Shown here one piece after another: positions 1 to 64,000 of a DNA stretch of 64,000 nucleotides. Made by a program: the position numbers and the translations under genes. Each line of letters begins with the position of its first letter. The stretch's first letter is position 1. The stretch comes from Chryseobacterium sp. W4I1. GTDB lineage: Bacteria > Bacteroidota > Bacteroidia > Flavobacteriales > Weeksellaceae. The notes under the pieces were generated by a model, which did not search any database, was not told the origin of the DNA, and saw only the letters and a list, made by a program, of their open reading frames with translations. The stretch is taken from the NCBI RefSeq assembly GCF_030816115.1, contig NZ_JAUSXQ010000001.1:992001-1056000 (forward strand), read 5' to 3'.

Positions 1-138
<138 letters not shown>

Positions 139-245
139 AAAAGTATAATGTAAAAAGTATGAATATAAAATATATTATACAACCGACATTATACATTGTA
201 CAAAAGAAATTATACAGAATAAAATAGAATAAAGAGATAAATAAA

Positions 246-1328
246 ATGAAGAAAAAATTAATACTGGAGTCCGGTGAAGTATTTCATGGAGAAGGTTTCG
301 GAGCAGAATTGGAAACTGCCGGAGAAGTAGTTTTCAATACCGGAATGACAGGGTATCAGGAGCTGATCTCCGATCCGTCATACTGCGGTCAGATTGTTTG
401 CATGACCTATCCGCTTATCGGAAATTATGGTATTAACCGTGATGATTATGAAAGTATCGAGCCGGCTATTAAAGGATTGATTGTAAAGGAGCTTTGCGAT
501 CTTCCTTCCAATTTCCGTACGCAGATCACTTTAGATGAATTATTTAAAAGGAAGAACCTTTCAGGAATTTCAGGAATCGACACCAGAAGGCTTACCAGAA
601 TTCTACGTAATTCAGGTGTTGTGAAAGGTAAAATTGTAAACGTTGAAGCTGATGAAAACGAAGTTGTTGCAGAATTAAAATCTACAACTTTCCCTATCAA
701 CCAGGTGGAAACAGTTTCTACAAAAACGTCTTACGCCAATCCGGGAAGAGGATTAAAAGTAGTGTTGGTTGATTTTGGCTCCAAATTAGGAATCATCAGA
801 GAATTGTCTCAGAGAAACTGTGATATCACCGTAGTTTCTCATGATACAACGGCTGAGGAGATCTTATTAATGGATCCGGACGGAATCATGCTTTCAAACG
901 GTCCTGGTGACCCGGAAGATAACCCTCAGGCTTTAGAAATGATCCGTGGACTATTAGGAAAAGTTCCGATCTTCGGAATCTGTCTGGGACATCAGCTGAT
1001 CGGTCTTGCCTGTGGCGCAAAAACTTTCAAACTGAAATTCGGGCACAGAGGAGGAAATCACCCTGTATTGGATCTTGAAAAAAACAAAGTATCCATTACT
1101 TCTCAGAATCATGGATATGCAGTAGATCAGGAAAGTCTTAAAAACACAGACTTAGTTGAAACCCACATCGCATTGAATGACAGAACCAACGAAGGTCTTA
1201 AACACAAGATCCACCCATGCTTCTCCGTTCAATATCATCCGGAAGCAAGCCCAGGTCCTGAAGATGCAAATTATTTGTTTGATGAGTTCATCCATTTAAT
1301 GTACCAATTTAAAAATGTAACAGTTTAA
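246..1328 (+). CDS. carA: Carbamoyl-phosphate synthase small (glutaminase) subunit
   Basis: This 360-residue protein is normal length for CarA. The N-terminal half (about 1-130) is the CPSase small-chain domain that contacts CarB. The C-terminal half (about 170-355) is a class I glutamine amidotransferase with the nucleophile Cys246 in GICLGHQ and the His331/Glu333 pair in QYHPEA. It hydrolyses glutamine and passes ammonia to CarB for carbamoyl phosphate, feeding arginine and pyrimidine synthesis in the cytoplasm. It follows pyrB and precedes carB, but a four-helix-bundle gene sits between carA and carB. Its last codons lie inside a short inverted repeat that recurs before carB. Confidence 0.97.
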   Translation: MKKKLILESGEVFHGEGFGAELETAGEVVFNTGMTGYQELISDPSYCGQIVCMTYPLIGNYGINRDDYESIEPAIKGLIVKELCDLPSNFRTQITLDELFKRKNLSGISGIDTRRLTRILRNSGVVKGKIVNVEADENEVVAELKSTTFPINQVETVSTKTSYANPGRGLKVVLVDFGSKLGIIRELSQRNCDITVVSHDTTAEEILLMDPDGIMLSNGPGDPEDNPQALEMIRGLLGKVPIFGICLGHQLIGLACGAKTFKLKFGHRGGNHPVLDLEKNKVSITSQNHGYAVDQESLKNTDLVETHIALNDRTNEGLKHKIHPCFSVQYHPEASPGPEDANYLFDEFIHLMYQFKNVTV

Positions 1329-1740
1329 CAATAATTAAATGATCAATTTCGAAAACAATCCTTTAATTGAAAAAACAGTAAAATTCTCTTTAGATATTAT
1401 TGAGTTTTGCGAATTATTGGAACAACATAAGAAATTTGTCATTGCTAAACAGTTATTACGTTCAGGAACAAGTATTGGTGCAAATTCTTTTGAAGCGCAG
1501 AATCCTTATAGTAAAAAAGATTTTGTGAATAAAATAAAAATTGCAGCCAAAGAACTTGAAGAAACAAAATATTGGTTATATCTGTGTAAACACTCCAAAA
1601 ATTATCCCTTTGATGATAAGTTGGAAACGCAGATTATAGAAATTGGAAAAATTATTTATAAAATTTTAAGCACAAGTTTATCAAAGGAAAACGGACTGTA
1701 AACATTGTTACACTGTTAGATTGATAAATTGTTACATTTT
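1312..1740. repeat. Short inverted repeats flanking the four-helix-bundle gene
   Basis: The 15-mer at 1312-1326 (AAAATGTAACAGTTT) and the one at 1726-1740 (AAATTGTTACATTTT) are reverse complements with one mismatch. The left copy overlaps the carA stop codon. The pair brackets the gene at 1339-1701 and could mark the ends of a small inserted unit, or it could be chance in AT-rich sequence. Confidence 0.4.
1339..1701 (+). CDS. Four-helix bundle protein (23S rRNA intervening-sequence protein family)
   Basis: A 120-residue helical protein. The pattern (FSLDIIEFCELLE, then AKQLLRSGTSIGANSFEAQ, then KIKIAAKELEETKYWLYLC) is that of the four-helix-bundle family first found encoded in 23S rRNA intervening sequences and related to the bAvd accessory protein of diversity-generating retroelements. 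Family members often stand alone in flavobacterial intergenic regions and their function is unknown. It starts 10 bp after carA and ends 45 bp before the carB ATG, so it is probably co-transcribed. An inverted 15-mer based on TGTAAC/GTTACA lies on both sides (1312-1326 and 1726-1740), suggesting that it moved in as a unit. No reverse transcriptase or variable repeat is nearby. Confidence 0.85.
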   Translation: MINFENNPLIEKTVKFSLDIIEFCELLEQHKKFVIAKQLLRSGTSIGANSFEAQNPYSKKDFVNKIKIAAKELEETKYWLYLCKHSKNYPFDDKLETQIIEIGKIIYKILSTSLSKENGL

Positions 1741-1746
1741 AAACCT

Positions 1747-4700
1747 ATGAAAAGAAACGATATAAAAACAATACTAGTAATCGGTTCAGGGCCCATCATC
1801 ATCGGTCAGGCAGCTGAATTTGATTACGCAGGAACGCAGGCTTGTCTGTCTTTGAGAGAAGAAGGCTACAAGGTGATTTTGATCAACTCAAACCCTGCGA
1901 CTATTATGACAGATGTGGAAATCGCTGATAAAGTATATATCGAGCCGATTTCACTTCAGTTTGTAAGTCATATCATCAGAAAAGAGCGCCCGGATGCTTT
2001 ATTACCAACACTGGGAGGTCAGACAGGTCTGAATATGGCGGTAGAACTGGAAAAATCAGGAATTCTTGAAGAATGCAAAGTAGAAGTTTTAGGAACTAAA
2101 CTTTCTGCGATCAACAGAGCGGAGGACAGAGATTTGTTCCGTGAATTGATGAGAGAACTGAATGAGCCTGTTCCAGAATCAGATATCGTGACTACAGTAG
2201 AAGGAGCGATCCGTTTTGCTGAAGAGATCGGATATCCCGTTATCGTTCGTCCTGCCTTTACGATGGGAGGAACAGGTGGGGGTATTGCCTCTACAGAAGC
2301 TGAATTGAAAGAGATTGCTGAACTGGGATTGAAATACAGTCCTGTGACGCAATGTCTTATCGAAAGATCAATTGCAGGTTTCAAAGAAATTGAATACGAA
2401 GTAATGCGTGATGCCAACGACAATGCGATTGTGGTTTGTAACATGGAAAATATAGATCCGGTAGGAGTTCACACAGGGGATTCCATCGTAGTGGCGCCTT
2501 CTCAGACGCTTTCTGACAGAGAGTATCAGTTACTGAGGAATGCTTCCCTAAAGATCATCAGAGCATTAGGAATTGAAGGAGGATGTAACGTACAGCTGGC
2601 ATTAGACCCGCATTCATTCAACTACTATATCATCGAGGTAAACCCTAGAGTTTCCCGTTCATCAGCATTGGCAAGTAAAGCAACAGGGTATCCAATTGCG
2701 AAAATTGCAGCGAAGATTGCTGTAGGATTGACACTTGACGAGATCATGAACCCGGTAACAGGAAAAACATACGCATGTTTTGAGCCTGCTCTTGACTATG
2801 TTGTAACGAAATTCCCAAGATTCCCATTCGATAAATTTGAAACGGCAGACAGAAGACTTTCTACTCAGATGAAAGCGACGGGAGAAGTAATGGCGATCGG
2901 AAGAAACTTCGAAGAATCATTGCAGAAAGCTGTTCGTTCTTTGGAAACGGGATTAAGACATTTAGGATTAAAAACGAAACAGGCAGCAGCATTAACAGAC
3001 GAAGATATCGAAAGAAGAATCAGAGTTTGTGACGATGAAAGACTGTTCATTATCTGTGACGCTCTAAGAAGAGGGTACGATTGGGAGCAAATTGTGGAAT
3101 GGAGCAAAATTGATAAATTCTTCATCTGGAAATTAAAAAAACTTGTTGATTTTGAAAAAGTAATTGTGGCCAATAAATTCGACAAAGAAACTTTGATTCA
3201 GGCTAAAAAATTAGGCTTCTCAGATCAGAATATTGCCCATTTATGGGAATCTTCCCAGAGAGAGGTTTACAATTTCAGAAAGGAAAATGGCGTGATCCCT
3301 GTTTACAAAATGGTAGACACATGTGCGGCGGAATTTGAAAGCGAAACCCCTTATTTCTACGGAACTTATGAAGAAGAAAACGAATCTGTAGTTACGGATA
3401 AAGAAAAAGTGATTGTTTTAGGTTCTGGACCTATCAGAATCGGGCAGGGAGTAGAGTTTGACTATGCTACAGTTCACTCAGTTTGGGCCATCAAAGAAAT
3501 GGGCTACGAAGCTATTATCATCAATAACAACCCTGAAACAGTTTCTACAGACTTCTCGATCTCAGATAAATTATACTTCGAACCTTTAACGGAAGAAGAT
3601 GTAATGAGCATCATCGATCTTGAAAAACCAATGGGAGTGGTGGTACAGTTCGGAGGTCAGACAGCAATTAACCTAGCAGATAAACTGGCCAGTTACGGAG
3701 TGAAAATTCTGGGAACTTCACTGGAAGACTTAGACAGAGCTGAAAACAGAGATAAATTTGAAAAGGCCCTTCAGGAAATGGGAATTCCACAGCCGTTAGG
3801 AAAAACGTCAACGTCAAAAGAAGAAGCGATTACAATTGCTAACGAGATCGGTTATCCGGTTTTAGTTCGTCCAAGTTATGTACTGGGAGGGAGAGCAATG
3901 GAAATTGTTTACACTGAAAGCGAATTGGCCCATTATATGGAATTTGCGGTAGATGCAAGCCCGGAACATCCGGTTTTGGTTGACCGTTATATTACAGGAA
4001 AAGAAGTGGAAGTAGATGCGATCTGCGATGGTGAAACGGTTATTATTCCTGGAATCATGGAACATATCGAAAGAGCGGGAGTTCACTCCGGAGACTCAAT
4101 CGCCGTGTATCCACCTCAAAATGTTTCTCAGCAGGAAATCGATACTTTGGTAGATTATACTCAGAGACTGGCAAAAGGATTGAATGTGATTGGTTTAATG
4201 AACATCCAGTACGTCCTTTTTGAAGGGAACGTATATGTGATCGAAGTGAATCCACGTTCATCAAGAACAGTTCCTTTCCTGTCTAAAATTACAGAAGTTC
4301 CGATGGCTAACCTGGCAACAAAAGCCATTTTAGGACAGAAACTGAAAGATTTAGGATACAAAAACGGATTAGTTCCGAATAAAGAAGGAGTTTTCGTAAA
4401 AGTTCCTGTATTCTCTTTCTCAAAACTAACGAAAGTTGATATCTCTCTGGGACCAGAAATGAAGTCTACAGGAGAAGTAATGGGGAAAGATACCACTCTG
4501 GAAAAAGCCCTTTACAAAGGACTGATCGCAGCAGGAAGAAAAGTTCCGATGCACGGTTCCATTTTATTCACGGTTGCAGATAAGCACAAGCAGGAAGCAG
4601 CAGATCTGGCAGCAAGATTCCATGAAGTTGGCTTCAGAATCTGGGCAACGGAAGGAACTGCTAAATTCTTCGAAGAAAAAGGGATTCCTTGTAAAATCGG

Positions 4701-4926
4701 ATACAAAATCGGAGAAGATGATGTCAACCTGATCGACCTGATTCAGAAAGGAAAAGTACAGTACGTAGTAAATACCATGACCAAAGGGAAGCAGGTAGAA
4801 AGAGACGGATTCCAGATCAGAAGAATGAGTGTGGAAAACGGCGTTCCTTGTTTAACATCCATGGACACCGTAGAAGCCATCCTGAAAGTAATTGAAAGCA
4901 TGAGTTTCAAAATGGAGACGATGTAA
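1747..4926 (+). CDS. carB: Carbamoyl-phosphate synthase large subunit
   Basis: From the ATG at 1747 this is a 1059-residue protein, the usual CarB length. A TTG at 1729 could add six residues, but the ATG gives the family-typical start [16 protein letters not shown]. The two homologous ATP-grasp halves are visible: the first opens with [19 protein letters not shown] and the second with [18 protein letters not shown] near residue 560, and each is followed by a VNPR(V/S)SRS/T motif. The C-terminal MGS-like allosteric domain covers roughly the last 130 residues. It uses bicarbonate, two ATP and ammonia from CarA to make carbamoyl phosphate. A rho-independent terminator follows, and its last 91 bp plus that terminator are duplicated at 6631-6783. 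Confidence 0.97.
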
Positions 4927-4950
4927 TTTCGGATTCAATTAATATATTTC

Positions 4951-4984
4951 AAACCCCGTGAGTTTTCTTGCGGGGTTTTTGTTT
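4951..4984 (+). terminator. Rho-independent terminator after carB
   Basis: AACCCCG pairs with CGGGGTT around a short loop, followed directly by a T run. It lies 27 bp after the carB stop. A diverged copy of the same hairpin occurs at 6749-6778 as part of the carB 3' duplication. Confidence 0.85.
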
Positions 4985-5075
4985 AATTTTGTGGATTTTT
5001 ACAAACTTTAAATGCAGCACAGATGCTGGCTGCAATGATTAATGGCATTTTATAAAAGAGTAATACCAGGAAAAC

Positions 5076-6629
5076 ATGAACGAAATTTCGGACAAACTAA
5101 AATTAATTTTTAAACCCTTTTTGATTATTGCAATTTGTTTTATTGTAGGGTATACTTTTTTGCATTGGATATTATTTATCAAAGCGGAAATTCCACTGAA
5201 AGAACAGATTGTAAGATTCTGGTTGCCTTTTGGACTTCCCTTTATTCCAATATTAATTTGGCTAAGACCAAAAATAAAGTTGTTGTATTTCAAAAATGAA
5301 AATACTTCATTTTTATACCAGTTTATTGCTTGTATCGCTATAGCAATTCCTACCATAATTGCTCAGGAATATTTAGTAACAGCTATAGGTAAGCTTACAG
5401 AAGTTGAAAATATATCACAAATTGATAAGAGTGAAAAAACGAAATATTATTCTTTAAAGAATTACTACATCGACAAGAGACATATTGCTGTGCAAAATAC
5501 AGTAACTGTAACCGGGAAAAATAATACAAATTTTAATATGCTGATCTATGTTGCGATGCCAATTTTAAAAAGCATTTCCGACACAGCAAAAGCAGAAAGT
5601 AAATTTTGGTTAGGAAAGCAATATAGTGAACGGATAAGCAACAATCTTTCAGATCAGGAAAAAGAAACTAAATACAAAATATTTGCAGAACAAAAACAAA
5701 AAGAATTTGAAAAAACTGACTTTAGCAAATTCAAGTATTTAGAAATAATGGGAAATACTGAAGATCATGATGAATTTAATAAAGCCATTTCAAATTTAGG
5801 AATGATCAATGGGAATGATCAGATAATTTTTAAAGCTCAAAATGAGCCTTTTGAAAATAGAAATGGTAAAAAGTTAGAATGGATTTTTGGTTCACTGGGA
5901 ATTGGAATCTTAGTGTACTTTGTACTTTTATTATTTTCTAAGTTTGATAAAAGGCGATTGGAAGATTTTAAAAGCGGGAGGACTGAAAAAGATACAGATC
6001 TGAAAGAAATATTTGAATTTTTCATCCCCAAAAAAGATTTTTTTATTACCCCAATAATTATTAACCTGAATGTACTCGTTTTTATTGCAATGGTTATTGC
6101 TGGTTTTGGCCTTATATCTTTCAAAGGAGATGATTTATTAAGCTGGGGAGCTAATTACAGACCAGTCACGACTGACGGCCAATGGTGGAGGCTTGTGACA
6201 AATACTTTTATGCATGGTGGGCTTATGCACATTTCAGCCAATATATTTGGGCTTTTATTTGTAGGTGTTTTCCTTGAACCGCTTTTGGGAAAGACCAGAT
6301 ATTTACTTGTTTATTTGATAACAGGGATATTAGCAAGTGCTACCAGTATATGGTGGTATCCTGCTACAGTAAGTATTGGAGCTTCGGGTGCAATTTTTGG
6401 ACTTTATGGTTTCTTTCTAGCAGCGTTATTACTTAAAGTATTCCCACCTGATTTTGGAAAAGCATTTTTGTTAAGCACACTTGTTTTTGTTGGCTTTAAT
6501 TTACTTATGGGTCTTACTGGTGGTGTTGATAATGCTGCCCATATTGGAGGCCTCTTAATTGGATTTATCATTGGAATTGTAATGTCAAGACAGCTTAAAT
6601 TAAAAATTGATATGCAGAACGAAGAGTAG
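5076..6629 (+). CDS. Rhomboid family intramembrane serine protease with a long N-terminal extension
   Basis: A 517-residue membrane protein. The C-terminal third is a rhomboid domain: the [18 protein letters not shown] loop, then the catalytic serine Ser437 in GASGAIFG, then His489 in NAAHIGG, all embedded in hydrophobic helices. Rhomboids cleave transmembrane segments of other proteins within the membrane. The first 270 residues are not recognised; they hold two hydrophobic segments near the start (about 10-30 and 50-100), a polar region that may be extracytoplasmic, and another membrane segment near 270. The gene lies alone between two copies of the carB 3' end, so it looks like an insertion behind carB. 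Its substrate cannot be inferred. Confidence 0.85.
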
Positions 6630-6630
6630 T

Positions 6631-6783
6631 GAAAATGGCGTTCCTTGTTTAACATCCATGGACACCGTAGAAGCTATCCTGAAAGTAATTGAAAGCATGA
6701 GTTTCAAAATGGAGACGATGTAATTTCGGATTCAGATAATATAATTTTAAACCCCGCGAGTTTTCTTACGGGGTTTTTGTTTT
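6631..6783 (+). pseudogene. Duplicated 3' end of carB with its terminator
   Basis: This stretch matches 4834-4984 at a constant offset of 1797-1798 bp: the last 30 codons of carB including the stop (TAA at 6721-6723), the spacer and the terminator hairpin (6749-6778). Only a few substitutions separate the copies in the coding part. It has no start and encodes nothing; it is the second copy left when the rhomboid segment was placed between carB and its original downstream sequence. It may still terminate rhomboid transcription. Confidence 0.85.
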
Positions 6784-6794
6784 TAATGAGATAA

Positions 6795-6847
6795 AAAATA
6801 CTTGTCCGTTTTTCGGTTGTACTATGAATGGTGTCAATTTAAATTTG
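6795..6847 (+). promoter_or_regulatory. Candidate Ada-box promoter of the DUF1203 gene
   Basis: A 25-bp sequence at 6795-6819 with the core TACTTGTCCGTTTTTCGG and ending in TTG is repeated exactly at 7329-7353. Twenty bases after it comes the -7 element TAAATTTG (6840-6847), matching the Bacteroidetes TANNTTTG consensus; the ATG is at 6860. The terminal TTG would act as the -33 element, so the repeat is placed where an activator would contact RNA polymerase. Confidence 0.7.
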
Positions 6848-6859
6848 TAAAAAAAGAAA

Positions 6860-7330
6860 ATGAATAATTTTAAATTTGAAGCATTAAATCATTTAGATTT
6901 TGAATATTTAAATGATTTATCAGAAGCTGAACTGGCAGAGAATACTATTAAAAAGATGAAAGTAGACCAATTCCCGGGTTTTCCTTGCAGAACCACTTTG
7001 GAAGATGCCAGGATCGGTGAAACGGTTTTTCTCCTCAACTATGATTTTCATGATGTCAGTTCTCCGTATCGGACCGGCGGGCCGGTTTTTGTACGGGCCA
7101 ATCAATTAACAAAAACATATGCACAAAACAAAATTCCTGTAATGTTCAATCATAGACTGTTATCAATTCGGGGGTACAGTAAAGAGGCAATGATGATTTT
7201 TGCTGAGGTTTCTGAAGGTCAGTTTTTAAAAGACAGACTTTTGCAAATTCTGGAAAATCCAGAGATTGAATATCTACATTTGCATAATGCAAAACCGGGA
7301 TGTTTTAATTGTACGGTAAAAAGAATATAA
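6860..7330 (+). CDS. DUF1203 domain-containing protein
   Basis: A 156-residue soluble protein. The segment FPCRTTLEDARIGETVFLLN with YRTGGPVFVR after it is typical of DUF1203, a family without an assigned activity. The C terminus contains CFNCTVKR. No signal peptide or membrane helix is visible. Its promoter carries the same 25-bp repeat and the same spacing as the promoter of the next operon, which encodes an Ada-type methyltransferase, so it probably belongs to the alkylation response. What it does there is unknown. Confidence 0.8.
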   Translation: MNNFKFEALNHLDFEYLNDLSEAELAENTIKKMKVDQFPGFPCRTTLEDARIGETVFLLNYDFHDVSSPYRTGGPVFVRANQLTKTYAQNKIPVMFNHRLLSIRGYSKEAMMIFAEVSEGQFLKDRLLQILENPEIEYLHLHNAKPGCFNCTVKRI

Positions 7331-7381
7331 AATACTTGTCCGTTTTTCGGTTGCATAAAACTAAGATCACCAGTACTTTTG
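7329..7381 (+). promoter_or_regulatory. Candidate Ada-box promoter of the PEP mutase-like/ada operon
   Basis: The 25-bp repeat at 7329-7353 is identical to the copy at 6795-6819. After 20 bases comes TACTTTTG (7374-7381), again a TANNTTTG -7 element, and the ATG is at 7395. The repeat begins on the last two bases of the previous stop codon. The same distance in both promoters argues for a functional operator rather than a chance repeat; the obvious candidate ligand is the Ada protein of this operon. Confidence 0.7.
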
Positions 7382-7394
7382 ATAAAAAAATAAA

Positions 7395-8171
7395 ATGACA
7401 GCAATTCAGCAATTCAGAGAACTGCATCAGCAGAATAATCCATTATTAATAGGAAATGTTTGGGATGTTCAGAGTGCAAAGGTGTATGAAAAATTAGGTT
7501 ATCAGGCAGTAGCCACTTCAAGCTCGGCCGTGGCCTTTACCCTGGGATATGAAGATGGGGAGAACATGAGCTTTGATGAATATTTTTATATCATTGAAAG
7601 AATTTTAAAATCCATATCCATTCCATTGTCCGTAGACCTGGAGGGAGGTTATGGGAAAACTGCAGATGAAATTGTTTTAAACATTTCCAGACTGGCAAAG
7701 GCAGGCGTAGTTGGAATCAATATCGAAGACAGTGTTATCATTGACGGAACCAGAAAACTATTGAGTACGCATGATTTCCATGAAAAATTAAATGCAGTTA
7801 TTCTCAAACTTAAAGAGCAGGATATTGAAATTTTTGTCAATGTAAGAATAGATCCGTTTCTATTAGGCGTAGAAAATGCCACAGAAGAAACCATCCAAAG
7901 GATAAAAATCATTGAAAAAGCAGAAGCGGACGGAATTTTTGTTCCCTGCATTACTGATGTACAAGACATTGAATGCGTTATAAATGGCTCAAAGCTTCCC
8001 TTCAGTGTCATGTGTATGCCCGAACTTCCGGATTTTAAAACCCTTAAAAGGTTAGGCGTTAAAAGAATTTCATCAGGAAATTTCTTAAATGGCTATATTT
8101 ATGGGCAATTGGAAACCGCATTAAAAGCCATTGGGGAGGCCGAAAGTTTTTCTCCAATTTTTAAAATATAA
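7395..8171 (+). CDS. Isocitrate lyase/PEP mutase family protein
   Basis: A 258-residue TIM-barrel enzyme of the PEP mutase/isocitrate lyase superfamily: NVWDVQSAKVYEKLGYQAVATSSSAVA at the start, SVDLEGGYG near residue 80 and GINIEDS near 110 are the conserved metal and substrate loops. Members cleave or rearrange C-C or P-C bonds of 2-hydroxy or oxo acids; the exact substrate cannot be read here, and the canonical isocitrate lyase KKCGH motif is absent. Its stop overlaps the next start (TAATG), so it is translationally coupled to ada. Co-expression with a DNA alkylation-repair protein is the unusual point. Confidence 0.85.
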   Translation: MTAIQQFRELHQQNNPLLIGNVWDVQSAKVYEKLGYQAVATSSSAVAFTLGYEDGENMSFDEYFYIIERILKSISIPLSVDLEGGYGKTADEIVLNISRLAKAGVVGINIEDSVIIDGTRKLLSTHDFHEKLNAVILKLKEQDIEIFVNVRIDPFLLGVENATEETIQRIKIIEKAEADGIFVPCITDVQDIECVINGSKLPFSVMCMPELPDFKTLKRLGVKRISSGNFLNGYIYGQLETALKAIGEAESFSPIFKI

Positions 8172-9214
8172 TGAAACTTACAGAAGAAAGAATGTACCAG
8201 GCATCTTTAGAAAAAGATTCCTTATTTGAAGGCATCTACTGGATGGCTGTAAAAACGACAGGTATATTCTGCCGGCCCACCTGTACTGCCCGGAAACCAA
8301 AGAGAGAAAATGTAGAATTCTTTATCAATACAGAAAAAGCCATAGAAAACGGCTACAGACCTTGTAAAATATGCCGGCCGCTTGAAAAACTGAATGAAAC
8401 ACCCCGCTATATCCAGAATCTTTTGGATGAGCTGCAACAGAATGAATCATTAAAGATCAAAGATGCAGACCTTCTGAAAAAGAATATTGAACCGGTGACC
8501 ATCAGACGCTGGTTCCTAAAGAATCATGGGATGACATTCCAGGCTTTTCAAAGACAATTCAGAATGAATAAAGCATTTAAGAAAATAAAAAACGGTGAAA
8601 ATATCATAGAAGTGGCACTGGAATCAGGCTACGAAAGTTTAAGCGGCTTCAATGAGCGGTTTAAAGATATCATTGGGACTACCCCTAACAATACCGGCCA
8701 TCAGAAAATTATTGACCTGAAAAGAATAGAAACCCCATTAGGCCCGATGTTTGCCTGTGCATGTGAAGAAGGAATCTGCCTGCTTGAATTTACAGACCGG
8801 AAAAATATAGACCTGCAACTTACCCGGCTTTCAAAAGCGATGAGTGCAGAAATCGTCCAGGGAGAAAATAAACACTTCAAACAGTTGGAAGAAGAACTGA
8901 ATGAGTACTTTGAGCGAAAAAGGACAAGGTTTGAGGTACCTCTTTATATTATCGGAACTGATTTTCAGAAGAAAGTCTGGAAGCTTTTAACGGAAATACC
9001 CAAAGGAGAAACCCGTACCTACAAACAACAATCTGAATTTTTGGGCAACCCAAAAGCCGTACGTGCTGTAGGAACAGCTAATGGAATCAATAAAATCGCC
9101 ATCATCATTCCCTGTCACAGGGTAATAGGCTCAGATGGTGAACTGGTGGGCTATGCCGGAGGAATATGGAGAAAACAAAAGCTTCTGGAATTGGAAGGGG
9201 CCATTTTGTTTTAA
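8171..9214 (+). CDS. ada: Ada-type bifunctional transcriptional activator and O6-methylguanine-DNA methyltransferase
   Basis: A 347-residue protein with the complete Ada architecture. The N-terminal zinc domain has Cys34 and Cys38 in GIFCRPTC and a second pair in RPCKICRP, where methylphosphotriester methyl groups are accepted. A central AraC-type helix-turn-helix (about 90-175) follows, and the C-terminal Ogt domain carries the acceptor Cys315 in PCHRV. It repairs methylated DNA by suicidal transfer, and the methylated N-terminal form activates transcription. It is coupled to the upstream gene by a one-base overlap. The two perfect repeats upstream (6795-6819, 7329-7353) are its likely operators. 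A decayed Ogt fragment lies 2 kb downstream. Confidence 0.93.
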   Translation: MKLTEERMYQASLEKDSLFEGIYWMAVKTTGIFCRPTCTARKPKRENVEFFINTEKAIENGYRPCKICRPLEKLNETPRYIQNLLDELQQNESLKIKDADLLKKNIEPVTIRRWFLKNHGMTFQAFQRQFRMNKAFKKIKNGENIIEVALESGYESLSGFNERFKDIIGTTPNNTGHQKIIDLKRIETPLGPMFACACEEGICLLEFTDRKNIDLQLTRLSKAMSAEIVQGENKHFKQLEEELNEYFERKRTRFEVPLYIIGTDFQKKVWKLLTEIPKGETRTYKQQSEFLGNPKAVRAVGTANGINKIAIIIPCHRVIGSDGELVGYAGGIWRKQKLLELEGAILF

Positions 9215-9268
9215 ATCACTTCCGCCAACTTATTGTTTTTGACGAAGATTAAATTTAAATAGATAATT

Positions 9269-10123
9269 TTAGTTGATCTTGTAATAAGGGGCTGAAAAAT
9301 ACTTGCTCGGCTTGATATACGCTGTTTTTCTGTCCGCATCAAAGATCCAGTTGAATCTTCGCAAGAGATCAGCACCAAAATAATTAACCGTTTGTTTTTT
9401 CAGGTCACCAACAAAAAAACCTGCTGAAACATCTTTTAGAACACTATTTCCTACTTTCAAAAAGGGGAGTATACCCTGTTTGGTGATGATACTTTTCCCG
9501 CTGGAGTTTTTTAATGTTTTTTCTCCCGTGATCTTTAGTTTTTTGTCCAGTTCTTTTTCGGCTGTAAAATCATTACTATACAGCAACCCTCCTGAATATC
9601 CGGATTGAAGTAAAAAGTAGGCTTCCTGTTGTTTATCCCCATCAATAACGTTGTCGGCTGCAATATAAAAAGCCTCCTGATCATACAGCGTAGCAATTGG
9701 CTGATAGTCATTTACATCAGGTTTTTGATCATAAATAATAAACTGACTGTTATCATAATCAATTTTAAATGCTTTGCCTCCAAAAAGAATGGTTCCGATC
9801 TTTCCGTCAGCTTCGTGACCAGCCAGTTGGTTGTCGGAAAAGCGGATATTATTCAGGGTTAATTTTCCAATCTGTACCGTATTATTCTCACTGATTTCCT
9901 CTTTATTGAAAACAATATGATCTGCTTTGCGCTGTCTTTCCGGGGAAATAGAAGCATCTTCCATTGCGATCTGAAACATCAGATCCAGAGAATCCTTTTT
10001 ATTGACCAGTGTCTTTACAATGATATTGTTGTGCTTAGTGATTCTGAAAGGGATCGTCTGCTGTGCGTGTATGCTGAAAAGACCTGCAGACAAAAGGATA
10101 ACAAAGCTTATTTTTTTTAACAT
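9269..10123 (-). CDS. Secreted protein of unknown function (possible retropepsin-like fold)
   Basis: From the ATG at 10123 this is a 284-residue protein with an N-terminal signal peptide (MLKKISFVILLSAGLFSIHA). The mature part is rich in beta-strand patterns, with ILFGGKAFKIDYDNSQFII and a late DLLRRFNWIFDADRKTAYI resembling the closing strand of secreted aspartyl-protease-like proteins of Bacteroidetes. However, no D-T/S-G catalytic triad is visible, so protease activity is not claimed. It is transcribed divergently from the Crp/Fnr gene at 10200 with a 76-bp gap. An alternative TTG at 10129 would only add two residues. Confidence 0.6.
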   Translation of the reverse strand: MLKKISFVILLSAGLFSIHAQQTIPFRITKHNNIIVKTLVNKKDSLDLMFQIAMEDASISPERQRKADHIVFNKEEISENNTVQIGKLTLNNIRFSDNQLAGHEADGKIGTILFGGKAFKIDYDNSQFIIYDQKPDVNDYQPIATLYDQEAFYIAADNVIDGDKQQEAYFLLQSGYSGGLLYSNDFTAEKELDKKLKITGEKTLKNSSGKSIITKQGILPFLKVGNSVLKDVSAGFFVGDLKKQTVNYFGADLLRRFNWIFDADRKTAYIKPSKYFSAPYYKIN

Positions 10124-10199
10124 GATCAAGTGATTGGTGATTAAAATCTGGAATTTTAAAATTACCTATTATCTTTGGAATAGCAAACACTAAAGTCAT

Positions 10200-10718
10200 A
10201 TGATTCAAGAACTGCTTAACAGTGGCCTTCATTGGGAAAAAAAGGAATTCAAAAGAAATGAATTTCTAAAGATTTCAGGAAGTACAGATACAGATATTTA
10301 TTTTGTTGAAAATGGCAGCGTCAGGATCTTTATGATGGATGAAAATGAAGAACGGATCATCCGTTTCGGATATACAGGAAATATTATTGTTTCCCTGGAT
10401 TCATTTTTGTCAGGGAAACCATCCTGTTTTTATATTCAGGCGATCAAAAAAACAAGCGTAAGGATAGCTTCTAAAAGAGATTTTTACGAATTTATTCATT
10501 CAAGTGATGAGAATCTTAAGTTTTGGAACAGTATTCTGGAAGATCTTGTTTTGCAGCAGCTCGAAAGAGAGAAAGACCTGCTGACCAGCTTGCCTAGGGA
10601 ACGTTTTGAAAGAGTATTAAAAAGAAGTCCGAAGCTGTTTCAGGAAATCCCCAATAAATATATTGCCAATTATCTCAGAATGTCCCCGGAAACTTTGTCC
10701 AGGCTAAAAAAATCTTGA
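10200..10718 (+). CDS. Crp/Fnr family transcriptional regulator
   Basis: A 172-residue protein with a cyclic-nucleotide-binding-type beta-barrel (about 15-115; DIYFVENGSVRIFMMDENEERIIRFGYTGNI) and a C-terminal helix-turn-helix ending in NYLRMSPETLSRLKKS. It lacks the N-terminal cysteines of oxygen-sensing FNR, so the ligand is unknown. A -7 element TATCTTTG lies at 10170-10177, 22 bp before the ATG. It is divergent from the secreted protein gene at 9269-10123, a plausible target. A DinB gene follows 54 bp downstream. Confidence 0.88.
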   Translation: MIQELLNSGLHWEKKEFKRNEFLKISGSTDTDIYFVENGSVRIFMMDENEERIIRFGYTGNIIVSLDSFLSGKPSCFYIQAIKKTSVRIASKRDFYEFIHSSDENLKFWNSILEDLVLQQLEREKDLLTSLPRERFERVLKRSPKLFQEIPNKYIANYLRMSPETLSRLKKS

Positions 10719-10772
10719 GTTCAGTCAAGATTTATGAAAAAAACGATCCCGAAATTTGTATAAAAATCATCA

Positions 10773-11321
10773 ATGAAAATTTCTACATCACAATTATTGA
10801 ATGAATTAAGAACAATGACTCAGGATCATATGCAGTATGCAGAAAAACTTTTGGGGCAGCCGGATGAAAAACTGAATTCCAGAGTTTCCAATGACAGTTG
10901 GAGCATATTGGAATGCCTTGAACATCTCAACCGTTATGGAAACTTTTATATTCCTGAAATTAATAAAAGAATTTCTTCTTCACAAACTTCTTCCACGCCT
11001 GTTTTTGAAACCGGAAATTTAGGGAATTACTTTGCTAAATCTATGCTTCCCAAGGAAAAAATGAACAAAATGAAAACTTTCAAAAACATGGATCCAATCA
11101 ATAGTCAGCTCGATAAAAATGTAGTGAAAGAATTTATAAAACAGCAGAACCAGTTAATAGAATTACTTCAGAGAGCAGATCAGATCAATCTTAATAAAGT
11201 CAAAACCAGTATCAGTATTTCAAAATCAATAAAGCTCAGGCTGGGCGATACTTTCCGTTTTGTGATTTATCATAATAAAAGACACCTTCAACAGGCCGAA
11301 AGAGTTTTAATAAACCTTTAA
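10773..11321 (+). CDS. DinB family protein
   Basis: A 182-residue helical protein. The segment NDSWSILECLEHLNRYGNFY and the C-terminal YHNKRHLQQAERV carry the histidines (near 51 and late HxxxH) of DinB/YfiT-like four-helix bundles, which bind a metal and are often thiol-dependent transferases. The exact reaction cannot be inferred. It follows the Crp/Fnr gene on the same strand and may share its transcript. Confidence 0.85.
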   Translation: MKISTSQLLNELRTMTQDHMQYAEKLLGQPDEKLNSRVSNDSWSILECLEHLNRYGNFYIPEINKRISSSQTSSTPVFETGNLGNYFAKSMLPKEKMNKMKTFKNMDPINSQLDKNVVKEFIKQQNQLIELLQRADQINLNKVKTSISISKSIKLRLGDTFRFVIYHNKRHLQQAERVLINL

Positions 11322-11341
11322 TTTTTGAATTCACCAACCGT

Positions 11342-11520
11342 AAGAATTTTGAAAACAGTTCATCTCTGTGTCAAAAGGCAAATGATATTGATAAAATCAC
11401 TATTCTGATCCTCTGTCGCCGTGTAATTGATTCAAACGAAGATTTGTCAGGCTATGCGGAGGAATCTGGAAAAGCAAAAATTATTGGGATTGGAGAAGGC
11501 TATTTTATTTTGATTTTTGT
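11342..11520 (+). pseudogene. Remnant of an Ogt/Ada C-terminal methyltransferase domain
   Basis: In the frame of position 11381 the sequence reads ANDIDKITILILCRRVIDSN and continues into DLSGYAEESG, which lines up with ANGINKIAIIIPCHRVIGSD and ELVGYAGG of the intact ada gene at 8171-9214. The acceptor motif PCHRV has become LCRRV, the upstream part is unrecognisable and no stop ends the domain properly. It is a decayed second methyltransferase gene lying directly upstream of the DUF2911 gene. Confidence 0.75.
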
Positions 11521-11542
11521 AAATTTAGGCAAAAATTTACAC

Positions 11543-12148
11543 GTGAAAAAGTTAGTATTAGCACTTTGCATATCAGCTTCGGCTTTAAGTTTTGCTCAGG
11601 ATTATTCAGTACCGGCAGCAAGTCCGCGCCAGAAGGTAGAGCAGCAGTTTTCAATGTCCAAAATCAGTATTGATTATGGAAGACCGGGAGTGAAAGGACG
11701 TAAAATTTTCGGAGAACTTGTTCCTTACGGCCAGGTTTGGAGAGCAGGCGCCAACTCATCCACCAAAATTACATTCGGACAGTCTGTGAATTTCGGAGGG
11801 AAAATGGTTCCGGCAGGAACTTACGGGTTGTTTATCGTTCCTACAGAAAAAGAATGGAAAGTGATTTTAAATAAAGATTTCCAGCAGTGGGGAGCGTATA
11901 CTTATGATCCTAAACAGGATGTGGTAGATGTTACTGTACCTGTAAACAAACTGGCTGACAAGCAGGAATGGTTTGAAATTACATTGAATCCTACAGATGA
12001 AAACTCAGGAAACTTAGTCATCAAATGGGATACGGCTCAGGCAGAAGTTGCTTTGAAACCTGCAAAACCGGATGCCGTGATCAAAATTTCAGATAAGCTT
12101 AAAGAAATTAAGAAAATAGAATCAGACGCTGCAAAAACAAAAAGTTAA
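11543..12148 (+). CDS. DUF2911 domain-containing secreted protein
   Basis: Start chosen at the GTG at 11543 because it gives a clear signal peptide (MKKLVLALCISASALSFAQ); the open frame extends further upstream only through the ogt remnant. The 201-residue product contains the DUF2911 signature (SPRQKVEQQFSMSKISIDYG and VWRAGANSSTKITF, then AGTYGLFIVP). This is a common exported family in Bacteroidetes with no assigned reaction. An inverted repeat GTAAATTT/AAATTTAC lies just before the start (11519-11540) and may be a regulator site. The stop is followed two bases later by the GNAT gene. Confidence 0.85.
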   Translation: MKKLVLALCISASALSFAQDYSVPAASPRQKVEQQFSMSKISIDYGRPGVKGRKIFGELVPYGQVWRAGANSSTKITFGQSVNFGGKMVPAGTYGLFIVPTEKEWKVILNKDFQQWGAYTYDPKQDVVDVTVPVNKLADKQEWFEITLNPTDENSGNLVIKWDTAQAEVALKPAKPDAVIKISDKLKEIKKIESDAAKTKS

Positions 12149-12150
12149 GC

Positions 12151-12687
12151 ATGAAATTTTCAATACAAACTGTTTTAGAAAATCAGGAATATCAACTAAT
12201 CCCCTTACAGCAAGGGGATTTTGAATCTTTATATGAAGTAGCTTCCGATCCTAAAGTTTGGGAACAGCACCCAAATCCGGACCGTTATAAAAGAGAAGTC
12301 TTTGAATCCTTTTTTAAGGGCGCTATGGAAAGCGAAGGAGCATTTAAGATTATTGAAAAATCTTCAGGTGATGTTTTAGGCAGTACCCGTTTTTATAACT
12401 TTGATGAAGAGGAAAACCGTATTTTCATAGGCTACACCTTCTATGGAATAAAATCCTGGGGTAAAGGAATTAATCCACAGATTAAGAAAATAATGCTCGA
12501 TTATATTTTCCAGTTTGTAGATAAAGTACATTTTCATATTGGTAAAGAGAACTTTCGTTCACAGACTGCCTTACAAAGAATTGGCGGAAAGAAGATTGCA
12601 GAAGAGGAAGTTGCTTATTTTGCAGAGCCTACCAGAACCAATTTTGTGTATGAGATAAAAAAAGAGGACCATTATGAAAAAGTATAA
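12151..12687 (+). CDS. GNAT family N-acetyltransferase
   Basis: A 178-residue acyltransferase of the RimJ/RimL type: FESLYEVASDPKVWEQHP at the start, DVLGSTRFYNFDEEENRIFIG in the core, GKGINPQIKKIMLDYIF as the acetyl-CoA pyrophosphate loop region and NFRSQTALQRIGGKK near the end. The protein or small-molecule substrate is not predictable. It starts two bases after the DUF2911 stop and its last 14 bases overlap the cupin gene, so these genes form an operon. Confidence 0.85.
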   Translation: MKFSIQTVLENQEYQLIPLQQGDFESLYEVASDPKVWEQHPNPDRYKREVFESFFKGAMESEGAFKIIEKSSGDVLGSTRFYNFDEEENRIFIGYTFYGIKSWGKGINPQIKKIMLDYIFQFVDKVHFHIGKENFRSQTALQRIGGKKIAEEEVAYFAEPTRTNFVYEIKKEDHYEKV

Positions 12688-13033
12688 AATCCAGAAATCA
12701 CCATTCGTTGTTCCTACCACAGACGGGAAGCTGATTGAGGAGCATTGGGGAAATTCTACCGGAAATTCCAATATTTCTATTGCCCATATGGTAGCCCCTC
12801 CAAACTGGAGCGAGCCTCATCAGACTCCTGAATTTGATGAATTTACCCTCATTATCTCAGGGAAAAAGCAGTTCGAGATCGATGGTGAAATTATCATTCT
12901 GGAAAAAGGACAGAGCATCCTTATAGAAAAAGGAGCAAGAGTACGTTACAGCAACCCGTTCTCAGAACCCTGCGACTATATCGCAATTTGCCTTCCTGCA
13001 TGTTCTATGGATCTGGTGAACAGGGAAGAATAG
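12674..13033 (+). CDS. Cupin domain-containing protein
   Basis: A 119-residue single-domain cupin. The two half-motifs are visible as PPNWSEPHQTPEFDEFTLIISG (around 40-60) and EKGQSILIEKGARVRYSNP. The first motif has a His and acidic residues that could bind a metal, but the second lacks the usual His, so it may not be catalytic. It overlaps the GNAT gene by 14 bp and is followed 14 bp later by the zinc-ribbon gene. Confidence 0.8.
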   Translation: MKKYKIQKSPFVVPTTDGKLIEEHWGNSTGNSNISIAHMVAPPNWSEPHQTPEFDEFTLIISGKKQFEIDGEIIILEKGQSILIEKGARVRYSNPFSEPCDYIAICLPACSMDLVNREE

Positions 13034-13047
13034 AAAGACAATTAAAT

Positions 13048-13281
13048 ATGGCTACACAGATTTGTCCAAAATGTAAAAAAGATTCTTTTTCCTGGCATAT
13101 TGATGATGAACGTTCAGGGCTTACAGACTGGAGTTGTTACCGTTGCGGATATCAGGCTAAGGAAAATGAAAAGGATGAATCTTTTTGTGACAATTGTAGT
13201 AAAAAGATGAGAAGCAGATTAAAAGATATTGAAACAGAATATTGGTGGTGCTCTGGCTGTAATAAAATCACTCAAGAATAA
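13048..13281 (+). CDS. Small zinc-ribbon protein
   Basis: Starting at the ATG at 13048, this 77-residue protein has four CxxC knuckles: CPKC, CYRC, CDNC and CSGC, enough for two zinc ribbons. A longer in-frame start at 12988 lies inside the cupin gene and gives no recognisable extension, so it was not chosen. No catalytic motif is present; a nucleic-acid or protein-binding role is possible. It is the last gene of the DUF2911-GNAT-cupin run, with a terminator right after it. Confidence 0.75.
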   Translation: MATQICPKCKKDSFSWHIDDERSGLTDWSCYRCGYQAKENEKDESFCDNCSKKMRSRLKDIETEYWWCSGCNKITQE

Positions 13282-13283
13282 AG

Positions 13284-13310
13284 ATAACCTCAATGATGAG
13301 GTTATTTTTT
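13284..13310 (+). terminator. Rho-independent terminator after the zinc-ribbon gene
   Basis: ATAACCTCA (13284-13292) pairs with TGAGGTTAT (13297-13305) around a four-base loop, followed by a run of T. It starts a few bases after the stop codon of the zinc-ribbon gene. Confidence 0.85.
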
Positions 13311-13361
13311 CATTTTTATATAAAAATTATTTGTAAGTTCGCCGCTTTGAAAAATTAATAT

Positions 13362-13739
13362 ATGAAAAACAAATTATCTATTGTACTATGGTTAGGGATT
13401 ACCCTTTCTACAACTTCATGCGCAACCATTTTTACCGGGACTAAAGATTCCATATCTTTTACTTCGACTCCGGAAGGTGCCAAAGTATTCCATAAAGGAG
13501 TTGAAAAATGTGTGACACCGTGTACCGCTGAAATTTCAAGAGGATTAAGCAAACAAACGGTTACATTTGAAAAAGAGGGTTTTGCTGATAAAGAAGTGAA
13601 GTTGACAAAAACTTTTAATCCTGTAACATTAGTAAATATTCTTCTTGGTGGAGCTATAGGTGTCGGAATTGATGCTGCAACAGGCTCTCTGACTAAATAT
13701 TCTCCGAAAGCATATACCGTTGAATTGGAAGCAAAATAA
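13362..13739 (+). CDS. PEGA domain lipoprotein
   Basis: A 125-residue protein with a lipoprotein signal peptide ending in a lipobox (STTSC, Cys about residue 20). The mature part contains a PEGA-type repeat (ISFTSTPEGAKVFHKG ... VTFEKEGF) and a C-terminal glycine-rich hydrophobic stretch (LVNILLGGAIGVGIDAATGS). PEGA proteins are usually cell-surface or envelope-associated. It stands alone between a terminator and an inverted repeat; no partner is suggested. Confidence 0.85.
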   Translation: MKNKLSIVLWLGITLSTTSCATIFTGTKDSISFTSTPEGAKVFHKGVEKCVTPCTAEISRGLSKQTVTFEKEGFADKEVKLTKTFNPVTLVNILLGGAIGVGIDAATGSLTKYSPKAYTVELEAK

Positions 13740-13762
13740 TTTCTTTCCGGAATAATTAATAA

Positions 13763-13836
13763 AAGCTTCGACTTCGTTCAGCATGACAATTAAAAATATA
13801 TGTATGATTGTTATGCTGAAGGAAGTCGAAGCTTCT
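13763..13836. repeat. Long imperfect inverted repeat (interspersed-type)
   Basis: AAGCTTCGACTTCGTTCAGC near 13763 pairs with GCTGAAGGAAGTCGAAGCTT ending at 13834, with an AT-rich loop. It lies between the PEGA gene and the convergent dienelactone hydrolase gene and ends in a T run, so it may act as a bidirectional terminator. A related segment occurs near 46055. Confidence 0.7.
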
Positions 13837-13876
13837 TTTTTAATATGCAGAAATTTTATATAGAAATATGATTCAA

Positions 13877-14620
13877 TTATTTCAAAATTTCTTTCAGAAA
13901 CATCAGCGTATAATTCCAGGCTCTTTTAGCCATTACTTCATTGTAATCAGGTGATTTCGGATCGGTGAATGTATGTTTTGAATGAGCATACGTAATGATT
14001 TGCCAGTCTGCATTGCCTTCATTCATTTCCTTGATCAGGTTATTATAATCTTCCGGAGTTACTCCCTGATCATCCGCAGGATTTTCAACCAATATCTTTG
14101 TGGAAATAGGTCCATTTTTTCTCGTCTGATCTTTTCCGATACTCCCATGAATGGAAACTACTCCCACTACAGGAAGACTTCCTCTTGCAGATTCCAAAGC
14201 ACCCGTACCACCGAAGCAATATCCGATCACAGCAATTTTATTGGAAACAGCCCCGTTTTTCTTCAGCTGTTCCAGAGCCAGAGAAATACGTTTCTGGTAG
14301 GCATCATAATTCTGCTTATAATATCCTGCCGTTTTACCTGCAGAAGCATTGTCTGTGGGAATATTTCCTTCCCCGTAAATGTCGGCAATGAAAGCAATAT
14401 ATCCCTGCTTTTCAAGTTCGGCAGCTGCAGTTTTAGCTTCATCGTCTATTCCTTTCCAGGCAGGAAGGATCAGAACTCCCGGAAGTTTTTTCCCTGCATT
14501 GGAGGTTACCAGTCCATTGAGTTTCTGTGAACCATCCTGGTAAGCAATTGGTTTGAGCTTTTGGCTGAAAAGTGTTCCTGTAGTCATGATGCATGCGGTT
14601 AATAAAATAGTGCGTATCAT
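13877..14620 (-). CDS. Secreted dienelactone hydrolase family protein
   Basis: A 247-residue alpha/beta hydrolase with an N-terminal signal peptide (MIRTILLTACIMTTGTLFSQ). The nucleophile is the cysteine in GYCFGG, as in carboxymethylenebutenolidase. The late HSKHTFTDP supplies the catalytic His. Periplasmic family members act on unknown esters or lactones, and the literal dienelactone substrate should not be assumed. No partner gene is next to it. Confidence 0.87.
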   Translation of the reverse strand: MIRTILLTACIMTTGTLFSQKLKPIAYQDGSQKLNGLVTSNAGKKLPGVLILPAWKGIDDEAKTAAAELEKQGYIAFIADIYGEGNIPTDNASAGKTAGYYKQNYDAYQKRISLALEQLKKNGAVSNKIAVIGYCFGGTGALESARGSLPVVGVVSIHGSIGKDQTRKNGPISTKILVENPADDQGVTPEDYNNLIKEMNEGNADWQIITYAHSKHTFTDPKSPDYNEVMAKRAWNYTLMFLKEILK

Positions 14621-14662
14621 AGTTGTAATTTTAATAGTATAAAATGATGGTCATTATTATGG

Positions 14663-14712
14663 TCATTCGGAGAAGCAAATGACGAAGCAATCTGCCCATC
14701 CATTATAAAGTC
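14663..14712. repeat. Degenerate interspersed repeat
   Basis: The segment GTCATTCGGAGAAGCAAATG followed by ACGAAGCAATCT resembles the repeat at 45761-45794 and 45922-45955 (GTCATTGCGAGGAG with GACGA(A/G)GCAATCTC). This is a decayed single copy in the spacer between two minus-strand genes. Confidence 0.5.
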
Positions 14713-14799
14713 AACTTATTGTTCATAAAAAATTCTCATCTAAATTAATGAAAATAAATTATGATGAGAATTAATAGCAGGTAGGAAATCAAATATTGC

Positions 14800-15411
14800 T
14801 TAGAATTTTACTCCCAAGATAGCCAATTCCTGTTCCAGATTCGTATCAGGATTCACCTTAATTGTACTGAACCCCAATGAATGAGCCATTTCGATATTTT
14901 TAGGATTATCATCAATGAAAACGGATTCGCTTGCATTGATATCATATCTGTCCATCAAAACATGCCATATTTTTGGATCAGGCTTAATCAGCTTTTCTGT
15001 TCCTGAAACTACGATCTTTCCATCAAAAATCTGAAAGAAATCATAATTTTCAAGGGCATAAGGAAACGTTTCCTCCGACCAGTTGGTCAACCCGAATAAA
15101 TGATAATCCGTATTTTCCAAACGTCTTAAGACCTCTACATTCTCCGGGATATCACTTTTCAGCATTATCGTCCAGTTGTCATAATAAGCTCTGAGTTCCT
15201 TCTCCCACTCCGGAAACTTTTTCACCTGAATATCCGTTCCCTCAGATAAAAGTCTTCCGCGGTCCTGTTCTTCATTCCATTCAGACTGGGCGATGTGCTC
15301 CAGAAAGTATTCCATTTTTTCATCATCATTGAAATAATCTTTGAAAAAATATCTTGGATTCCAATCCACTAAAACCCCTCCGAAATCGAAGATAATGTTC
15401 TTAATTTCCAT
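14800..15411 (-). CDS. HAD family hydrolase (phosphatase-like)
   Basis: A 203-residue HAD-superfamily protein. Motif I is FDFGGVLVDWNP, where the usual first Asp of DxDx is DFGG with Asp9 as nucleophile and glycine two residues later. Motif II is GLTNWS, the lysine is in KLIKPDP, and motif III is FIDDNPKNIE. The DFGGV/NW pattern is typical of the HAD-IA subfamily near haloacid dehalogenase and alpha-D-glucose-1-phosphatase. The substrate is unknown. It is transcribed alone. Confidence 0.85.
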   Translation of the reverse strand: MEIKNIIFDFGGVLVDWNPRYFFKDYFNDDEKMEYFLEHIAQSEWNEEQDRGRLLSEGTDIQVKKFPEWEKELRAYYDNWTIMLKSDIPENVEVLRRLENTDYHLFGLTNWSEETFPYALENYDFFQIFDGKIVVSGTEKLIKPDPKIWHVLMDRYDINASESVFIDDNPKNIEMAHSLGFSTIKVNPDTNLEQELAILGVKF

Positions 15412-15440
15412 ATATGTTTTTAAGCTTTTTAATTTTATTT

Positions 15441-15544
15441 AACCACAAAAGTCGCAAAATTTTTAATTTTAAACACTTTAAAGCACTTTATTACTTTCCA
15501 ATATTTAAACTTACAATAAATTAAGGATCAAAACTTTTGTGGTG
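15441..15544. repeat. Distant inverted repeat in the spacer
   Basis: AACCACAAAAGT near 15441 pairs with ACTTTTGTGGT near 15534-15544, with an AT-rich interior. This resembles the interspersed ACCACAAAAGTCGCAAA-type sequences that also appear in the pectin locus spacers at 53518-53675 and 58937-58995. No gene is visible in the 200-bp spacer. Confidence 0.45.
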
Positions 15545-15614
15545 TGAAATTTTTTCTTTCAGAGATTGAGCAAATAACGCAGATGTTTCTTTTTTTGGTT
15601 AAAAAAGTAGCAGT

Positions 15615-16046
15615 TTACTCAGGTCTGTAAAACTGGTACTGCCCGTTTTCGTAATAGGCATTGATGTGCTGCAGACCATTGGTCAGGATAATTTCTTTAG
15701 CTCCGATGATGGAGTTATACCTTGCTGTCTGTTCAAATGTTTTCTCCGTAAGTTTTATCTGTGGAGCTTTGCATTCGATCAGGATAATAGGCTCTGTTTT
15801 TTCAGTAACCAGAAGGTCAATTCTTTTCGTAAGACCGTTCAGAAGGATCTTTTTCTCTGTGATAAGTGCAGATGGGGAATAGGCCTTTACCGTAAGATAA
15901 TAGTGCACCCAATGCTGCCTCACCCATTCTTCGGGAGTAAGGAGCAGGTAAGTTTTGCGGACCAAGTCATAAATAAAAAACTTATCTTTGTCTTTCTTGA
16001 ATTTAAAATCAAAAGTGTCCTGAAAATTCAGTTTTGGAAGTTCCAT
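15615..16046 (-). CDS. Type I restriction HsdR N-terminal-like nuclease domain protein
   Basis: A 143-residue protein resembling the stand-alone HsdR N-terminal domain of Bacteroidetes. The nuclease core is visible as KRIDLLVTEKTEPIILIECK, giving the D...E-x-K pattern of PD-(D/E)XK nucleases. No helicase, specificity or methylase gene is adjacent, so it is not part of a restriction system here. It is divergent from holA, and the two 5' ends almost touch (9 bp between its start and the holA ATG), a common flavobacterial pairing. Confidence 0.8.
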   Translation of the reverse strand: MELPKLNFQDTFDFKFKKDKDKFFIYDLVRKTYLLLTPEEWVRQHWVHYYLTVKAYSPSALITEKKILLNGLTKRIDLLVTEKTEPIILIECKAPQIKLTEKTFEQTARYNSIIGAKEIILTNGLQHINAYYENGQYQFYRPE

Positions 16047-16054
16047 TTATTAAG

Positions 16055-17092
16055 ATGAAAGAATTAGATTTAATCCTCAAAAATATTAAAAATAAAGAAG
16101 TTTTACCTATTTATTTTTTCCACGGAGAAGAACCTTACTTTATTGATGCAGCCGTAAAAGTGCTTGAACACGACTTTCTGGAGGAAGATGAAAAAGCTTT
16201 TAACCAGACTGTAGTATATGGAAAAGATACTTCTTATCAGGAGATTCTTTCCCTGGCGAGACAGTTTCCGATGATGGGCGATAAGCAGCTGATCATCGTA
16301 AAAGAAGCTCAGGATCTGAAGTTTAATGAGGAAGAAAACCGTGTTCTTGAAACCTATGTAGAAAATCCCGTTCCTTCAACCGTCCTTGCTTTTGCCCATA
16401 AGCATAAGAAACTGGACAGCAGGAAAAAGGCTACTAAAGCTTTAGATAAAGCAAAAGCTCTTTTCTTAAGTGAATCTGTAAGGGATAATAACCTTCCCAA
16501 ATGGATTGCTGATGAATGTGCACGGCTGAAGATAAAAACGGCCCCAAATATTGCTCATCTCCTGGCAGAATATCTTGGAAACGATCTTTCAAGAATTGCC
16601 AATGAACTGAACAAATTGAAGATCATTCTTAAGGAAGGAGAAATTCTGGACGGAACGATCGTTGAAAATCATATCGGGATCAGTAAAGAATATAATGTTT
16701 TTGAACTTCAGAAAGCTTTGGGAACTAAAAATGCGGATGCAGCATTCAGAATTGCTCATTTTATGGGTAAAAATCCAAAGAATAATCCTTTTGTGATGAT
16801 GTTGGCCAGCCTTTACAGCTATTTCTCAAATGTAATTATTTATCAGACCATGGCCGGGCAGCCGCCACAGACTATCGCCTCACAAATGGGAGTGAATCCT
16901 TATTTCATTAAAGACTATGCGGAAAGTGCCAGACTGTATCCTTTGAAACATGCGACCAGAGTTATTTCTATCCTAAGAGAATTCGATATGAAAGGGAAAG
17001 GTCTCGGAGCCGTTAATATGGGTGAAGCCGAGCTGATCAAGGAGCTGGTATACAAGATCATTCATGTGGATAAAATTAAGATGAAGGTGTAG
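16055..17092 (+). CDS. holA: DNA polymerase III subunit delta
   Basis: Taken from the ATG at 16055 (MKELDLILKN); an upstream TTG would overlap the divergent nuclease gene. The 345-residue protein matches HolA: LPIYFFHGEEPYFIDAAVKVLE is the Walker-like N-terminal region, QFPMMGDKQLIIVKEAQ and a helical C-terminal third (SKEYNVFELQKALG) follow. It is the clamp-loader subunit that opens the beta sliding clamp during replication. It is not in an obvious operon; a purine-rich spacer precedes trxB. Confidence 0.9.
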   Translation: MKELDLILKNIKNKEVLPIYFFHGEEPYFIDAAVKVLEHDFLEEDEKAFNQTVVYGKDTSYQEILSLARQFPMMGDKQLIIVKEAQDLKFNEEENRVLETYVENPVPSTVLAFAHKHKKLDSRKKATKALDKAKALFLSESVRDNNLPKWIADECARLKIKTAPNIAHLLAEYLGNDLSRIANELNKLKIILKEGEILDGTIVENHIGISKEYNVFELQKALGTKNADAAFRIAHFMGKNPKNNPFVMMLASLYSYFSNVIIYQTMAGQPPQTIASQMGVNPYFIKDYAESARLYPLKHATRVISILREFDMKGKGLGAVNMGEAELIKELVYKIIHVDKIKMKV

Positions 17093-17338
17093 AAGTTGAA
17101 GTGTAGGTGTTTGAGAGTAGGAGAGTAAGAGTACAAAGTTAAATATGAAATTAATTTTTTTCATTTTCTATTGTCAACCCCGGATTCTATACCCTGAAAC
17201 GTACGTCCCGTATCTACAGCCTACAATTGACAATTCGCATATCTCATATTGACAAGTATCATTAAAAATACTTTAATTAAACATTAAAATTTACGAAATT
17301 AGCAGTCTTAATTTAAATCTTTTTTGAACAAGTAGATT

Positions 17339-18280
17339 ATGGAGCAAAACATTTTAGATTGTGTGATCGTTGGATCCGGGCCTTCTGGCTTTACAGCGGC
17401 TATTTATGCGGCAAGAGCAGACCTGAAACCTGAATTGTATACAGGTTTGGAGCCGGGCGGACAATTAACAACAACTACGGAAGTGGATAACTTCCCAGGA
17501 TATCCGGCGGGGATTACAGGTCCTGAAATGATGATGGATCTGCAGAAGCAGGCAGAAAGATTTGATACCAAAGTTCATTACGAAATGATCACCAAAGCTG
17601 AGTTCTCAAAAGAAGTAGGTGGTGTTCACAAATTATATGCAGGAAACAAGGAGATTTTGGCCAAATCGGTAATTATCTCTACAGGTGCCACTGCAAAATA
17701 TCTTGGTCTTGATGACGAGAAAAAATATAATGGGGGTGGAGTTTCAGCATGTGCAACGTGCGACGGATTTTTCTACAGAGGAAAAGACGTTGTCGTAGTA
17801 GGTGCAGGAGATACAGCTGCTGAAGAAGCCACTTATCTTGCGAAACTGGTAAATAAAGTGACCATGTTGGTGAGAAAAGGGGAATTCAGAGCTTCTAAAG
17901 CAATGATTCACAGAGTAGAAAATACACCGAACATTGAAGTGAAATTTCACCATGAGCTGATTGGTATCGAAGGAGAAAACAACTTGGTGGAAAGAGCAGT
18001 GGTGATCAATAACCAGACCCAGGAGAAATCAACGGTGGACGTACACGGAATATTTATCGCTATCGGTCACAAACCGAATACTGATATTTTCGCCGGCCAG
18101 ATTGATCTTGATGAGAACGGATATATTGCTACAGAAAAAGGATCTACAAGAACGAATCTTCCGGGTGTATTCGCTGCAGGAGATGTTCAGGATCATATCT
18201 ACAGACAAGCTATTACAGCAGCGGGAAGCGGTTGTATGGCAGCGATGGATGCAGAGAAATATCTTGCTGAATTACATTAA
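17339..18280 (+). CDS. trxB: Thioredoxin-disulfide reductase
   Basis: A 313-residue flavoprotein of normal length. The FAD-binding GSGPSGFTAAIYAARA is at the N terminus, the redox pair Cys138/Cys141 is in ACATCDGFF, the NADPH-binding GAGDTAAEEA follows, and the C-terminal FAD contact GVFAAGDVQD is present. It reduces thioredoxin with NADPH in the cytoplasm. A 246-bp spacer separates it from holA, and a terminator lies 23 bp downstream. Confidence 0.96.
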   Translation: MEQNILDCVIVGSGPSGFTAAIYAARADLKPELYTGLEPGGQLTTTTEVDNFPGYPAGITGPEMMMDLQKQAERFDTKVHYEMITKAEFSKEVGGVHKLYAGNKEILAKSVIISTGATAKYLGLDDEKKYNGGGVSACATCDGFFYRGKDVVVVGAGDTAAEEATYLAKLVNKVTMLVRKGEFRASKAMIHRVENTPNIEVKFHHELIGIEGENNLVERAVVINNQTQEKSTVDVHGIFIAIGHKPNTDIFAGQIDLDENGYIATEKGSTRTNLPGVFAAGDVQDHIYRQAITAAGSGCMAAMDAEKYLAELH

Positions 18281-18302
18281 TATTCAGCTTTTTACAATAC
18301 AG

Positions 18303-18328
18303 AGCGTACCCGATGGGTGCGCTTTTTT
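18303..18328 (+). terminator. Rho-independent terminator after trxB
   Basis: GCGTACCC (18304-18311) pairs with GGGTGCGC (18315-18322) around a three-base loop, followed by six T. There is one T-G pair in the stem. Confidence 0.85.
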
Positions 18329-18550
18329 GTTTTCTGATTATCTTCTCTATATTTTTTAGCACCAATCATGGTTCATATTTATCTCTTGCAGATCAAGGAG
18401 ATTTAGCAGATTTTTTATTTGTATTAATCTGTTAAAGTAAGAAGAATGATTTTCTGAGAAAAGAATTTATAGTCATCAATATTATCGTGAATAACACCTG
18501 CTACTTAAGTAAAAATACCTAAATTTAGCTCCGATCTTTAAAAAATAATA

Positions 18551-18778
18551 ATGGAAAGCAAAGTCATAAAAATTACCCACACTACAGGAACCTACATCAT
18601 TAATATTCCGGACGGAAGGCTGAATGAAATGCAAAGCCAGCTAGACAAATGCCTGAACGACGAACAGGGCGCTATTGTGGTGAAGGGAGAAAACGGAGAT
18701 CAATTTGTGTATCCGTCTGATCTTCTAAAAAACAGTTTCATTGCCATAGTAAATAAGGAAGAGGTTAAAGTCTTGTAA
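18551..18778 (+). CDS. Small conserved-looking protein of unknown function
   Basis: A 75-residue soluble protein with an alternating strand pattern (VIKITHTTGTYIINIPDGRL) and a central amphipathic helix (NEMQSQLDKCLNDEQGAIV). No known motif was recognised. It lies alone between trxB and tRNA-Ser with its own spacer of about 220 bp upstream. Length, start context and flavobacterial codon use support a real gene. Confidence 0.6.
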   Translation: MESKVIKITHTTGTYIINIPDGRLNEMQSQLDKCLNDEQGAIVVKGENGDQFVYPSDLLKNSFIAIVNKEEVKVL

Positions 18779-18838
18779 AAATAATTCTCCTGATTTTAAG
18801 CCCATTATTAAGTTTCGTTAAAATTTATTTGGGAAAAG

Positions 18839-18870
18839 TTTTGAAGGAAAATAAAATCGTTTTATATTTG
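18839..18870 (+). promoter_or_regulatory. Promoter of tRNA-Ser
   Basis: TTTTG at 18839-18843 and TATATTTG at 18863-18870 are separated by 19 bases, a close match to the Bacteroidetes -33 TTTG / -7 TANNTTTG promoter. The mature tRNA begins 34 bp downstream. This is one of the clearest taxonomic signals in the window. Confidence 0.8.
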
Positions 18871-18903
18871 CACCACTGAAAACAACGGTATACCCGTGAT
18901 TCA

Positions 18904-18988
18904 GGAGAGATGGCAGAGTGGTCGATTGCGATAGTCTTGAAAACTATTGACTGTAACAGGTCCGGGGGTTCGAATCCCTCTCTCTCCG
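18904..18988 (+). tRNA. tRNA-Ser (anticodon UGA)
   Basis: An 85-nt cloverleaf: acceptor arms GGAGAGA and TCTCTCC, D-arm with TGGCAGAGTGGT, anticodon stem ATAGT/ACTAT with loop CTTGAAA (anticodon TGA at 18938-18940), a long variable arm (class II) and the T-loop GTTCGAATCCC. No CCA is encoded. The 3' end faces an integrase relic, which is typical of tRNA genes used as integration sites. Confidence 0.96.
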
Positions 18989-19012
18989 CTGGTTGAGAAA
19001 CTAAAATAAGCT

Positions 19013-19046
19013 AAAACGCTGTAAACATCAATGTTTACAGCGTTTT
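19013..19046 (+). terminator. Perfect hairpin downstream of tRNA-Ser
   Basis: A 16-bp perfect stem (19013-19028 with 19031-19046, AAAACGCTGTAAACAT and its complement) encloses two bases and is followed by a T-rich stretch. It is positioned to terminate the tRNA transcript. Confidence 0.75.
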
Positions 19047-19077
19047 TTGTTTTGCGTTAGAATCAAAAAAAATCAAA

Positions 19078-19139
19078 ATAGGTCACGATTTATATGACCT
19101 ATTCCGTGACCTATCCTGAAAATTTGAAAATAGGTCACG
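19078..19139. repeat. Cluster of ATAGGTCA repeats in alternating orientation
   Basis: ATAGGTCACG at 19078-19087, its complement TGACCTAT at 19095-19102, CGTGACCTAT at 19105-19114 and ATAGGTCACG at 19130-19139. Two nested inverted repeats in 62 bp between the tRNA and the integrase relic look like protein-binding arm sites of the lost element. Confidence 0.6.
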
Positions 19140-19241
19140 AAAAACTCAGAGGAACCTGACCAATAGGCAGTCTAACGATTGTACATCTTGCAAAAAGTGG
19201 TAATAAAAAGTAAATTATTAAACAATTAAAGTTACTACACA

Positions 19242-19716
19242 ATGAACAAAACATTCAACCTTTTATTCTTTATAAAAAGAATAAATCAGCACCAACAGAA
19301 CCGCTCCATAGACGGCGACCAATGGATATTCACACATCGTCAGAAAACCTACACCTCAACAAGAGTTTCCATTATTACCTTTAGCCCACAAGCTAATTTT
19401 AAAATATGAAAATCATCCGGAATGTGTAAATTCAAATGTCATGTTTCCTGTTCTCAGTAATCAGAAAATGAATTCCTATCTCAAAGAAATTGCGAGTGTC
19501 TGTGGAATCAATAAAGAGTTGACATTTCACATCGCGAGACATACATTTGCTACTACGGTTACTTTGTCCAACGGAGTGCCAATTGAAAACGTTAGCAAAA
19601 TGCTGGGTCATACAAATATCAAAACTACGTAGCATTATGCGAAGATTCTAGATAAGAAAGTGAGTGATGATATGTTAGCTTTAAGAAGGAAACTTAAGGA
19701 TCAAAAGTCTAATTGA
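19242..19716 (+). pseudogene. Tyrosine-type site-specific integrase, internally deleted and frameshifted
   Basis: The ATG at 19242 begins MNKTFNLLFFIKR, the usual start of Bacteroidetes mobile-element integrases, but after about 13 codons the sequence jumps to DGDQWIFTHRQKTYTSTRV from the catalytic domain: the central part is deleted. A frameshift near 19366-19375 moves the reading into the frame carrying LPLAHKLILKYENHPECVNS and then LTFHIARHTFATT (the HxxR box) and MLGHTNIKTT. A TAG at 19630-19632 replaces the expected CAG before HYAKI, which holds the catalytic Tyr, and the tail runs to TGA at 19714. Non-functional by three independent lesions. Confidence 0.9.
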
Positions 19717-20005
19717 ATTCTTTCTTTTCGCCATGATATCTTCATGAAAGAAAAAAATTGATCTATACAAGGAAAGTAAGTGCCGGCTTTAATGATAAAT
19801 TGCAGAAGGAAATCATAGAAGAGGTCAAATCACTAATATCCGATAAATCTCCTCTCAGCAGCAAATCTGACGTAAATTAGCTACCTCGGTTCCGTCCCAA
19901 CCTTCCGCACGCGAATACGACTTGGCTAAACAAGCTTTAACTCTTTGGGTTAAATCATAAACTTTGACATAAATTTGCCATAATAATAGATTAAAGAATA
20001 TAAAT
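19717..20005. other. Mobile-element debris between the integrase relic and the first AraC gene
   Basis: There is no intact gene here. Plus strand 19758-19880 reads a 40-codon frame with LIYTRKVSAGFNDKLQKEII and minus strand 19855-19962 reads a fragment with AKSYSRAEGWDGTEVANL; neither was assigned to a family, and both look like truncated ends of element genes. The last part holds the promoter of the following regulator: TTTG (19944-19947) and TAAATTTG (19970-19977), 22 bases apart. Confidence 0.5.
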
Positions 20006-20030
20006 ATGACGACACTTTTTTATAAAAAAT

Positions 20031-20570
20031 ATGGTTTGCAACCGTTGTATAATGGTGGTTCAAAATGAATTGGATAAGCTTGGTTTGTCAGCCATAAGCA
20101 TAAAGCTTGGCGAGATCATTTTTGAAAAAGCACTGACTACAGAAAAGAAGCGGGATTTAGCAGAAGCCTTATCAATCTTGGGTTTTGGAGTAATAGATGA
20201 TAAAAAAAGCAGGATCATTGAAAAGATAAAAAATACCATCATCGAGTTGGTACATCATGATGATAATGACGCTAAAAGCAACCTATCGGATATTTTAAGT
20301 GAGAAACTTCACCAGGATTACAATTATTTGTCCAACCTTTTCTCTGAAGTGGAAGGCACAACGATTGAAAAATATTTTATTGCCCAGAAAATTGAAAGAG
20401 TAAAAGAACTATTGGTTTATGATGAACTTTCACTGAGCGAAATTGCTTTTCAGCTCAATTATTCCAGTGTGGCTTATCTCAGCAATCAATTCAAAAAAAC
20501 TATCGGATTGACACCGAGTCATTTCAAACAAATAAAGGAGGAGAAACGCAAACCATTAGACCAGGTTTAG
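20031..20570 (+). CDS. AraC family regulator with N-terminal CxxC metal-binding-like segment
   Basis: A 179-residue protein from the ATG at 20031. The start MVCNRCIMVV has a CxxC motif in the position seen in the paralogue at 26660 (KGMVCNRC), resembling the HMA fold's metal site. The C-terminal 80 residues are an AraC helix-turn-helix pair (LSEIAFQLNYSSVAYLSNQF, KKTIGLTPSHFKQI). The natural start is probably the ATG at 20006: it reads MTTLF and would continue in frame to IKNMVCNRC if the six-T run at 20015-20020 were one base shorter. It may therefore be frameshifted at its 5' end, or start internally. The copA gene follows 88 bp later; a metal-responsive activator of copA is inferred. Confidence 0.8.
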   Translation: MVCNRCIMVVQNELDKLGLSAISIKLGEIIFEKALTTEKKRDLAEALSILGFGVIDDKKSRIIEKIKNTIIELVHHDDNDAKSNLSDILSEKLHQDYNYLSNLFSEVEGTTIEKYFIAQKIERVKELLVYDELSLSEIAFQLNYSSVAYLSNQFKKTIGLTPSHFKQIKEEKRKPLDQV

Positions 20571-20633
20571 TAAATCTTACAAATCAATTCCATAATTCCA
20601 CAATAACTATTCTCAGTATTACAGCCAATTTTG
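20569..20633 (+). promoter_or_regulatory. Shared metal-regulon box and promoter of copA
   Basis: The 18-bp box AGTAAATCTTACAAATCA (20569-20586) overlaps the preceding stop codon. After 39 bases comes CAATTTTG (20626-20633), a one-mismatch -7 element; the copA ATG is at 20659. Near-identical boxes at the same distance precede three other operons (26147, 27388, 35185). Confidence 0.75.
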
Positions 20634-20658
20634 TATTGCAAATAAAGCAATAGAAATT

Positions 20659-23076
20659 ATGGCTACAAATAACAATAGAGAAACGATTTACATTCCTTTA
20701 GAAGATGTAGAAAGCGAACATTGTTCATTAATCGTTGAAAAAGGATTGGCAAAGGTTGATGGTGTTGAAACCCAGAAAGTGGAAATCAACAACCACAGGG
20801 CAGCCATTACCGTTAAAGATGCAGAAACTGTTGGCAAAGCCGTTGCAGCTATTAAAGACTTAGGCTATGGTGTACCAACCGTAAAAAATTCCTTCCCGGT
20901 TTTGGGTATGACTTGTGCTTCTTGTGCGGGTAGTGCAGAAAGTATCGTAAAGTATGAGTCAGGTGTGATTGAGGCTTCTGTCAACTACGCAACAGGAAAT
21001 CTGACCGTTGAGTACCTTCCCAATATGACGGACGCTACCAAACTGCAAAAAGCCGTTCAGAGTGTTGGTTATGACCTGCTCATTGTTGAAGAAGCAAAGC
21101 AACAGCAATCTCTGGAGACCATCCATGCAGAAAAATTCAAAAAGCTAAAAAACAAAACTATTTGGGCCGTTATATTATCGTTACCCGTGGTAACCATCGG
21201 GATGTTTTTTATGGATATGCCTTATGGAAACGAAATCATGTGGGCATTTTCCACTCCTGTGGTACTTTGGCTAGGTAAAGACTTTTTTATCAATGCGTGG
21301 AAACAGGCCAGACACCGCTCTGCCAACATGGATACTTTGGTTGCCTTGAGTACAGGAATTGCCTATGTATTCAGTGTATTTAATATGTTTTTTATGGATT
21401 TCTGGCACCAAAGAGGATTGCACGCGCACGTCTATTTTGAAGCAGCTGCAGTGGTCATCGCCTTTATCCTTTTAGGTAAATTATTGGAAGAAAAAGCCAA
21501 AGGAAACACCTCTACTGCCATTAAAAAACTGATGGGCCTGCAACCAAAAACCGTGATGGTAATAGCGCCCGATGGAACAGAAAAACAAACTGCTATTGAA
21601 GAGGTAAATGTAGATGATATAATCCTGGTAAAGCCCGGCGAAAAAATTGCGGTCGATGGAATGGTTACTTCCGGTAATTCGTATGTAGACGAAAGTATGC
21701 TGAGTGGCGAACCCGTTCCGGTATTGAAACAAGAAAATGAAAAAGTATTTGCGGGAACCATTAATCAAAAAGGAAGTTTCCAATTTAAAGCAGTGAAAGT
21801 AGGGAAGGAAACCATGCTGGCTCAAATCATAAAAATGGTGCAGGATGCACAAGGCAGTAAAGCTCCCGTTCAAAAATTGGTTGATAAAATTGCAGGGATT
21901 TTCGTTCCGGTGGTAATTGGTATTGCCATTCTTACGTTTGTTTTGTGGTTTATTTTAGGCGGTGATAACGGTGTAGTACAGGGATTGTTGGCCGCCGTTA
22001 CGGTATTAGTTATTGCTTGTCCTTGTGCTTTAGGACTGGCTACGCCAACGGCTATAATGGTCGGTGTGGGTAAAGGTGCCGAAAATGGTATTTTAATTAA
22101 AGATGCCGAAAGCCTTGAATTGGCTAAGAAAGTGAATGCAATTGTGTTGGATAAAACCGGAACAATAACACAAGGAAGACCTGAGGTAACAAGTATCCAA
22201 TGGCTGAACAATGATGATACAACCAAGACTATTTTGCTGAGTATTGAAAAACAATCAGAGCATCCGTTAGCGGAAGCCGTGGTGAAACATTTGGAAGGCG
22301 CTGCTACCGCACCCTTATCCAACTTCGACAGCATTACAGGGAAAGGTGCAAAAGCCAATCATAATAACGAAACCTATTTTGTAGGAAATAAAAAACTCCT
22401 GGCAGAAAACAACATTGTGATTGCCGAACAATTGCAAAACCAAGCCGATGAATGGGGCAAACAGTCCAAAACGGTCATTTGGTTTGCAAACAGCAAAGAG
22501 GCACTTTCCGTTATCGCCATATCCGATAAAATCAAAGAAACATCAGTTCAGGCAATTGCAGCAATGCAGGAAATGGGTATCGACTTGTATATGCTAACAG
22601 GCGACAATGAAGCTACTGCCAAAGCGATTGCTGAGCAAACAGGCATCCTGCATTACAAAGCCGAAGTATTGCCACAACACAAAGCAGATTTTGTAAAAGA
22701 ATTGCAAAGCAAAGGAAAAGTAGTAGCTATGGTAGGCGACGGAATTAACGACAGTACTGCCCTGGCAACGGCCGATGTAAGTATTGCCATGGGAAAAGGC
22801 AGCGACATCGCCATGGATGTAGCCAAAATGACCATCATTTCATCAGACCTTACCAAAATACCGCAGGCAATACGTTTATCAAAACAAACAGTGGCCACCA
22901 TTAAGCAAAATCTCTTTTGGGCGTTTATTTACAACCTGATTGGCATTCCCCTGGCTGCCGGAATATTGTATCCTATTAACGGTTTCTTGTTAAACCCAAT
23001 GATAGCCGGAGCGGCAATGGCTTTGAGTAGCGTAAGCGTAGTGAGTAATAGTTTAAGATTGAAATGGAAGAAATAA
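20659..23076 (+). CDS. copA: Copper-translocating P-type ATPase (CopA-like)
   Basis: An 805-residue P1B-type ATPase. A first HMA-like domain (about 8-75) has lost its CxxC; the second has Cys86/Cys89 in GMTCASCA. Membrane helices begin near 165. The metal path is Cys454-Pro455-Cys456 in IACPCALG, the phosphorylated residue is Asp498 in DKTGT, the SEHPL motif follows, and GDGIND (Asp694) closes the ATP-binding site. The CPC motif and MALSSVSVVSNSLRLK at the end are those of Cu(I)-exporting pumps. It exports Cu+ (or Ag+) across the inner membrane. It lies behind the AraC gene and its shared box. Confidence 0.95.
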   Translation: MATNNNRETIYIPLEDVESEHCSLIVEKGLAKVDGVETQKVEINNHRAAITVKDAETVGKAVAAIKDLGYGVPTVKNSFPVLGMTCASCAGSAESIVKYESGVIEASVNYATGNLTVEYLPNMTDATKLQKAVQSVGYDLLIVEEAKQQQSLETIHAEKFKKLKNKTIWAVILSLPVVTIGMFFMDMPYGNEIMWAFSTPVVLWLGKDFFINAWKQARHRSANMDTLVALSTGIAYVFSVFNMFFMDFWHQRGLHAHVYFEAAAVVIAFILLGKLLEEKAKGNTSTAIKKLMGLQPKTVMVIAPDGTEKQTAIEEVNVDDIILVKPGEKIAVDGMVTSGNSYVDESMLSGEPVPVLKQENEKVFAGTINQKGSFQFKAVKVGKETMLAQIIKMVQDAQGSKAPVQKLVDKIAGIFVPVVIGIAILTFVLWFILGGDNGVVQGLLAAVTVLVIACPCALGLATPTAIMVGVGKGAENGILIKDAESLELAKKVNAIVLDKTGTITQGRPEVTSIQWLNNDDTTKTILLSIEKQSEHPLAEAVVKHLEGAATAPLSNFDSITGKGAKANHNNETYFVGNKKLLAENNIVIAEQLQNQADEWGKQSKTVIWFANSKEALSVIAISDKIKETSVQAIAAMQEMGIDLYMLTGDNEATAKAIAEQTGILHYKAEVLPQHKADFVKELQSKGKVVAMVGDGINDSTALATADVSIAMGKGSDIAMDVAKMTIISSDLTKIPQAIRLSKQTVATIKQNLFWAFIYNLIGIPLAAGILYPINGFLLNPMIAGAAMALSSVSVVSNSLRLKWKK

Positions 23077-23119
23077 AATTGGAAGTGGTGGGAGTAGAAG
23101 TATAAATATTCAGTTTTGT

Positions 23120-23159
23120 GCAAAAGTTCAATCCCGAAGCTTCGGGATTGAACTTTTGC
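23120..23159. repeat. 40-bp perfect palindrome downstream of copA
   Basis: Bases 23120-23139 and 23140-23159 are exact reverse complements, centred on AAGCTT and with the arm beginning GCAAAAGTTCAATCCC. No T run follows, so it is not a textbook terminator, although it lies 43 bp after the copA stop and could still end transcription or serve as a recombination or processing site. Confidence 0.8.
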
Positions 23160-23252
23160 GGTTTCGTCCCGCTATTGCAAAGTGCTTGTGGTTGGCTTTA
23201 TTTCGTTTGTGTGTCCCGTCCTAAAATAGGTTGACATAAAATCGATTTATTT

Positions 23253-23642
23253 ATGGAAGACGAAGAATTATTTAGAAAAAAGCGCAGTCAAAAAGATTAT
23301 ACATTATGCTTTAAATTGAGCGTTGTTTCTCAAGTAGAAAAAGGCGAACTTACTTATAAACAAGCTCAAAAACACTATGGAATTCAGAGAAGAAGTACGG
23401 TTTTGGTCTGGTTGAGAAGATATGGTAACTTAGATTGGATAAAACCAAGTATCCATACCATGTCAAGATCCAAAGAAACCCCGGCCCAGAAAATTAAACG
23501 TCTGGAGAAAGAACTTTCCGATGAAAAGCTGAAAAATAAAGTACTCAATACAATGATTGAGATTTCAGATGGGCAATATGGCACTCAGATCAGAAAAAAG
23601 TATTTATCCCAACAATCCTCAGACTCCAAAAAGAGGGATTAA
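23253..23642 (+). CDS. IS3-family transposase OrfA
   Basis: A 129-residue DNA-binding subunit: helix-turn-helix region KLSVVSQVEKGELTYKQAQK followed by HYGIQRRSTVLVWLRRYG, then a leucine-zipper-like coiled coil (KIKRLEKELSDEKLKNKVLN). The frame overlaps orfB through a -1 shift; the CCAAAAAG run at 23626-23633 is a suitable slippery site for an OrfAB fusion. Confidence 0.92.
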   Translation: MEDEELFRKKRSQKDYTLCFKLSVVSQVEKGELTYKQAQKHYGIQRRSTVLVWLRRYGNLDWIKPSIHTMSRSKETPAQKIKRLEKELSDEKLKNKVLNTMIEISDGQYGTQIRKKYLSQQSSDSKKRD

Positions 23643-23662
23643 GCCTCTCCAAAATATGTAGA

Positions 23663-24480
23663 TTGTTTGGGATAAGCCGCCAAAATATTTATCAGACTCA
23701 AAAGCGGTATATCAAGCGGGAAGATGAACTTTTGAGAATCAAGGAAATGGTTAAAGCAATACGAATGGAGCTTCCCAGGCTGGGAACCCGAAAGCTTTAC
23801 TATTTGCTGAAAGAATGTTTTGATAAAGAAGATATTAAAATAGGCAGAGATGCTTTATTTCAATATTTAAAAAGAGAAAATTTATTAATTTATCCTAAAA
23901 AGAAATATATAAAGACCACTTTTTCAAAACATTGGCTCAGAAAGCATCCTAATTTATTAAAAAACATTAAAGCAGAACGGCCAGAACAAGTTTTTGTAAG
24001 CGATATCACTTATCTGAAAACAAGGGAATCGGTATGCTATTTATCTTTAGTGACGGATGCTTACAGCAGAAAGATTATGGGGTTCTCGGTGAGCAAAAAT
24101 ATGAATTCTGAAAACGTTGCAAAAGCATTGAAAATGGCAGTGAAGAACAGAATTACCCATAATTCTCTTATTCATCATTCGGATAGAGGATTGCAATATT
24201 GTTCGGGATATTATCAAAAGGTACTTAATCAATATCAAATTCAACCTTCCATGACGGATGGATATGATTGTTATCAAAATGCATTGGCAGAAAGAATTAA
24301 TGGAATATTGAAGCAGGAATTTCTATTTAATAAAGCTAAAATAAAGATGATCTTAATGAATTGATAAAAGAAAGTATTTATCTTTATAACAATAAAAGAC
24401 CTCACTTAAGCCTAAAGATGCAAACACCGGAGCAAGTGCATAAAAAATCCGAAGAAAAATATTCCTCCGGATTTAGTTAA
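23663..24480 (+). pseudogene. IS3-family transposase OrfB, frameshifted near its C terminus
   Basis: The rve-type catalytic core is complete: first Asp in VFVSDITYL, second Asp in HHSDRGLQY and Glu in NALAERINGILK. The open frame then ends at 24364 after KAKIKMILMN, while the expected continuation (DLNELIKESIYLYNNKRPHL to the stop at 24480) is in the -1 frame, so an indel near 24335 has cut about 40 residues off. The real N terminus is upstream of 23663, reached by -1 frameshifting from orfA (GLSKICRLFGISRQ is readable). Confidence 0.85.
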
Positions 24481-24532
24481 ATATTGTTTAATTATTGTCA
24501 ATCTATTTTAGGACGACTCAGTGAATGTTCTC

Positions 24533-24988
24533 CTAATTGTCAAGTCGGTTGTCATTTCCAAATAATATTGCTGTTCCGTCTTCATTCTTCGCCAAGTTAA
24601 AAAGTTCATTTTGAAAGTTATCAATTGCACTTGGTTCGACAATTATTTCAACTTTTAATTTGTTCTTTTCTTCAGGTCTATAAATAGTTGATACGTTACT
24701 TTCAATATTTATTTCTACTCCAATATGTCCGCTATTATCGATAGGATAATATTTCATAGAAAAGTAGGCATAACTGTCTTTTTCTCCTGCTTCGTAAAAT
24801 AGTATTTTGTCGCCTTTGGGATAACCAACTAATTCGTTTGCAAAGTCAGAAATGCATTCAAACTGGTCATAAACTTCTGTTTGTCCAGTAAATAGATTAT
24901 TTGATACAACAACTTTCAATTCAAACATATCATCGTCTTTCCAAATAGATTTTAATTCAAGAAAAGATTTTCGATTATTTGAAGCCAT
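24533..24988 (-). CDS. Hypothetical protein
   Basis: A 151-residue acidic soluble protein. It opens with SFLELKSIWKDDDMFELKVV and has an internal FANELVGYPKGDKILFYEAG and SYAYFSMKYYPID; the pattern is like small immunity-type or orphan proteins of Bacteroidetes islands, but no family was recognised. Its stop codon is only 12 bp from the IS3 right end, so the gene is not cut. The upstream spacer contains GAGTTGGTGGCAAGCG (reverse strand), a sequence type often seen next to orphan genes in this phylum. Confidence 0.55.
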   Translation of the reverse strand: MASNNRKSFLELKSIWKDDDMFELKVVVSNNLFTGQTEVYDQFECISDFANELVGYPKGDKILFYEAGEKDSYAYFSMKYYPIDNSGHIGVEINIESNVSTIYRPEEKNKLKVEIIVEPSAIDNFQNELFNLAKNEDGTAILFGNDNRLDN

Positions 24989-25154
24989 ATATTACTTGTT
25001 TTCTATTGTTCCACTGTCAGTTTTACGCTTGCCACCAACTCAAAATACACGCAATGCGTATTTTAAATAGTTTAAACAATAGTATGAATTTTATATTGTT
25101 GCGCAACGAGTAATCACCATCCCTTTGTCTGCAGAATTTCATTACGCTACAAAT

Positions 25155-25724
25155 CTAACGTTTTGATTTCAGCCTACTCAAGGTCTCTTGCGAAATATTG
25201 AGATAAGTCGCTACGATTTTGTTTGGCAAACGTTGAACGATTTTTGGGTTGATGTCCAACAACTGTTTATATCGTTCCGTTGCATCGAGTGTCAAAAACG
25301 ACATAAGCCTGTTGGTATTATTTACATAGGCGTTTTCTAAATAATGCCGATAAAATTTCTCCCACGAAGGAACGATTTCTAAGAGGTGATAGAAGTCTTT
25401 GTGTGATATATAAAGTAACGACGTTGGTTCTAACGCCTGAATGAATTCTAATGAAGGTTCCTTTGAGATAAAACTACACAGTGCCGTGGCAAAGTTATTT
25501 TCAAATGCCAGATATCGCGTCGCCTCTTGTCCGTCTTCGGTTATAAAAAATATACGTAAACAACCATTGCCAACGAAAAAAGTCCGTTGGCTGGTTTGTC
25601 CGTGAATAACCAAAAGTTCATTTTTTTCAACTTCCAACGGCTTGAAACAGGAAAGAATTTTGTCCATTTCCTCATCTGTCACCGTTATAATTCCTTTGAT
25701 ATAATTAGTAAGTTGCTCTTGCAT
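25155..25724 (-). CDS. Crp/Fnr family transcriptional regulator
   Basis: A 189-residue regulator: effector barrel (about 25-120; LLVIHGQTSQRTFFVGNGCLRI, then EATRYLAFENNFATALCSF) and C-terminal helix-turn-helix (LPNKIVATYLNISQETLSRL). It is the second gene of a two-gene minus-strand unit with the DUF2798 gene (46-bp gap). An FNR-like palindrome lies upstream of that unit at 26062-26075, suggesting autoregulation. No cysteine cluster for an iron-sulfur site is visible. Confidence 0.88.
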   Translation of the reverse strand: MQEQLTNYIKGIITVTDEEMDKILSCFKPLEVEKNELLVIHGQTSQRTFFVGNGCLRIFFITEDGQEATRYLAFENNFATALCSFISKEPSLEFIQALEPTSLLYISHKDFYHLLEIVPSWEKFYRHYLENAYVNNTNRLMSFLTLDATERYKQLLDINPKIVQRLPNKIVATYLNISQETLSRLKSKR

Positions 25725-25770
25725 TGTGGAAATTGGTAAACTTCAAATTTACAAAAATCAAATTCTTAGG

Positions 25771-25995
25771 TTATGATTTAGAGGTTGATTTTTCTGCCAA
25801 TTTTCTTGCATTTGGAATAATGATAAATGCCGAAATGTAGGCGACAGGCAACATAACGCTCCAGGCTTTCAGGAATTTTAAAAACCAATCTTCTCCGAAA
25901 CCATAATTACGCATCAGTCCTACAAACGCCATAATTAGTGTCATTGGGATTACAACAAACAATGTGTTGATGTACTTGAAATACTTTTTGTCCAT
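25771..25995 (-). CDS. DUF2798 domain membrane protein
   Basis: A 74-residue protein with two hydrophobic helices (about 8-28 and 45-62) and the family-type sequence FVVIPMTLIMAFVGLMRNYG with WSVMLPVAYISAFIIIPNAR. DUF2798 proteins are small inner-membrane proteins of unknown function. It is first in a unit with the Crp/Fnr gene at 25155. A likely -7 element (GAATTTTG on the minus strand, 26039-26032) and an FNR-type box precede it. Confidence 0.8.
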   Translation of the reverse strand: MDKKYFKYINTLFVVIPMTLIMAFVGLMRNYGFGEDWFLKFLKAWSVMLPVAYISAFIIIPNARKLAEKSTSKS

Positions 25996-26061
25996 TTTTT
26001 AAATTTTTGTTTAACATTTAAATTGATGGTGCAAAATTCTCCAAACAAAAAAACATAAAGA

Positions 26062-26075
26062 TTGATGTACGTCAA
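26062..26075 (-). promoter_or_regulatory. FNR/Crp-type palindromic operator
   Basis: TTGATGTACGTCAA matches the FNR consensus TTGATnnnnATCAA with one difference and is a near-perfect palindrome. On the minus strand its centre is about 32 bp upstream of the -7 element GAATTTTG (26039-26032), placing it near -41, the classic position for activation. The downstream unit encodes DUF2798 and a Crp/Fnr regulator. Confidence 0.6.
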
Positions 26076-26146
26076 AAAACGGATGGTGTCAAAAAATAAA
26101 TCCCTTCTAAATTCCTTACCCAACCTCAAATACCATCACGCCAATC

Positions 26147-26211
26147 AGTAAATATCACAAATCAAATAAGTAATAGCGTAAAAAATAAGCGCAGAACAAT
26201 GCGGAAATTTG
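26147..26211 (+). promoter_or_regulatory. Shared metal-regulon box and promoter of the HMA-like gene at 26233
   Basis: The box AGTAAATATCACAAATCA (26147-26164) differs from the copA box at two positions. Thirty-nine bases later comes GAAATTTG (26204-26211) as a -7-like element; the ATG is at 26233. The distance is the same as at copA and at the efflux operon. Confidence 0.72.
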
Positions 26212-26232
26212 TAGTACAAAAATTTATTTAAA

Positions 26233-26481
26233 ATGAAAAATGTAGAATTGAGCATTCCAAATATGCAGAGTGCACATTGCCAGACAAGAGTAAATGGCGC
26301 AATCGCAGCTATTGAAGGTTTAAAAATTGAAAAATTAGAGGCTGGAAAATTATCCGTTGCTGTTGAAAGCGACGAAGTAAGAAAAGAGCTGGTAGAAACC
26401 ATTGAAAAAGCGGGTTACAAAGTAGACGGTGACGATAGCGAAAAAGATTCAAGCCCTTCAGGCGAATGTTGTACTAACTAA
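26233..26481 (+). CDS. Small HMA-like protein with altered metal motif
   Basis: An 82-residue ferredoxin-like (heavy-metal-associated) protein: MKNVELSIPNMQSAHCQTRV replaces the usual GMTCxxC, so only one Cys (with an adjacent His) is left at the metal loop. The beta-alpha-beta-beta-alpha-beta order and IEKAGYKV ending are typical. The extra C-terminal tail ends in GECCTN, a Cys-Cys pair that could supply ligands. It is a monocistronic gene with the shared box upstream and a strong terminator downstream. A metal chaperone or buffer role is inferred. Confidence 0.8.
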   Translation: MKNVELSIPNMQSAHCQTRVNGAIAAIEGLKIEKLEAGKLSVAVESDEVRKELVETIEKAGYKVDGDDSEKDSSPSGECCTN

Positions 26482-26492
26482 AACTTTAATTT

Positions 26493-26537
26493 AATTTCAG
26501 GGATGCCGTATCAACAATACATTGCATCCCTGAAATT
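26493..26537 (+). terminator. Terminator after the HMA-like gene
   Basis: AATTTCAGGGATGC pairs perfectly with GCATCCCTGAAATT across a 17-base loop, followed by TTTT. It closes the unit of the gene at 26233. Confidence 0.8.
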
Positions 26538-26659
26538 TTAAATACAGAATGATATTGCTGAAGAATTTAATCTCAATCTTTAAAGTAGAAAATGATTCAA
26601 GAAAAGTTAGGAACTAACGAATCCGAAATAAGTGCATAATAAAATATTTTTTTTAACCT

Positions 26660-27229
26660 ATGAAACTATTAATCAAAGGAATGGTATGCAACAGGTGTAT
26701 TTATTTTCTGTCTGAAGAATTTCCCAAGCTCGGTTTGGAAATTTCCGAAATACGCTTAGGGGTTGTAATTCTAAAAGAAACCGATACAACCATCGTTGAT
26801 GATCAAGTGATCAGAACCATGCTTCAAAAGAACGGATTCGATTTGTTATACAATAAGGACCAAAAGATTATTGAATTGATTAAAACTGCCGTTGAAAAAG
26901 GGATTGATGAACAATTGGATACTGGCAAGCCTGTTAAATTTTCGGCATTTATCAGCAACGAATTGTATAAAGAATATGACTCGCTGAGTGCCTTATTTTC
27001 ATCTTTGGAAGGACTAACGCTCGAAAAATTTATTATCTCAAAGAAGATAGAAAAAGTAATAGAGCTTTTAGTCTACACGGATCAGTCGCTGTCTGATATT
27101 GCTTATGCCTTAGGTTACGGAAGTCCGGCTTACCTATCCAATCAGTTAAAAAAGTACACCGGCTTTACCTCTTCCCACTATAAAAAGATAAGACGTGATA
27201 AGATGGCTATTACAACAAAAATCATATAA
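26660..27229 (+). CDS. AraC family regulator with N-terminal metal-binding-like domain
   Basis: A 189-residue paralogue of the regulator at 20031. It starts MKLLIKGMVCNRCIYFLSEE, giving a complete first strand and a CxxC loop as in HMA domains, followed by about 60 residues with an HMA-like secondary structure order and a C-terminal AraC domain (LSDIAYALGYGSPAYLSNQL then KKYTGFTSSHYKKI). The architecture suggests that metal binding is read directly by the DNA-binding protein. No shared box lies before it, so it is probably not activated by itself. It precedes the efflux operon, and a terminator separates them. Confidence 0.85.
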   Translation: MKLLIKGMVCNRCIYFLSEEFPKLGLEISEIRLGVVILKETDTTIVDDQVIRTMLQKNGFDLLYNKDQKIIELIKTAVEKGIDEQLDTGKPVKFSAFISNELYKEYDSLSALFSSLEGLTLEKFIISKKIEKVIELLVYTDQSLSDIAYALGYGSPAYLSNQLKKYTGFTSSHYKKIRRDKMAITTKII

Positions 27230-27301
27230 AAAACGTTCATAACGCCTAAAATTCTTTGCAGCCCGGTTTTCTGAAACTACCGGAATACAAATCAGCTTGC
27301 C

Positions 27302-27331
27302 AATCCCTGTTCGTCAAAAGGAACAGGGATT
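27302..27331 (+). terminator. Terminator between the AraC gene and the efflux operon
   Basis: AATCCCTGTTC (27302-27312) pairs with GAACAGGGATT (27321-27331) around an 8-base loop, followed by CTTTT. Confidence 0.85.
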
Positions 27332-27387
27332 CTTTTATAAGTAATTTAATAATATGCATATACTGCTTAAAAGCCAAAAATAGCAAG

Positions 27388-27452
27388 CGTAAATATCACA
27401 ACTCTTACCCGTAATAGTATCAAAAATACGGCAACCTCCACCAATACCTTTG
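27388..27452 (+). promoter_or_regulatory. Shared metal-regulon box and promoter of the efflux operon
   Basis: CGTAAATATCACAACTCT (27388-27405) matches the box AGTAAATATCACAAATCA at 15 of 18 positions. Exactly 39 bases later is TACCTTTG (27445-27452), a perfect TANNTTTG -7 element. The first gene starts at 27496 or 27526. Confidence 0.68.
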
Positions 27453-27525
27453 TCCTTTAAAATTAATCATTTGTTACATCACTAAGCATAGCAACATGTT
27501 ATACAAAATCATTAAACACAAGACC

Positions 27526-28596
27526 ATGTTATACAAATCTACAAGACTAAGGTTAGGCATTTTAATACCGTTAATGGGCATCTTATTGATTGCCTGTGAG
27601 AACAAGTCGGAAAAAACGTCGAAAAAAACGGCAACCACTAACGCAGATGCCAGCAAATTACCGGTAGATATTATCATTGCTCAGGAAAAATTGCTCAATC
27701 ATGAAGAAGCTATTGTGGGTACGATGATGTCTAATCGAGAAGTATCCATCGTCAGCGAAATTCCTCAAAAGATAACTAAAGTAGCCTTTAAAGATGGCGG
27801 CTACGTTACCCAAGGCGCTGTATTGTACACATTGAATGACACCGATATTAAATCCCGTTTAAAACAGGTTGGTGCTGAACTGGAATTGGCAAAACTCAAC
27901 AAAGAGCGGATGAGTAATCTCTTGAAAACCGAAACCGTAAGACAGCAGGAATATGATGAAGCATTTACGCGTTTCCGTTCCTTGGTTGCACAGCAGGATT
28001 TGCTTCGTGTCGAACTTGCCAAAACGGTAATCCGGGCGCCATTTTCAGGGAAAATCGGAATTTCAAAAGTACATCTTGGTGCTTATGTTACCCCTGGTGC
28101 AGTACTGGTGATGTTGCAAGACCAAAGCAGTATCAAAATCAATTTCTCAGTTCCGGAAAAATACCTGCCTTTAATAAAAATGGGAGATAAAGTACGGTTT
28201 ACTTCCGAGTTATCTGGCGAGGAGTATATAGCAACCATCAACGCCACCGAACCGGGACTTGACGCTCAAGGCAGGAGCTTGCAGGTGCAGGCATTGGCAA
28301 ATAATACGGGTGGCCAATTTAGGCCAGGACTTTCTGCAAAAGTCTATTTCAGTGCTACCGATAAAGGTGCAAAAGGGATATTGGTACCAACCGAAGCGCT
28401 GGCTCCTGGCGCAAAAGGTTACACTGTTTTCATCATTAAAAATGGCGTAGCAAAACCTGCGGAAGTAACCATTAGCAAAAGGACAGAAACAGATGCAGTC
28501 ATCACTTCTGGCATCGCTACCGGCGATAGCATTATTGTTTCAAACATGCTGCGCTTAGGAGATGGAATGCCTGTAAAAGCCGTTGTGTCCAAATAA
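27526..28596 (+). CDS. RND efflux periplasmic adaptor (membrane fusion protein), lipoprotein
   Basis: Start chosen at 27526 because it leads directly into a lipoprotein signal peptide (ILIPLMGILLIAC); an in-frame ATG at 27496 repeats the same first codons and would add ten residues. The 356-residue product has the HlyD layout: lipoyl half-motifs around VTQGAVLYTLNDTDIKSRL and VIRAPFSGKIG, a coiled-coil hairpin between them, and beta-barrel and membrane-proximal domains (GQFRPGLSAKVYFSATD, DSIIVSNMLRLGDGMPV). It bridges the RND pump and outer-membrane channel encoded next. Confidence 0.92.
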   Translation: MLYKSTRLRLGILIPLMGILLIACENKSEKTSKKTATTNADASKLPVDIIIAQEKLLNHEEAIVGTMMSNREVSIVSEIPQKITKVAFKDGGYVTQGAVLYTLNDTDIKSRLKQVGAELELAKLNKERMSNLLKTETVRQQEYDEAFTRFRSLVAQQDLLRVELAKTVIRAPFSGKIGISKVHLGAYVTPGAVLVMLQDQSSIKINFSVPEKYLPLIKMGDKVRFTSELSGEEYIATINATEPGLDAQGRSLQVQALANNTGGQFRPGLSAKVYFSATDKGAKGILVPTEALAPGAKGYTVFIIKNGVAKPAEVTISKRTETDAVITSGIATGDSIIVSNMLRLGDGMPVKAVVSK

Positions 28597-28617
28597 TTCA
28601 TTTCAAATCTTAGCATT

Positions 28618-31600
28618 ATGAGTATATCATCTTTAAGTATAAAAAAACCGGTTTTAGCCGGTGTATTTTCACTCCTGCTTATTATTTTGGGAATTGTGGG
28701 TTGGAAACAGTTAGGCGTTCGGGAATTTCCGCTAACAGAACCGCCCGTTATTTCGGTCATTACGTTCTATCCCGGTGCAAGCCCTGATGTGATTGCATCG
28801 AAGCTTACCCGCCCAATGGAAGAATCTATTGCCGAGGCCAACGGAATACGTACTATCTCTTCTGAATCCAGAGAACAGGTAAGTATTATTTCAGTAGAAT
28901 TTAACCGTGAAGTGGATTTGGAAGATGCATTGAACGATGTAAGGGACAAAGTCGCCAAATCCCGTAAACAACTTCCTGGCGATGTAGACCCGCCAATTGT
29001 GCAAAAGGCATCTTCGCCAGACAATCTGGTGGCATTCCTCGAGGTGGAAAGTGACACCAAAGACATCAAAGAAGTAAGTCATCTCGCATCCACCGTCATC
29101 AAAGACAAAATGCAATCTATCCCGGGAATAAGCAATGTAGCCATTGTAGGCGAACACAAATACGCCATGCGCCTTCGCTTTGACCCGGCAAAACTTGCCG
29201 CTTATCAATTGACTCCTGCAGACATTCGCAAAGCCTTGACAAGAGAGAATATTGACTTGCCTGCTGGTCGTATAGAAGGAAGCAACAGTGAGCTGAGCAT
29301 CCGTACGATGGGCCGCCTTACTTCGGTAAATGATTTTGAAGAAATGCTTATCAAGCAAGTGGGCAGTACGGTCATTCGCCTCAAAGATATTGGCTCTGCC
29401 GAATTGGGCGAAGAAAACGAACGCACCGCAATTATTAACGAAACTGGTGGGTTAAACCGTATTGGAATTGGTGTTGCTATTCAAATTCAAAGGGGTGCGA
29501 ATGCCATTGAAGTGGTAGATGAATTTTACAAACGGTTAGAGCAGCTGCGCAAAGAAGTTCCTTCTGAATACCGTTTAATTGTCGGCTTCGACTATACCAG
29601 TTCTGTACGCGAATCTATCAAAGAGGTAGAAGAAACCCTGTTCATTGCTTTCGGACTGGTGGTATTGATTATTTTTCTATTTCTGAGGGATTGGCGCTCA
29701 ACCATCATCCCGGTATTGGCGATTCCGGTATCCATCATTTCTGCATTTTTCATTATGTATGTGGCAGGTTTTTCCATCAATATTTTAACGCTGTTGGGAT
29801 TGGTACTTGCGATTGGATTGGTGGTAGATGATGCCATTGTTGTACTGGAAAATATTTATAAAAAGATAGAAGAAGGCATGACGCCCATTCAGGCTGCGTT
29901 TAAAGGTTCCAAAGAAATCTATTTTGCGGTTATTTCCACTACCATTACGTTGGCAGCCGTTTTTCTTCCCATTGTTTTTATGGGCGGAATTAGTGGACAG
30001 CTTTTCAAGGAATTCGCCATCGTAGTATCGGGTTCGGTACTGATTTCGGCTTTGGTGGCTTTGACATTGACACCGATGTTGAGTGCTTATTTTCTAAAGA
30101 AAAAAGTAAGACCGAGTTGGTTTTACCGGGTTACTGAACCGTTTTTCGTGCGTTTAAATAACGGATATGCCCGTTTGCTTACCACATTTATGAAAGCGAG
30201 GTGGTTGGCCTGGGTATTCTTAGTGGGTACTACTGCGCTCATTTATTTTGTAGGCAAGGGACTTCCTTCAGAATTGGCACCTATTGAAGACCGTTCAAAC
30301 ATGAACCTCATCGCTGTTGCCCCGGAAGGTGTTTCTTTCGATTATATGAAAAAGCACATGACCGAAGTTGGTAAATATGTGAACGACTCTACCGATGGTT
30401 TATATCAAACCTATTCGATGGTCGCTATTTCCTTTATTCCTGCTCCGGCACCTGTGAATGTTGCGGTGCAAAGTATCTATCTCAAAGACCCTAAAGAAAG
30501 AAAACACAGCGTTCAGGACCTGTATAACCAATATGGCGCTGCGTCAGGGCAATTCAGAGGATTTCTTCTGTTTCCCTATCTGCCGCCAACTATTGGAAGC
30601 CGATATGGTGGTGGTATGCCGATACAGTTTGTATTGCAATCGCAAAACCTCGACAGTCTGACAGCAGTGCTTCCAAAATTCCTTGCTGCGGCACGCCAAA
30701 GCAAAAAGCTGATGTTTATTGATGCCGATTTAAAGATTAATAAACCAGAAGTAAAAATAAATATCGACCGTCAGAAAGCCGCCTTAATGGGTGTTTCAAT
30801 GGAAGAAGTAGCGCACACTTTGCAACTCTCCTTCTCCGGGCAGCGTTACGGATATTTCTTGCGAAACGACCGTCAATATGAAGTAATTGGGCAATTAGAT
30901 AGAACCTATAGAAATGATAAAAGTGACCTGAGTGCAATCTACGTCCGTTCGGCAACAGGCGAAATGATACCATTAAGCAATCTCATCACCACAGAAGAAG
31001 CCGTAAGTCCTGCCGCTATTTACCGATACGACCAATACACTTCTGCTACCGTATCGGCAGCAATGGCGCCTGGAGTGAGCCTTGCCGAAGGTATACAGGA
31101 AATCGAAAAAATAAAGAAAGAAGTTTTGGGTGAAACGTTCAAAGCATCCTTAGCTGGCCAGTCGAGAGATTATACCGAAAGCCAGGGCAATATCACCTTT
31201 ACGCTTATCCTGGCATTGGTACTTATTTATATGATTTTGGCCGCACAGTTTGGCAATTTACGTGACCCGTTGACCATTATGCTTACCGTACCAATGGCGA
31301 TAACCGGTGCTATTCTCAGCCTCTCGTGGTTTGGTCAGAGTTTAAATGTGTTCAGCCAAATTGGAATAATTACCCTGATAGGATTAATTACCAAAAACGG
31401 TATTCTTATCGTTGAATTTGCCAACCACCTTAAAAACACCGGACTTTCAAAACGGGAAGCAGCCATACAGGCAGCCGAGCAACGTTTCCGTCCTATTTTG
31501 ATGACCTCTTTGGCGATGATTTTCGGAGCCTTACCGATTGCATTGACGGTTAACAGCCGTCAGTCGTTAGGGATTGTGATTGTAGGCGGATTAGCCTTCT

Positions 31601-31722
31601 CCGGAATATTAACCTTGTTCATTATCCCGGCAGTTTATTCTTATTTATCAAGCAAAAAAGCGGAAAAAGTAATTGTAGAGGATGATACCAAGGAAGAAAG
31701 CAGACCAGCCGAAGTAGTATGA
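28618..31722 (+). CDS. RND family inner-membrane efflux pump (HAE1-like)
   Basis: A 1034-residue pump with two repeats of one plus five membrane helices and large periplasmic loops. It starts SSLSIKKPVLAGVFSLLLII; the loop motif YPGASPDVIASKLTRPMEES, the charged helix-4 pair in GLVVDDAIVVLENI and the second-half GLITKNGILIVEFANHL are those of multidrug (AcrB/MexB type) pumps rather than CzcA metal pumps. Proton motive force drives export of amphiphilic compounds. It is second in the operon MFP-RND-OMF-MFS under a promoter with the metal box, so a link between metals and drug efflux is inferred. Confidence 0.94.
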   Translation: MSISSLSIKKPVLAGVFSLLLIILGIVGWKQLGVREFPLTEPPVISVITFYPGASPDVIASKLTRPMEESIAEANGIRTISSESREQVSIISVEFNREVDLEDALNDVRDKVAKSRKQLPGDVDPPIVQKASSPDNLVAFLEVESDTKDIKEVSHLASTVIKDKMQSIPGISNVAIVGEHKYAMRLRFDPAKLAAYQLTPADIRKALTRENIDLPAGRIEGSNSELSIRTMGRLTSVNDFEEMLIKQVGSTVIRLKDIGSAELGEENERTAIINETGGLNRIGIGVAIQIQRGANAIEVVDEFYKRLEQLRKEVPSEYRLIVGFDYTSSVRESIKEVEETLFIAFGLVVLIIFLFLRDWRSTIIPVLAIPVSIISAFFIMYVAGFSINILTLLGLVLAIGLVVDDAIVVLENIYKKIEEGMTPIQAAFKGSKEIYFAVISTTITLAAVFLPIVFMGGISGQLFKEFAIVVSGSVLISALVALTLTPMLSAYFLKKKVRPSWFYRVTEPFFVRLNNGYARLLTTFMKARWLAWVFLVGTTALIYFVGKGLPSELAPIEDRSNMNLIAVAPEGVSFDYMKKHMTEVGKYVNDSTDGLYQTYSMVAISFIPAPAPVNVAVQSIYLKDPKERKHSVQDLYNQYGAASGQFRGFLLFPYLPPTIGSRYGGGMPIQFVLQSQNLDSLTAVLPKFLAAARQSKKLMFIDADLKINKPEVKINIDRQKAALMGVSMEEVAHTLQLSFSGQRYGYFLRNDRQYEVIGQLDRTYRNDKSDLSAIYVRSATGEMIPLSNLITTEEAVSPAAIYRYDQYTSATVSAAMAPGVSLAEGIQEIEKIKKEVLGETFKASLAGQSRDYTESQGNITFTLILALVLIYMILAAQFGNLRDPLTIMLTVPMAITGAILSLSWFGQSLNVFSQIGIITLIGLITKNGILIVEFANHLKNTGLSKREAAIQAAEQRFRPILMTSLAMIFGALPIALTVNSRQSLGIVIVGGLAFSGILTLFIIPAVYSYLSSKKAEKVIVEDDTKEESRPAEVV

Positions 31723-31746
31723 TTTTAAATTTTAATTAAGAAAAAA

Positions 31747-33096
31747 ATGAAAAAGAATATCTCATATATAGTTACAATGCTTCTATTGATAAGCAGCGTA
31801 AATATAGTGTACGCACAGAAAAAAACGCTGTCTCTTACCGATGCTTTGGAAATGGCAAAACAAGGAAACAAAGCATTGCAGGTGCAGGTTTTGGAAGAAA
31901 TTAATGCCAAAGAAAAAACCCGTGAAACCAAAGGTGCCTTACTGCCTACTATTTCGGCAAACCTTGGCTATTCCTATTATTTCGACAGGCAGGTTATATT
32001 TATGCCGGGTTCGTTTGCGGGCACCAATAAGCCGGTGCAGGACATCGCCGTTGGCGGAAAAAATATTTACAACGGGTTTGTATCACTCTATCAACCCATT
32101 TTTTCACCGGCTGCAAATCAGTTAACAAAGGCCTCAAAAATCACTGAAAAAATAGAAAATCAAAAGACCGCCGACTTGAAAAGTCAGGTTGCCCTTCAGG
32201 TTTCAACCCGCTATCTGGATATATTGATGATGAACAGCCAATTGGGTTTACTCGACCAAAGTCTGCAACGCAATATCAAGGCACTGCAAGATTCGCGGGC
32301 ATTATTAGCGCAGGGAAAAGGCTTAAAAGCGGATACATTAAGGAGTTTTATTGCGGTAGAAAATTTAAAATCTTCTATTTCATATTTGAAGAACAATGTT
32401 GAGGTTTCGGGTATTGAATTAAAAAGATTGATTGGGTTGCAAGATATATCTGAATTAGAATTGACCGATAATCTTGAGCTGGGTCTTGAAGCCAACAAAA
32501 GCGAGTTTTATCAAGTTGATGAGGCATTCAAAATTGCAGAAGTCAATCGAAAAGATTTGAATATTCAAAAATTATCGATTGACCTTCAGCAAAAAAAATT
32601 AAAAGCTACGCAAGCCATGTTGTTACCACAGCTTTCTCTGGTTGGGCAATATCAGGTACAGGCACAGGCAGATGATATGAAGTTTGGGGAATATTCTTTA
32701 CCAAGAACTTCCTTTCTAGGCTTGCAATTGACCGTACCGATTTTTAACGGCAACCGTACCAAATCTCAAATCAGCCAGGCAAAAATTAAAGCAGAACAAG
32801 AAGACATACGGTTGAACGATTTAAAAGACAAGGTTAAAACAGAACTGGCCACTATTATAAGCAAATGGAAAGAAGCCAATACACAAATGGACATTCAGGA
32901 AACCACCGTGCAATCGGCAGAACTGAACCACCACATGATGGAAGACCGTTTCAAAAATGGCTTAGGTTCAAGGCTTGAATTGACGGATGCAGAATTGGCG
33001 TTGACACAAGCCAAGATTAACTATCTCAATGCTGTATATAACCTGCGAATGCTTCACGTAGAACTGCAAAATGCGCTTGGTCTTTTAAACTTGTAA
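31747..33096 (+). CDS. TolC family outer-membrane efflux channel
   Basis: A 449-residue protein with a signal peptide (ISYIVTMLLLISSVNIVYAQ) and two OEP repeats: KKTLSLTDALEMAKQGNKAL begins the first, and NHHMMEDRFKNGLGSRLELTD near the end carries the conserved second-repeat helix. Long amphipathic helices and VPIFNGNRTKSQISQAK are typical. It forms the outer-membrane exit duct of the adjacent RND pump. It is the third gene of the operon with a 24-bp gap. Confidence 0.92.
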   Translation: MKKNISYIVTMLLLISSVNIVYAQKKTLSLTDALEMAKQGNKALQVQVLEEINAKEKTRETKGALLPTISANLGYSYYFDRQVIFMPGSFAGTNKPVQDIAVGGKNIYNGFVSLYQPIFSPAANQLTKASKITEKIENQKTADLKSQVALQVSTRYLDILMMNSQLGLLDQSLQRNIKALQDSRALLAQGKGLKADTLRSFIAVENLKSSISYLKNNVEVSGIELKRLIGLQDISELELTDNLELGLEANKSEFYQVDEAFKIAEVNRKDLNIQKLSIDLQQKKLKATQAMLLPQLSLVGQYQVQAQADDMKFGEYSLPRTSFLGLQLTVPIFNGNRTKSQISQAKIKAEQEDIRLNDLKDKVKTELATIISKWKEANTQMDIQETTVQSAELNHHMMEDRFKNGLGSRLELTDAELALTQAKINYLNAVYNLRMLHVELQNALGLLNL

Positions 33097-33129
33097 TTAT
33101 TCGTCAATAATTTAAAAAAATAAAAAAAA

Positions 33130-34545
33130 ATGAAACAACCAATAGACAAACCTGCCCCATACAGCAAACGCTGGTCGGCACTTTTCTTACTTTGTACTGC
33201 ACAGTTTATAGTAATTATGGACACCTCTATTATCGGGGTAGCTTTACCAGCAATAAAAGCAGATCTCGGGTATTCCCAAAGCGGCTTACAATGGATTTTT
33301 AATGCTTATGTTATTGCATTTGGCGGCTTTTTACTACTCGGCGGACGTTTGTCAGATTTGTTTGGCGCCCGCAAGGTTTTTATGTGGGGTTTTGTCATTC
33401 TTTCTGCCGCATCACTTCTGGCAGGTGTCGCTTGGTCAGAAGCAGCACTTAATGCCGGAAGAGCTTTGCAAGGCCTGGGTTCTGCATTGATTGCTCCGGC
33501 AGCACTTACTTTAGTCTTATCCAAATTTACCGACCCAAAAGAAATCAATAAAGCACTAGGCTTTTGGGGCGCTTCGGCAGCAGCGGGTGGTTCTGCAGGC
33601 GTTTTCCTTGGCGGGGCTATTACCGAATGGCTTTCCTGGCATTGGGTATTCCTCATTAATATTCCCATAGGACTTGCAGTGCTGTTTTATAGCAAAAAGC
33701 TGTTGTTTAAAGGCAGTACCCAAAAAGGAAAAGTGGATGTAGCAGGCGCAATTTTGGCAACAGCCGCGTTGGTGTTAGCAGTATATGGCATTGTATCAGC
33801 TGAAGGCGCCGGGTGGAAATCGCTTCAGACCATCGGATTGTTAGTCCTGTCCTTAGTATTGTTCATTATCTTCTTTGTTATCCAAAAGCATAAAAATGAA
33901 CCCTTGGTTCCGCTAAGTATTTTCAAAGTTCCCAATCTTTCATCAGGTAATTTGGTAATGGCTTTACTGGCAGCGGCCTGGATACCTTTATGGTTTTTCC
34001 TCAACCTGTACCTGCAGCAAACGCTGAATTATTCTGCCTTCAATAGTGGATTGGCATTGTTGCCTATGACGATAGCGATTATGTTTTTGATGGTAGGTGT
34101 TACGGGCAAACTGGTAGCCAAATTCGGTTTCAAAACAAATCTTATAGCCGGGCTAATTACACTTGCCGCTTCACTTTTTCTGTTTAGCACCATTCCGGCT
34201 GATGGAACGTTCCTGGTCAATGTATTGCCCGCATCTTTGTTGGGAGCGCTGGGTATGTCGTTGGCTTATATTCCGGGTACGATTGCCTCGATGTCGGGTG
34301 CTAGACCCGAAGAAACAGGACTGGCTTCAGGATTGGTCAATACGAGTTATCAAGTGGGTTCGGCTTTGGGTCTGGCAATTATTGTTGCCATTTCTGCTGC
34401 AAAAACCAATGCGGTTAGAACAAAAGGAGCCGCTGATATGGTAGCGCTGAATGCAGGTTTTCAAACCGCCTTTTTCTCGGCAGCAGTTATCTGTGTAATT
34501 GCCGCAGTTATTGCTGCTTTTTCTGTAAAAACGCTCAAAAATTAA
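33130..34545 (+). CDS. MFS transporter, DHA2 (EmrB/QacA) type
   Basis: A 471-residue transporter with about 14 predicted helices. The N-terminal LFLLCTAQFIVIMDTSIIGV (motif D1) and GGRLSDLFGARKVF (motif A), then LALLPMTIAIMFLMVGVTGK, are those of proton-driven 14-helix drug exporters. It starts 33 bp after the TolC gene and ends the tripartite operon, giving the unit both an RND and an MFS pump that might share the outer-membrane channel. Its substrate is unknown. Confidence 0.9.
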   Translation: MKQPIDKPAPYSKRWSALFLLCTAQFIVIMDTSIIGVALPAIKADLGYSQSGLQWIFNAYVIAFGGFLLLGGRLSDLFGARKVFMWGFVILSAASLLAGVAWSEAALNAGRALQGLGSALIAPAALTLVLSKFTDPKEINKALGFWGASAAAGGSAGVFLGGAITEWLSWHWVFLINIPIGLAVLFYSKKLLFKGSTQKGKVDVAGAILATAALVLAVYGIVSAEGAGWKSLQTIGLLVLSLVLFIIFFVIQKHKNEPLVPLSIFKVPNLSSGNLVMALLAAAWIPLWFFLNLYLQQTLNYSAFNSGLALLPMTIAIMFLMVGVTGKLVAKFGFKTNLIAGLITLAASLFLFSTIPADGTFLVNVLPASLLGALGMSLAYIPGTIASMSGARPEETGLASGLVNTSYQVGSALGLAIIVAISAAKTNAVRTKGAADMVALNAGFQTAFFSAAVICVIAAVIAAFSVKTLKN

Positions 34546-34570
34546 CCCGTTGCATTTATCAATTTAGATT

Positions 34571-35137
34571 ATGGAAGAAATTATTTCCCAAAATGAAACA
34601 GGAATGCTAATGATACCGGATATATCCGGATTTACAGATTTTGTTATTAATACCAATATGGTTATTGGGAAATACATAACTGAAAGTCTTCTGAAATCAA
34701 TAATTGACAGCAACAACCTTTCATTTAAAGTTTCAGAGATTGAGGGAGATGCGGTATTGTTTTATAAATACCGCAAAATTCCCTCCTTTGACGATACAAT
34801 AGCCCAGATTGTGGTAATGTACACGAATTTCAAAAAAGAGTTAGTCAGACTGTCATTGGAGCTTGCTATGGAAATCTCTCTATCCTTGAAAATTATCGTG
34901 CACTATGGAGCTTTTACCCAATATAAAATTGGAAAGTTTGAAAAACTTTATGGAGCAACAGTTGTAGAAGCGCATCAAATGCTCAAAAACCATATAGCGA
35001 AGTTTCCACCGTATGCTTTGTTTTCCGAAGCCTTTTTAAAAGCTAATTTCGAACACCCTGCCCAATCTACTATTGAATATGATAACTGCGACAAGTGTAT
35101 TTATCTGGCTAAAATTGGATATATACATTACTTGTAA
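34571..35137 (+). CDS. DUF2652 domain-containing protein
   Basis: A 188-residue soluble protein. MLMIPDISGFTDFVINTNMV and EIEGDAVLFYKYRKIPS match DUF2652, a family distantly related to class III nucleotide cyclases (the ISGFT and GDA elements correspond to the metal-binding region). No cyclase activity is shown. The C terminus has NCDKCIY with a CxxC. It lies 26 bp after the MFS gene, probably as the last gene of the efflux operon. Confidence 0.82.
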   Translation: MEEIISQNETGMLMIPDISGFTDFVINTNMVIGKYITESLLKSIIDSNNLSFKVSEIEGDAVLFYKYRKIPSFDDTIAQIVVMYTNFKKELVRLSLELAMEISLSLKIIVHYGAFTQYKIGKFEKLYGATVVEAHQMLKNHIAKFPPYALFSEAFLKANFEHPAQSTIEYDNCDKCIYLAKIGYIHYL

Positions 35138-35184
35138 TTTGAGACGACAGCTTCAATATCGGTAACAATACAAAATCTGCAATC

Positions 35185-35248
35185 AGTAAATCTTACAAAT
35201 CATACCCCAAAAAACGCAAAAGAAATCGTGTTATTTGGCGCAACTTTG
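35185..35248 (+). promoter_or_regulatory. Shared metal-regulon box and promoter of the HMA-lipoprotein unit
   Basis: AGTAAATCTTACAAATCA (35185-35202) is identical to the copA box. After 38 bases comes CAACTTTG (35241-35248), a one-mismatch -7 element; the ATG is at 35278. Confidence 0.74.
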
Positions 35249-35277
35249 TATCAATAAATAATTTAAAATATATAAAA

Positions 35278-35496
35278 ATGGAAAAAACGAATTTGCAATT
35301 CAAGACAAATATCAATTGCAGCAGCTGTGTGGCAAAAGTAACCCCTTTTTTAAATGATGCCGAAGGTATCGGGCAATGGGAAGTGGACACAGCCAATAGA
35401 GAAAAAATCCTCACCTTAAAATCTGAAGGAATTACTGAACAAAAAGTAATAGAAGCAGTTCAAAAAGCTGGTTTCAAAATTGAACCGATAAAATAA
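35278..35496 (+). CDS. Heavy-metal-associated (HMA) domain protein
   Basis: A 72-residue single HMA domain with the metal loop INCSSCVAKV (CxxC at about 13-16), strand TLKSEGI and the closing AVQKAGFKI. It resembles CopZ-type copper chaperones, but the sequence is divergent. It is first in a two-gene unit with the metal-binding lipoprotein (9-bp gap) and has the shared box. Passing copper to CopA is a reasonable inference, without proof. Confidence 0.87.
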   Translation: MEKTNLQFKTNINCSSCVAKVTPFLNDAEGIGQWEVDTANREKILTLKSEGITEQKVIEAVQKAGFKIEPIK

Positions 35497-35505
35497 TTCA
35501 TAAAG

Positions 35506-36456
35506 ATGAAAAAGGTAATCAATACATTGTTGGGCTTGTCAGTTTGCTTAGTCACTTTATCGGCCTGTAACAATGTAGAAAATAAAAAAAATAAAGATAT
35601 GATGACTCACGAGCACACAGACAAAGAATGCGTTTACGCTTGCCCGATGCACCCGGAAGTAACCGGAAAACAGGGTGAAAAATGCCCTAAATGTGGAATG
35701 GATTTGAAAGCAGTTAATTCTGAAAATGCAGTTGCGTATGGGGTGCAATTAACTACTTCGCCACAAAATGTGGAAGCAGGAAAGCCAACTCAATTGATAC
35801 TTACCGTAAAGCAAAACGAAAAAATAGTACCCCTGGATATTTCACACGAGATGAAATTACATTTAATGGTGGTAAGCGAAGATTTAAGCTGGTTCCGCCA
35901 CATCCATCCGGAAGAGCAGACTGACGGTGCGTATGCGATTACTGAAACCTTCCCGACTGGTGGAAAATATCTGCTGTTTTCTGATTTTAAACCGAGCGGT
36001 GGCGAACAAACGTTGGACAAGCAGGAAATCGAAGTGCAAGGAAAAAGCAGTCCGGTTAATAATGACATTTCAACCAAATATATCTCAAAAGTTGATGGAT
36101 ATACTGTAACCCTTCTTAATGGAAGTGATTTTAAAACCAACAAAACTCAACACCTGGAAATTTCCATCGAAAAAGATGGAAAGAAGTTAATCGAAAAGGA
36201 TTTGCAACAATATTTAGGCGCATCGGCCCATATCGTAATGATTGGCAAGGTGGGTAAAGAATTTTTGCATATTCATCCGGTATCTGACAGCCGTTTTCCA
36301 GTTTTTGCACAGACACAAATCGAAAAAGCGGGCGTTTACAGAATGTGGGCACAGTTTAAAATAGATGGGAAAGTGCATACAGCAGATTTTACCGTTGATG
36401 TAACCGAAGGAAAAAAAGATGAAAACGAAGAAAAGGCGCACGCTCATCAACACTAA
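35506..36456 (+). CDS. Heavy-metal-binding domain lipoprotein
   Basis: A 316-residue lipoprotein: signal peptide with lipobox TLSAC, then MTHEHTDKECVYACPMHPEV and KCPKCGMDLK, the CPMHP and CPKCGM signature of the heavy-metal-binding domain found in CzcB/CusB-type proteins. Two related beta-domains follow, each with a conserved His cluster (LSWFRHIHPEE and EFLHIHPVSDS), and the tail is His-rich (KAHAHQH). It sits in the envelope and probably binds copper or another soft metal. It is co-transcribed with the HMA gene. Confidence 0.88.
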   Translation: MKKVINTLLGLSVCLVTLSACNNVENKKNKDMMTHEHTDKECVYACPMHPEVTGKQGEKCPKCGMDLKAVNSENAVAYGVQLTTSPQNVEAGKPTQLILTVKQNEKIVPLDISHEMKLHLMVVSEDLSWFRHIHPEEQTDGAYAITETFPTGGKYLLFSDFKPSGGEQTLDKQEIEVQGKSSPVNNDISTKYISKVDGYTVTLLNGSDFKTNKTQHLEISIEKDGKKLIEKDLQQYLGASAHIVMIGKVGKEFLHIHPVSDSRFPVFAQTQIEKAGVYRMWAQFKIDGKVHTADFTVDVTEGKKDENEEKAHAHQH

Positions 36457-36497
36457 AAGTTTAATTTTGGATGTTGAACAGTAATACAGCATTTTAA

Positions 36498-36947
36498 ATG
36501 AGAATAATATCAGTTAGGCAAAATCCGGAATACAAAGAAAAAGCGATAAAGTACTTGCAAGAAAGTTGGTCAGAAATTTCTCCCATCATTTATGAAGATT
36601 GCATTTCAAACAGCATTCAGGCAATACAGTCTTTACCACAATGGTATCTACTGGAAAAAGAGGGAGAAATCATTGGCTGTGCAGGATTAATTACAAATGA
36701 TTTCATCAGTAGAATGGATTTGTATCCTTGGGTTTGTGCGATTTACATTGATGAAAATCACAGAGGTAATTCTTATGGTTCATTACTTTTAGAAAAAGCA
36801 AAAGAAGACACAAAATTAGCTGGATTTAAACACTTGAACTTATGTACAGACCACATAGGTTATTATGAAAAATATGGATTTACCTACATCGGGCAAGGAT
36901 ATCATCCTTGGGAAGAGCAATCGCGAATTTATCAAATAGAAGTGTAA
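36498..36947 (+). CDS. GNAT family N-acetyltransferase
   Basis: A 149-residue acetyltransferase: LEKEGEIIGCAGLITNDFI, AIYIDENHRGNSYGSLLLEK (acetyl-CoA loop R/Q-x-x-G-x-G/S) and HLNLCTDHIGYYEKYGFTYIG are the family core. The substrate is unknown. It is 41 bp after the metal lipoprotein gene and is the last intact gene before a decayed region, so it may be cargo of the island. Confidence 0.86.
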   Translation: MRIISVRQNPEYKEKAIKYLQESWSEISPIIYEDCISNSIQAIQSLPQWYLLEKEGEIIGCAGLITNDFISRMDLYPWVCAIYIDENHRGNSYGSLLLEKAKEDTKLAGFKHLNLCTDHIGYYEKYGFTYIGQGYHPWEEQSRIYQIEV

Positions 36948-37462
36948 AAAATGGAGATGAATGAATTAGACAACCAACCTTGCGTTCTTTAAGCGAAAAA
37001 CCATAAAGGTTTTGAGGTCGAATATGATGGCATCAAGTTTTATCATCCTAATTTTTGTCCTTTTGCTGATTTTATAAATCCATACAAAACCGCAACCGGA
37101 ACTAAGCATACGCTCACTAACGAACAATTTTTTAAGATGGCAACGAACTAAATAATAATGACAAAGTTTGCACCTTTATTAAATATTTGTTATTGACAAA
37201 TTCTCTAAATTTGTTTTGGAATGCATTCAGTTAAAGACCATCGTCAGTGACTTTAATGGTCCGTTTGTGAATTTGCTTGTTTTACTAGAATAGCCTGAAA
37301 AGTACGTTGAAACAACAGAATTAAGATTGTTAGTGATGTTACTAGCGGAGCATTAAAAAGTCAAATCTTCCTGAGATTTTTGCAATTAAGTCTACTAATG
37401 AACAAATTATTTAATCTGATTTTGTTCACGGTGTTACCATAAGGATTTTAAGATGTAAATTT
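36948..37462 (+). pseudogene. Decayed coding sequence between the GNAT and DUF1963 genes
   Basis: From about 36993 to 37151 one frame is open and protein-like (KNHKGFEVEYDGIKFYHPNF, then CPFADFINPY and EQFFKMATN before the stop), but it has no proper start and matches no family I recognise. The rest (37152-37462) is AT-rich with no frame or hairpin of note. It looks like the tail of a gene cut by deletion. Confidence 0.45.
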
Positions 37463-38257
37463 ATGCCAACTGTAGTAACAACAATAAAAGCATTAAACAG
37501 AATGATCCCAGAATTTTTAGATGAATTTAAAGATGAACTTGAAAAGTTCAAACTTGAAAGCATTAAAATAAATGCAATCTCAATCAGCGATAATGAAAGC
37601 CTAACTATTACACAAAGTAAATTTTCAGGGAAACCATATTTGCCGATTACCCGTGAATATCCAAAAGATAAACTGGGTAATCCTATGATACTCTTGGCGC
37701 AAATCAACTTTAAGGAAGTTCCACAGCTCGAAAATTATCCAACTGACGGCATTTTGCAATTTTTTGTTTCTGCAACAGAGTGGTATGATATGTCTGATTA
37801 TAAAATTCTTTTTCATAAAACTATTGAAAATGAATATCAAACAGATTTTTCTTTCTTAACCGAAAAATTATATGAAGAAAGTCCAGTGTATTGTGAACAT
37901 AAACTGACTTTCAAAAAAAATGTTGAATACGGAGGGTATCAAGATTTTAGATTTGATATGGATTTTCATGGTGAAAGTTATTATGAATTTCAAGAAAGGC
38001 TAACTCGCGAGCAGAAAGCTGAAATGGATGATATTCTTGATGGTATTGGACATAAAATTGGCGGATATGCCTATTTCACACAATCTGATGCAAGAGATTA
38101 TAATGAAAAACAGAGAGACGATATTTTATTATTGCAAATAGATACCGATGAAGAGATTATGTTTGGTGACTCTGGGGTTGGAAATTTATTTATTAATCCG
38201 AAAAGCTTGAGAGAAAAGGATTTTGATAAGGCTTGGTTTCATTGGGATTGTTGCTAA
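37463..38257 (+). CDS. DUF1963 domain-containing protein
   Basis: A 264-residue soluble protein of the YwqG-like DUF1963 family: SKFSGKPYLP, NPMILLAQINFKEVP, GILQFFVSATEWYDM, GGYAYFTQSDARDY and DEEIMFGDSGVGNLFI with LREKDFDKAWFHWDCC at the end are the typical blocks. Members are often in mobile or polymorphic-toxin surroundings with no proven function. It is flanked on both sides by decayed sequence. Confidence 0.87.
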   Translation: MPTVVTTIKALNRMIPEFLDEFKDELEKFKLESIKINAISISDNESLTITQSKFSGKPYLPITREYPKDKLGNPMILLAQINFKEVPQLENYPTDGILQFFVSATEWYDMSDYKILFHKTIENEYQTDFSFLTEKLYEESPVYCEHKLTFKKNVEYGGYQDFRFDMDFHGESYYEFQERLTREQKAEMDDILDGIGHKIGGYAYFTQSDARDYNEKQRDDILLLQIDTDEEIMFGDSGVGNLFINPKSLREKDFDKAWFHWDCC

Positions 38258-38963
38258 CCCAGGTTCAGGAAAGATGGACGAAGGTGTAATGTTCAATAGC
38301 AGTTTTTCAATTGAACTATTTGAAATCTTGAGATAGTAAAAAGCACCTCAGAAGGAAAAACTTCGGAAGAGAACGGCAAAAATATGGCAAAATATGTTGC
38401 TAAAGATATTACCTGAACAGAAGCTAAAGGTTTTCCTTACGGAACTTATATCGGACTGGAAAATATTACGGAAAATGTTTTCGTAAAATTGGAAAGCGAA
38501 TGGATTGATTATAAATTCATGCCGGAAGATTATGCCAGCGAAGACAAAGTGGTTGATTTTGCAGCTTGAAAGATACTTAAGGCAGTCAAACAAAAGATTG
38601 CTAAAACAACAGAATGCTTTATTTTATGTTCATATTATTGCTTAAAATTTGATTGTATTCTTCCTCGCTTACAGGCTTTAACCAGACCGCTCCGATCTAA
38701 CTTGCCTGTAGATTCCGCAACTTTTTTGTACCTGGTTTAATTCCCATAACAAATAGATTTAAAGATTAATGTAAACAGCATAAACCAATGCCAAATCAAA
38801 CGGCGGAATTTGAATCGTTGACTAAACGTAAGTGTGTTGTTACCATTTGAAACCGGTAATATGGAAAGGGTAGTGGATCTGGTCTATCCCATTACTGGAG
38901 AAAAAATAACCCTACAAAAAACAATTGCAGGGTCATTTTAAAAATATTTAGAATAAAATATTT
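38258..38963. other. Gene-poor decayed region
   Basis: About 700 bp with pieces of broken genes. Plus strand 38384-38569 reads MAKYVAKDIT, a TGA at 38414-38416, then TEAKGFPYGTYIGLENITEN and a stop at 38567. Minus strand 38619-38747 reads MGIKPGTKKLRNLQAS, an internal TAG, then IGAVWLKPVSEEEYNQILSN and a stop. Neither family was recognised. A weak ACCCT/AGGGT hairpin at 38911-38935 may be a terminator for the minus or plus strand. Confidence 0.5.
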
Positions 38964-39482
38964 TTAAAATATGGTAACAATTTGTTGGGCAGGTGAAAGC
39001 AAAGTATTAGTAGCAGCAGTTCTACCTGATGGAGTGGGTCCCGAATTGAATGTAGGAGTACCAGGCTGTGTGCAGCCTCTTCCTAAATCAATTGATTCAC
39101 CATTGGCAAATTCTATTGTAATACTCTGCCAATTAATAATAGATGTTATAGCATTTGGTATGGATGCCCCGGCACTTACGTTATATATTGCATCAGGAAT
39201 ACCTATATAGTGGGACATAATATCCCATTGATTTATGGGTGGAGTTTTTGACGCACTGGTATTCATAAGATCATAAGTAACAGTGGTGCCCGGTTGCATT
39301 GGGCCTGATGTCTCTCCATAAGCAATCGGATGGCAGTCATATGGCCATGTTGTTGGATCCGTGACTCTAATCTTCATTTTAGTAACAGCAACAGGGCTGA
39401 AATTATAAACTACCAACGGGTATTGCTGAGCTTTAATAATTACAGCTAAAAAAACTAAAAGTAGTGGAAGGATTTTTCTCAT
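38964..39482 (-). CDS. Secreted hypothetical protein
   Basis: From the ATG at 39482 this is a 172-residue protein with a signal peptide (MRKILPLLLVFLAVIIKA); a longer frame to 39557 has no sensible N terminus. The mature part is proline- and threonine-rich beta-type sequence (YPLVVYNFSPVAVTKMKIRV, TFNSGPTPSGRTAATNT) without a known motif. It sits just downstream of a lipoprotein gene (39508-39876) on the same strand, with 25 bp between them, so the two probably form a unit of envelope proteins. Confidence 0.65.
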   Translation of the reverse strand: MRKILPLLLVFLAVIIKAQQYPLVVYNFSPVAVTKMKIRVTDPTTWPYDCHPIAYGETSGPMQPGTTVTYDLMNTSASKTPPINQWDIMSHYIGIPDAIYNVSAGASIPNAITSIINWQSITIEFANGESIDLGRGCTQPGTPTFNSGPTPSGRTAATNTLLSPAQQIVTIF

Positions 39483-39507
39483 ATTTTTATGTGATGTATT
39501 ATTGTTT

Positions 39508-39876
39508 TTATTTATTTGAAATTGAAATAAAGGCTTGTGAAATAATTGCATCATCATCTAAACCATTCATTTTATCTGTAGTCATTCCTGTTGACAATAA
39601 AACTATTTTCGCTGGTTCTAATAAAATTTTTTTTCTTGAAGGACTAAATCCTTGGCTTCCTGAATTGCTTTTAATTTCTTCTTTAATAAGTGTTGGGTTA
39701 TTTGCATTAGCTAATGCCTTTTTGAAGTCATCAACTGCTTGATTCTTAGAAATAATTGATTTGTTAATACTTTCTTCTGATTGGTCTTTCATCAGGTTAT
39801 TTTCTTCAGAACCTTCTAATGAACAAGAAATCATTGATAGGGAAGATAAAAAAGTCAAAAAAAATACTTTTCTCAT
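39508..39876 (-). CDS. Small lipoprotein of unknown function
   Basis: A 122-residue protein with a lipoprotein signal peptide (MRKVFFLTFLSSLSMISC; Cys18). The mature part is Ser/Asn/Lys-rich and helical (KNQAVDDFKKALANANNPTL), then KILLEPAKIVLLSTGMTTDK. No family was recognised. It is upstream of and probably co-transcribed with the secreted protein at 38964. Confidence 0.65.
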   Translation of the reverse strand: MRKVFFLTFLSSLSMISCSLEGSEENNLMKDQSEESINKSIISKNQAVDDFKKALANANNPTLIKEEIKSNSGSQGFSPSRKKILLEPAKIVLLSTGMTTDKMNGLDDDAIISQAFISISNK

Positions 39877-40273
39877 ATTTTATAAATTAATTTGGTGATG
39901 TTCAAAAATAATAAAAATAATAATACACAATGTGTTGAATAATATTTTTTTTGATTTATTTTTTAATTATGTGTTTTATAAATATAATATGTTTGAACTT
40001 ATTTCAAATAAAATATCATTAATGAATGAAATTACTATTTCTAAATAAAATTTGTATAAACTATTTTCCTTGATAATTTAGTGTATGTTTCTACAAATGG
40101 GAATCTCTGAATATTGCTTGAGGAAGACGTTATTTTTTAACGTCTCATTTTTTATTTGTGCTATGTATCACTATAGCTGATTTTGTAATTGCTTGATATA
40201 TAGATCGGCAGGACGGGACAGGATACTAATTATTGGTTTTGTGAATAGATTAGTTAACACAAAATTAATATGT
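39877..40273. other. AT-rich spacer with an orphan terminator-like hairpin
   Basis: A 400-bp divergent spacer. A 7-bp stem GACGTTA/TAACGTC (40126-40144) with a T-rich loop and a following T run looks like a plus-strand intrinsic terminator, but no plus-strand gene precedes it. It may end a leader or small RNA upstream of the lyase gene. The rest is AT-rich promoter-like DNA with no reading frame. Confidence 0.45.
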
Positions 40274-43200
40274 ATGAAAAACAAATCTTTACTGTTTAAG
40301 CCAACTCTTAAATCTTTACTTTTTTGTGGATTAGCATTATCCACTATTGATTTCAGTGCTCAGACATTAGCATTTCCGGAAGCTACCGGGTTTGGAAGAT
40401 ATACTACGGGAGCAAGAGGTGCTGCAAACCCTCAGATTTATTTAGTGACAAATTTAAATGACAGTGGGCCCGGTTCATTTCGTGATGCCGTGAGCCAGCC
40501 GGGGCGGTTTGTCATTTTTAAAGTAGGAGGTATTGTTAATTTACAGTCGATTGTTGCTGTGGCTGCTAATACAACGATTGCCGGACAAACTGCTCCCGGA
40601 GAAGGAATCGTATTTTTGGGGCCCAGAGTATCATTTACAGGAGCCAATAATACGATTGCCCGATATCTTCGCATCCGTTATGGCGGAACATCTCAAAATC
40701 AGGATGCATCTGGAATAGCCAACGGAGCCAATATTATTTTAGACCACATGACTTTCACCTGGGGGACAGATGAAGTATTTTCCGTTAACTGGGATAATAA
40801 TGGTACGAGTCCTGACAATATAACGATTCAGAATTCTATTATAGGACAGGGAATGCACCGCCACAATCATTCTGCAGGAGGATTAATGCAGCCGCCGCCA
40901 GGAGGTAAGATCAGTTTAATCGGAAATTTATATATCTGTAATAAAACCCGTAACAATAAAATAAAAGGGATAAACGAGTTTGTCAATAATGTAGTTTACA
41001 ATTGGGGTAATTATGGAAATACCTACAATCACACCCAATCCGGGGAGGCATACATCATGGGAGGAGATTCGGCAGGAAGTTCTTTTGCCAATATCATCAA
41101 CAATTATTTCATTGGAGGACCCAATACAAGCACTACAGTTACAACACCTTTCAGTGTAGGTAATGCCAACTTCAATTTATACGGTTCGGGGAATTATTTT
41201 GACAATAATAAAAACGGAGTACTAGATGGCACTGCGGTCCCTCAAAACTTAACGGGATACCCTGTAGGAGATCCGGCAGCAATAATGGCTGGTCCCTACG
41301 ATTATCCGATGAAAACCCCGGCATTAACCGCTCAGGAAGCATACAATAAAATTGTTACCAGTGTGGGGGCATCCTATCCAAGACGGGATCAGGTAGATGG
41401 TTTAATGATTTCAGATTTACTGTCAAAAGGGACAACGGCTACTTATGTTTATGTACAAACAGATCTAACGACTCAATTTGGCTTTACTAATGGCGGTGCA
41501 GGACACGTTTATGGTGCACCGGCGCTTATGGATACGGATAATGATGGAATGCCGGATGCATGGGAAACAGCCAATGGACTGAATCCTAACGTTTTTGATG
41601 CTTTGGCAGTAAGTACAACCCATGCTCCGTATCTGAATATTGAAGTTTATATTAACAGTTTACCCAATACAACTCCTCCGGACTTTATTATTCCGCCAAC
41701 AAATGTGAATTTTACCAATGCAGTGACAACAACAGGAACTTCACCTTCAAGCTCCTTAACCGTGAATTGGAATGATAATGCTGCGAACGAAACTAATTAC
41801 GTGGTAGAACGCTCTACCGATGGTACTAATTTTACTGTCATTGCAACATTGGCCGCTAATGTAACAAATTATAATGAAGTCGGTTTAACGCCCAATACCC
41901 AGTATTATTATAGAATTAAAGCAACGAATGCCTTAGAATCTTCGGTTTACACCTCAAATACCTCAGTAACCACGCCACCAGTCCCGTCAGCTCCCACAAA
42001 AGCAAGCAATCCGGTTCCGGCAACCGGTAATAATAATGTTGATCTGAACGGTGGAAATCTGCTTTTAAAATGGAATGGCAGCTCAAATACAACAACGTAT
42101 ACCGTTTATTTTGGAACAAATCCTTTAAATTTAAGCAATATTGCTACCGTACCTTATTCTGCTACACCGTCGTATCAGCTTACTAATTTAAATACAGCAA
42201 CCAATTATTATTGGAGAATTGATGCTTCTAATACCCTTGGTGTTACTACAGGAGATGTATGGAGTTTCCGGGCATTGACGCCGGAGCTTGTCGGAAACTG
42301 GCCATTTGCTGAAGCTCCTTCCGCAGGGCCACAAATTACAGATGTAACATCTTTTGCCAATCATGGAATATTAGATACAGCTTATGATAATGCCAATGTA
42401 AGAGTACCCGGAAAAGAAAATAACGCCCTTGATCTGGCAACTTCATCGAATACGATGTACATCGCCAGTATTCCTCACCAGAACCATATTTTATTTGATA
42501 ATCATTCTTTTACCGTTTCTTTCTGGATAAAAGCGCCAACCAGCATGATTCCATCGTCTTCGGCTACAAGCCTTTATGTGTTGTGTAAAGGTTCTTTCAC
42601 TAAAAATACAACAACAGGAGCCACCGGCAAACGTTTCAATGTAGAAATCAAAGGAGGTCAGTTGCGATATGCTATTGATGATGATGTTACGAAAAAGGAA
42701 ATCACATCACCTGTTGCGAATTATTTTACCGATAACTGGGTACATGTTGTGATTCAGAGAGATATTACTGCGCATAAAATGAGAATTTATACCAATGGTG
42801 TTTTAAGTACTGAAGGAGACGAAACTGCGGTTACAGGTATTGGTGAAGCAAGTGATCTTATTATTGGGAATATTGGGGAGCTTGAATTTTTATCAACGGC
42901 CAATGCTCCGGCTTCTTACAAAGGCGCTTTCGACGAACTTAAGATGTACAATTATGCTTTATCCCCGGCAGAAGTATATGCTTTGTACAATCAGGCAGTA
43001 TTGAGCAATGATGAATTCAGTATCAGCAAAAATACAGGAACAGTATATCCAAATCCTGCAAAAGACCAGATTTCCATTAAGCTTCCTGAGTATAAAAAAT
43101 CGAGTTTAACAGCAACAATTATTGACCTGACAGGAAAAATCGTTGTTAAAGAGAAGATTAATACCGATGGAAGCGGAATATTTAAATTAAATATGGGCGA

Positions 43201-43279
43201 CAAAAAAGTCTCAGGCAATTATATCCTCAATGTTTCAGGAGAAAATCTGAATAGTAATTTTAAAATTATTATTAAATAA
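40274..43279 (+). CDS. Secreted pectate lyase-like polysaccharide lyase with FN3, LamG-like and T9SS sorting domains
   Basis: From the ATG at 40274 this is about 1001 residues. A signal peptide (FCGLALSTIDFSAQ) is followed by a right-handed beta-helix lyase (LAFPEATGFGRYTTGARGAA, ILDHMTFTWGTDEVFSV, about 35-430) like the one at 60352. DTDNDGMPDAWE is a calcium-binding TSP3-like motif; two fibronectin type III modules (about 490-680) and a LamG/concanavalin-like domain (about 700-905) follow. The last 80 residues (VYPNPAKDQISIKLPEY) are a type A T9SS sorting domain. It is a cell-surface or released pectin-cutting enzyme. The gene is monocistronic. Confidence 0.88.
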   Translation: MKNKSLLFKPTLKSLLFCGLALSTIDFSAQTLAFPEATGFGRYTTGARGAANPQIYLVTNLNDSGPGSFRDAVSQPGRFVIFKVGGIVNLQSIVAVAANTTIAGQTAPGEGIVFLGPRVSFTGANNTIARYLRIRYGGTSQNQDASGIANGANIILDHMTFTWGTDEVFSVNWDNNGTSPDNITIQNSIIGQGMHRHNHSAGGLMQPPPGGKISLIGNLYICNKTRNNKIKGINEFVNNVVYNWGNYGNTYNHTQSGEAYIMGGDSAGSSFANIINNYFIGGPNTSTTVTTPFSVGNANFNLYGSGNYFDNNKNGVLDGTAVPQNLTGYPVGDPAAIMAGPYDYPMKTPALTAQEAYNKIVTSVGASYPRRDQVDGLMISDLLSKGTTATYVYVQTDLTTQFGFTNGGAGHVYGAPALMDTDNDGMPDAWETANGLNPNVFDALAVSTTHAPYLNIEVYINSLPNTTPPDFIIPPTNVNFTNAVTTTGTSPSSSLTVNWNDNAANETNYVVERSTDGTNFTVIATLAANVTNYNEVGLTPNTQYYYRIKATNALESSVYTSNTSVTTPPVPSAPTKASNPVPATGNNNVDLNGGNLLLKWNGSSNTTTYTVYFGTNPLNLSNIATVPYSATPSYQLTNLNTATNYYWRIDASNTLGVTTGDVWSFRALTPELVGNWPFAEAPSAGPQITDVTSFANHGILDTAYDNANVRVPGKENNALDLATSSNTMYIASIPHQNHILFDNHSFTVSFWIKAPTSMIPSSSATSLYVLCKGSFTKNTTTGATGKRFNVEIKGGQLRYAIDDDVTKKEITSPVANYFTDNWVHVVIQRDITAHKMRIYTNGVLSTEGDETAVTGIGEASDLIIGNIGELEFLSTANAPASYKGAFDELKMYNYALSPAEVYALYNQAVLSNDEFSISKNTGTVYPNPAKDQISIKLPEYKKSSLTATIIDLTGKIVVKEKINTDGSGIFKLNMGDKKVSGNYILNVSGENLNSNFKIIIK

Positions 43280-43313
43280 AATCATCAAAGCTTAATTTTG
43301 TTCATATTTAAAA

Positions 43314-43346
43314 AGAAGTCCTTTCAAACCATTTGGAAGGACTTCT
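43314..43346 (+). terminator. Terminator after the T9SS lyase gene
   Basis: AGAAGTCCTTTCAAA pairs with TTTGGAAGGACTTCT almost perfectly across a short loop, followed by TCTTTT. Confidence 0.88.
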
Positions 43347-43451
43347 TCTTTTAACATTATTTTGAATTTTTCTAACCTTTAGATTTAAAATTATTATTTT
43401 TTTTTACGTTCATAAGAAAGTTATCATTATTTTTGAGTTTTTACAATTCAA

Positions 43452-44642
43452 ATGAATAATATGCTTAGGACAAAATTTTTAATTTCCGGCTTCATTTGTG
43501 CAATCGTTTGCATTGATTCTTCTCTGAAGGCACAAAATTCTATTCAGATAAAAAATACGTTGAGTTTTTCAAGGAATGAAGTTGTTTCAATACCCGTTTC
43601 TCAATTAGCTTCTTTTTTAAAAACGAGCAGCGAATCTGACCTCAGAATAAAAGACGGCAGTAATAAGATACTGCCAATTCAATGGATCGATTATAATGGA
43701 GACGGAAAAAACGATGAACTGCTTTTTCAGGCCAATATTGAAGCGGAAAAAACAAATTCCTATACCATTATTGCAGACGCAAAAATTCCAATTCCTGAAA
43801 GTAAAATTTCAACGTATTCAAGATTGGTTCCCGAAAGAGTAGATGATTATGCCTGGGAAAATGATAGAATAGCATTTCGTGTCTATGGCCCGAAAGGTCA
43901 GAAAGAAGCCTTGGAAGGGATAAAAGGAAGCACACTTTCCAGCGGAGTTGATATCTGGCTCAAAAGAACCGACCAACCCGTGATCAACAAATGGTATAAA
44001 GGATACCTGACCGACCCTTTGTACTACCACAAAGACACAAGAGGTGAAGGCTACGATCCTTACCACGTTGGCGATAGTCGCGGAACGGGTGGAATTGGGA
44101 TTTGGGTGGATGAAAAACTTCAGGTGTCACAAAATTTTGTTAGCTCCAAAACCATTGCTGAAGGCCCGTTGAGAACGGTTTTTGAATTAACGTACAATTC
44201 CTGGAGTGAATTTGGAGTGAAAGAAACAAAACGGATTTCTTTAGATCTTGGTTCCAATTTTTCAAAATTTGAGTCGAATTTTCAGACTGAAAAGCCAGTT
44301 CCAAACTACACAATCGGGATAACTCTTCATAAAAACGAAGGAGAAACAAAACTGAACGACAAAAACGGATATTATCTCCACTGGGAAAAAATTGACGACG
44401 CTTTTGTAGGGGAAGGTATTGTTATAGATCCTAAAATTGTTGAAAAATCTATCGCTTTTACATCTGAAATTCCAGACCAGAGTAATCTATTGGTTGTGAC
44501 AAAACCTCAAAATAAGCTCACTTATTATGCCGGATTTGCATGGCAGAAAAGCGGACAGATTCAAACACAAAAAGACTGGGAAACTGTATTGCAAAAACAA
44601 TCTCAGATTATTGCCAACCCATTAATTATTAAGGTTAAATAA
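43452..44642 (+). CDS. DUF4861 domain-containing exported protein
   Basis: A 396-residue protein with a signal peptide (FLISGFICAIVCIDSSLKAQ). The block VDDYAWENDRIAFRVYGP and the following WYKGYLTDPLYYHKDTRGEG with DPYHVGDSRGTGGIGIW are characteristic of DUF4861, a family recurrent in pectin utilisation loci of Bacteroidetes and suspected to be a carbohydrate-active protein. A -7 element TATTTTTG lies at 43428-43435. The next gene, a pectate lyase, begins 8 bp after it, so the pair forms an operon. Confidence 0.85.
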   Translation: MNNMLRTKFLISGFICAIVCIDSSLKAQNSIQIKNTLSFSRNEVVSIPVSQLASFLKTSSESDLRIKDGSNKILPIQWIDYNGDGKNDELLFQANIEAEKTNSYTIIADAKIPIPESKISTYSRLVPERVDDYAWENDRIAFRVYGPKGQKEALEGIKGSTLSSGVDIWLKRTDQPVINKWYKGYLTDPLYYHKDTRGEGYDPYHVGDSRGTGGIGIWVDEKLQVSQNFVSSKTIAEGPLRTVFELTYNSWSEFGVKETKRISLDLGSNFSKFESNFQTEKPVPNYTIGITLHKNEGETKLNDKNGYYLHWEKIDDAFVGEGIVIDPKIVEKSIAFTSEIPDQSNLLVVTKPQNKLTYYAGFAWQKSGQIQTQKDWETVLQKQSQIIANPLIIKVK

Positions 44643-44649
44643 AAATTTA

Positions 44650-45673
44650 ATGATAAAATTAAAACTTTCTATAGCCGCTTTTTCTTTAATAAGTTTGAGT
44701 TTTTCTGCTCAGGTTAAAGATACATTGGCGGAAAAAATACTTGTTTATCAGCTTCCAAACGGAGGTTGGGGAAAACAGCTTAATGATAAATCTGTGGTGA
44801 ACTATAATTCACCTTTAGATAAAAATCTTTTAAAAAAGATCAAAGAAACGGGTGATGATCACGCAACAATCGATAATAATGCGACATCAAGAGAAATTAA
44901 CGCATTAATAAAAGCCTACAAATCCACAAAAAATACAGAATATTTAAAGTCTGCCGAAAAGGGAATTCAATATCTTCTTTTGATGCAGTATAAAAATGGT
45001 GGCTTTCCTCAGTATTACCCCCAATTCGGCGATTTACAGAAAGCAAATCACTTACAATGATAATGCAATGATCAACGCTTTAACGGTTTTATATAACGTG
45101 GCGGAAGGAAAAAATGATTTCGATGTGGTTGATTCAAAATTAAAGGAAAAATCGAAAACAGCTGTTCAAAAAGGAATAGAATGTATCTTAAAAACTCAGG
45201 TTTTACAAAAAGGAATGCCAACAATATGGGCAGATCAATACAATGAAATTACCCTTCAACCCGACAAAGCCAGAGCTTTTGAGCCTATTTCTCTGGCCAC
45301 TGCAGAATCCGTGGTAATTGTAAGATTTTTGATGCAGCAACCTGTTACTCCCGAAATTGAAAAGTCGATAAAATCTGCCGTCAACTGGTTTAAACAGAAT
45401 AAAATTGAAGGCTACAGTTACAATGTTTCAAAAGTAAATGGAAAAGCAGTCCGCACATTGGCTGAAGACAAAAATTCAGTGATCTGGGCAAGATTTTATG
45501 ATATAAATACAAACAAACCTCTTTTCGGCGACCGCGACGGAAGTGTAAAATATGATTATAACGAAGTTTCTGAGGAAAGAAGAAACGGCTACAGCTGGTT
45601 TGGTGATTTTGCGGATAAACTGATCAATAAAGAGTTTCCAAAGTGGGTGCAGAAGAATAATGTGATGCCTTAG
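44650..45673 (+). pseudogene. PelA-type pectate lyase (PL10-like), frameshifted
   Basis: The first frame (44650-45060) has a signal peptide (LSIAAFSLISLSFSAQ), then LPNGGWGKQLNDKS and GDDHATIDNNATSREINALI, and breaks at 45060. The second frame picks up at KQITYNDNAMINALTVLYNV and runs to 45673 with WADQYNEITLQPDKARAFEP and DRDGSVKYDYNEVSEERRNG, all typical of PelA. Removing one T from GATTTA at 45031-45036 joins the two frames (GDYRKQITYNDNAM) into a protein of about 340 residues. The rest is well conserved, so this is either a recent inactivating insertion or a sequencing error. Confidence 0.88.
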
Positions 45674-46178
45674 TTTGAAGGTTAGAGTGTTTGAGTATGG
45701 GAGAGTTTTAGGGTTTTAGAGTGAGAGTGTTTGAGAGTAGAGAGTTGTAGTGTTTTTGGTGTCATTGCGAGGAGCGAAACGACGAGGCAATCTCTTTGTA
45801 GAACCTATCGTCTTTCGAAGTAAAGACATTTTATAAGTAACATAAAAAAGAGCTTAACCATAAAGTTTTCATCCTGGAAGGATCTCAACACTTGAAATAA
45901 CATATATAAAAATAACATAATGAGATTGCTTCGTCGTTCCACTCCTCGCAATGACAGAGCGCACCAGGTGGCTGAGGTTCTCGAAGTAACCATTCCTAAT
46001 ACTCTGGCCCCGATTGAGTGAAAATCCTTTTTTGAAAAAAAGATTGCAATACTTCGACTCAACTCAGCATAAACTTCAAGCGGGAAAAAGCTCCTAAAAT
46101 AAAAGAAAAATATGACTGTCAATAGAAAATGACTGAGTACTACGCTCAGTCATTTTCGTTTCTCATTCTAATTTTTAT
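45674..46178. other. 500-bp spacer with interspersed inverted repeats
   Basis: There is no gene. 45680-45750 is purine-rich, with repeated GTTTGAG/GAGAGT words like those after holA (17095-17130). A 34-bp repeat at 45761-45794 (GTCATTGCGAGGAGCGAAAC onward) recurs inverted at 45922-45955 with three differences; the 127 bp between contains no frame. A CTTCGACTCAACTCAGC segment at 46055-46071 resembles the inverted repeat at 13763-13836. This is typical of convergent-gene spacers that collect interspersed repeats. Confidence 0.75.
46125..46157. terminator. Bidirectional terminator between convergent genes
   Basis: GAAAATGACTGAG (46125-46137) pairs perfectly with CTCAGTCATTTTC (46145-46157), with a 7-base loop and T/A-rich flanks on both sides. 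It lies 21 bp from the stop of the minus-strand PL1 gene and can serve both strands. Confidence 0.85.
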
Positions 46179-47297
46179 TTATAAAGTATTGCAAATATTG
46201 CCTCCTAAAGTTGCGCCTGCATTCGCTGTAACATCGGATTTTACGGAAGATAAAGACAACGTTGGAATTGTATAAGGCGGAGTAAAAGCTGTTCCGCTTC
46301 CTGCCCTATTTCCGGTAACATTCGTGAACGTGTTGTTTGAGGTAACGGTTACAGCCGTATATCCGGTCATTAAATTGATGGGCTCTTTTACATTTTCAAA
46401 CACGTTTCCGTCTACACGGATATTTGCCTGAACGCCTGCAGCAATACATTTATTGCTCACAGAACTATTGAAATAGCTGTTAACGATATGGATTTTTCCA
46501 AATCTCACTCTCGGCATACGCTCCCTGCAGCCCGGTGCCCACCAGCAACGGACGAATGTTACGTTCAGTTTTCCGGCATCTGTTGTTGAAGTGTCACTTG
46601 AACCAATAAGGTTGGAGAATCTGTGATCAGCAGTTCCACCTGAACCACCGGCTTTTGGAGGTTTTAAATAATGAAATTTCGTGTAGGAAACCGTAATGAA
46701 ATCTGATTTGTTTTTAATATCAAAATTTCCGTCAACGCCGTCTCTAAACTCACAGTGATCAATCCATACATTTCGGCAATCATCTACAATAGCGTTATCC
46801 CAGCCGTCTGTATCATAAGCTCCGGGACCTTCGAAAATCAGGTTTCGGATGACGATATTGTTACATCTTTTAATATTGATAATTCCCGAACCGTCTTTTG
46901 TCTGATCCGTTGAAACCAATTTGGCACCGCTCGTTCCGTAAATTGTTTTCCCGGTTTGATCCTGAAATGATAAACGGGCAGTAATCGTAATTGTTCCGGT
47001 TACTTTGATGACTTTTACGGCAGTGTTTTCGATAGCGGATTTTAATTGAGCGTAAGTCGTAACCGTAGTTTCAGCTGCGGTTCCGCCACCGGTTGTTCCG
47101 CCGTTTTGAGAAGCCCATCCCGGAGCGAGACAATCAGCCAAAGGCACCACTGCATTCGTCATAAGGGTGCTTTTCAGGGCAAGATCGTTTGGGTTTTCCG
47201 TTAGATCTGTTTTGAGGTCTTCCTGTCCGCAGCCCGTCAGGGTAAAAGCCGAGCATAGAGCCGCCGTTAGAAAGGCAATCTTACATGTTGTTTTCAT
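46179..47297 (-). CDS. Pectate lyase family 1 lipoprotein
   Basis: A 372-residue protein with a lipoprotein signal peptide (AALCSAFTLTGC). The parallel beta-helix core shows the PL1 signatures: DNAIVDDCRNVWIDHCEFRD (calcium-binding Asp and the VWIDH motif) and RERMPRVRFGKIHIVNSYF (the catalytic Arg region). It cleaves alpha-1,4-polygalacturonate by beta-elimination in the presence of calcium, presumably anchored to the outer membrane. It is the last gene of the minus-strand pectin cluster, separated by 250 bp from GH95. Confidence 0.9.
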   Translation of the reverse strand: MKTTCKIAFLTAALCSAFTLTGCGQEDLKTDLTENPNDLALKSTLMTNAVVPLADCLAPGWASQNGGTTGGGTAAETTVTTYAQLKSAIENTAVKVIKVTGTITITARLSFQDQTGKTIYGTSGAKLVSTDQTKDGSGIINIKRCNNIVIRNLIFEGPGAYDTDGWDNAIVDDCRNVWIDHCEFRDGVDGNFDIKNKSDFITVSYTKFHYLKPPKAGGSGGTADHRFSNLIGSSDTSTTDAGKLNVTFVRCWWAPGCRERMPRVRFGKIHIVNSYFNSSVSNKCIAAGVQANIRVDGNVFENVKEPINLMTGYTAVTVTSNNTFTNVTGNRAGSGTAFTPPYTIPTLSLSSVKSDVTANAGATLGGNICNTL

Positions 47298-47469
47298 AGT
47301 AATTTTTTGGTATTTGATTAGAAATTAAAATTACATATTCGGTATTTAAATGTTTTATATATTGTAGTATTAATATTTATATAATTATAATGCTGTTTAT
47401 TTAATTTGTTAAATCGGTTGCATTTTATTATTAATATAAATTTATTCAAATTGTTTTTACAAATAAAAT

Positions 47470-47524
47470 TCCCGTAAATCTCAATCTACACAGATTATTT
47501 ACTGTGAATTTGAGATTTACGGGA
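47470..47524. terminator. Inverted repeat downstream of the GH95 gene
   Basis: TCCCGTAAATCTCAA (47470-47484) pairs perfectly with TTGAGATTTACGGGA (47510-47524) over a 25-base loop. It sits 25 bp after the GH95 stop on the minus strand, where it may end transcription. Confidence 0.65.
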
Positions 47525-47548
47525 GATTTATTTTATTATTATTGAATG

Positions 47549-50023
47549 CTATCTTACTTCAAAAATATAGGCTTTACCTTTCTCAGTATTAAAGTCAAAA
47601 ACCTGAGTTTCAGGAACGGGAAAGCCTTTTAATTCAGCTTGATCAGAAACCAAAGGAGTTTTAATAGTATTAATCTGATAATATTCATTCGGGTTTTCTC
47701 CTGTTGAATCTTTTAACTGAATCTTAGATTTCAGATTAATATTTTTAGCAATTCTAATTCTCGCATTTCCACCTAAAGTTGATTTAATAATTAATTTCGT
47801 CAGCTTAGAATTTTTCCATTCGATATCAATTTCAAAACCACCTCTTGCTTTTAAACCTTTAACAGAACCATTTGGTAAAGCATCAGGAAGCGCCGGTAAA
47901 ATATAAAGATAACCGTCATAACTTTGGAGCAACATTTCTGCAATTCCCGAAGTACAGCCAAAATTTCCATCAATCTGAAACGGCGGATGCGCATCCAGAA
48001 GATTCGGATAAGTTCCTCCCGACTGATCTTTTGAGTCCATAGAAACAGGAGATAATTGGTCTGAAATGAGTTTAAAAGCTCGATTTCCATCCAATAATCT
48101 TGCCCACCAGTTCACTTTCCAGCCCATCGACCAACCTGTAGATTTATCGCCACGATAAATCATTGAATTTTTGGCAGCTTCTGTTAAATCTGGATTTCTG
48201 AAAGGCGAAATCTGCCCCGAAGGAAATAGTCCGTACAAATGTGAAATATGCCTGTGTTTATCATCGGTTCGGTCCATATCTTTCAGCCATTCCTGCAACT
48301 GGGCATGTTGCCCGATCTGCATGGGCGGGAGTTTATGTAAGGCGGCTTTTACTTCATCCGATAGATTCTTATCTTCATTAAGAACTTTTGAAGCATTTAT
48401 AAAATTATTAAAAACATCAAACACCAACTGATTATCCATCGTTGTTCCCGCAGTAATTCCGACACTTTTCATATAGGTATTTTCCGGCGACATGGAAGGC
48501 GAAACGACCAGATATTTTTTGGAAGGATCCTGTTGCAAAACATCCAGATAAAACAAAGCCGAACCTTTTAAAGCAGGATAATATTTTTTTAAGAATTCTT
48601 TGTCTCCGGTGTATAAATAGTGATTCCAAAGATGTTGGGTGAGCCAAGCTCCACCCATTGGCCACATTCCATAGAAACCACCGTCCACAATTCCTGTGAT
48701 CCTCCATAAATCGGTGTTATGGTGCATATTCCAGCCTCTGGCGTGATACATTTCTTTGGCAGATTCCTGTCCGGTCACCGACAAATCCTGAATCATATCA
48801 AACAACGGTTCGTGCATTTCACTTAAATTAGTGTTTTCAGCAGGCCAGTAATTCATTTCTGTATTGATATTGACTGTGTATTTGCTGTCCCAGGAGGGAT
48901 TTAACTGATAATTCCAGATTCCCTGTAAATTGGCGGGCTGAGTTTCCGGTTGTGAAGATGAAATTAAAAGATAACGGCCAAACTGGAAATATAAAGCCAC
49001 CAAATCAGGGTCTTTTGCATGGGCAAATTCTTTAATTCTTACATCGGTTGTTTTTTTCGCTTGTTCAGAAGTTCCTAAATTTAAGCTTACCCTATTAAAA
49101 TATTTTTGATATTTTTGAATATGAGCTTTTAATTCAGCATCATATTTTTTGCTTAAAGCTGATTTTAAGTATTCCGAAACTCTCTGATCCGGATTTCCTG
49201 AAATATCATTGTATTTTTTGAAATTAGTTGCAATTGAAACATAAATGACCACTTCATCTGCTCCGGAAATATGTAATTGATTTTCAGTTGACGTCAATTT
49301 CCCGCCTTTTAAAACAGGAACAGCAATTGTTTTGAAATTAATCCTGCCGATTTTATTATCAGCCGAACTGCTTGTCCCTGTGATCACCAATTGATTTTTC
49401 TCTGTAAAAATTGATTTTTTCAAATGTGGAGTAGAAGCGTTAAGAGAAAAATTCAAACTTCCTTTTTTGTTTGAAGATAATTTAATCATGATCACATTAT
49501 CCACAAAAGAAGAAAAAATCTCTCGCTTGAAAATCACTCCGTTTACTTCATAAGAAACAGTGCTTATTGCTTTTTCAATGTCTAAAGTCCGGATATAATT
49601 TTTAAAATTTTCATGACCTTTAAAATCCAAAAATAAATCGCCCATCGTCTGATAAGGCATTCCGTAATTCAGATCTTTTGGCGCAGTTCTCGGATAGGTT
49701 TTGTTGGATAGATTTTGTGCTTTTTCAAATTGACCCTCATTTAACAGTTTCCTTATTTTTTGAATACTGTCAAACGTATTTTTCGGAACATTATTTCCAG
49801 GTTCTCCTGCCCAGATTGTTTCTTCGTTAAGCTGAAGATGTTCCTGTGAAACACCGCCAAAAACCATTGCTCCCAATTTTCCGTTTCCGATGGGAAGTGC
49901 TTCGTTCCAGTTTTCTGCAGGTTTGCTATAGGTTAACTTTAAATTCTGCTGTGCCTGAACAGAAATAGAAATAAAAGTTCCAAAAGCAAGCAAAGATATT
50001 TTATGTTGAATGATTTTTAGCAT
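47549..50023 (-). CDS. Glycoside hydrolase family 95 (alpha-L-fucosidase/galactosidase type)
   Basis: An 824-residue protein with a signal peptide ([17 protein letters not shown]). The N-terminal beta-domain starts [20 protein letters not shown], followed by [20 protein letters not shown]. The (alpha/alpha)6 catalytic barrel contains [20 protein letters not shown], then MHHNTDLWR and [19 protein letters not shown], which are diagnostic of GH95. Family members remove alpha-1,2-L-fucose or L-galactose from xyloglucan and pectin side chains. It is 30 bp from the esterase gene upstream in the cluster. Confidence 0.92.
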
Positions 50024-50052
50024 GATTTAAGATTAAAATTACTCATTACCAA

Positions 50053-50955
50053 TTACTTATTACCCATATTTTTCAGCCAGTCTGAACATAATTTTTTCCA
50101 GTTGTCCGTCAGTTCAGTTTTATTCATTATTCCGATTTTATGTTCACCTTCAGGAAAAATGAACAACGCACCCTTCACTTTATTTCTTATCATTGCCTGA
50201 TAATACAGGATGCTGTTCGTTACAGGAACTGTTTTATCATTTTGTGCATGAATCAACATGGTAGGCGGCGTTTTTTCTGTCACACGATTTTGCATAGAAT
50301 ATTCACTGATTTTTTCCGGAGAAGCATTTTCACCAAGCAAGCTGTTTCGGCTTCCTACGTGTGCAAATTCACCCAAATCGATTACCGGAGAAACCAAAAC
50401 CGCAAAATTCGGAATGGTGGGAATGTTCTCCCAATCACCTTTTAATTCTGTATAATCTGTAGAAATATTGCTTGCCATTGCAGCCAAATGTCCACCTGCA
50501 GAAGTTCCTATCACACCAACCTGATCTGGCGAAATACCATAGTGTTCGGCATTTTTTCTAAGATATTTTATAGCTGCCTGAATATCCTGCAACGGTGCGA
50601 GTTCTCTTTGCTTGACATCGGGAGAAATGGGTAATCTGTAATTTAAAACAAAAGCAGAAATTCCCAATGTGTTAAACCATTTTGCAATTTGGAAGCCATT
50701 CAAATCGTAGGTAAGTTTGTAATATCCGCCGCCGGGAATGATGATGACAGCCATCTGTTTTCTATCTTCTTTGGGAGGTAATAACGCGAAAAGTTCGGTT
50801 TCTTTTATCTGTACAATTCTGCCGTCTTTTTCTTCAGTTTTTAATTGTAATCCTTTGGAATTCGGCATCTGACCTTTTGGCCAAACCATAATTTTTTCCT
50901 GTGCAGGTATTTGATTAAAAAGTATAATTAATAGGATGAAAACAGATTTTTTCAT
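50053..50955 (-). CDS. Secreted alpha/beta hydrolase (esterase, acetyl xylan/pectin esterase-like)
   Basis: A 300-residue protein with a signal peptide (SVFILLIILFNQIPAQ). The oxyanion region is IIPGGGYYKLTYDLNG, the nucleophile elbow is GTSAGGH and the late EGEHKIGIMN gives the His. This is the esterase/lipase fold common in plant-polysaccharide loci, where members remove acetyl or feruloyl groups. The exact ester is not predictable; pectin acetyl groups are the best guess from context. Confidence 0.83.
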   Translation of the reverse strand: MKKSVFILLIILFNQIPAQEKIMVWPKGQMPNSKGLQLKTEEKDGRIVQIKETELFALLPPKEDRKQMAVIIIPGGGYYKLTYDLNGFQIAKWFNTLGISAFVLNYRLPISPDVKQRELAPLQDIQAAIKYLRKNAEHYGISPDQVGVIGTSAGGHLAAMASNISTDYTELKGDWENIPTIPNFAVLVSPVIDLGEFAHVGSRNSLLGENASPEKISEYSMQNRVTEKTPPTMLIHAQNDKTVPVTNSILYYQAMIRNKVKGALFIFPEGEHKIGIMNKTELTDNWKKLCSDWLKNMGNK

Positions 50956-51053
50956 TGCTTGTTAATTTTTTTAATTGCTGTAACGTATATTTGCTAAACC
51001 TAGCAGGTTTCAAAAACCTGTTATGTTTGAATAGCAAGCTTTAATAGTAAAAA

Positions 51054-51395
51054 TTAATCTTTAAGAAAATCCTCTCTAAACGGTGTAAAAGCATCAATCA
51101 ATTGCCCTGCTTCCAGACATTTTACCCCATGGAAAATATTGGGCTGCGCAAAAAAACCGTCACCTTTCTGTAAAATTTTCATTTCTCCATCAACACTTAC
51201 TTCAAATTGCCCTGAAGCAACATAAGTGATTTGTGAATGAAAATGCTGATGTAAAGCTCCGATGGCATCTTTTTCAAATTTCACGATCACCATCATCACT
51301 TGAGAATTGTACCCAACAAACTGTCTGGAAACTCCGCCTCCTAAATCTTCCCACTCGGAATTACCGTCGAAGAATGGTTCTTTTTTAAATTTCAT
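51054..51395 (-). CDS. KdgF-like cupin (uronate ketonisation protein)
   Basis: A 113-residue single cupin: GALHQHFHSQITYVASGQFE carries the HxH plus Gln metal motif and FFAQPNIFHGVKCLEAGQL the second His motif. This is the KdgF pattern, an enzyme that converts 4,5-unsaturated galacturonate to its linear ketonised form after lyase action. No signal peptide is visible, so it works in the cytoplasm. It lies within the pectin cluster, between the GDSL acetylesterase and the esterase. Confidence 0.85.
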   Translation of the reverse strand: MKFKKEPFFDGNSEWEDLGGGVSRQFVGYNSQVMMVIVKFEKDAIGALHQHFHSQITYVASGQFEVSVDGEMKILQKGDGFFAQPNIFHGVKCLEAGQLIDAFTPFREDFLKD

Positions 51396-51533
51396 ATTTT
51401 CTGTTCTTTTATTTCATTTAATGAATGGAATTCTTTCTTTATCAGAGAAAAAAAAGTGTTTTTTTCTCCCGCAGATTTCATAGATTATGCAGATCTTAAA
51501 TCTGTGAAAATCCGTGTAATCTGTGGGGAATTA

Positions 51534-52268
51534 TTATTTGATATACTTTTCCAAGCTAATTTTCAAGCTCTTCAAATCTTTCAAAGCCAGTTTTGCAACA
51601 GTTTCTGCGCCCAATTTTGATAAATGGGTATCATCATCTTTTCCTTTCGGATAATACGGGTTTTCACCCTCTGCGAAATGAAGATGCAGTTTTTTTGAAT
51701 TTTCAGGGCCGTAAGAAATTTCCATTTGTTCTGTTAGCAATTGCATATCCACAAACGGAACTTTCATATCATTTGCAACCATTCTCACCACTAATGGATA
51801 TTCTTTATGAGTATCAACTAAAACGCCTTTTTCATTGAAATTTCTTCTCACAATAGAAGTCATCAGAATCGGAGTTGCTCCTTTTGCTCTGGTTTCATTG
51901 ACGTATCTTTCTAAATTAGCTCTGTATTGAGTATAAGGATTGGTGAATTTTGTAGAATCCTTGATTTTCTGATCATTATGGCCGAATTGAATAACCACAA
52001 AATCTCCCTTTTTAAGCTGTTTCTCCACTTTATCCCATCTCCCTTCTGTTCTGAAACTTTTTGAGCTTCTTCCGTTCATCGCATGATTCTGAACTTCAAT
52101 TCCTGTTGTTAAAAATTGTGGTAAAACCTGTCCCCAACCGTGTTCAGGATTTTTACCGGGATTGTCCTTATTGGCCATGGTAGAATCACCGATTAAGAAC
52201 AATGTTGGTTTTTGTGCGAATACTATTATTGATAAAAATAAAAATAGTAATGTTAATTTTTTGTTCAT
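51534..52268 (-). CDS. Rhamnogalacturonan acetylesterase (CE12, GDSL-like)
   Basis: A 244-residue secreted esterase (signal peptide KLTLLFLFLSIIVFAQ). Block I is LIGDSTMANKD with the Ser nucleophile, GHND is block III (oxyanion Asn), and DDTHLSKLGAE holds the catalytic Asp-x-x-His. It removes acetyl groups from rhamnogalacturonan I before lyases and hydrolases attack. A second CE12 enzyme is encoded at 56290. Confidence 0.88.
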   Translation of the reverse strand: MNKKLTLLFLFLSIIVFAQKPTLFLIGDSTMANKDNPGKNPEHGWGQVLPQFLTTGIEVQNHAMNGRSSKSFRTEGRWDKVEKQLKKGDFVVIQFGHNDQKIKDSTKFTNPYTQYRANLERYVNETRAKGATPILMTSIVRRNFNEKGVLVDTHKEYPLVVRMVANDMKVPFVDMQLLTEQMEISYGPENSKKLHLHFAEGENPYYPKGKDDDTHLSKLGAETVAKLALKDLKSLKISLEKYIK

Positions 52269-52530
52269 TGTAAATTTGATTTTTGTTAATTCTTTTGTCT
52301 TAAAACAAAAGAATCAAAAGTTCAAGACTTGGAAACTTCCGCTAAAAATGAGTTCTGTTCTCTAAAAATTCTAAAACTCGCGCGGATTGAATATTTCTGT
52401 TTTATTTCAATAGTTATCCCGCGCTTCAGACAGTAGAATTTTTTTAACGTTCACAGAGCTAATTTTCTTAACGCTCCATTTTCCTATGTCGGTTTTATTA
52501 TGGTTATAATTACTTATCACCGATTACTTA
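52269..52530. other. 260-bp spacer with a perfect hairpin
   Basis: ATTCTTTTGT (52289-52298) pairs with ACAAAAGAAT (52305-52314). The remaining AT-rich spacer between the CE8 stop and the CE12 start on the minus strand has no reading frame; a GC-containing CGCGCGGATT segment and CCCGCGCTTC at 52379-52426 form a loose inverted pair typical of interspersed repeats. Confidence 0.5.
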
Positions 52531-53499
52531 TTACTTGTTTGGATTCCAGTCATCAAAAATCTTTTCCAAAGTATAATTTTTTAAATCTTTTTTCGTCAAT
52601 TGATGCGACCAGCTTACACGTTTTGAAGTACTTCCGCCTTCACCTTTGCTTTCGAATTCTGCGTAATAAGCGGTTTTTTCTTTATCAGGAAACATTTTAT
52701 CGCCTTTCCATGGATTCCAACCTTCCGGAAGAATATGTTTTCCCATTTCTGTATTGATGAAAACTGTCTTTGCATAAGGTCTCCAAGGTCTTCCCAAATA
52801 GACCTTTGTGATGCCTTCTTTGGCGGTTAATGTACAGTCCAAAAAGACGAAACCGTACTGTCTGTCGGCTTCCGTTGCGGCTGCGGTGATGTAAGAATCG
52901 GCTAAACTTTTAATGGTACAATTCTTAAAAACAACCGTTGCCTGACCGAAAATAAAATCTGTCGTACCTTCAATATAGCAGTTTTCAAAAAACTGTCTGC
53001 TGTGATTGGTTGCAGAATAAATCGTGTCCTGACAACCCAGAATATTCGAATTTTTAATCACAAAACGGTCACCCTCCACATGAAGAGAAACTGCCTGTCC
53101 TTCGTTGCACGAGCTATTTTGAATTGTTATATTGCTAATTTTTATCTCATCACCCATTACCAGTAAAGTGTAAGAATTGAATGTTGTCATTTTTTCATTA
53201 AACGGATCCGGTTTTCCTGAAAAATCATTGTTGGTGATGATGGTATTGTCTTTATTTTCACCTTCTAACGTGATTTTATGTTTTGAAGATGGGATTGTAA
53301 TTTTTTCGTTATAAGTTCCGGATTTAATAAAAACCAAAGCTTCCGCAGGTCCCAAATCTCGTATAGAATTGATGGCTTTTTGAATTGATGTGAAATCTCC
53401 GCTTTCGTCTTTGGCAACGGTAATTCTAACGTACGGATCATTTCCTGCTAAGAGAAAATTAGCAATCGAAATAAATATAATTAAGAATAATTTTTTCAT
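52531..53499 (-). CDS. Pectinesterase (CE8)
   Basis: A 322-residue secreted protein (signal peptide LFLIIFISIANFLLAG). The right-handed beta-helix has QAVSLHVEGDRFVIKNSNIL, then GCQDTIYS, GTTDFIFG (catalytic Asp) and YLGRPWRPYAKTVF (conserved Arg/Trp), the four pectin methylesterase signatures. It removes methyl esters from homogalacturonan, making it accessible to lyases and polygalacturonase. A paralogue lies at 61805. Confidence 0.93.
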   Translation of the reverse strand: MKKLFLIIFISIANFLLAGNDPYVRITVAKDESGDFTSIQKAINSIRDLGPAEALVFIKSGTYNEKITIPSSKHKITLEGENKDNTIITNNDFSGKPDPFNEKMTTFNSYTLLVMGDEIKISNITIQNSSCNEGQAVSLHVEGDRFVIKNSNILGCQDTIYSATNHSRQFFENCYIEGTTDFIFGQATVVFKNCTIKSLADSYITAAATEADRQYGFVFLDCTLTAKEGITKVYLGRPWRPYAKTVFINTEMGKHILPEGWNPWKGDKMFPDKEKTAYYAEFESKGEGGSTSKRVSWSHQLTKKDLKNYTLEKIFDDWNPNK

Positions 53500-53684
53500 A
53501 AACTGATTTATTATTTTTTAACGCAAAGTTTTGTTTTTCTTTATTTTTAGTGAGCTAAGATGAAATCAATTTATTGATTTTGATTAAGCGGTCGTTTTAG
53601 CCATAAGCTTCATCAGCGATTTATCGCTTTCTTTGCTCCTTAAAGTTTAACATTTTTAATTATAAATCTTTGCGTTTAAAAGCA

Positions 53685-54605
53685 CTATTTATTTTTTTTC
53701 AAAACTTTATTTAAAAAATCAACAGTATAATTCAATGTTTCTGTAAACCAAGGTTCTGCGCTCCAAAATGAATGCGGAGAATCTTTAATTTCATGAAATT
53801 CAGTCGGAATATTATAATTCTTTAATTTCTTCATCATATCGTCCCGACCCGCATGAAAACGAGGTTGCGAACTGTTAATGAAAAGGGTAGGAGGTGTATT
53901 TTTATCTACATATTCCAAAGGGGAAGCTTCTTTCCAGTTTTTTAAATTGACATTTCTGTCGCCGCCCAACCAGTAGGAAGCATAAGTACTTTCTTCAGCT
54001 TCGGGATGAATAAACGAAACAATTCCGTCAATATTGATGATTGCCTTTATTTTATTCTTTGATTTTACGCCAACCAAAGTGGCGATCTGAGCACCCGCAG
54101 ATTCTCCTAAAACCATCATTTTATTTTGATCTAAAGAATATTTTTTTCTGTTTTTCTTTAACCAATTAATAGCTTCCTCAATATCTTCAACTCCGGCAGG
54201 ATATTTTGCAACATCAGCCAACCGATACCCGACTGCGATAGCGACATAACCTTTTGAAGCCAATTCCATGGCCATGAATTTTTCATTTTCCTTGCTTCCG
54301 GAAATCCAGCCACCGCCATGAACCATTGCAATTCCGGGATACTTTTTGGATTTATCAAGAGGATAATAGAGGTCTGCTTTCAAAGATATTCCGTTGATGT
54401 TTGCATATTCTACATCTTTATCAATTCCGATATTTTGCGGAACCGGTCGGTCTATCGGGGTGATAAAGGGATGTTTTTTCTTCAATTTCTCGAAAGTCGC
54501 TTCGTTGGTGTAAGGAGTTGCATTCGGCCGTTGAATCTGGCCGAATGCTAATGTTCCTCCCATTAAAAAAATAGAAATATAAGTATGTTTTTTGTTAAAA
54601 ATCAT
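53685..54605 (-). CDS. Secreted alpha/beta hydrolase
   Basis: A 306-residue exported hydrolase (signal peptide ISIFLMGGTLAFGQ). YPGIAMVHGGGWISGSKENE is the HGGG oxyanion segment, LGESAGAQIA the Ser nucleophile elbow, and SPHSFWSAEPW the His. It resembles BD-FAE-type acetyl/feruloyl esterases found in pectin clusters. It precedes the CE8 gene at 52531 with a 185-bp spacer carrying an interspersed repeat, and follows GH28 by 15 bp. Confidence 0.83.
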   Translation of the reverse strand: MIFNKKHTYISIFLMGGTLAFGQIQRPNATPYTNEATFEKLKKKHPFITPIDRPVPQNIGIDKDVEYANINGISLKADLYYPLDKSKKYPGIAMVHGGGWISGSKENEKFMAMELASKGYVAIAVGYRLADVAKYPAGVEDIEEAINWLKKNRKKYSLDQNKMMVLGESAGAQIATLVGVKSKNKIKAIINIDGIVSFIHPEAEESTYASYWLGGDRNVNLKNWKEASPLEYVDKNTPPTLFINSSQPRFHAGRDDMMKKLKNYNIPTEFHEIKDSPHSFWSAEPWFTETLNYTVDFLNKVLKKNK

Positions 54606-54620
54606 TCGCTTGTGGAATTT

Positions 54621-56288
54621 TTATTTAACTGAATTTTTAGCTACTTCTGTTGCAAGAGAAATTGCATCTTTATCATCTGTAACTTCCTTCGGTAACAAAA
54701 TTGATCCCGATTTATTTCCTAAAACCTTAACAAACGGCTTATTTTGAGATTCAAATTTCACCGTTGAAAGATTGATGTTTTTGCTGTTGTAAACCGTTGC
54801 TCCGGTTCCTTCAGCATATTTTAATGTAACATTTTTTAATTGAATTCCGTCTGCATCTACGATTGTTAGAGCCTTTTTCGTGTCAAACTGAGAATCTTCA
54901 ATCACAATATTTTTAAGGTTCATTTCTGCTAAACCGAATAATGTGATGGCTTCATAAGAATTAACTGCATTGATGTTTTTAAAGAAAATATTTCTAAAAA
55001 TCGGAGTTTCCTCTGTTATGGGATAAACCTTTTCCGGTGCTTTGTTGCCTTCTCTTTTTTGTCCGTCTTCCAAAACCGGGGAAGCGCCTTCATAAAACAT
55101 ATTAAAGCCAATTACCTGAGTAGGAATATTAATCATATCAATGTTTTTGATGTAAATATTTTCCACGATTCCACCTCTTCCACGGGTAGTTTTGAAACGT
55201 AAACCAATGTCTGTTCCGATAAAAGTACAGTCGGAAACGTGAATATTTCTCGCTCCACCAGACATTTCACTTCCTACGACAAAACCTCCGTGACCATGAT
55301 AGACAACATTGTTTTTAATGATCACATTTTCTGTCGGCATATTTCTCTTTCTTCCATCTTCATTTTTTCCTGATTTAATGCAGATCGCGTCGTCACCAAC
55401 GTCGAACGTGTTATCGTAGATTAAAACATTTTTGCAGGATTCCAGATCTACACCGTCACCGTTTTGAGAGAACCAAGGATTTCTAACCGTAAGATTTCTT
55501 AAAATTACATTTGAGCACATCAACGGATGAAGGTTCCAGGCGGGAGAATTCTGGAAAGTCGGACCGTCTAACAAAACTTTGTCACAACCCACCAAACTTA
55601 CCATTACGGGACGAAGAAAATCTTTAACCGATTTTAGCTCTTCCTTAGAAATTTTATCAGGAACGTTGAAACTTGAGCTGCTTTCAAATCCTTTTTTATA
55701 ACTTTCGGAAGGGTACCAGGTTTTACCGTCAGAAGATAAAATTCCGCCGGATTTTACAATCTCTTTCCATTCAGATTCTGATACTTTTCCTTTTTTGATG
55801 GCTCTCCACGCATCACCGCTTCCGTCGATCACCCCTTTCCCTGTGATGGCGATATTGGTTGCGTTTCTTGCGGAAATAGGGGATTGACAACGGATTGTAT
55901 TTAATCCTTCAAAACTCACATCAACCAAAGGATAATCGTTTTTGTCTTTGCTAAATATGATCAATGCACCTTCCTCTACATGAAGATTGATGTTGCTTTT
56001 CAACTCGATTGGTCCTGTTAACCACATTCCGCGGGGAACAACCAATTTTCCGCCTCCTTTTTTAGAAAGATCGTCGATTGCTTTTTTGAAAGCTTCTGTA
56101 TTTTTTACATTTCCGCCTGCAACTCCGCCAAATTGTGTAATGGAAACCGTATTTGCAGGAAAAGAAGTTTCTGCGACCTGCGGCATTTTAAACTCAATAT
56201 TTTTATAAATATCCAGATTTTGAGCGTGTATGTGTCCTGAAAACATCATAACTGCGACTAAACCAATAACTTTAAGAGACTTCTTCAT
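54621..56288 (-). CDS. Polygalacturonase-type glycoside hydrolase family 28
   Basis: A 555-residue exported beta-helix enzyme (signal peptide VIGLVAVMMFSGHIHAQ). The GH28 motifs are all present in order: NGDGVDLESC, VGDDAICIKSG (double Asp), YHGHGGFVVGSEMSGG (His) and IGLRFKTTRGRGG (RxK-type). It hydrolyses galacturonan or rhamnogalacturonan bonds. It is one base away from the CE12 gene upstream, so the two are tightly coupled. Confidence 0.93.
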   Translation of the reverse strand: MKKSLKVIGLVAVMMFSGHIHAQNLDIYKNIEFKMPQVAETSFPANTVSITQFGGVAGGNVKNTEAFKKAIDDLSKKGGGKLVVPRGMWLTGPIELKSNINLHVEEGALIIFSKDKNDYPLVDVSFEGLNTIRCQSPISARNATNIAITGKGVIDGSGDAWRAIKKGKVSESEWKEIVKSGGILSSDGKTWYPSESYKKGFESSSSFNVPDKISKEELKSVKDFLRPVMVSLVGCDKVLLDGPTFQNSPAWNLHPLMCSNVILRNLTVRNPWFSQNGDGVDLESCKNVLIYDNTFDVGDDAICIKSGKNEDGRKRNMPTENVIIKNNVVYHGHGGFVVGSEMSGGARNIHVSDCTFIGTDIGLRFKTTRGRGGIVENIYIKNIDMINIPTQVIGFNMFYEGASPVLEDGQKREGNKAPEKVYPITEETPIFRNIFFKNINAVNSYEAITLFGLAEMNLKNIVIEDSQFDTKKALTIVDADGIQLKNVTLKYAEGTGATVYNSKNINLSTVKFESQNKPFVKVLGNKSGSILLPKEVTDDKDAISLATEVAKNSVK

Positions 56289-56289
56289 T

Positions 56290-57135
56290 TTATTTTTGTT
56301 GAGTTTTAATTAATTTTTTAAATTCCTGATAAACAATTGAGGCCACGACTTTCGCTCCTTCCGGCTGGAAATGAGTGTTATCTTTTTGACCTTTCGGATA
56401 GGCTTCATACACATTTTCAGGAAGATTCATGAAATAGTGATTGGTAGTAAAATCCTGTCCTTTGTTCGTAAAATAGTCCATGGACAATTTGTTTAAATCG
56501 ATGTACGGAACATTCATTTCTTTAGCAATATCAATTGGAGCTTGCGCATATTCTCCGTGTACATTTTCGAGTTTTCCATCTTTCCATGGATAATTTCTGG
56601 CAACAGGTGTCAAAATAATTGGATTTCCACCTTTTTGTCTTGTCTGCGTTACAAATAATCTTAAAAATTCTTTATATCCTTCAATATTTACATAACGTTC
56701 TGTGTGTTTTTCAGAGCCGTCATTATGACCAAACTGCATGAAAACATAATCGTTAGGCTGCAAATGTTCATATACATACCTCCATCTTCCTTCCTGGAAA
56801 AAAGTTCGGGTACTTCTTCCGCCATGCGCTCTGTCGATAACCGCAACAGAATCTGTTGTAATTGCAGGTTTTAAAGAAGCCAAACTGTCTTTTACAAAAA
56901 ACGGCTGAAAAACCTGTCCCCATCCTGTAATTGGATACCGGACTTTCATATAATCTTTTTCGGGTTCATAATTTCCCGTATAATCCGCCATCGTAGAGTC
57001 GCCGATAAGATAAATATGCGTGGCTTTTTTATTACGTTTTGTAGTTCCCCTTTGAGCATTGTTTTGTGATTGACATGCAATCAACAGCAAAACAATGAAT
57101 AAAAATGAAACGATATGGTATATTTTTTTTGTCAT
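56290..57135 (-). CDS. Rhamnogalacturonan acetylesterase (CE12), lipoprotein
   Basis: From the ATG at 57135 this is a 281-residue lipoprotein (IVSFLFIVLLLIAC lipobox); a GTG seven codons upstream would lie in a repeat and was not chosen. Block I is YLIGDSTMADYTGNY, the GHND block follows, and KDNTHFQPEGAK holds the catalytic pair. It is longer than the second CE12 at 51534 and is anchored. Both would deacetylate rhamnogalacturonan. Confidence 0.88.
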   Translation of the reverse strand: MTKKIYHIVSFLFIVLLLIACQSQNNAQRGTTKRNKKATHIYLIGDSTMADYTGNYEPEKDYMKVRYPITGWGQVFQPFFVKDSLASLKPAITTDSVAVIDRAHGGRSTRTFFQEGRWRYVYEHLQPNDYVFMQFGHNDGSEKHTERYVNIEGYKEFLRLFVTQTRQKGGNPIILTPVARNYPWKDGKLENVHGEYAQAPIDIAKEMNVPYIDLNKLSMDYFTNKGQDFTTNHYFMNLPENVYEAYPKGQKDNTHFQPEGAKVVASIVYQEFKKLIKTQQK

Positions 57136-57150
57136 TGATTTATTTTTTTC

Positions 57151-57255
57151 TCCCACAGATTACACAGATTTTCACAGATGTTTATATAATATTTTTATTT
57201 ATAAGTTTTAAAAACTATGCACAATCATCTGTGAAAATCTGTGAAATCTGTGGGA
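57151..57255. repeat. 30-bp inverted repeat with CACAGAT words
   Basis: 57151-57180 (TCCCACAGATTACACAGATT onward) pairs with 57226-57255 with one mismatch, over a 45-base AT-rich loop. Related CAGATT/TCTGTG words occur at 51470-51530. It lies between the GH43 stop and the CE12 start on the minus strand and may form a stable RNA hairpin in the polycistronic message. Confidence 0.75.
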
Positions 57256-57260
57256 AACAA

Positions 57261-58904
57261 TTAATTTTTAGTAATTCTAAACCAATCAAAATCCGCATAT
57301 CCTCCGCGAGAAGCTTTGGTTGTGCTTACGCTGTATAAACCGACTTTAGCTCCGATCCATTTCCCGGGTTTTGCCTGAAATACATCACCCACTTTTGTGA
57401 AATTTTTCCCGTTTTCACTGTAGCTAAACTGGCATAAACCATTCGGTTCGTTCACATTTACTTTTAAATAAGCTTCGTTGCCTTTTAATTTTGTTTCAAA
57501 TAAAACCTTTTCTTCACCGCCTTTATCCGCTTTTTCGGCTCTTCTTAACTGTAAATAAAATCCGTCCGGCTTGTTGGTAATTACGATGGATTCATGATCT
57601 AATCCCATCACCAAAAGTCCGGCTGTTTTTCCTTCTTTGGCATCTTCAGGAATTAATTTAACCTTTGTGGAAGCTATAAAATTCGGAGCAGGGAATTTTT
57701 GAGTTAATAAATTCGGGACATTCCATAGATTTTTCTCGCCTTCAGGAACTTTCATCGAGAATAATCTTAAAAATTTTTGTCCGGGAAGTTTGGATGACCA
57801 GACAATATTTTCATTCGCACTCCATTGCCATTGGACTCCTAATTTTTCACCGTCAAATTCATCCGTTTCAGGTGGATTTACGATAGGGTAGGATTGTCCG
57901 ACGTTTGGTTTTTTATAGCTTAAAACCGGTTCACCGATTCCGTTTTTATTATTGTCAATTCCGATAATTGGCCAGTCTTTTTCCCACTTCATCGGTTGTA
58001 AATGAACGATTCTTCCGCCTGCATCAATATCCTGAAAATGATAAAACCAATCTTCACCGGAAGGTGTATCAACCCAAGCTCCCTGGTGAGGTCCGTTGAT
58101 TTTCGTCGAACCTTGCTCGAGTACAACTTTTTCTTCGTAAGGACCATAAATATTCTTTGATCTCAACACCAATTGCCATCCTGTAGCGACTCCGCCTGCA
58201 GGTGCAAAAATGTAGTAATAGCCATTTCTTTTATACATTTTAGGACCTTCAACGGTTGGATGTGCATCATGACCGTCGAAAACATGAACTCCTTTATCCA
58301 GAACTTTTGTTCCTTCCTGATTCATTTTATTTACTGAAAGCAAACTTTTCACGCCTGCGCGACTTCCTGCCCAACCATGAACTAAATAAGCGTTTCCGTC
58401 ATCATCCCAGAACGGACAGGAATCGATCAATCCTTTTCCCTCCATCACCAAAACAGGCTTTTCCCAGGTTCCCAACGGATCTTTGGTTTTCACCATATAA
58501 ATTCCGAAATCGGGATCGCTCCAATAAATGTAAAATTCACCTTTATGAAATCTGATACTCGGTGCCCAAACGCCGTCGCCTCTTTTGGGAGTTGAAAAAT
58601 GTTCGTGTGGAAGAACATCCGGAAGTGCATAATTCACTAATTTCCAATTAACCATATCTTTTGAATGGAGTATAGGCAATCCCGGAGCTTCATTGAAACT
58701 TGAAGCGGTCATATAATAATCTTCACCGACACGAATGGCATCCGGATCGGAATAATCTGCGTATAAAACAGGATTTTTGTAATTTTTTCCCTGATCGGCT
58801 GTCCAGACTTCAGAAACATAATTTTTTTCCTGTGCATTCAAATAATTTGATGCAACCGAAAAGGCTGTAAGTGAAAGTATATTTATAATATTTTTTGTCT
58901 TCAT
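57261..58904 (-). CDS. Glycoside hydrolase family 43 with C-terminal beta-sandwich
   Basis: A 547-residue secreted enzyme (signal peptide ILSLTAFSVASNYLNAQ). The five-bladed propeller shows the three acids: YADYSDPDAI (base), IDSCPFWDDDGNAY (pKa modulator) and TVEGPKMYKRNGYYYI (acid Glu). The C-terminal 190 residues form a concanavalin-like sandwich (DUF1349-like). GH43 enzymes remove arabinose or xylose, or cut galactan; the position in this cluster favours side chains of rhamnogalacturonan I. Confidence 0.9.
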   Translation of the reverse strand: MKTKNIINILSLTAFSVASNYLNAQEKNYVSEVWTADQGKNYKNPVLYADYSDPDAIRVGEDYYMTASSFNEAPGLPILHSKDMVNWKLVNYALPDVLPHEHFSTPKRGDGVWAPSIRFHKGEFYIYWSDPDFGIYMVKTKDPLGTWEKPVLVMEGKGLIDSCPFWDDDGNAYLVHGWAGSRAGVKSLLSVNKMNQEGTKVLDKGVHVFDGHDAHPTVEGPKMYKRNGYYYIFAPAGGVATGWQLVLRSKNIYGPYEEKVVLEQGSTKINGPHQGAWVDTPSGEDWFYHFQDIDAGGRIVHLQPMKWEKDWPIIGIDNNKNGIGEPVLSYKKPNVGQSYPIVNPPETDEFDGEKLGVQWQWSANENIVWSSKLPGQKFLRLFSMKVPEGEKNLWNVPNLLTQKFPAPNFIASTKVKLIPEDAKEGKTAGLLVMGLDHESIVITNKPDGFYLQLRRAEKADKGGEEKVLFETKLKGNEAYLKVNVNEPNGLCQFSYSENGKNFTKVGDVFQAKPGKWIGAKVGLYSVSTTKASRGGYADFDWFRITKN

Positions 58905-59035
58905 TAAATCAGATTCATTTATTTTGTTTAGTAGATTTTTAACGCAAAGGGCGCAAAGACTTTTTTAACTGATTCTGCAAATTTTTTGTCCGCAAGGGCA
59001 TTTCACTCAGCAAAGGGTGAATGTCTTAGCTTTAA

Positions 59036-60292
59036 TTATTTCTCAAATTCTAAACTCGCTAAGATGAAAGGTCCTGTTCCTTTGGCATCGTTGGAACGAA
59101 TTTCTTCATTCACATAATATTCATACGAACCGTCTCTGTAAGGTTTTCCGCCCAGACCTGCCACTGCACAGCATTTATTTAAATTTACTACGCCATTTTC
59201 ATCGACGGTAATTAAATTTTTAATGATCCCGTCATAACCTTTTTTGGCAGCCGCTTTATAAGATTTTGGTAAATATCCGTTGTTGACAGACTTTATCATC
59301 GTGTAAACAAACATTGCTGAAGCAGTTGCTTCTTCATAATTACCATTTGCTAATGGCTTGTCCAATACTTGATACCAAAGTCCGCTTTTCTTGTCCTGAA
59401 CCTTGATGATGGCATCGGCGTAAGATTTTAGGTAAGAAATTAATCTTGCTCTACCCGGATGATTTTGCGGTAAATAATCCAGCACATCCACCATCGCCAT
59501 TCCGTACCAACCCATCGCTCTTCCCCAGAAATTTGGGGATTGTCCCGTTTCTTTATTTGCCCAGGCCTGCTCTTTGCTTTCGTCCCAGGCGTGGTATAGT
59601 AATCCTGTTTTTTTATCTAGAAGATGCTTTTGAATTAAGTCAAATTGATTGATAATATCATCGTAAGCCTTGTCTGCATCGGCACCTTTTGAAAAATCTT
59701 TGGTGTAATGGGTGTAAAAAGGCTGTCCCATGTACAATCCATCCAGCCACATTTGGTTAGGATAGATTTTCTTATGCCAGAAACCGCCTTCAGAAGTTCT
59801 CGGTTGCCCGTCGATTTGCGAACGAAGCGTTTGTAAAGCCTTTAAGTATTTTTCTTTTTTCTCTTTTTCATACAGATAAAGAAGTACATTTCCGCTGTTT
59901 AGAAGGTCGATGTTGTATTTGTCCAATTCATAGGTAAGAATGGTGCCATCTTCCCGTACCAATTTCTCTCCAAAGCTGCTTACGTAGTCGTAATATTCTT
60001 TTTTGCCTGTTTTTGCGTATAGTTTTTCTGCTCCATCCAGTACAATTGCTGATGGGTAAGTCCATTTCGGGCTCTTGCTGAAATCGAGCATCCATGATTC
60101 CGGGAAACGGTGCATTTCGGAAAGTAACATTCTTTCAGACCATTTCAGATTGATTGGAACAATTTTTCCGGATTTTAAAGTTTCTGTTGCAGGTTTTGAT
60201 GCTACAGATTTTGTTTGGGCACATGCTAAGAACATTCCTGAACCTAAAATTGCAACAGCATATGCTTTTATGTTTTTGTTAATGAAATTCAT
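59036..60292 (-). CDS. Unsaturated rhamnogalacturonyl hydrolase (GH105/GH88 type), lipoprotein
   Basis: A 418-residue lipoprotein (lipobox MFLAC). The (alpha/alpha)6 barrel has NQMWLDGLYMGQPFYTHYTK (Asp general acid), KQAWANKETGQSPNFWGRAM-like WGRAMGWYGMAMVDVLDYLP and GSYEYYVNEEIRSND near the end, matching YteR/GH105 enzymes that hydrate and release the unsaturated uronic acid left by lyases. This links the pectate lyases to the KdgF step. It lies between GH43 and the beta-helix lyase genes. Confidence 0.9.
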   Translation of the reverse strand: MNFINKNIKAYAVAILGSGMFLACAQTKSVASKPATETLKSGKIVPINLKWSERMLLSEMHRFPESWMLDFSKSPKWTYPSAIVLDGAEKLYAKTGKKEYYDYVSSFGEKLVREDGTILTYELDKYNIDLLNSGNVLLYLYEKEKKEKYLKALQTLRSQIDGQPRTSEGGFWHKKIYPNQMWLDGLYMGQPFYTHYTKDFSKGADADKAYDDIINQFDLIQKHLLDKKTGLLYHAWDESKEQAWANKETGQSPNFWGRAMGWYGMAMVDVLDYLPQNHPGRARLISYLKSYADAIIKVQDKKSGLWYQVLDKPLANGNYEEATASAMFVYTMIKSVNNGYLPKSYKAAAKKGYDGIIKNLITVDENGVVNLNKCCAVAGLGGKPYRDGSYEYYVNEEIRSNDAKGTGPFILASLEFEK

Positions 60293-60351
60293 GATTTTAA
60301 ACTTTAAAGTTGATTATTTTTTACCGAATTTAACAAGAGTTTTCATGGTTA

Positions 60352-61764
60352 TTAGAATTGTTTTTCGGTTATTTTTTTAACAATATCATTAAAATACACT
60401 TCAATATTATCGTAGTTTTTATCTAAATCTCTTCCGTTGGCATTGGCCACTTTTGGGTTTAATTGATGCTTAATTTCCCATTCATCAGGCATTCCGTCGT
60501 TGTCTGAGTCGGGTAGTGCCTTTCCTTCGTCCAATTTTGGAAATCCGCCGACATCATTTTGTGAATCGATGATGCCGTTGGTGCTTCCTTTTGAACCTTT
60601 GTAGGTAAAACTTCCGTTTTTGACATCTTTCAACACATGGAGATCAACAGCATCTCTCACTAAACTTGCTCCGCCGATCTGTAAAATTTTCTCATACGCT
60701 TCTTTTGCAGAATGGGTGATGACATTGCTCTGAATATCATGTGGCTGATTGATTTTTATGGAGTTTTTATCCTTATCTGTCAAATTATAAGCTTTCATCT
60801 GACCGAAAACACCTTCCGTCCAGTTGTCCTTCGTGATTTCCGGGTTTCCTTCTATAACATTTCCGTTGATGTAATATTTCCCCCAAATGTTATACACTTC
60901 AGCTTCCGGGTTTCCGTTTTTATCGATGGCAACAATTCTCTGTTTTGTGGTGGTTGCGGGGCCGGGTTTATAGTAATTATTGACGATATTCACGTTCATT
61001 CCTTCACCGCCGTACACATTATTGTTTCCCCAATTATAAATCACATTATTCCTGAAATCGGTAAGATCAGTTAATGCAAATTTACTTCCTGCATATTCCC
61101 CTAATCTGGGATTTCTGCTGTCATGGTGAGCATACATATTATGATGAAAAGACGCAAATTTTCCGCCTGCAATTCCGCCGTAACCGTGAGGACCTTTCTT
61201 ATGGAAAGAATTTCTCAAACTTTCTGCAATTACGCACCATTGAAGCGTTGTGTTTTCATTAACATAAATGGAAACTGTCTCGTCTGTAGACCAGCTCATC
61301 GAGCAATGATCAATAATTAAATTTTTTATAAACCTGGCACCCAAAGCATCACCTTCATGTTTTTTCTGATTACCCATTCTGAATCTCATGTAGCGAATAA
61401 TCACGTTGTCTGCACCTACAAAAGTTTCGTAATTGGCAACGGTAATTCCGTCTCCTGGAGCGGTTTGTCCGGCAATGGTGACATTGCCTTCTTTTATTTT
61501 TAACGGTGATTCCAAGTAAATTGTTCCGCCGGTTTTAAAAACAATATATCTCGGTCCTTTTTGATCTAGAGCATATCTTAAAGTGCCTTCTGAGCCGTCA
61601 TCCGTCAATTTATCAACAACATAAACCTTTCCTCCACGACCGCCGGTTGTATATCTTCCGAAACCTTCTGCACCGGGAAAACTTAGGACATTTTGAGCTT
61701 CAACAAAAGCCAGACTTCCGCATACAATCCCTATCGTCATTATTTTTGTGAAGTGTTTTATCAT
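60352..61764 (-). CDS. Secreted pectate lyase-like beta-helix protein with TSP3-type calcium motif
   Basis: A 470-residue exported protein (signal peptide MTIGIVCGSLAFVEAQ). VLSFPGAEGFGRYTTGGRGG opens the beta-helix and IIDHCSMSWSTDETVSI is its conserved core; both match the N-terminal domain of the T9SS lyase at 40274. DSDNDGMPDEWEI near the C terminus is a calcium-binding repeat. It lacks the FN3, LamG-like and sorting domains of its relative, so it is probably periplasmic. Confidence 0.88.
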   Translation of the reverse strand: MIKHFTKIMTIGIVCGSLAFVEAQNVLSFPGAEGFGRYTTGGRGGKVYVVDKLTDDGSEGTLRYALDQKGPRYIVFKTGGTIYLESPLKIKEGNVTIAGQTAPGDGITVANYETFVGADNVIIRYMRFRMGNQKKHEGDALGARFIKNLIIDHCSMSWSTDETVSIYVNENTTLQWCVIAESLRNSFHKKGPHGYGGIAGGKFASFHHNMYAHHDSRNPRLGEYAGSKFALTDLTDFRNNVIYNWGNNNVYGGEGMNVNIVNNYYKPGPATTTKQRIVAIDKNGNPEAEVYNIWGKYYINGNVIEGNPEITKDNWTEGVFGQMKAYNLTDKDKNSIKINQPHDIQSNVITHSAKEAYEKILQIGGASLVRDAVDLHVLKDVKNGSFTYKGSKGSTNGIIDSQNDVGGFPKLDEGKALPDSDNDGMPDEWEIKHQLNPKVANANGRDLDKNYDNIEVYFNDIVKKITEKQF

Positions 61765-61804
61765 GATTTAAAATTCTTTTTGATGTTGATTTTAATCTTA
61801 AAAT

Positions 61805-62827
61805 TTATTTTAAACTTTTTTTCGGATTCCAGTTGTCATTTCCTTTGAGGATATTTTGTGTTGTATATTTTTTGCTTTCTTCCTTTGTTAATTGATGTGA
61901 CCACAAAACTCTTTTTGCAGCATTTGCTCCTGTGCCTTTTGAATTAAATTCTCCATAAAAAGTTGTTTTTTCCGCATCAGGTTTGCTCCAGTTGTGCCAT
62001 CCTTCTTGTTTTATGCTTGAATTCATTTCGCAATCGATGTACACTGTCTTTGCAAAAGGCCTCCAGGGTCTTCCTAAATAGACTGAATTTTCTTTCGCAT
62101 TTCCAATGATTTTTGAATTGATAAAGACAAAGCCAAATTCGCTTTCCTGTGGAGTAGAAGCGGCTGTGATGTAGCTTGCGCTTTCTTTAGAATAAATCGT
62201 GCAGTTTTCAAAAACGGCGGTTCCGGCTCCGAAAATGTAATCGGTTGTGCCTTCGATGTAGCAGTTTTTAAAATAATTTCTTGAAGGTTTTGTTTTATCC
62301 TGTAAATCCTGAGCTCCTTTTAAATATAAAGTATCCTGATTTCCTAAGAACCTGCAGTTTTCAAAAGCAATTCTGTCACCGGAAGTTAAAACCGCAACGG
62401 CTTGTCCGACTCTTCCTGAACTGTTTTCAAACGAAATATTTTTTGCCGTAAAATCATTTGAATAAATAAAAATAGTTGAAGAACCTGTTGTTCCGATATC
62501 TTTGCCTTCCGAATTCTTTTTTGAAGCAAAATCATCGTAAGTAATGATCGTATTTTCAGGATGTTCTCCTTCTATCAAAATGGCTCCTTTTGTTTCGGGA
62601 ACGGTGATTTTTTCTTTGTAAACTCCGGCTTTAATTAAAATTTTAGTTCTTGTGGAAGAACCATTTTCAACGGCATCAATAGCTTGCTGTACCGTGGTAA
62701 AGTTGCCATTTCCGTCTTTTGAAACCACGATTATTTTATCATTGGTTTTAAAAGAAAGAAGGTTTAATAATACCATCGAAAAAACTGAAAATATTTTAAA
62801 ATTTTTAATAAAAGTTGAAGTTTTCAT
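61805..62827 (-). CDS. Pectinesterase (CE8)
   Basis: A 340-residue exported enzyme; the hydrophobic N terminus IFSVFSMVLLNLLSF acts as signal. QAVAVLTSGDRIAFENCRFL, GNQDTLYLKG, EGTTDYIFGAGTAVFENCT and YLGRPWRPFAKTVYID are the pectin methylesterase motifs. It starts 84 bp downstream of the SusD gene. The C terminus (SKKYTTQNILKGNDNWNPKK) is like that of the second CE8 at 52531, so the two are duplicates. Confidence 0.93.
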   Translation of the reverse strand: MKTSTFIKNFKIFSVFSMVLLNLLSFKTNDKIIVVSKDGNGNFTTVQQAIDAVENGSSTRTKILIKAGVYKEKITVPETKGAILIEGEHPENTIITYDDFASKKNSEGKDIGTTGSSTIFIYSNDFTAKNISFENSSGRVGQAVAVLTSGDRIAFENCRFLGNQDTLYLKGAQDLQDKTKPSRNYFKNCYIEGTTDYIFGAGTAVFENCTIYSKESASYITAASTPQESEFGFVFINSKIIGNAKENSVYLGRPWRPFAKTVYIDCEMNSSIKQEGWHNWSKPDAEKTTFYGEFNSKGTGANAAKRVLWSHQLTKEESKKYTTQNILKGNDNWNPKKSLK

Positions 62828-62845
62828 TAAATAAATTTTGAGTTA

Positions 62846-62883
62846 AAATACAGACTTCTCTTTGTGGGAGGAAGCCTGTATTT
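62846..62883 (-). terminator. Hairpin between SusD and pectinesterase genes
   Basis: AAATACAG (62846-62853) pairs with CTGTATTT (62876-62883), with further CTTC/GGAAG pairing inside. On the minus strand it follows the SusD stop and could attenuate transcription into the enzyme genes. Confidence 0.6.
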
Positions 62884-62910
62884 CTTTGATATGAATATGA
62901 AACTTTTTAT

Positions 62911-64000
62911 CTAATAACCGTAATCTTGTGTAAGATTGTAATTTGATTGGATGATATCACTGTAAATTGGCAATAATTCTCTTTTATTAGATTGGAAATA
63001 TTGCGCAAAACCTTTTACTGGATCACTGATGTATGTTGGTAAAACAGCTGCTCTCCATGCAATCTTCGTATAACCTACCGGGGTCGCATCCTGAGAAGGC
63101 ATGTAAAATACCTGGGATTTGTCGGCGCCGGTGAAGAAAATATCAATATCGTTGACATTTTGCTGGGCAGATTTTGTAGGATCGTAAACCGATTTTTTAT
63201 AGTAAAGATTCAATGGTACGTTTGCATATTGCCCGGTTCCGTTGACGAAAGCTGTCAATTTTTGCCTTGTTTCCGTAATTTTTGAGTCTAATAAATTCCA
63301 ACGGATCAGATCATATTTTCTGATACCCTCACAGCCCAGCTCCAATAATCTTTCCTGAACAATATAATTGAAGAATCCTACTTTATCTGTAGGAATTGTC
63401 CCAACCTGTCCTAAATTCCCGGTGTAAGCTCTATTTCTCACAAGTTTTACGGCATTGATGGCTTCCGCAGAAGGTGCGGAGTGAAGTTCATTATCGGCTT
63501 CTGCAAACATCAGTAAAACATCAGAAAAACGAAGCAATGGCCAGTCAACCGCAAGGTTTTGTGAAGGCCCCGTAATATTCGTCCAGGATTTTCTGTATTT
63601 TGAATCTGTGAAAGAAATGGCATTCACAATTTCCGCCTGATTGGAGTTGTTTACTTTAAAAATTCCTACGTTCATGTCTCTTCTTAAATCATATTTAGTA
63701 AACTCATAGAAGTAAACAGGAAGTGCATTGATCCCACCGCCACCTTTCCAGCTAGAATTGTCATCGTGCTTTAAACCATTGTAATAACCGATTTTACTGT
63801 CAGTTCTTGCATTACCCCCGAAAGCTCCCACACAGAAAATGATTTCGTTGGTTGCGTCCTGCGTATTCGTGTGTAAAGCTCTGAAAACTGCTTCGTAGCT
63901 TGGGTTTAAGCTATGTTCGCCGGAATGGTTCATGATGTCTTTACATTCGTCATAGGCAATCTGATAATAGGTTTGAGGATTTGAGCCCTTTGCCATCTGC
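62911..64000 (-). CDS. RagB/SusD family nutrient uptake outer-membrane protein (partial)
   Basis: The last 360 or so residues of a SusD-type protein; the gene continues past the right end, so the signal peptide is missing. DWPLLRFSDVLLMFAEADNE, then AINAVKLVRNRAY and NYIVQERLLELGCEGIRKYD are the C-terminal SusD signatures. It binds oligosaccharides at the cell surface as the lid of a SusC-type TonB-dependent transporter, which should lie just outside the window. It heads the visible pectin cluster. Confidence 0.93.
   Translation of the reverse strand, partial: QMAKGSNPQTYYQIAYDECKDIMNHSGEHSLNPSYEAVFRALHTNTQDATNEIIFCVGAFGGNARTDSKIGYYNGLKHDDNSSWKGGGGINALPVYFYEFTKYDLRRDMNVGIFKVNNSNQAEIVNAISFTDSKYRKSWTNITGPSQNLAVDWPLLRFSDVLLMFAEADNELHSAPSAEAINAVKLVRNRAYTGNLGQVGTIPTDKVGFFNYIVQERLLELGCEGIRKYDLIRWNLLDSKITETRQKLTAFVNGTGQYANVPLNLYYKKSVYDPTKSAQQNVNDIDIFFTGADKSQVFYMPSQDATPVGYTKIAWRAAVLPTYISDPVKGFAQYFQSNKRELLPIYSDIIQSNYNLTQDYGY

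Follow-up and report, generated by a model that had tools for sequence, protein, structure and literature searches.

The island in the window (the whole 64,000-nucleotide stretch of Chryseobacterium sp. W4I1 DNA that was analysed) carries two genes for AraC-type regulators with an HMA-like N-terminus, here called HMA-AraC proteins. All of the genes and sites with coordinates of the form used next are on the + strand. AraC1 (20031..20570; motif MVCNRC), which lacks a usual in-frame start in the window, lies directly 5' of the copA site. CopA (20659..23076) is a P-type ATPase of the copper type that contains HMA domains (TIGR01511 over cutoff, PF00122, and PF00403 in two stretches). A small CopZ-like HMA protein (26233..26481; PF00403), in which the first Cys of CxxC is replaced by Ser (SAHC), is followed by AraC2 (26660..27229; MVCNRC), 5' of the RND operon site. 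A Crp-like cNMP-binding regulator is encoded nearby (25155-25724), and a transposase is present in the island.

The RND operon opens with a periplasmic adaptor (27496..28596; TIGR01730 over cutoff). Its permease (28618..31722) is HAE1-like by profile scores, with 1057 bits to the multidrug subfamily, below the cutoff of 1250, and 393 to CusA/CzcA (cutoff 701). Further along are an outer-membrane efflux protein (31747..33096; PF02321), a DHA2-type MFS permease (33130..34545; TIGR00711 over cutoff) and a DUF2652 protein (34571..35137; PF10851). A small HMA protein with CSSC (35278..35496; PF00403) and a lipoprotein-like protein with a heavy-metal-binding HMBD (35506..36456; PF19335) come next. 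A tRNA-Ser at 18904-18989 was considered as a boundary of a mobile island, but a search for a repeat of its 3' end was negative, the one shared 12-mer coming from the middle of the tRNA only.

An 18-bp box had been noted before four of these units, and all four copies were located with the letters given: at 20569..20586 (copA), 26147..26164 (CopZ-like HMA), 27388..27405 (RND operon, the variant ACAACTCTTACC) and 35185..35202 (HMA/metal lipoprotein). The stated distance to a TAnnTTTG-like -7 element was likewise correct, being 39 bases in three copies and 38 in the 35185 copy, whose spacer is shorter by one base. These elements are CAATTTTG (20626..20633; TTTG at +44 past the 16-bp core), GAAATTTG (26204..26211), TACCTTTG (27445..27452) and CAACTTTG (35241..35248), respectively. 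A second half-site 21 bp downstream of each box had been missed: AATTCCACAA (20594..20603), AATAGCGTAA (26172..26181), AATAGTATCA (27413..27422) and AAAAACGCAA (35210..35219). Together the two half-sites form the full site, the direct repeat AATnnnACAA / AATnnnRYAA, whose spacing to the -7 element is fixed.

A degenerate pattern of the four sites, with ≤ 3 mismatches, matched those four only in the window. This window-only count is not significant (shuffles gave a mean of 2.16, and 19 of 100 had at least four matches), and the question was therefore taken to the whole genome and to comparison with other genomes. The 16-bp core GTAAATNTNACAANTC has exactly four exact matches in the 4.62-Mb genome, all inside the island; when one mismatch is allowed the count rises to 15, while the reversed control has 11. 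When both half-sites and the -7 element were required (≤ 3 mismatches), the whole genome yielded the four island sites and one A-rich match, and the control none.

For comparison, 80 named loci were collected by their AraC relative and not by the box; some are near-identical islands (for example, L073 and L074). The core occurs 114 times in 54 of these loci, compared with six times in five loci for the reversed pattern. Among the 118 core matches that result when the four in the window are included, TTTG follows at +43 or +44 in 111, and at +44 exactly in 105. Occurrences in the 80 loci are mostly 5' of copA, HMA chaperones and RND adaptors, in a gene tally that omits six of the 118 matches and covers the first gene downstream of each site. 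Eleven window proteins served as queries, and all 114 occurrences fall outside the genes that these matched. In AraC loci the box is thus not equally common away from such promoters, as the original prediction required.

A direct repeat at offset 21 was seen in 109 pairs, against at most six in a backward control. A profile of 82 nonredundant promoters, built only from matches with TTTG at +44 and with redundancy removed at 85% (a step applied to the profile and the class tests only), shows a further conserved stretch from +24 to +33, which rules out the box as a single 18-bp site. The same 82 promoters have no conserved -33 TTTG. Of the earlier reading as an 18-bp AraC activator site, the AraC type stands, asymmetry and a direct repeat near the promoter being as expected for AraC/XylS sites, but the box is not the whole site: the alignments indicate that it is the upstream half of a direct-repeat operator with a 21-bp register.

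Simpler patterns were of little use. The core by itself was matched in 53 of 197 relatives, but it was dropped as a regulon marker since its 83 exact matches (the four of this genome included) only modestly exceed the 51 of the reversed control. The strict core with a free gap of 30 to 60 before TTTG was matched in 25 of 395 genomes (33 matches versus 17 in the reversed control), many matches being at other gaps and without a second half-site, and this weak pattern was replaced by the double-site pattern. The double-site architecture recurs with fixed spacing beside HMA-AraC genes in many Bacteroidota genera. In 116 genomes of the same genus, 18 have both the full site and AraC1, two the site only, none AraC1 only and 96 neither; the AraC1 cutoff (E 1e-78) behind these counts was chosen after the scores had been seen. 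Five further, lower-scoring matches that pass it are AraC2-like by score and occur in genomes already possessing AraC1. The genus pattern is looser than the phylum pattern in half-site 2 (AANNNN rather than AATNNN) and gave one reversed-control match. Both patterns derive from the 80 loci, and some species may be represented both there and among the genomes scanned.

Both AraC1 and AraC2 have the AraC-type double-HTH DNA-binding domain (PF12833/PF00165), and their HTH segments look alike when aligned. No MerR, CsoR or winged-helix CopY fold was reported in either, only AraC-type domains. The N-terminus is predicted to adopt a CopZ/Atx1 fold with MxCxxC, the CxxC lying near the first strand-helix turn of a β-α-β-β-α-β arrangement as in HMA domains. 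In the model of AraC2 (pLDDT 88), residues 1-63 fit CopZ/Atx1 folds and residues 64-184 have a fold like the MarA/SoxS DNA-binding domains. Pfam HMA (PF00403) matched neither protein at E 0.001. An HMA-AraC profile found 70 loose first-look candidates in this genome, of which five pass E 1e-15, with AraC1 as the top match (E 1e-91). Elsewhere in the genome, a second HMA-AraC/copA pair has the same direct-repeat design with different half-site letters. The paralogue L214 (MVSLRC) has no repeat within its fetched stretch. AraC1 matched 5 of 72,556 plasmid records, all at < 60% identity.

A regulon of copper genes under a shared switch, and CxxC-bearing AraC proteins as its likely binders, had both been proposed. 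Comparison supports the former through the 80 loci and co-occurrence in the genus, and the latter through co-occurrence, adjacency and predicted fold. The box system probably represents a family of Cu(I)-sensing AraC activators, in which small Bacteroidota HMA-AraC regulators act on a direct-repeat operator. The sequences themselves show the anatomy, conservation and location of the site, its co-occurrence with the regulator and the predicted fold; from these we infer the rest of the scheme, namely which metal is sensed, that the proteins bind the DNA and activate instead of repressing, in what oligomeric state they do so and how they divide the labour. In excess copper, Cu(I) would be bound by the two cysteines of the HMA-like domain, and the loaded protein, most likely dimeric or as a pair of neighbouring monomers, would occupy both half-sites, which point the same way at a spacing of two helical turns; the inner half-site ends at the -33 region. 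The protein would then recruit RNA polymerase to promoters that have a -7 element but in which a -33 TTTG is not conserved, and so induce copA, the genes for the HMA chaperones and the metal lipoprotein, and the RND/OMF/MFS operon. AraC1 may be the general regulator, while AraC2, encoded just 5' of the RND operon, probably prefers the variant site of its promoter. The analysis thus provides a candidate family of regulators, a precisely defined operator (two half-sites in a 21-bp register, at a set distance from the -7 element) and a list of presumed targets.

It is improbable that the HMA-AraC genes are mere neighbours of a site bound by another regulator, be it the Crp-like protein whose gene lies close to the 26147 site, some response regulator or another of the AraC-like proteins that the profile candidates suggest. 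Against this, the site is present in 18 of 18 genomes with AraC1 and in 2 of 98 others, its half-sites form an asymmetric direct repeat in a 21-bp register rather than a Crp-type palindrome, and the second AraC-repeat-copA pair is independent. A copper-released repressor is somewhat less improbable, though still unlikely: as the inner half-site extends to the -33 region, a protein sitting on it might block polymerase, but that half-site lying just upstream of a promoter with no conserved -33 TTTG would, by analogy, fit class II activation of the SoxS/MarA type, and most AraC proteins of such layout activate. There is next to no likelihood that the boxes are leftovers of recent duplication or of a mobile repeat. 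Two of the four are identical and the island has a transposase, yet such an origin is contradicted by flanking sequences that differ between the four sites and by recurrence of the architecture, spacing fixed, in other genera.

A stronger case can be made for two circuits, with AraC1 serving the copA and HMA promoters for copper and AraC2 the RND promoter only, in response to another signal, for example a drug or copper complexed with a ligand, and with the likeness of their sites reflecting common ancestry. Although based on only seven nonredundant RND sites, the class tests found C at position 13 in six of seven RND sites versus 6 of 65 elsewhere (P = 4e-5) and TT at 16-17 in five of seven versus 6 of 65 (P = 6e-4). 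AraC2 adjoins the RND operon, and the permease scores as HAE1-like. However, AraC2 retains MVCxRC, its HTH segment resembles that of AraC1, all sites have the core letters, the 21-bp register and the -7 spacing in common, and small-HMA sites are found both with and without AraC2. Full separation is less likely than not; since the box before the RND genes belongs to a variant of its own, the AraC2-RND branch of the HMA-AraC regulon may be partly separate. A coupling of copper to multidrug efflux would rest on the pump scoring as HAE1-like.

AraC/XylS activators bind direct-repeat sites, such as I1-I2 of AraC. HMA-AraC proteins resemble these and MarA/SoxS in having two HTH motifs and asymmetric direct-repeat half-sites about two turns apart, the inner one near -35. 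They differ from AraC in half-site and in N-terminus, predicted to be a metal-chaperone fold instead of a cupin sugar pocket, and from AraC/XylS systems in that their promoters are of the -7/-33 type, the Bacteroidota consensus. The predicted ferredoxin-like fold with CxxC is shared with CopZ/Atx1/HAH1, GolB, NmerA and the HMA domains of CopA. Unlike in the CopZ/Atx1 chaperones, it is fused to a DNA-binding domain and eludes Pfam HMA. CueR, CsoR and CopY are cytosolic Cu(I) sensors; their presumed common role with HMA-AraC is to turn on copA and chaperones at high cytosolic copper, whereas their DNA-binding and metal-binding folds are unrelated to HMA-AraC, whose sensor domain is itself chaperone-like. 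The AraC-type regulator of the Yersinia high-pathogenicity island is YbtA. An AraC-type copper response reported for that island is siderophore-dependent by the title of the study (PMC8725597); it too ties the AraC family to copper, as proposed for HMA-AraC.

Excess-copper sensing in many Bacteroidota is poorly described. No description of an HMA-AraC copper regulator or of the box was found in titles and abstract starts of open-licence PMC papers. For its Bacteroidota, part of a survey of marine copper sensing lists nothing but two-component and ECF homologues (PMC10141476), and passages of a study of Mucilaginibacter metal islands name no AraC regulator (PMC6316836).

The chances are about even that flavobacteria and many other Bacteroidota rely mainly on HMA-AraC proteins for sensing cytosolic Cu(I), in place of CueR and CsoR, that paralogues in one genome are insulated copies of the circuit with half-site letters alone changed, and that one branch links copper sensing to an HAE1-type pump. 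If so, a chaperone domain has turned sensor where other bacteria, including CsoR-bearing Bacteroidota, use CueR or CsoR. The natural paralogous regulator-operator pairs are material for specificity studies and copper biosensors. The present genome has no CsoR-family match, and its CueR match is partial and below cutoff. CueR (TIGR02044) exceeded its cutoff of 147.4 in none of 128 phylum genomes, with matches of > 100 bits in 16. Absence of classical copper sensors from the phylum is not borne out, the CsoR family (PF02583) being found in 39 of the 128; as judged from such matches, HMA-AraC is not the sole candidate copper-sensor type of Bacteroidota. Six of these 39 CsoR-bearing genomes also carry HMA-AraC.

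Genes in the island were identified with Pfam and NCBIfam, as were the two regulators, AraC1 (20031) and AraC2 (26660), which combine an HMA-like N-terminus (MVCNRC) with an AraC HTH. The remaining genes encode CopA (20659), a first small HMA protein (26233), an RND adaptor, permease and outer-membrane protein (27496-33096), a DHA2 MFS permease (33130), a DUF2652 protein (34571), a second small HMA protein (35278) and an HMBD lipoprotein (35506). A boxed promoter lies downstream of each AraC gene: the copA box starts within the stop codon of AraC1, and 158 bases separate AraC2 from the RND box. The RND permease (28618-31722), with its copper-type operator upstream, scores nearer to multidrug HAE1 than to CusA/CzcA, under both cutoffs.

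The original prediction was of an AraC-controlled metal/efflux regulon with a shared 18-bp box before four promoters, and the boxes lie exactly where it placed them (20569, 26147, 27388 and 35185, forward strand). It is clear that this regulon is real, and it is better defined than first described. The genome (4,621,265 bases) has exactly four copies of GTAAATNTNACAANTC, all of them in a 14.6-kb span of this island. When two half-sites and the -7 element were required together (≤ 3 mismatches), the same genome yielded the four island sites and one A-rich match (reversed control, 0 matches). Taken by itself, the 16-bp core of the box lacks specificity in other genomes (83 matches in 197 relatives vs 51 in the reversed control, counted from the table).

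Comparison was extended to 80 named loci, nearly all from Bacteroidota, retrieved with an AraC alignment and with MVCxRC as one of two search motifs. The core (≤ 1 mismatch) occurred 114 times, in 54 loci, and its reversed pattern six times in five loci. With the four window sites added (118 hits), the distance from the core to the start of TTTG was exactly 44 bases in 105 and 43 bases in six. Genes matched by the eleven window query proteins contained none of the 114 hits, and a median of 74 bases separated the hits from the chosen start codon (111 hits). Hits before copA, HMA and RND genes had been proposed as the check, and this is where most were found: classed by similarity to window proteins, the first gene downstream of the 112 hits kept encoded CopA (50), small HMA proteins (36; 23 + 13), RND adaptors (9), AraC (2) or HMBD (1), and 14 were unclassified. 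Six of these 14, examined with Pfam, comprised a CDF exporter, a DUF326 protein, a cupredoxin, an HMA-MauE protein, one with a DoxX match slightly under cutoff and one without a family. The same site precedes cupredoxin, DUF326 and CDF exporter genes in some genomes (L059, 5733-6239; L066, 4393-6374, both fetched loci), which extends the presumed copper regulon. The regulon is common to many Bacteroidota genera.

A profile of 82 nonredundant promoters revealed two conserved blocks, AATnnnACAA (+3 to +12) and AATnnnRYAA (+24 to +33), and no conserved -33 TTTG. On both strands of 81 sources (the 80 loci and the window), 109 AATnnnRYAA pairs, from 61 sources, were offset by 21 bases. The runner-up offset, 12, had 17 pairs, eight of which have their 3' member in common with an offset-21 pair; for 99 of the offset-21 pairs and 15 of those at offset 12, TTTG was at the expected place. 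The half-site read backwards gave ≤ 6 pairs at every offset. In geometry the putative operator is a direct repeat of AraC type whose inner half-site lies at the edge nearest the polymerase. Cu(I) would trigger activation through this 21-bp repeat, a prediction that draws on the anatomy and on known AraC and HMA behaviour. Promoter classes also differ in single letters: core position 8 is T in 35/35 copA sites and 9/30 small-HMA sites (nonredundant; p 2e-10), and position 13 is C in 6/7 RND sites vs 6/65 elsewhere. These letters could reflect affinity tuning or a preference of AraC2.

Five HMA-AraC proteins are encoded in the genome (E 1e-15). One paralogue (in L213), also with MVCNRC, has the same design in other letters and lies upstream of a second metal ATPase, with HMA and four HMBD stretches. 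This second HMA-AraC/copA pair (L213 4855-8607; about 1520854-1524606 of the first contig, G000:C1) has its own direct-repeat operator between regulator and ATPase, AAATTCTATAAC / AAATTTATAAC, with the island's 21-base offset and a -7 element; it is exact in 35/116 genus genomes (control 0). By eye, the HTH segment of this paralogue is farther from AraC1 than is that of AraC2. In L215, similar repeats in 21-bp register stand before an HMA-AraC-like gene (3892) and after the next gene (5274). The encoded protein has no CxxC, and this paralogue suggests another signal and self-control. For the L214 paralogue, no direct repeat was found within the fetched stretch.

Site and regulator occur together. 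Of 116 same-genus genomes, 18 encode AraC1 (called at E 1e-78) and 20 carry the full site, among them all 18 with AraC1 (Fisher 3e-19); the reversed control gave one match (G045). In the first of the two genomes with a site and no AraC1 (G025), the match is the core copA site, at the same place as a match of the second copA operator. In the other (G051) the sites are close to the contig start, so the contig may not reach as far as the AraC gene. Across 395 phylum genomes a strict site gave 21 matches in 15 genomes (control 0). HMA-AraC was present in 182 of the 395, including all 15 (p 6e-6); the strict site was missing from the other 167, which points to the exact operator as a property of one subfamily. 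In the 80 loci, a CopA match lay within 400 bases downstream of 50 AraC genes, with the core in between in 41.

Other copper sensors were also sought. In this organism's own genome the CsoR family gave no match, and CueR matched in part only (positions 2-67 of 127, E 4e-6). CsoR-family members, as counted with PF02583, which takes in sensors of other signals too, were found in 39/128 phylum genomes, mostly of one family, and HMA-AraC in six of these 39; the two types of sensor may replace each other. CueR exceeded the cutoff in none of the 128, and matches of > 100 bits in 16 genomes were all under it.

Unlike in relatives, the upstream codon that usually starts AraC1 is out of frame here (20000-20045), so that the open frame starts at the Met of MVCNRC and the first strand would be missing. 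Relatives carry intact copies, and the anomaly may stem from misassembly, from use of another start or from damage to the gene. A tRNA-Ser(tga) (18904-18989), of whose 3' end no second copy was found in the window, precedes AraC1 by about 1 kb. A transposase-like pair (HTH_28, then an rve integrase core; 23253-24364) lies between copA and the remaining island.
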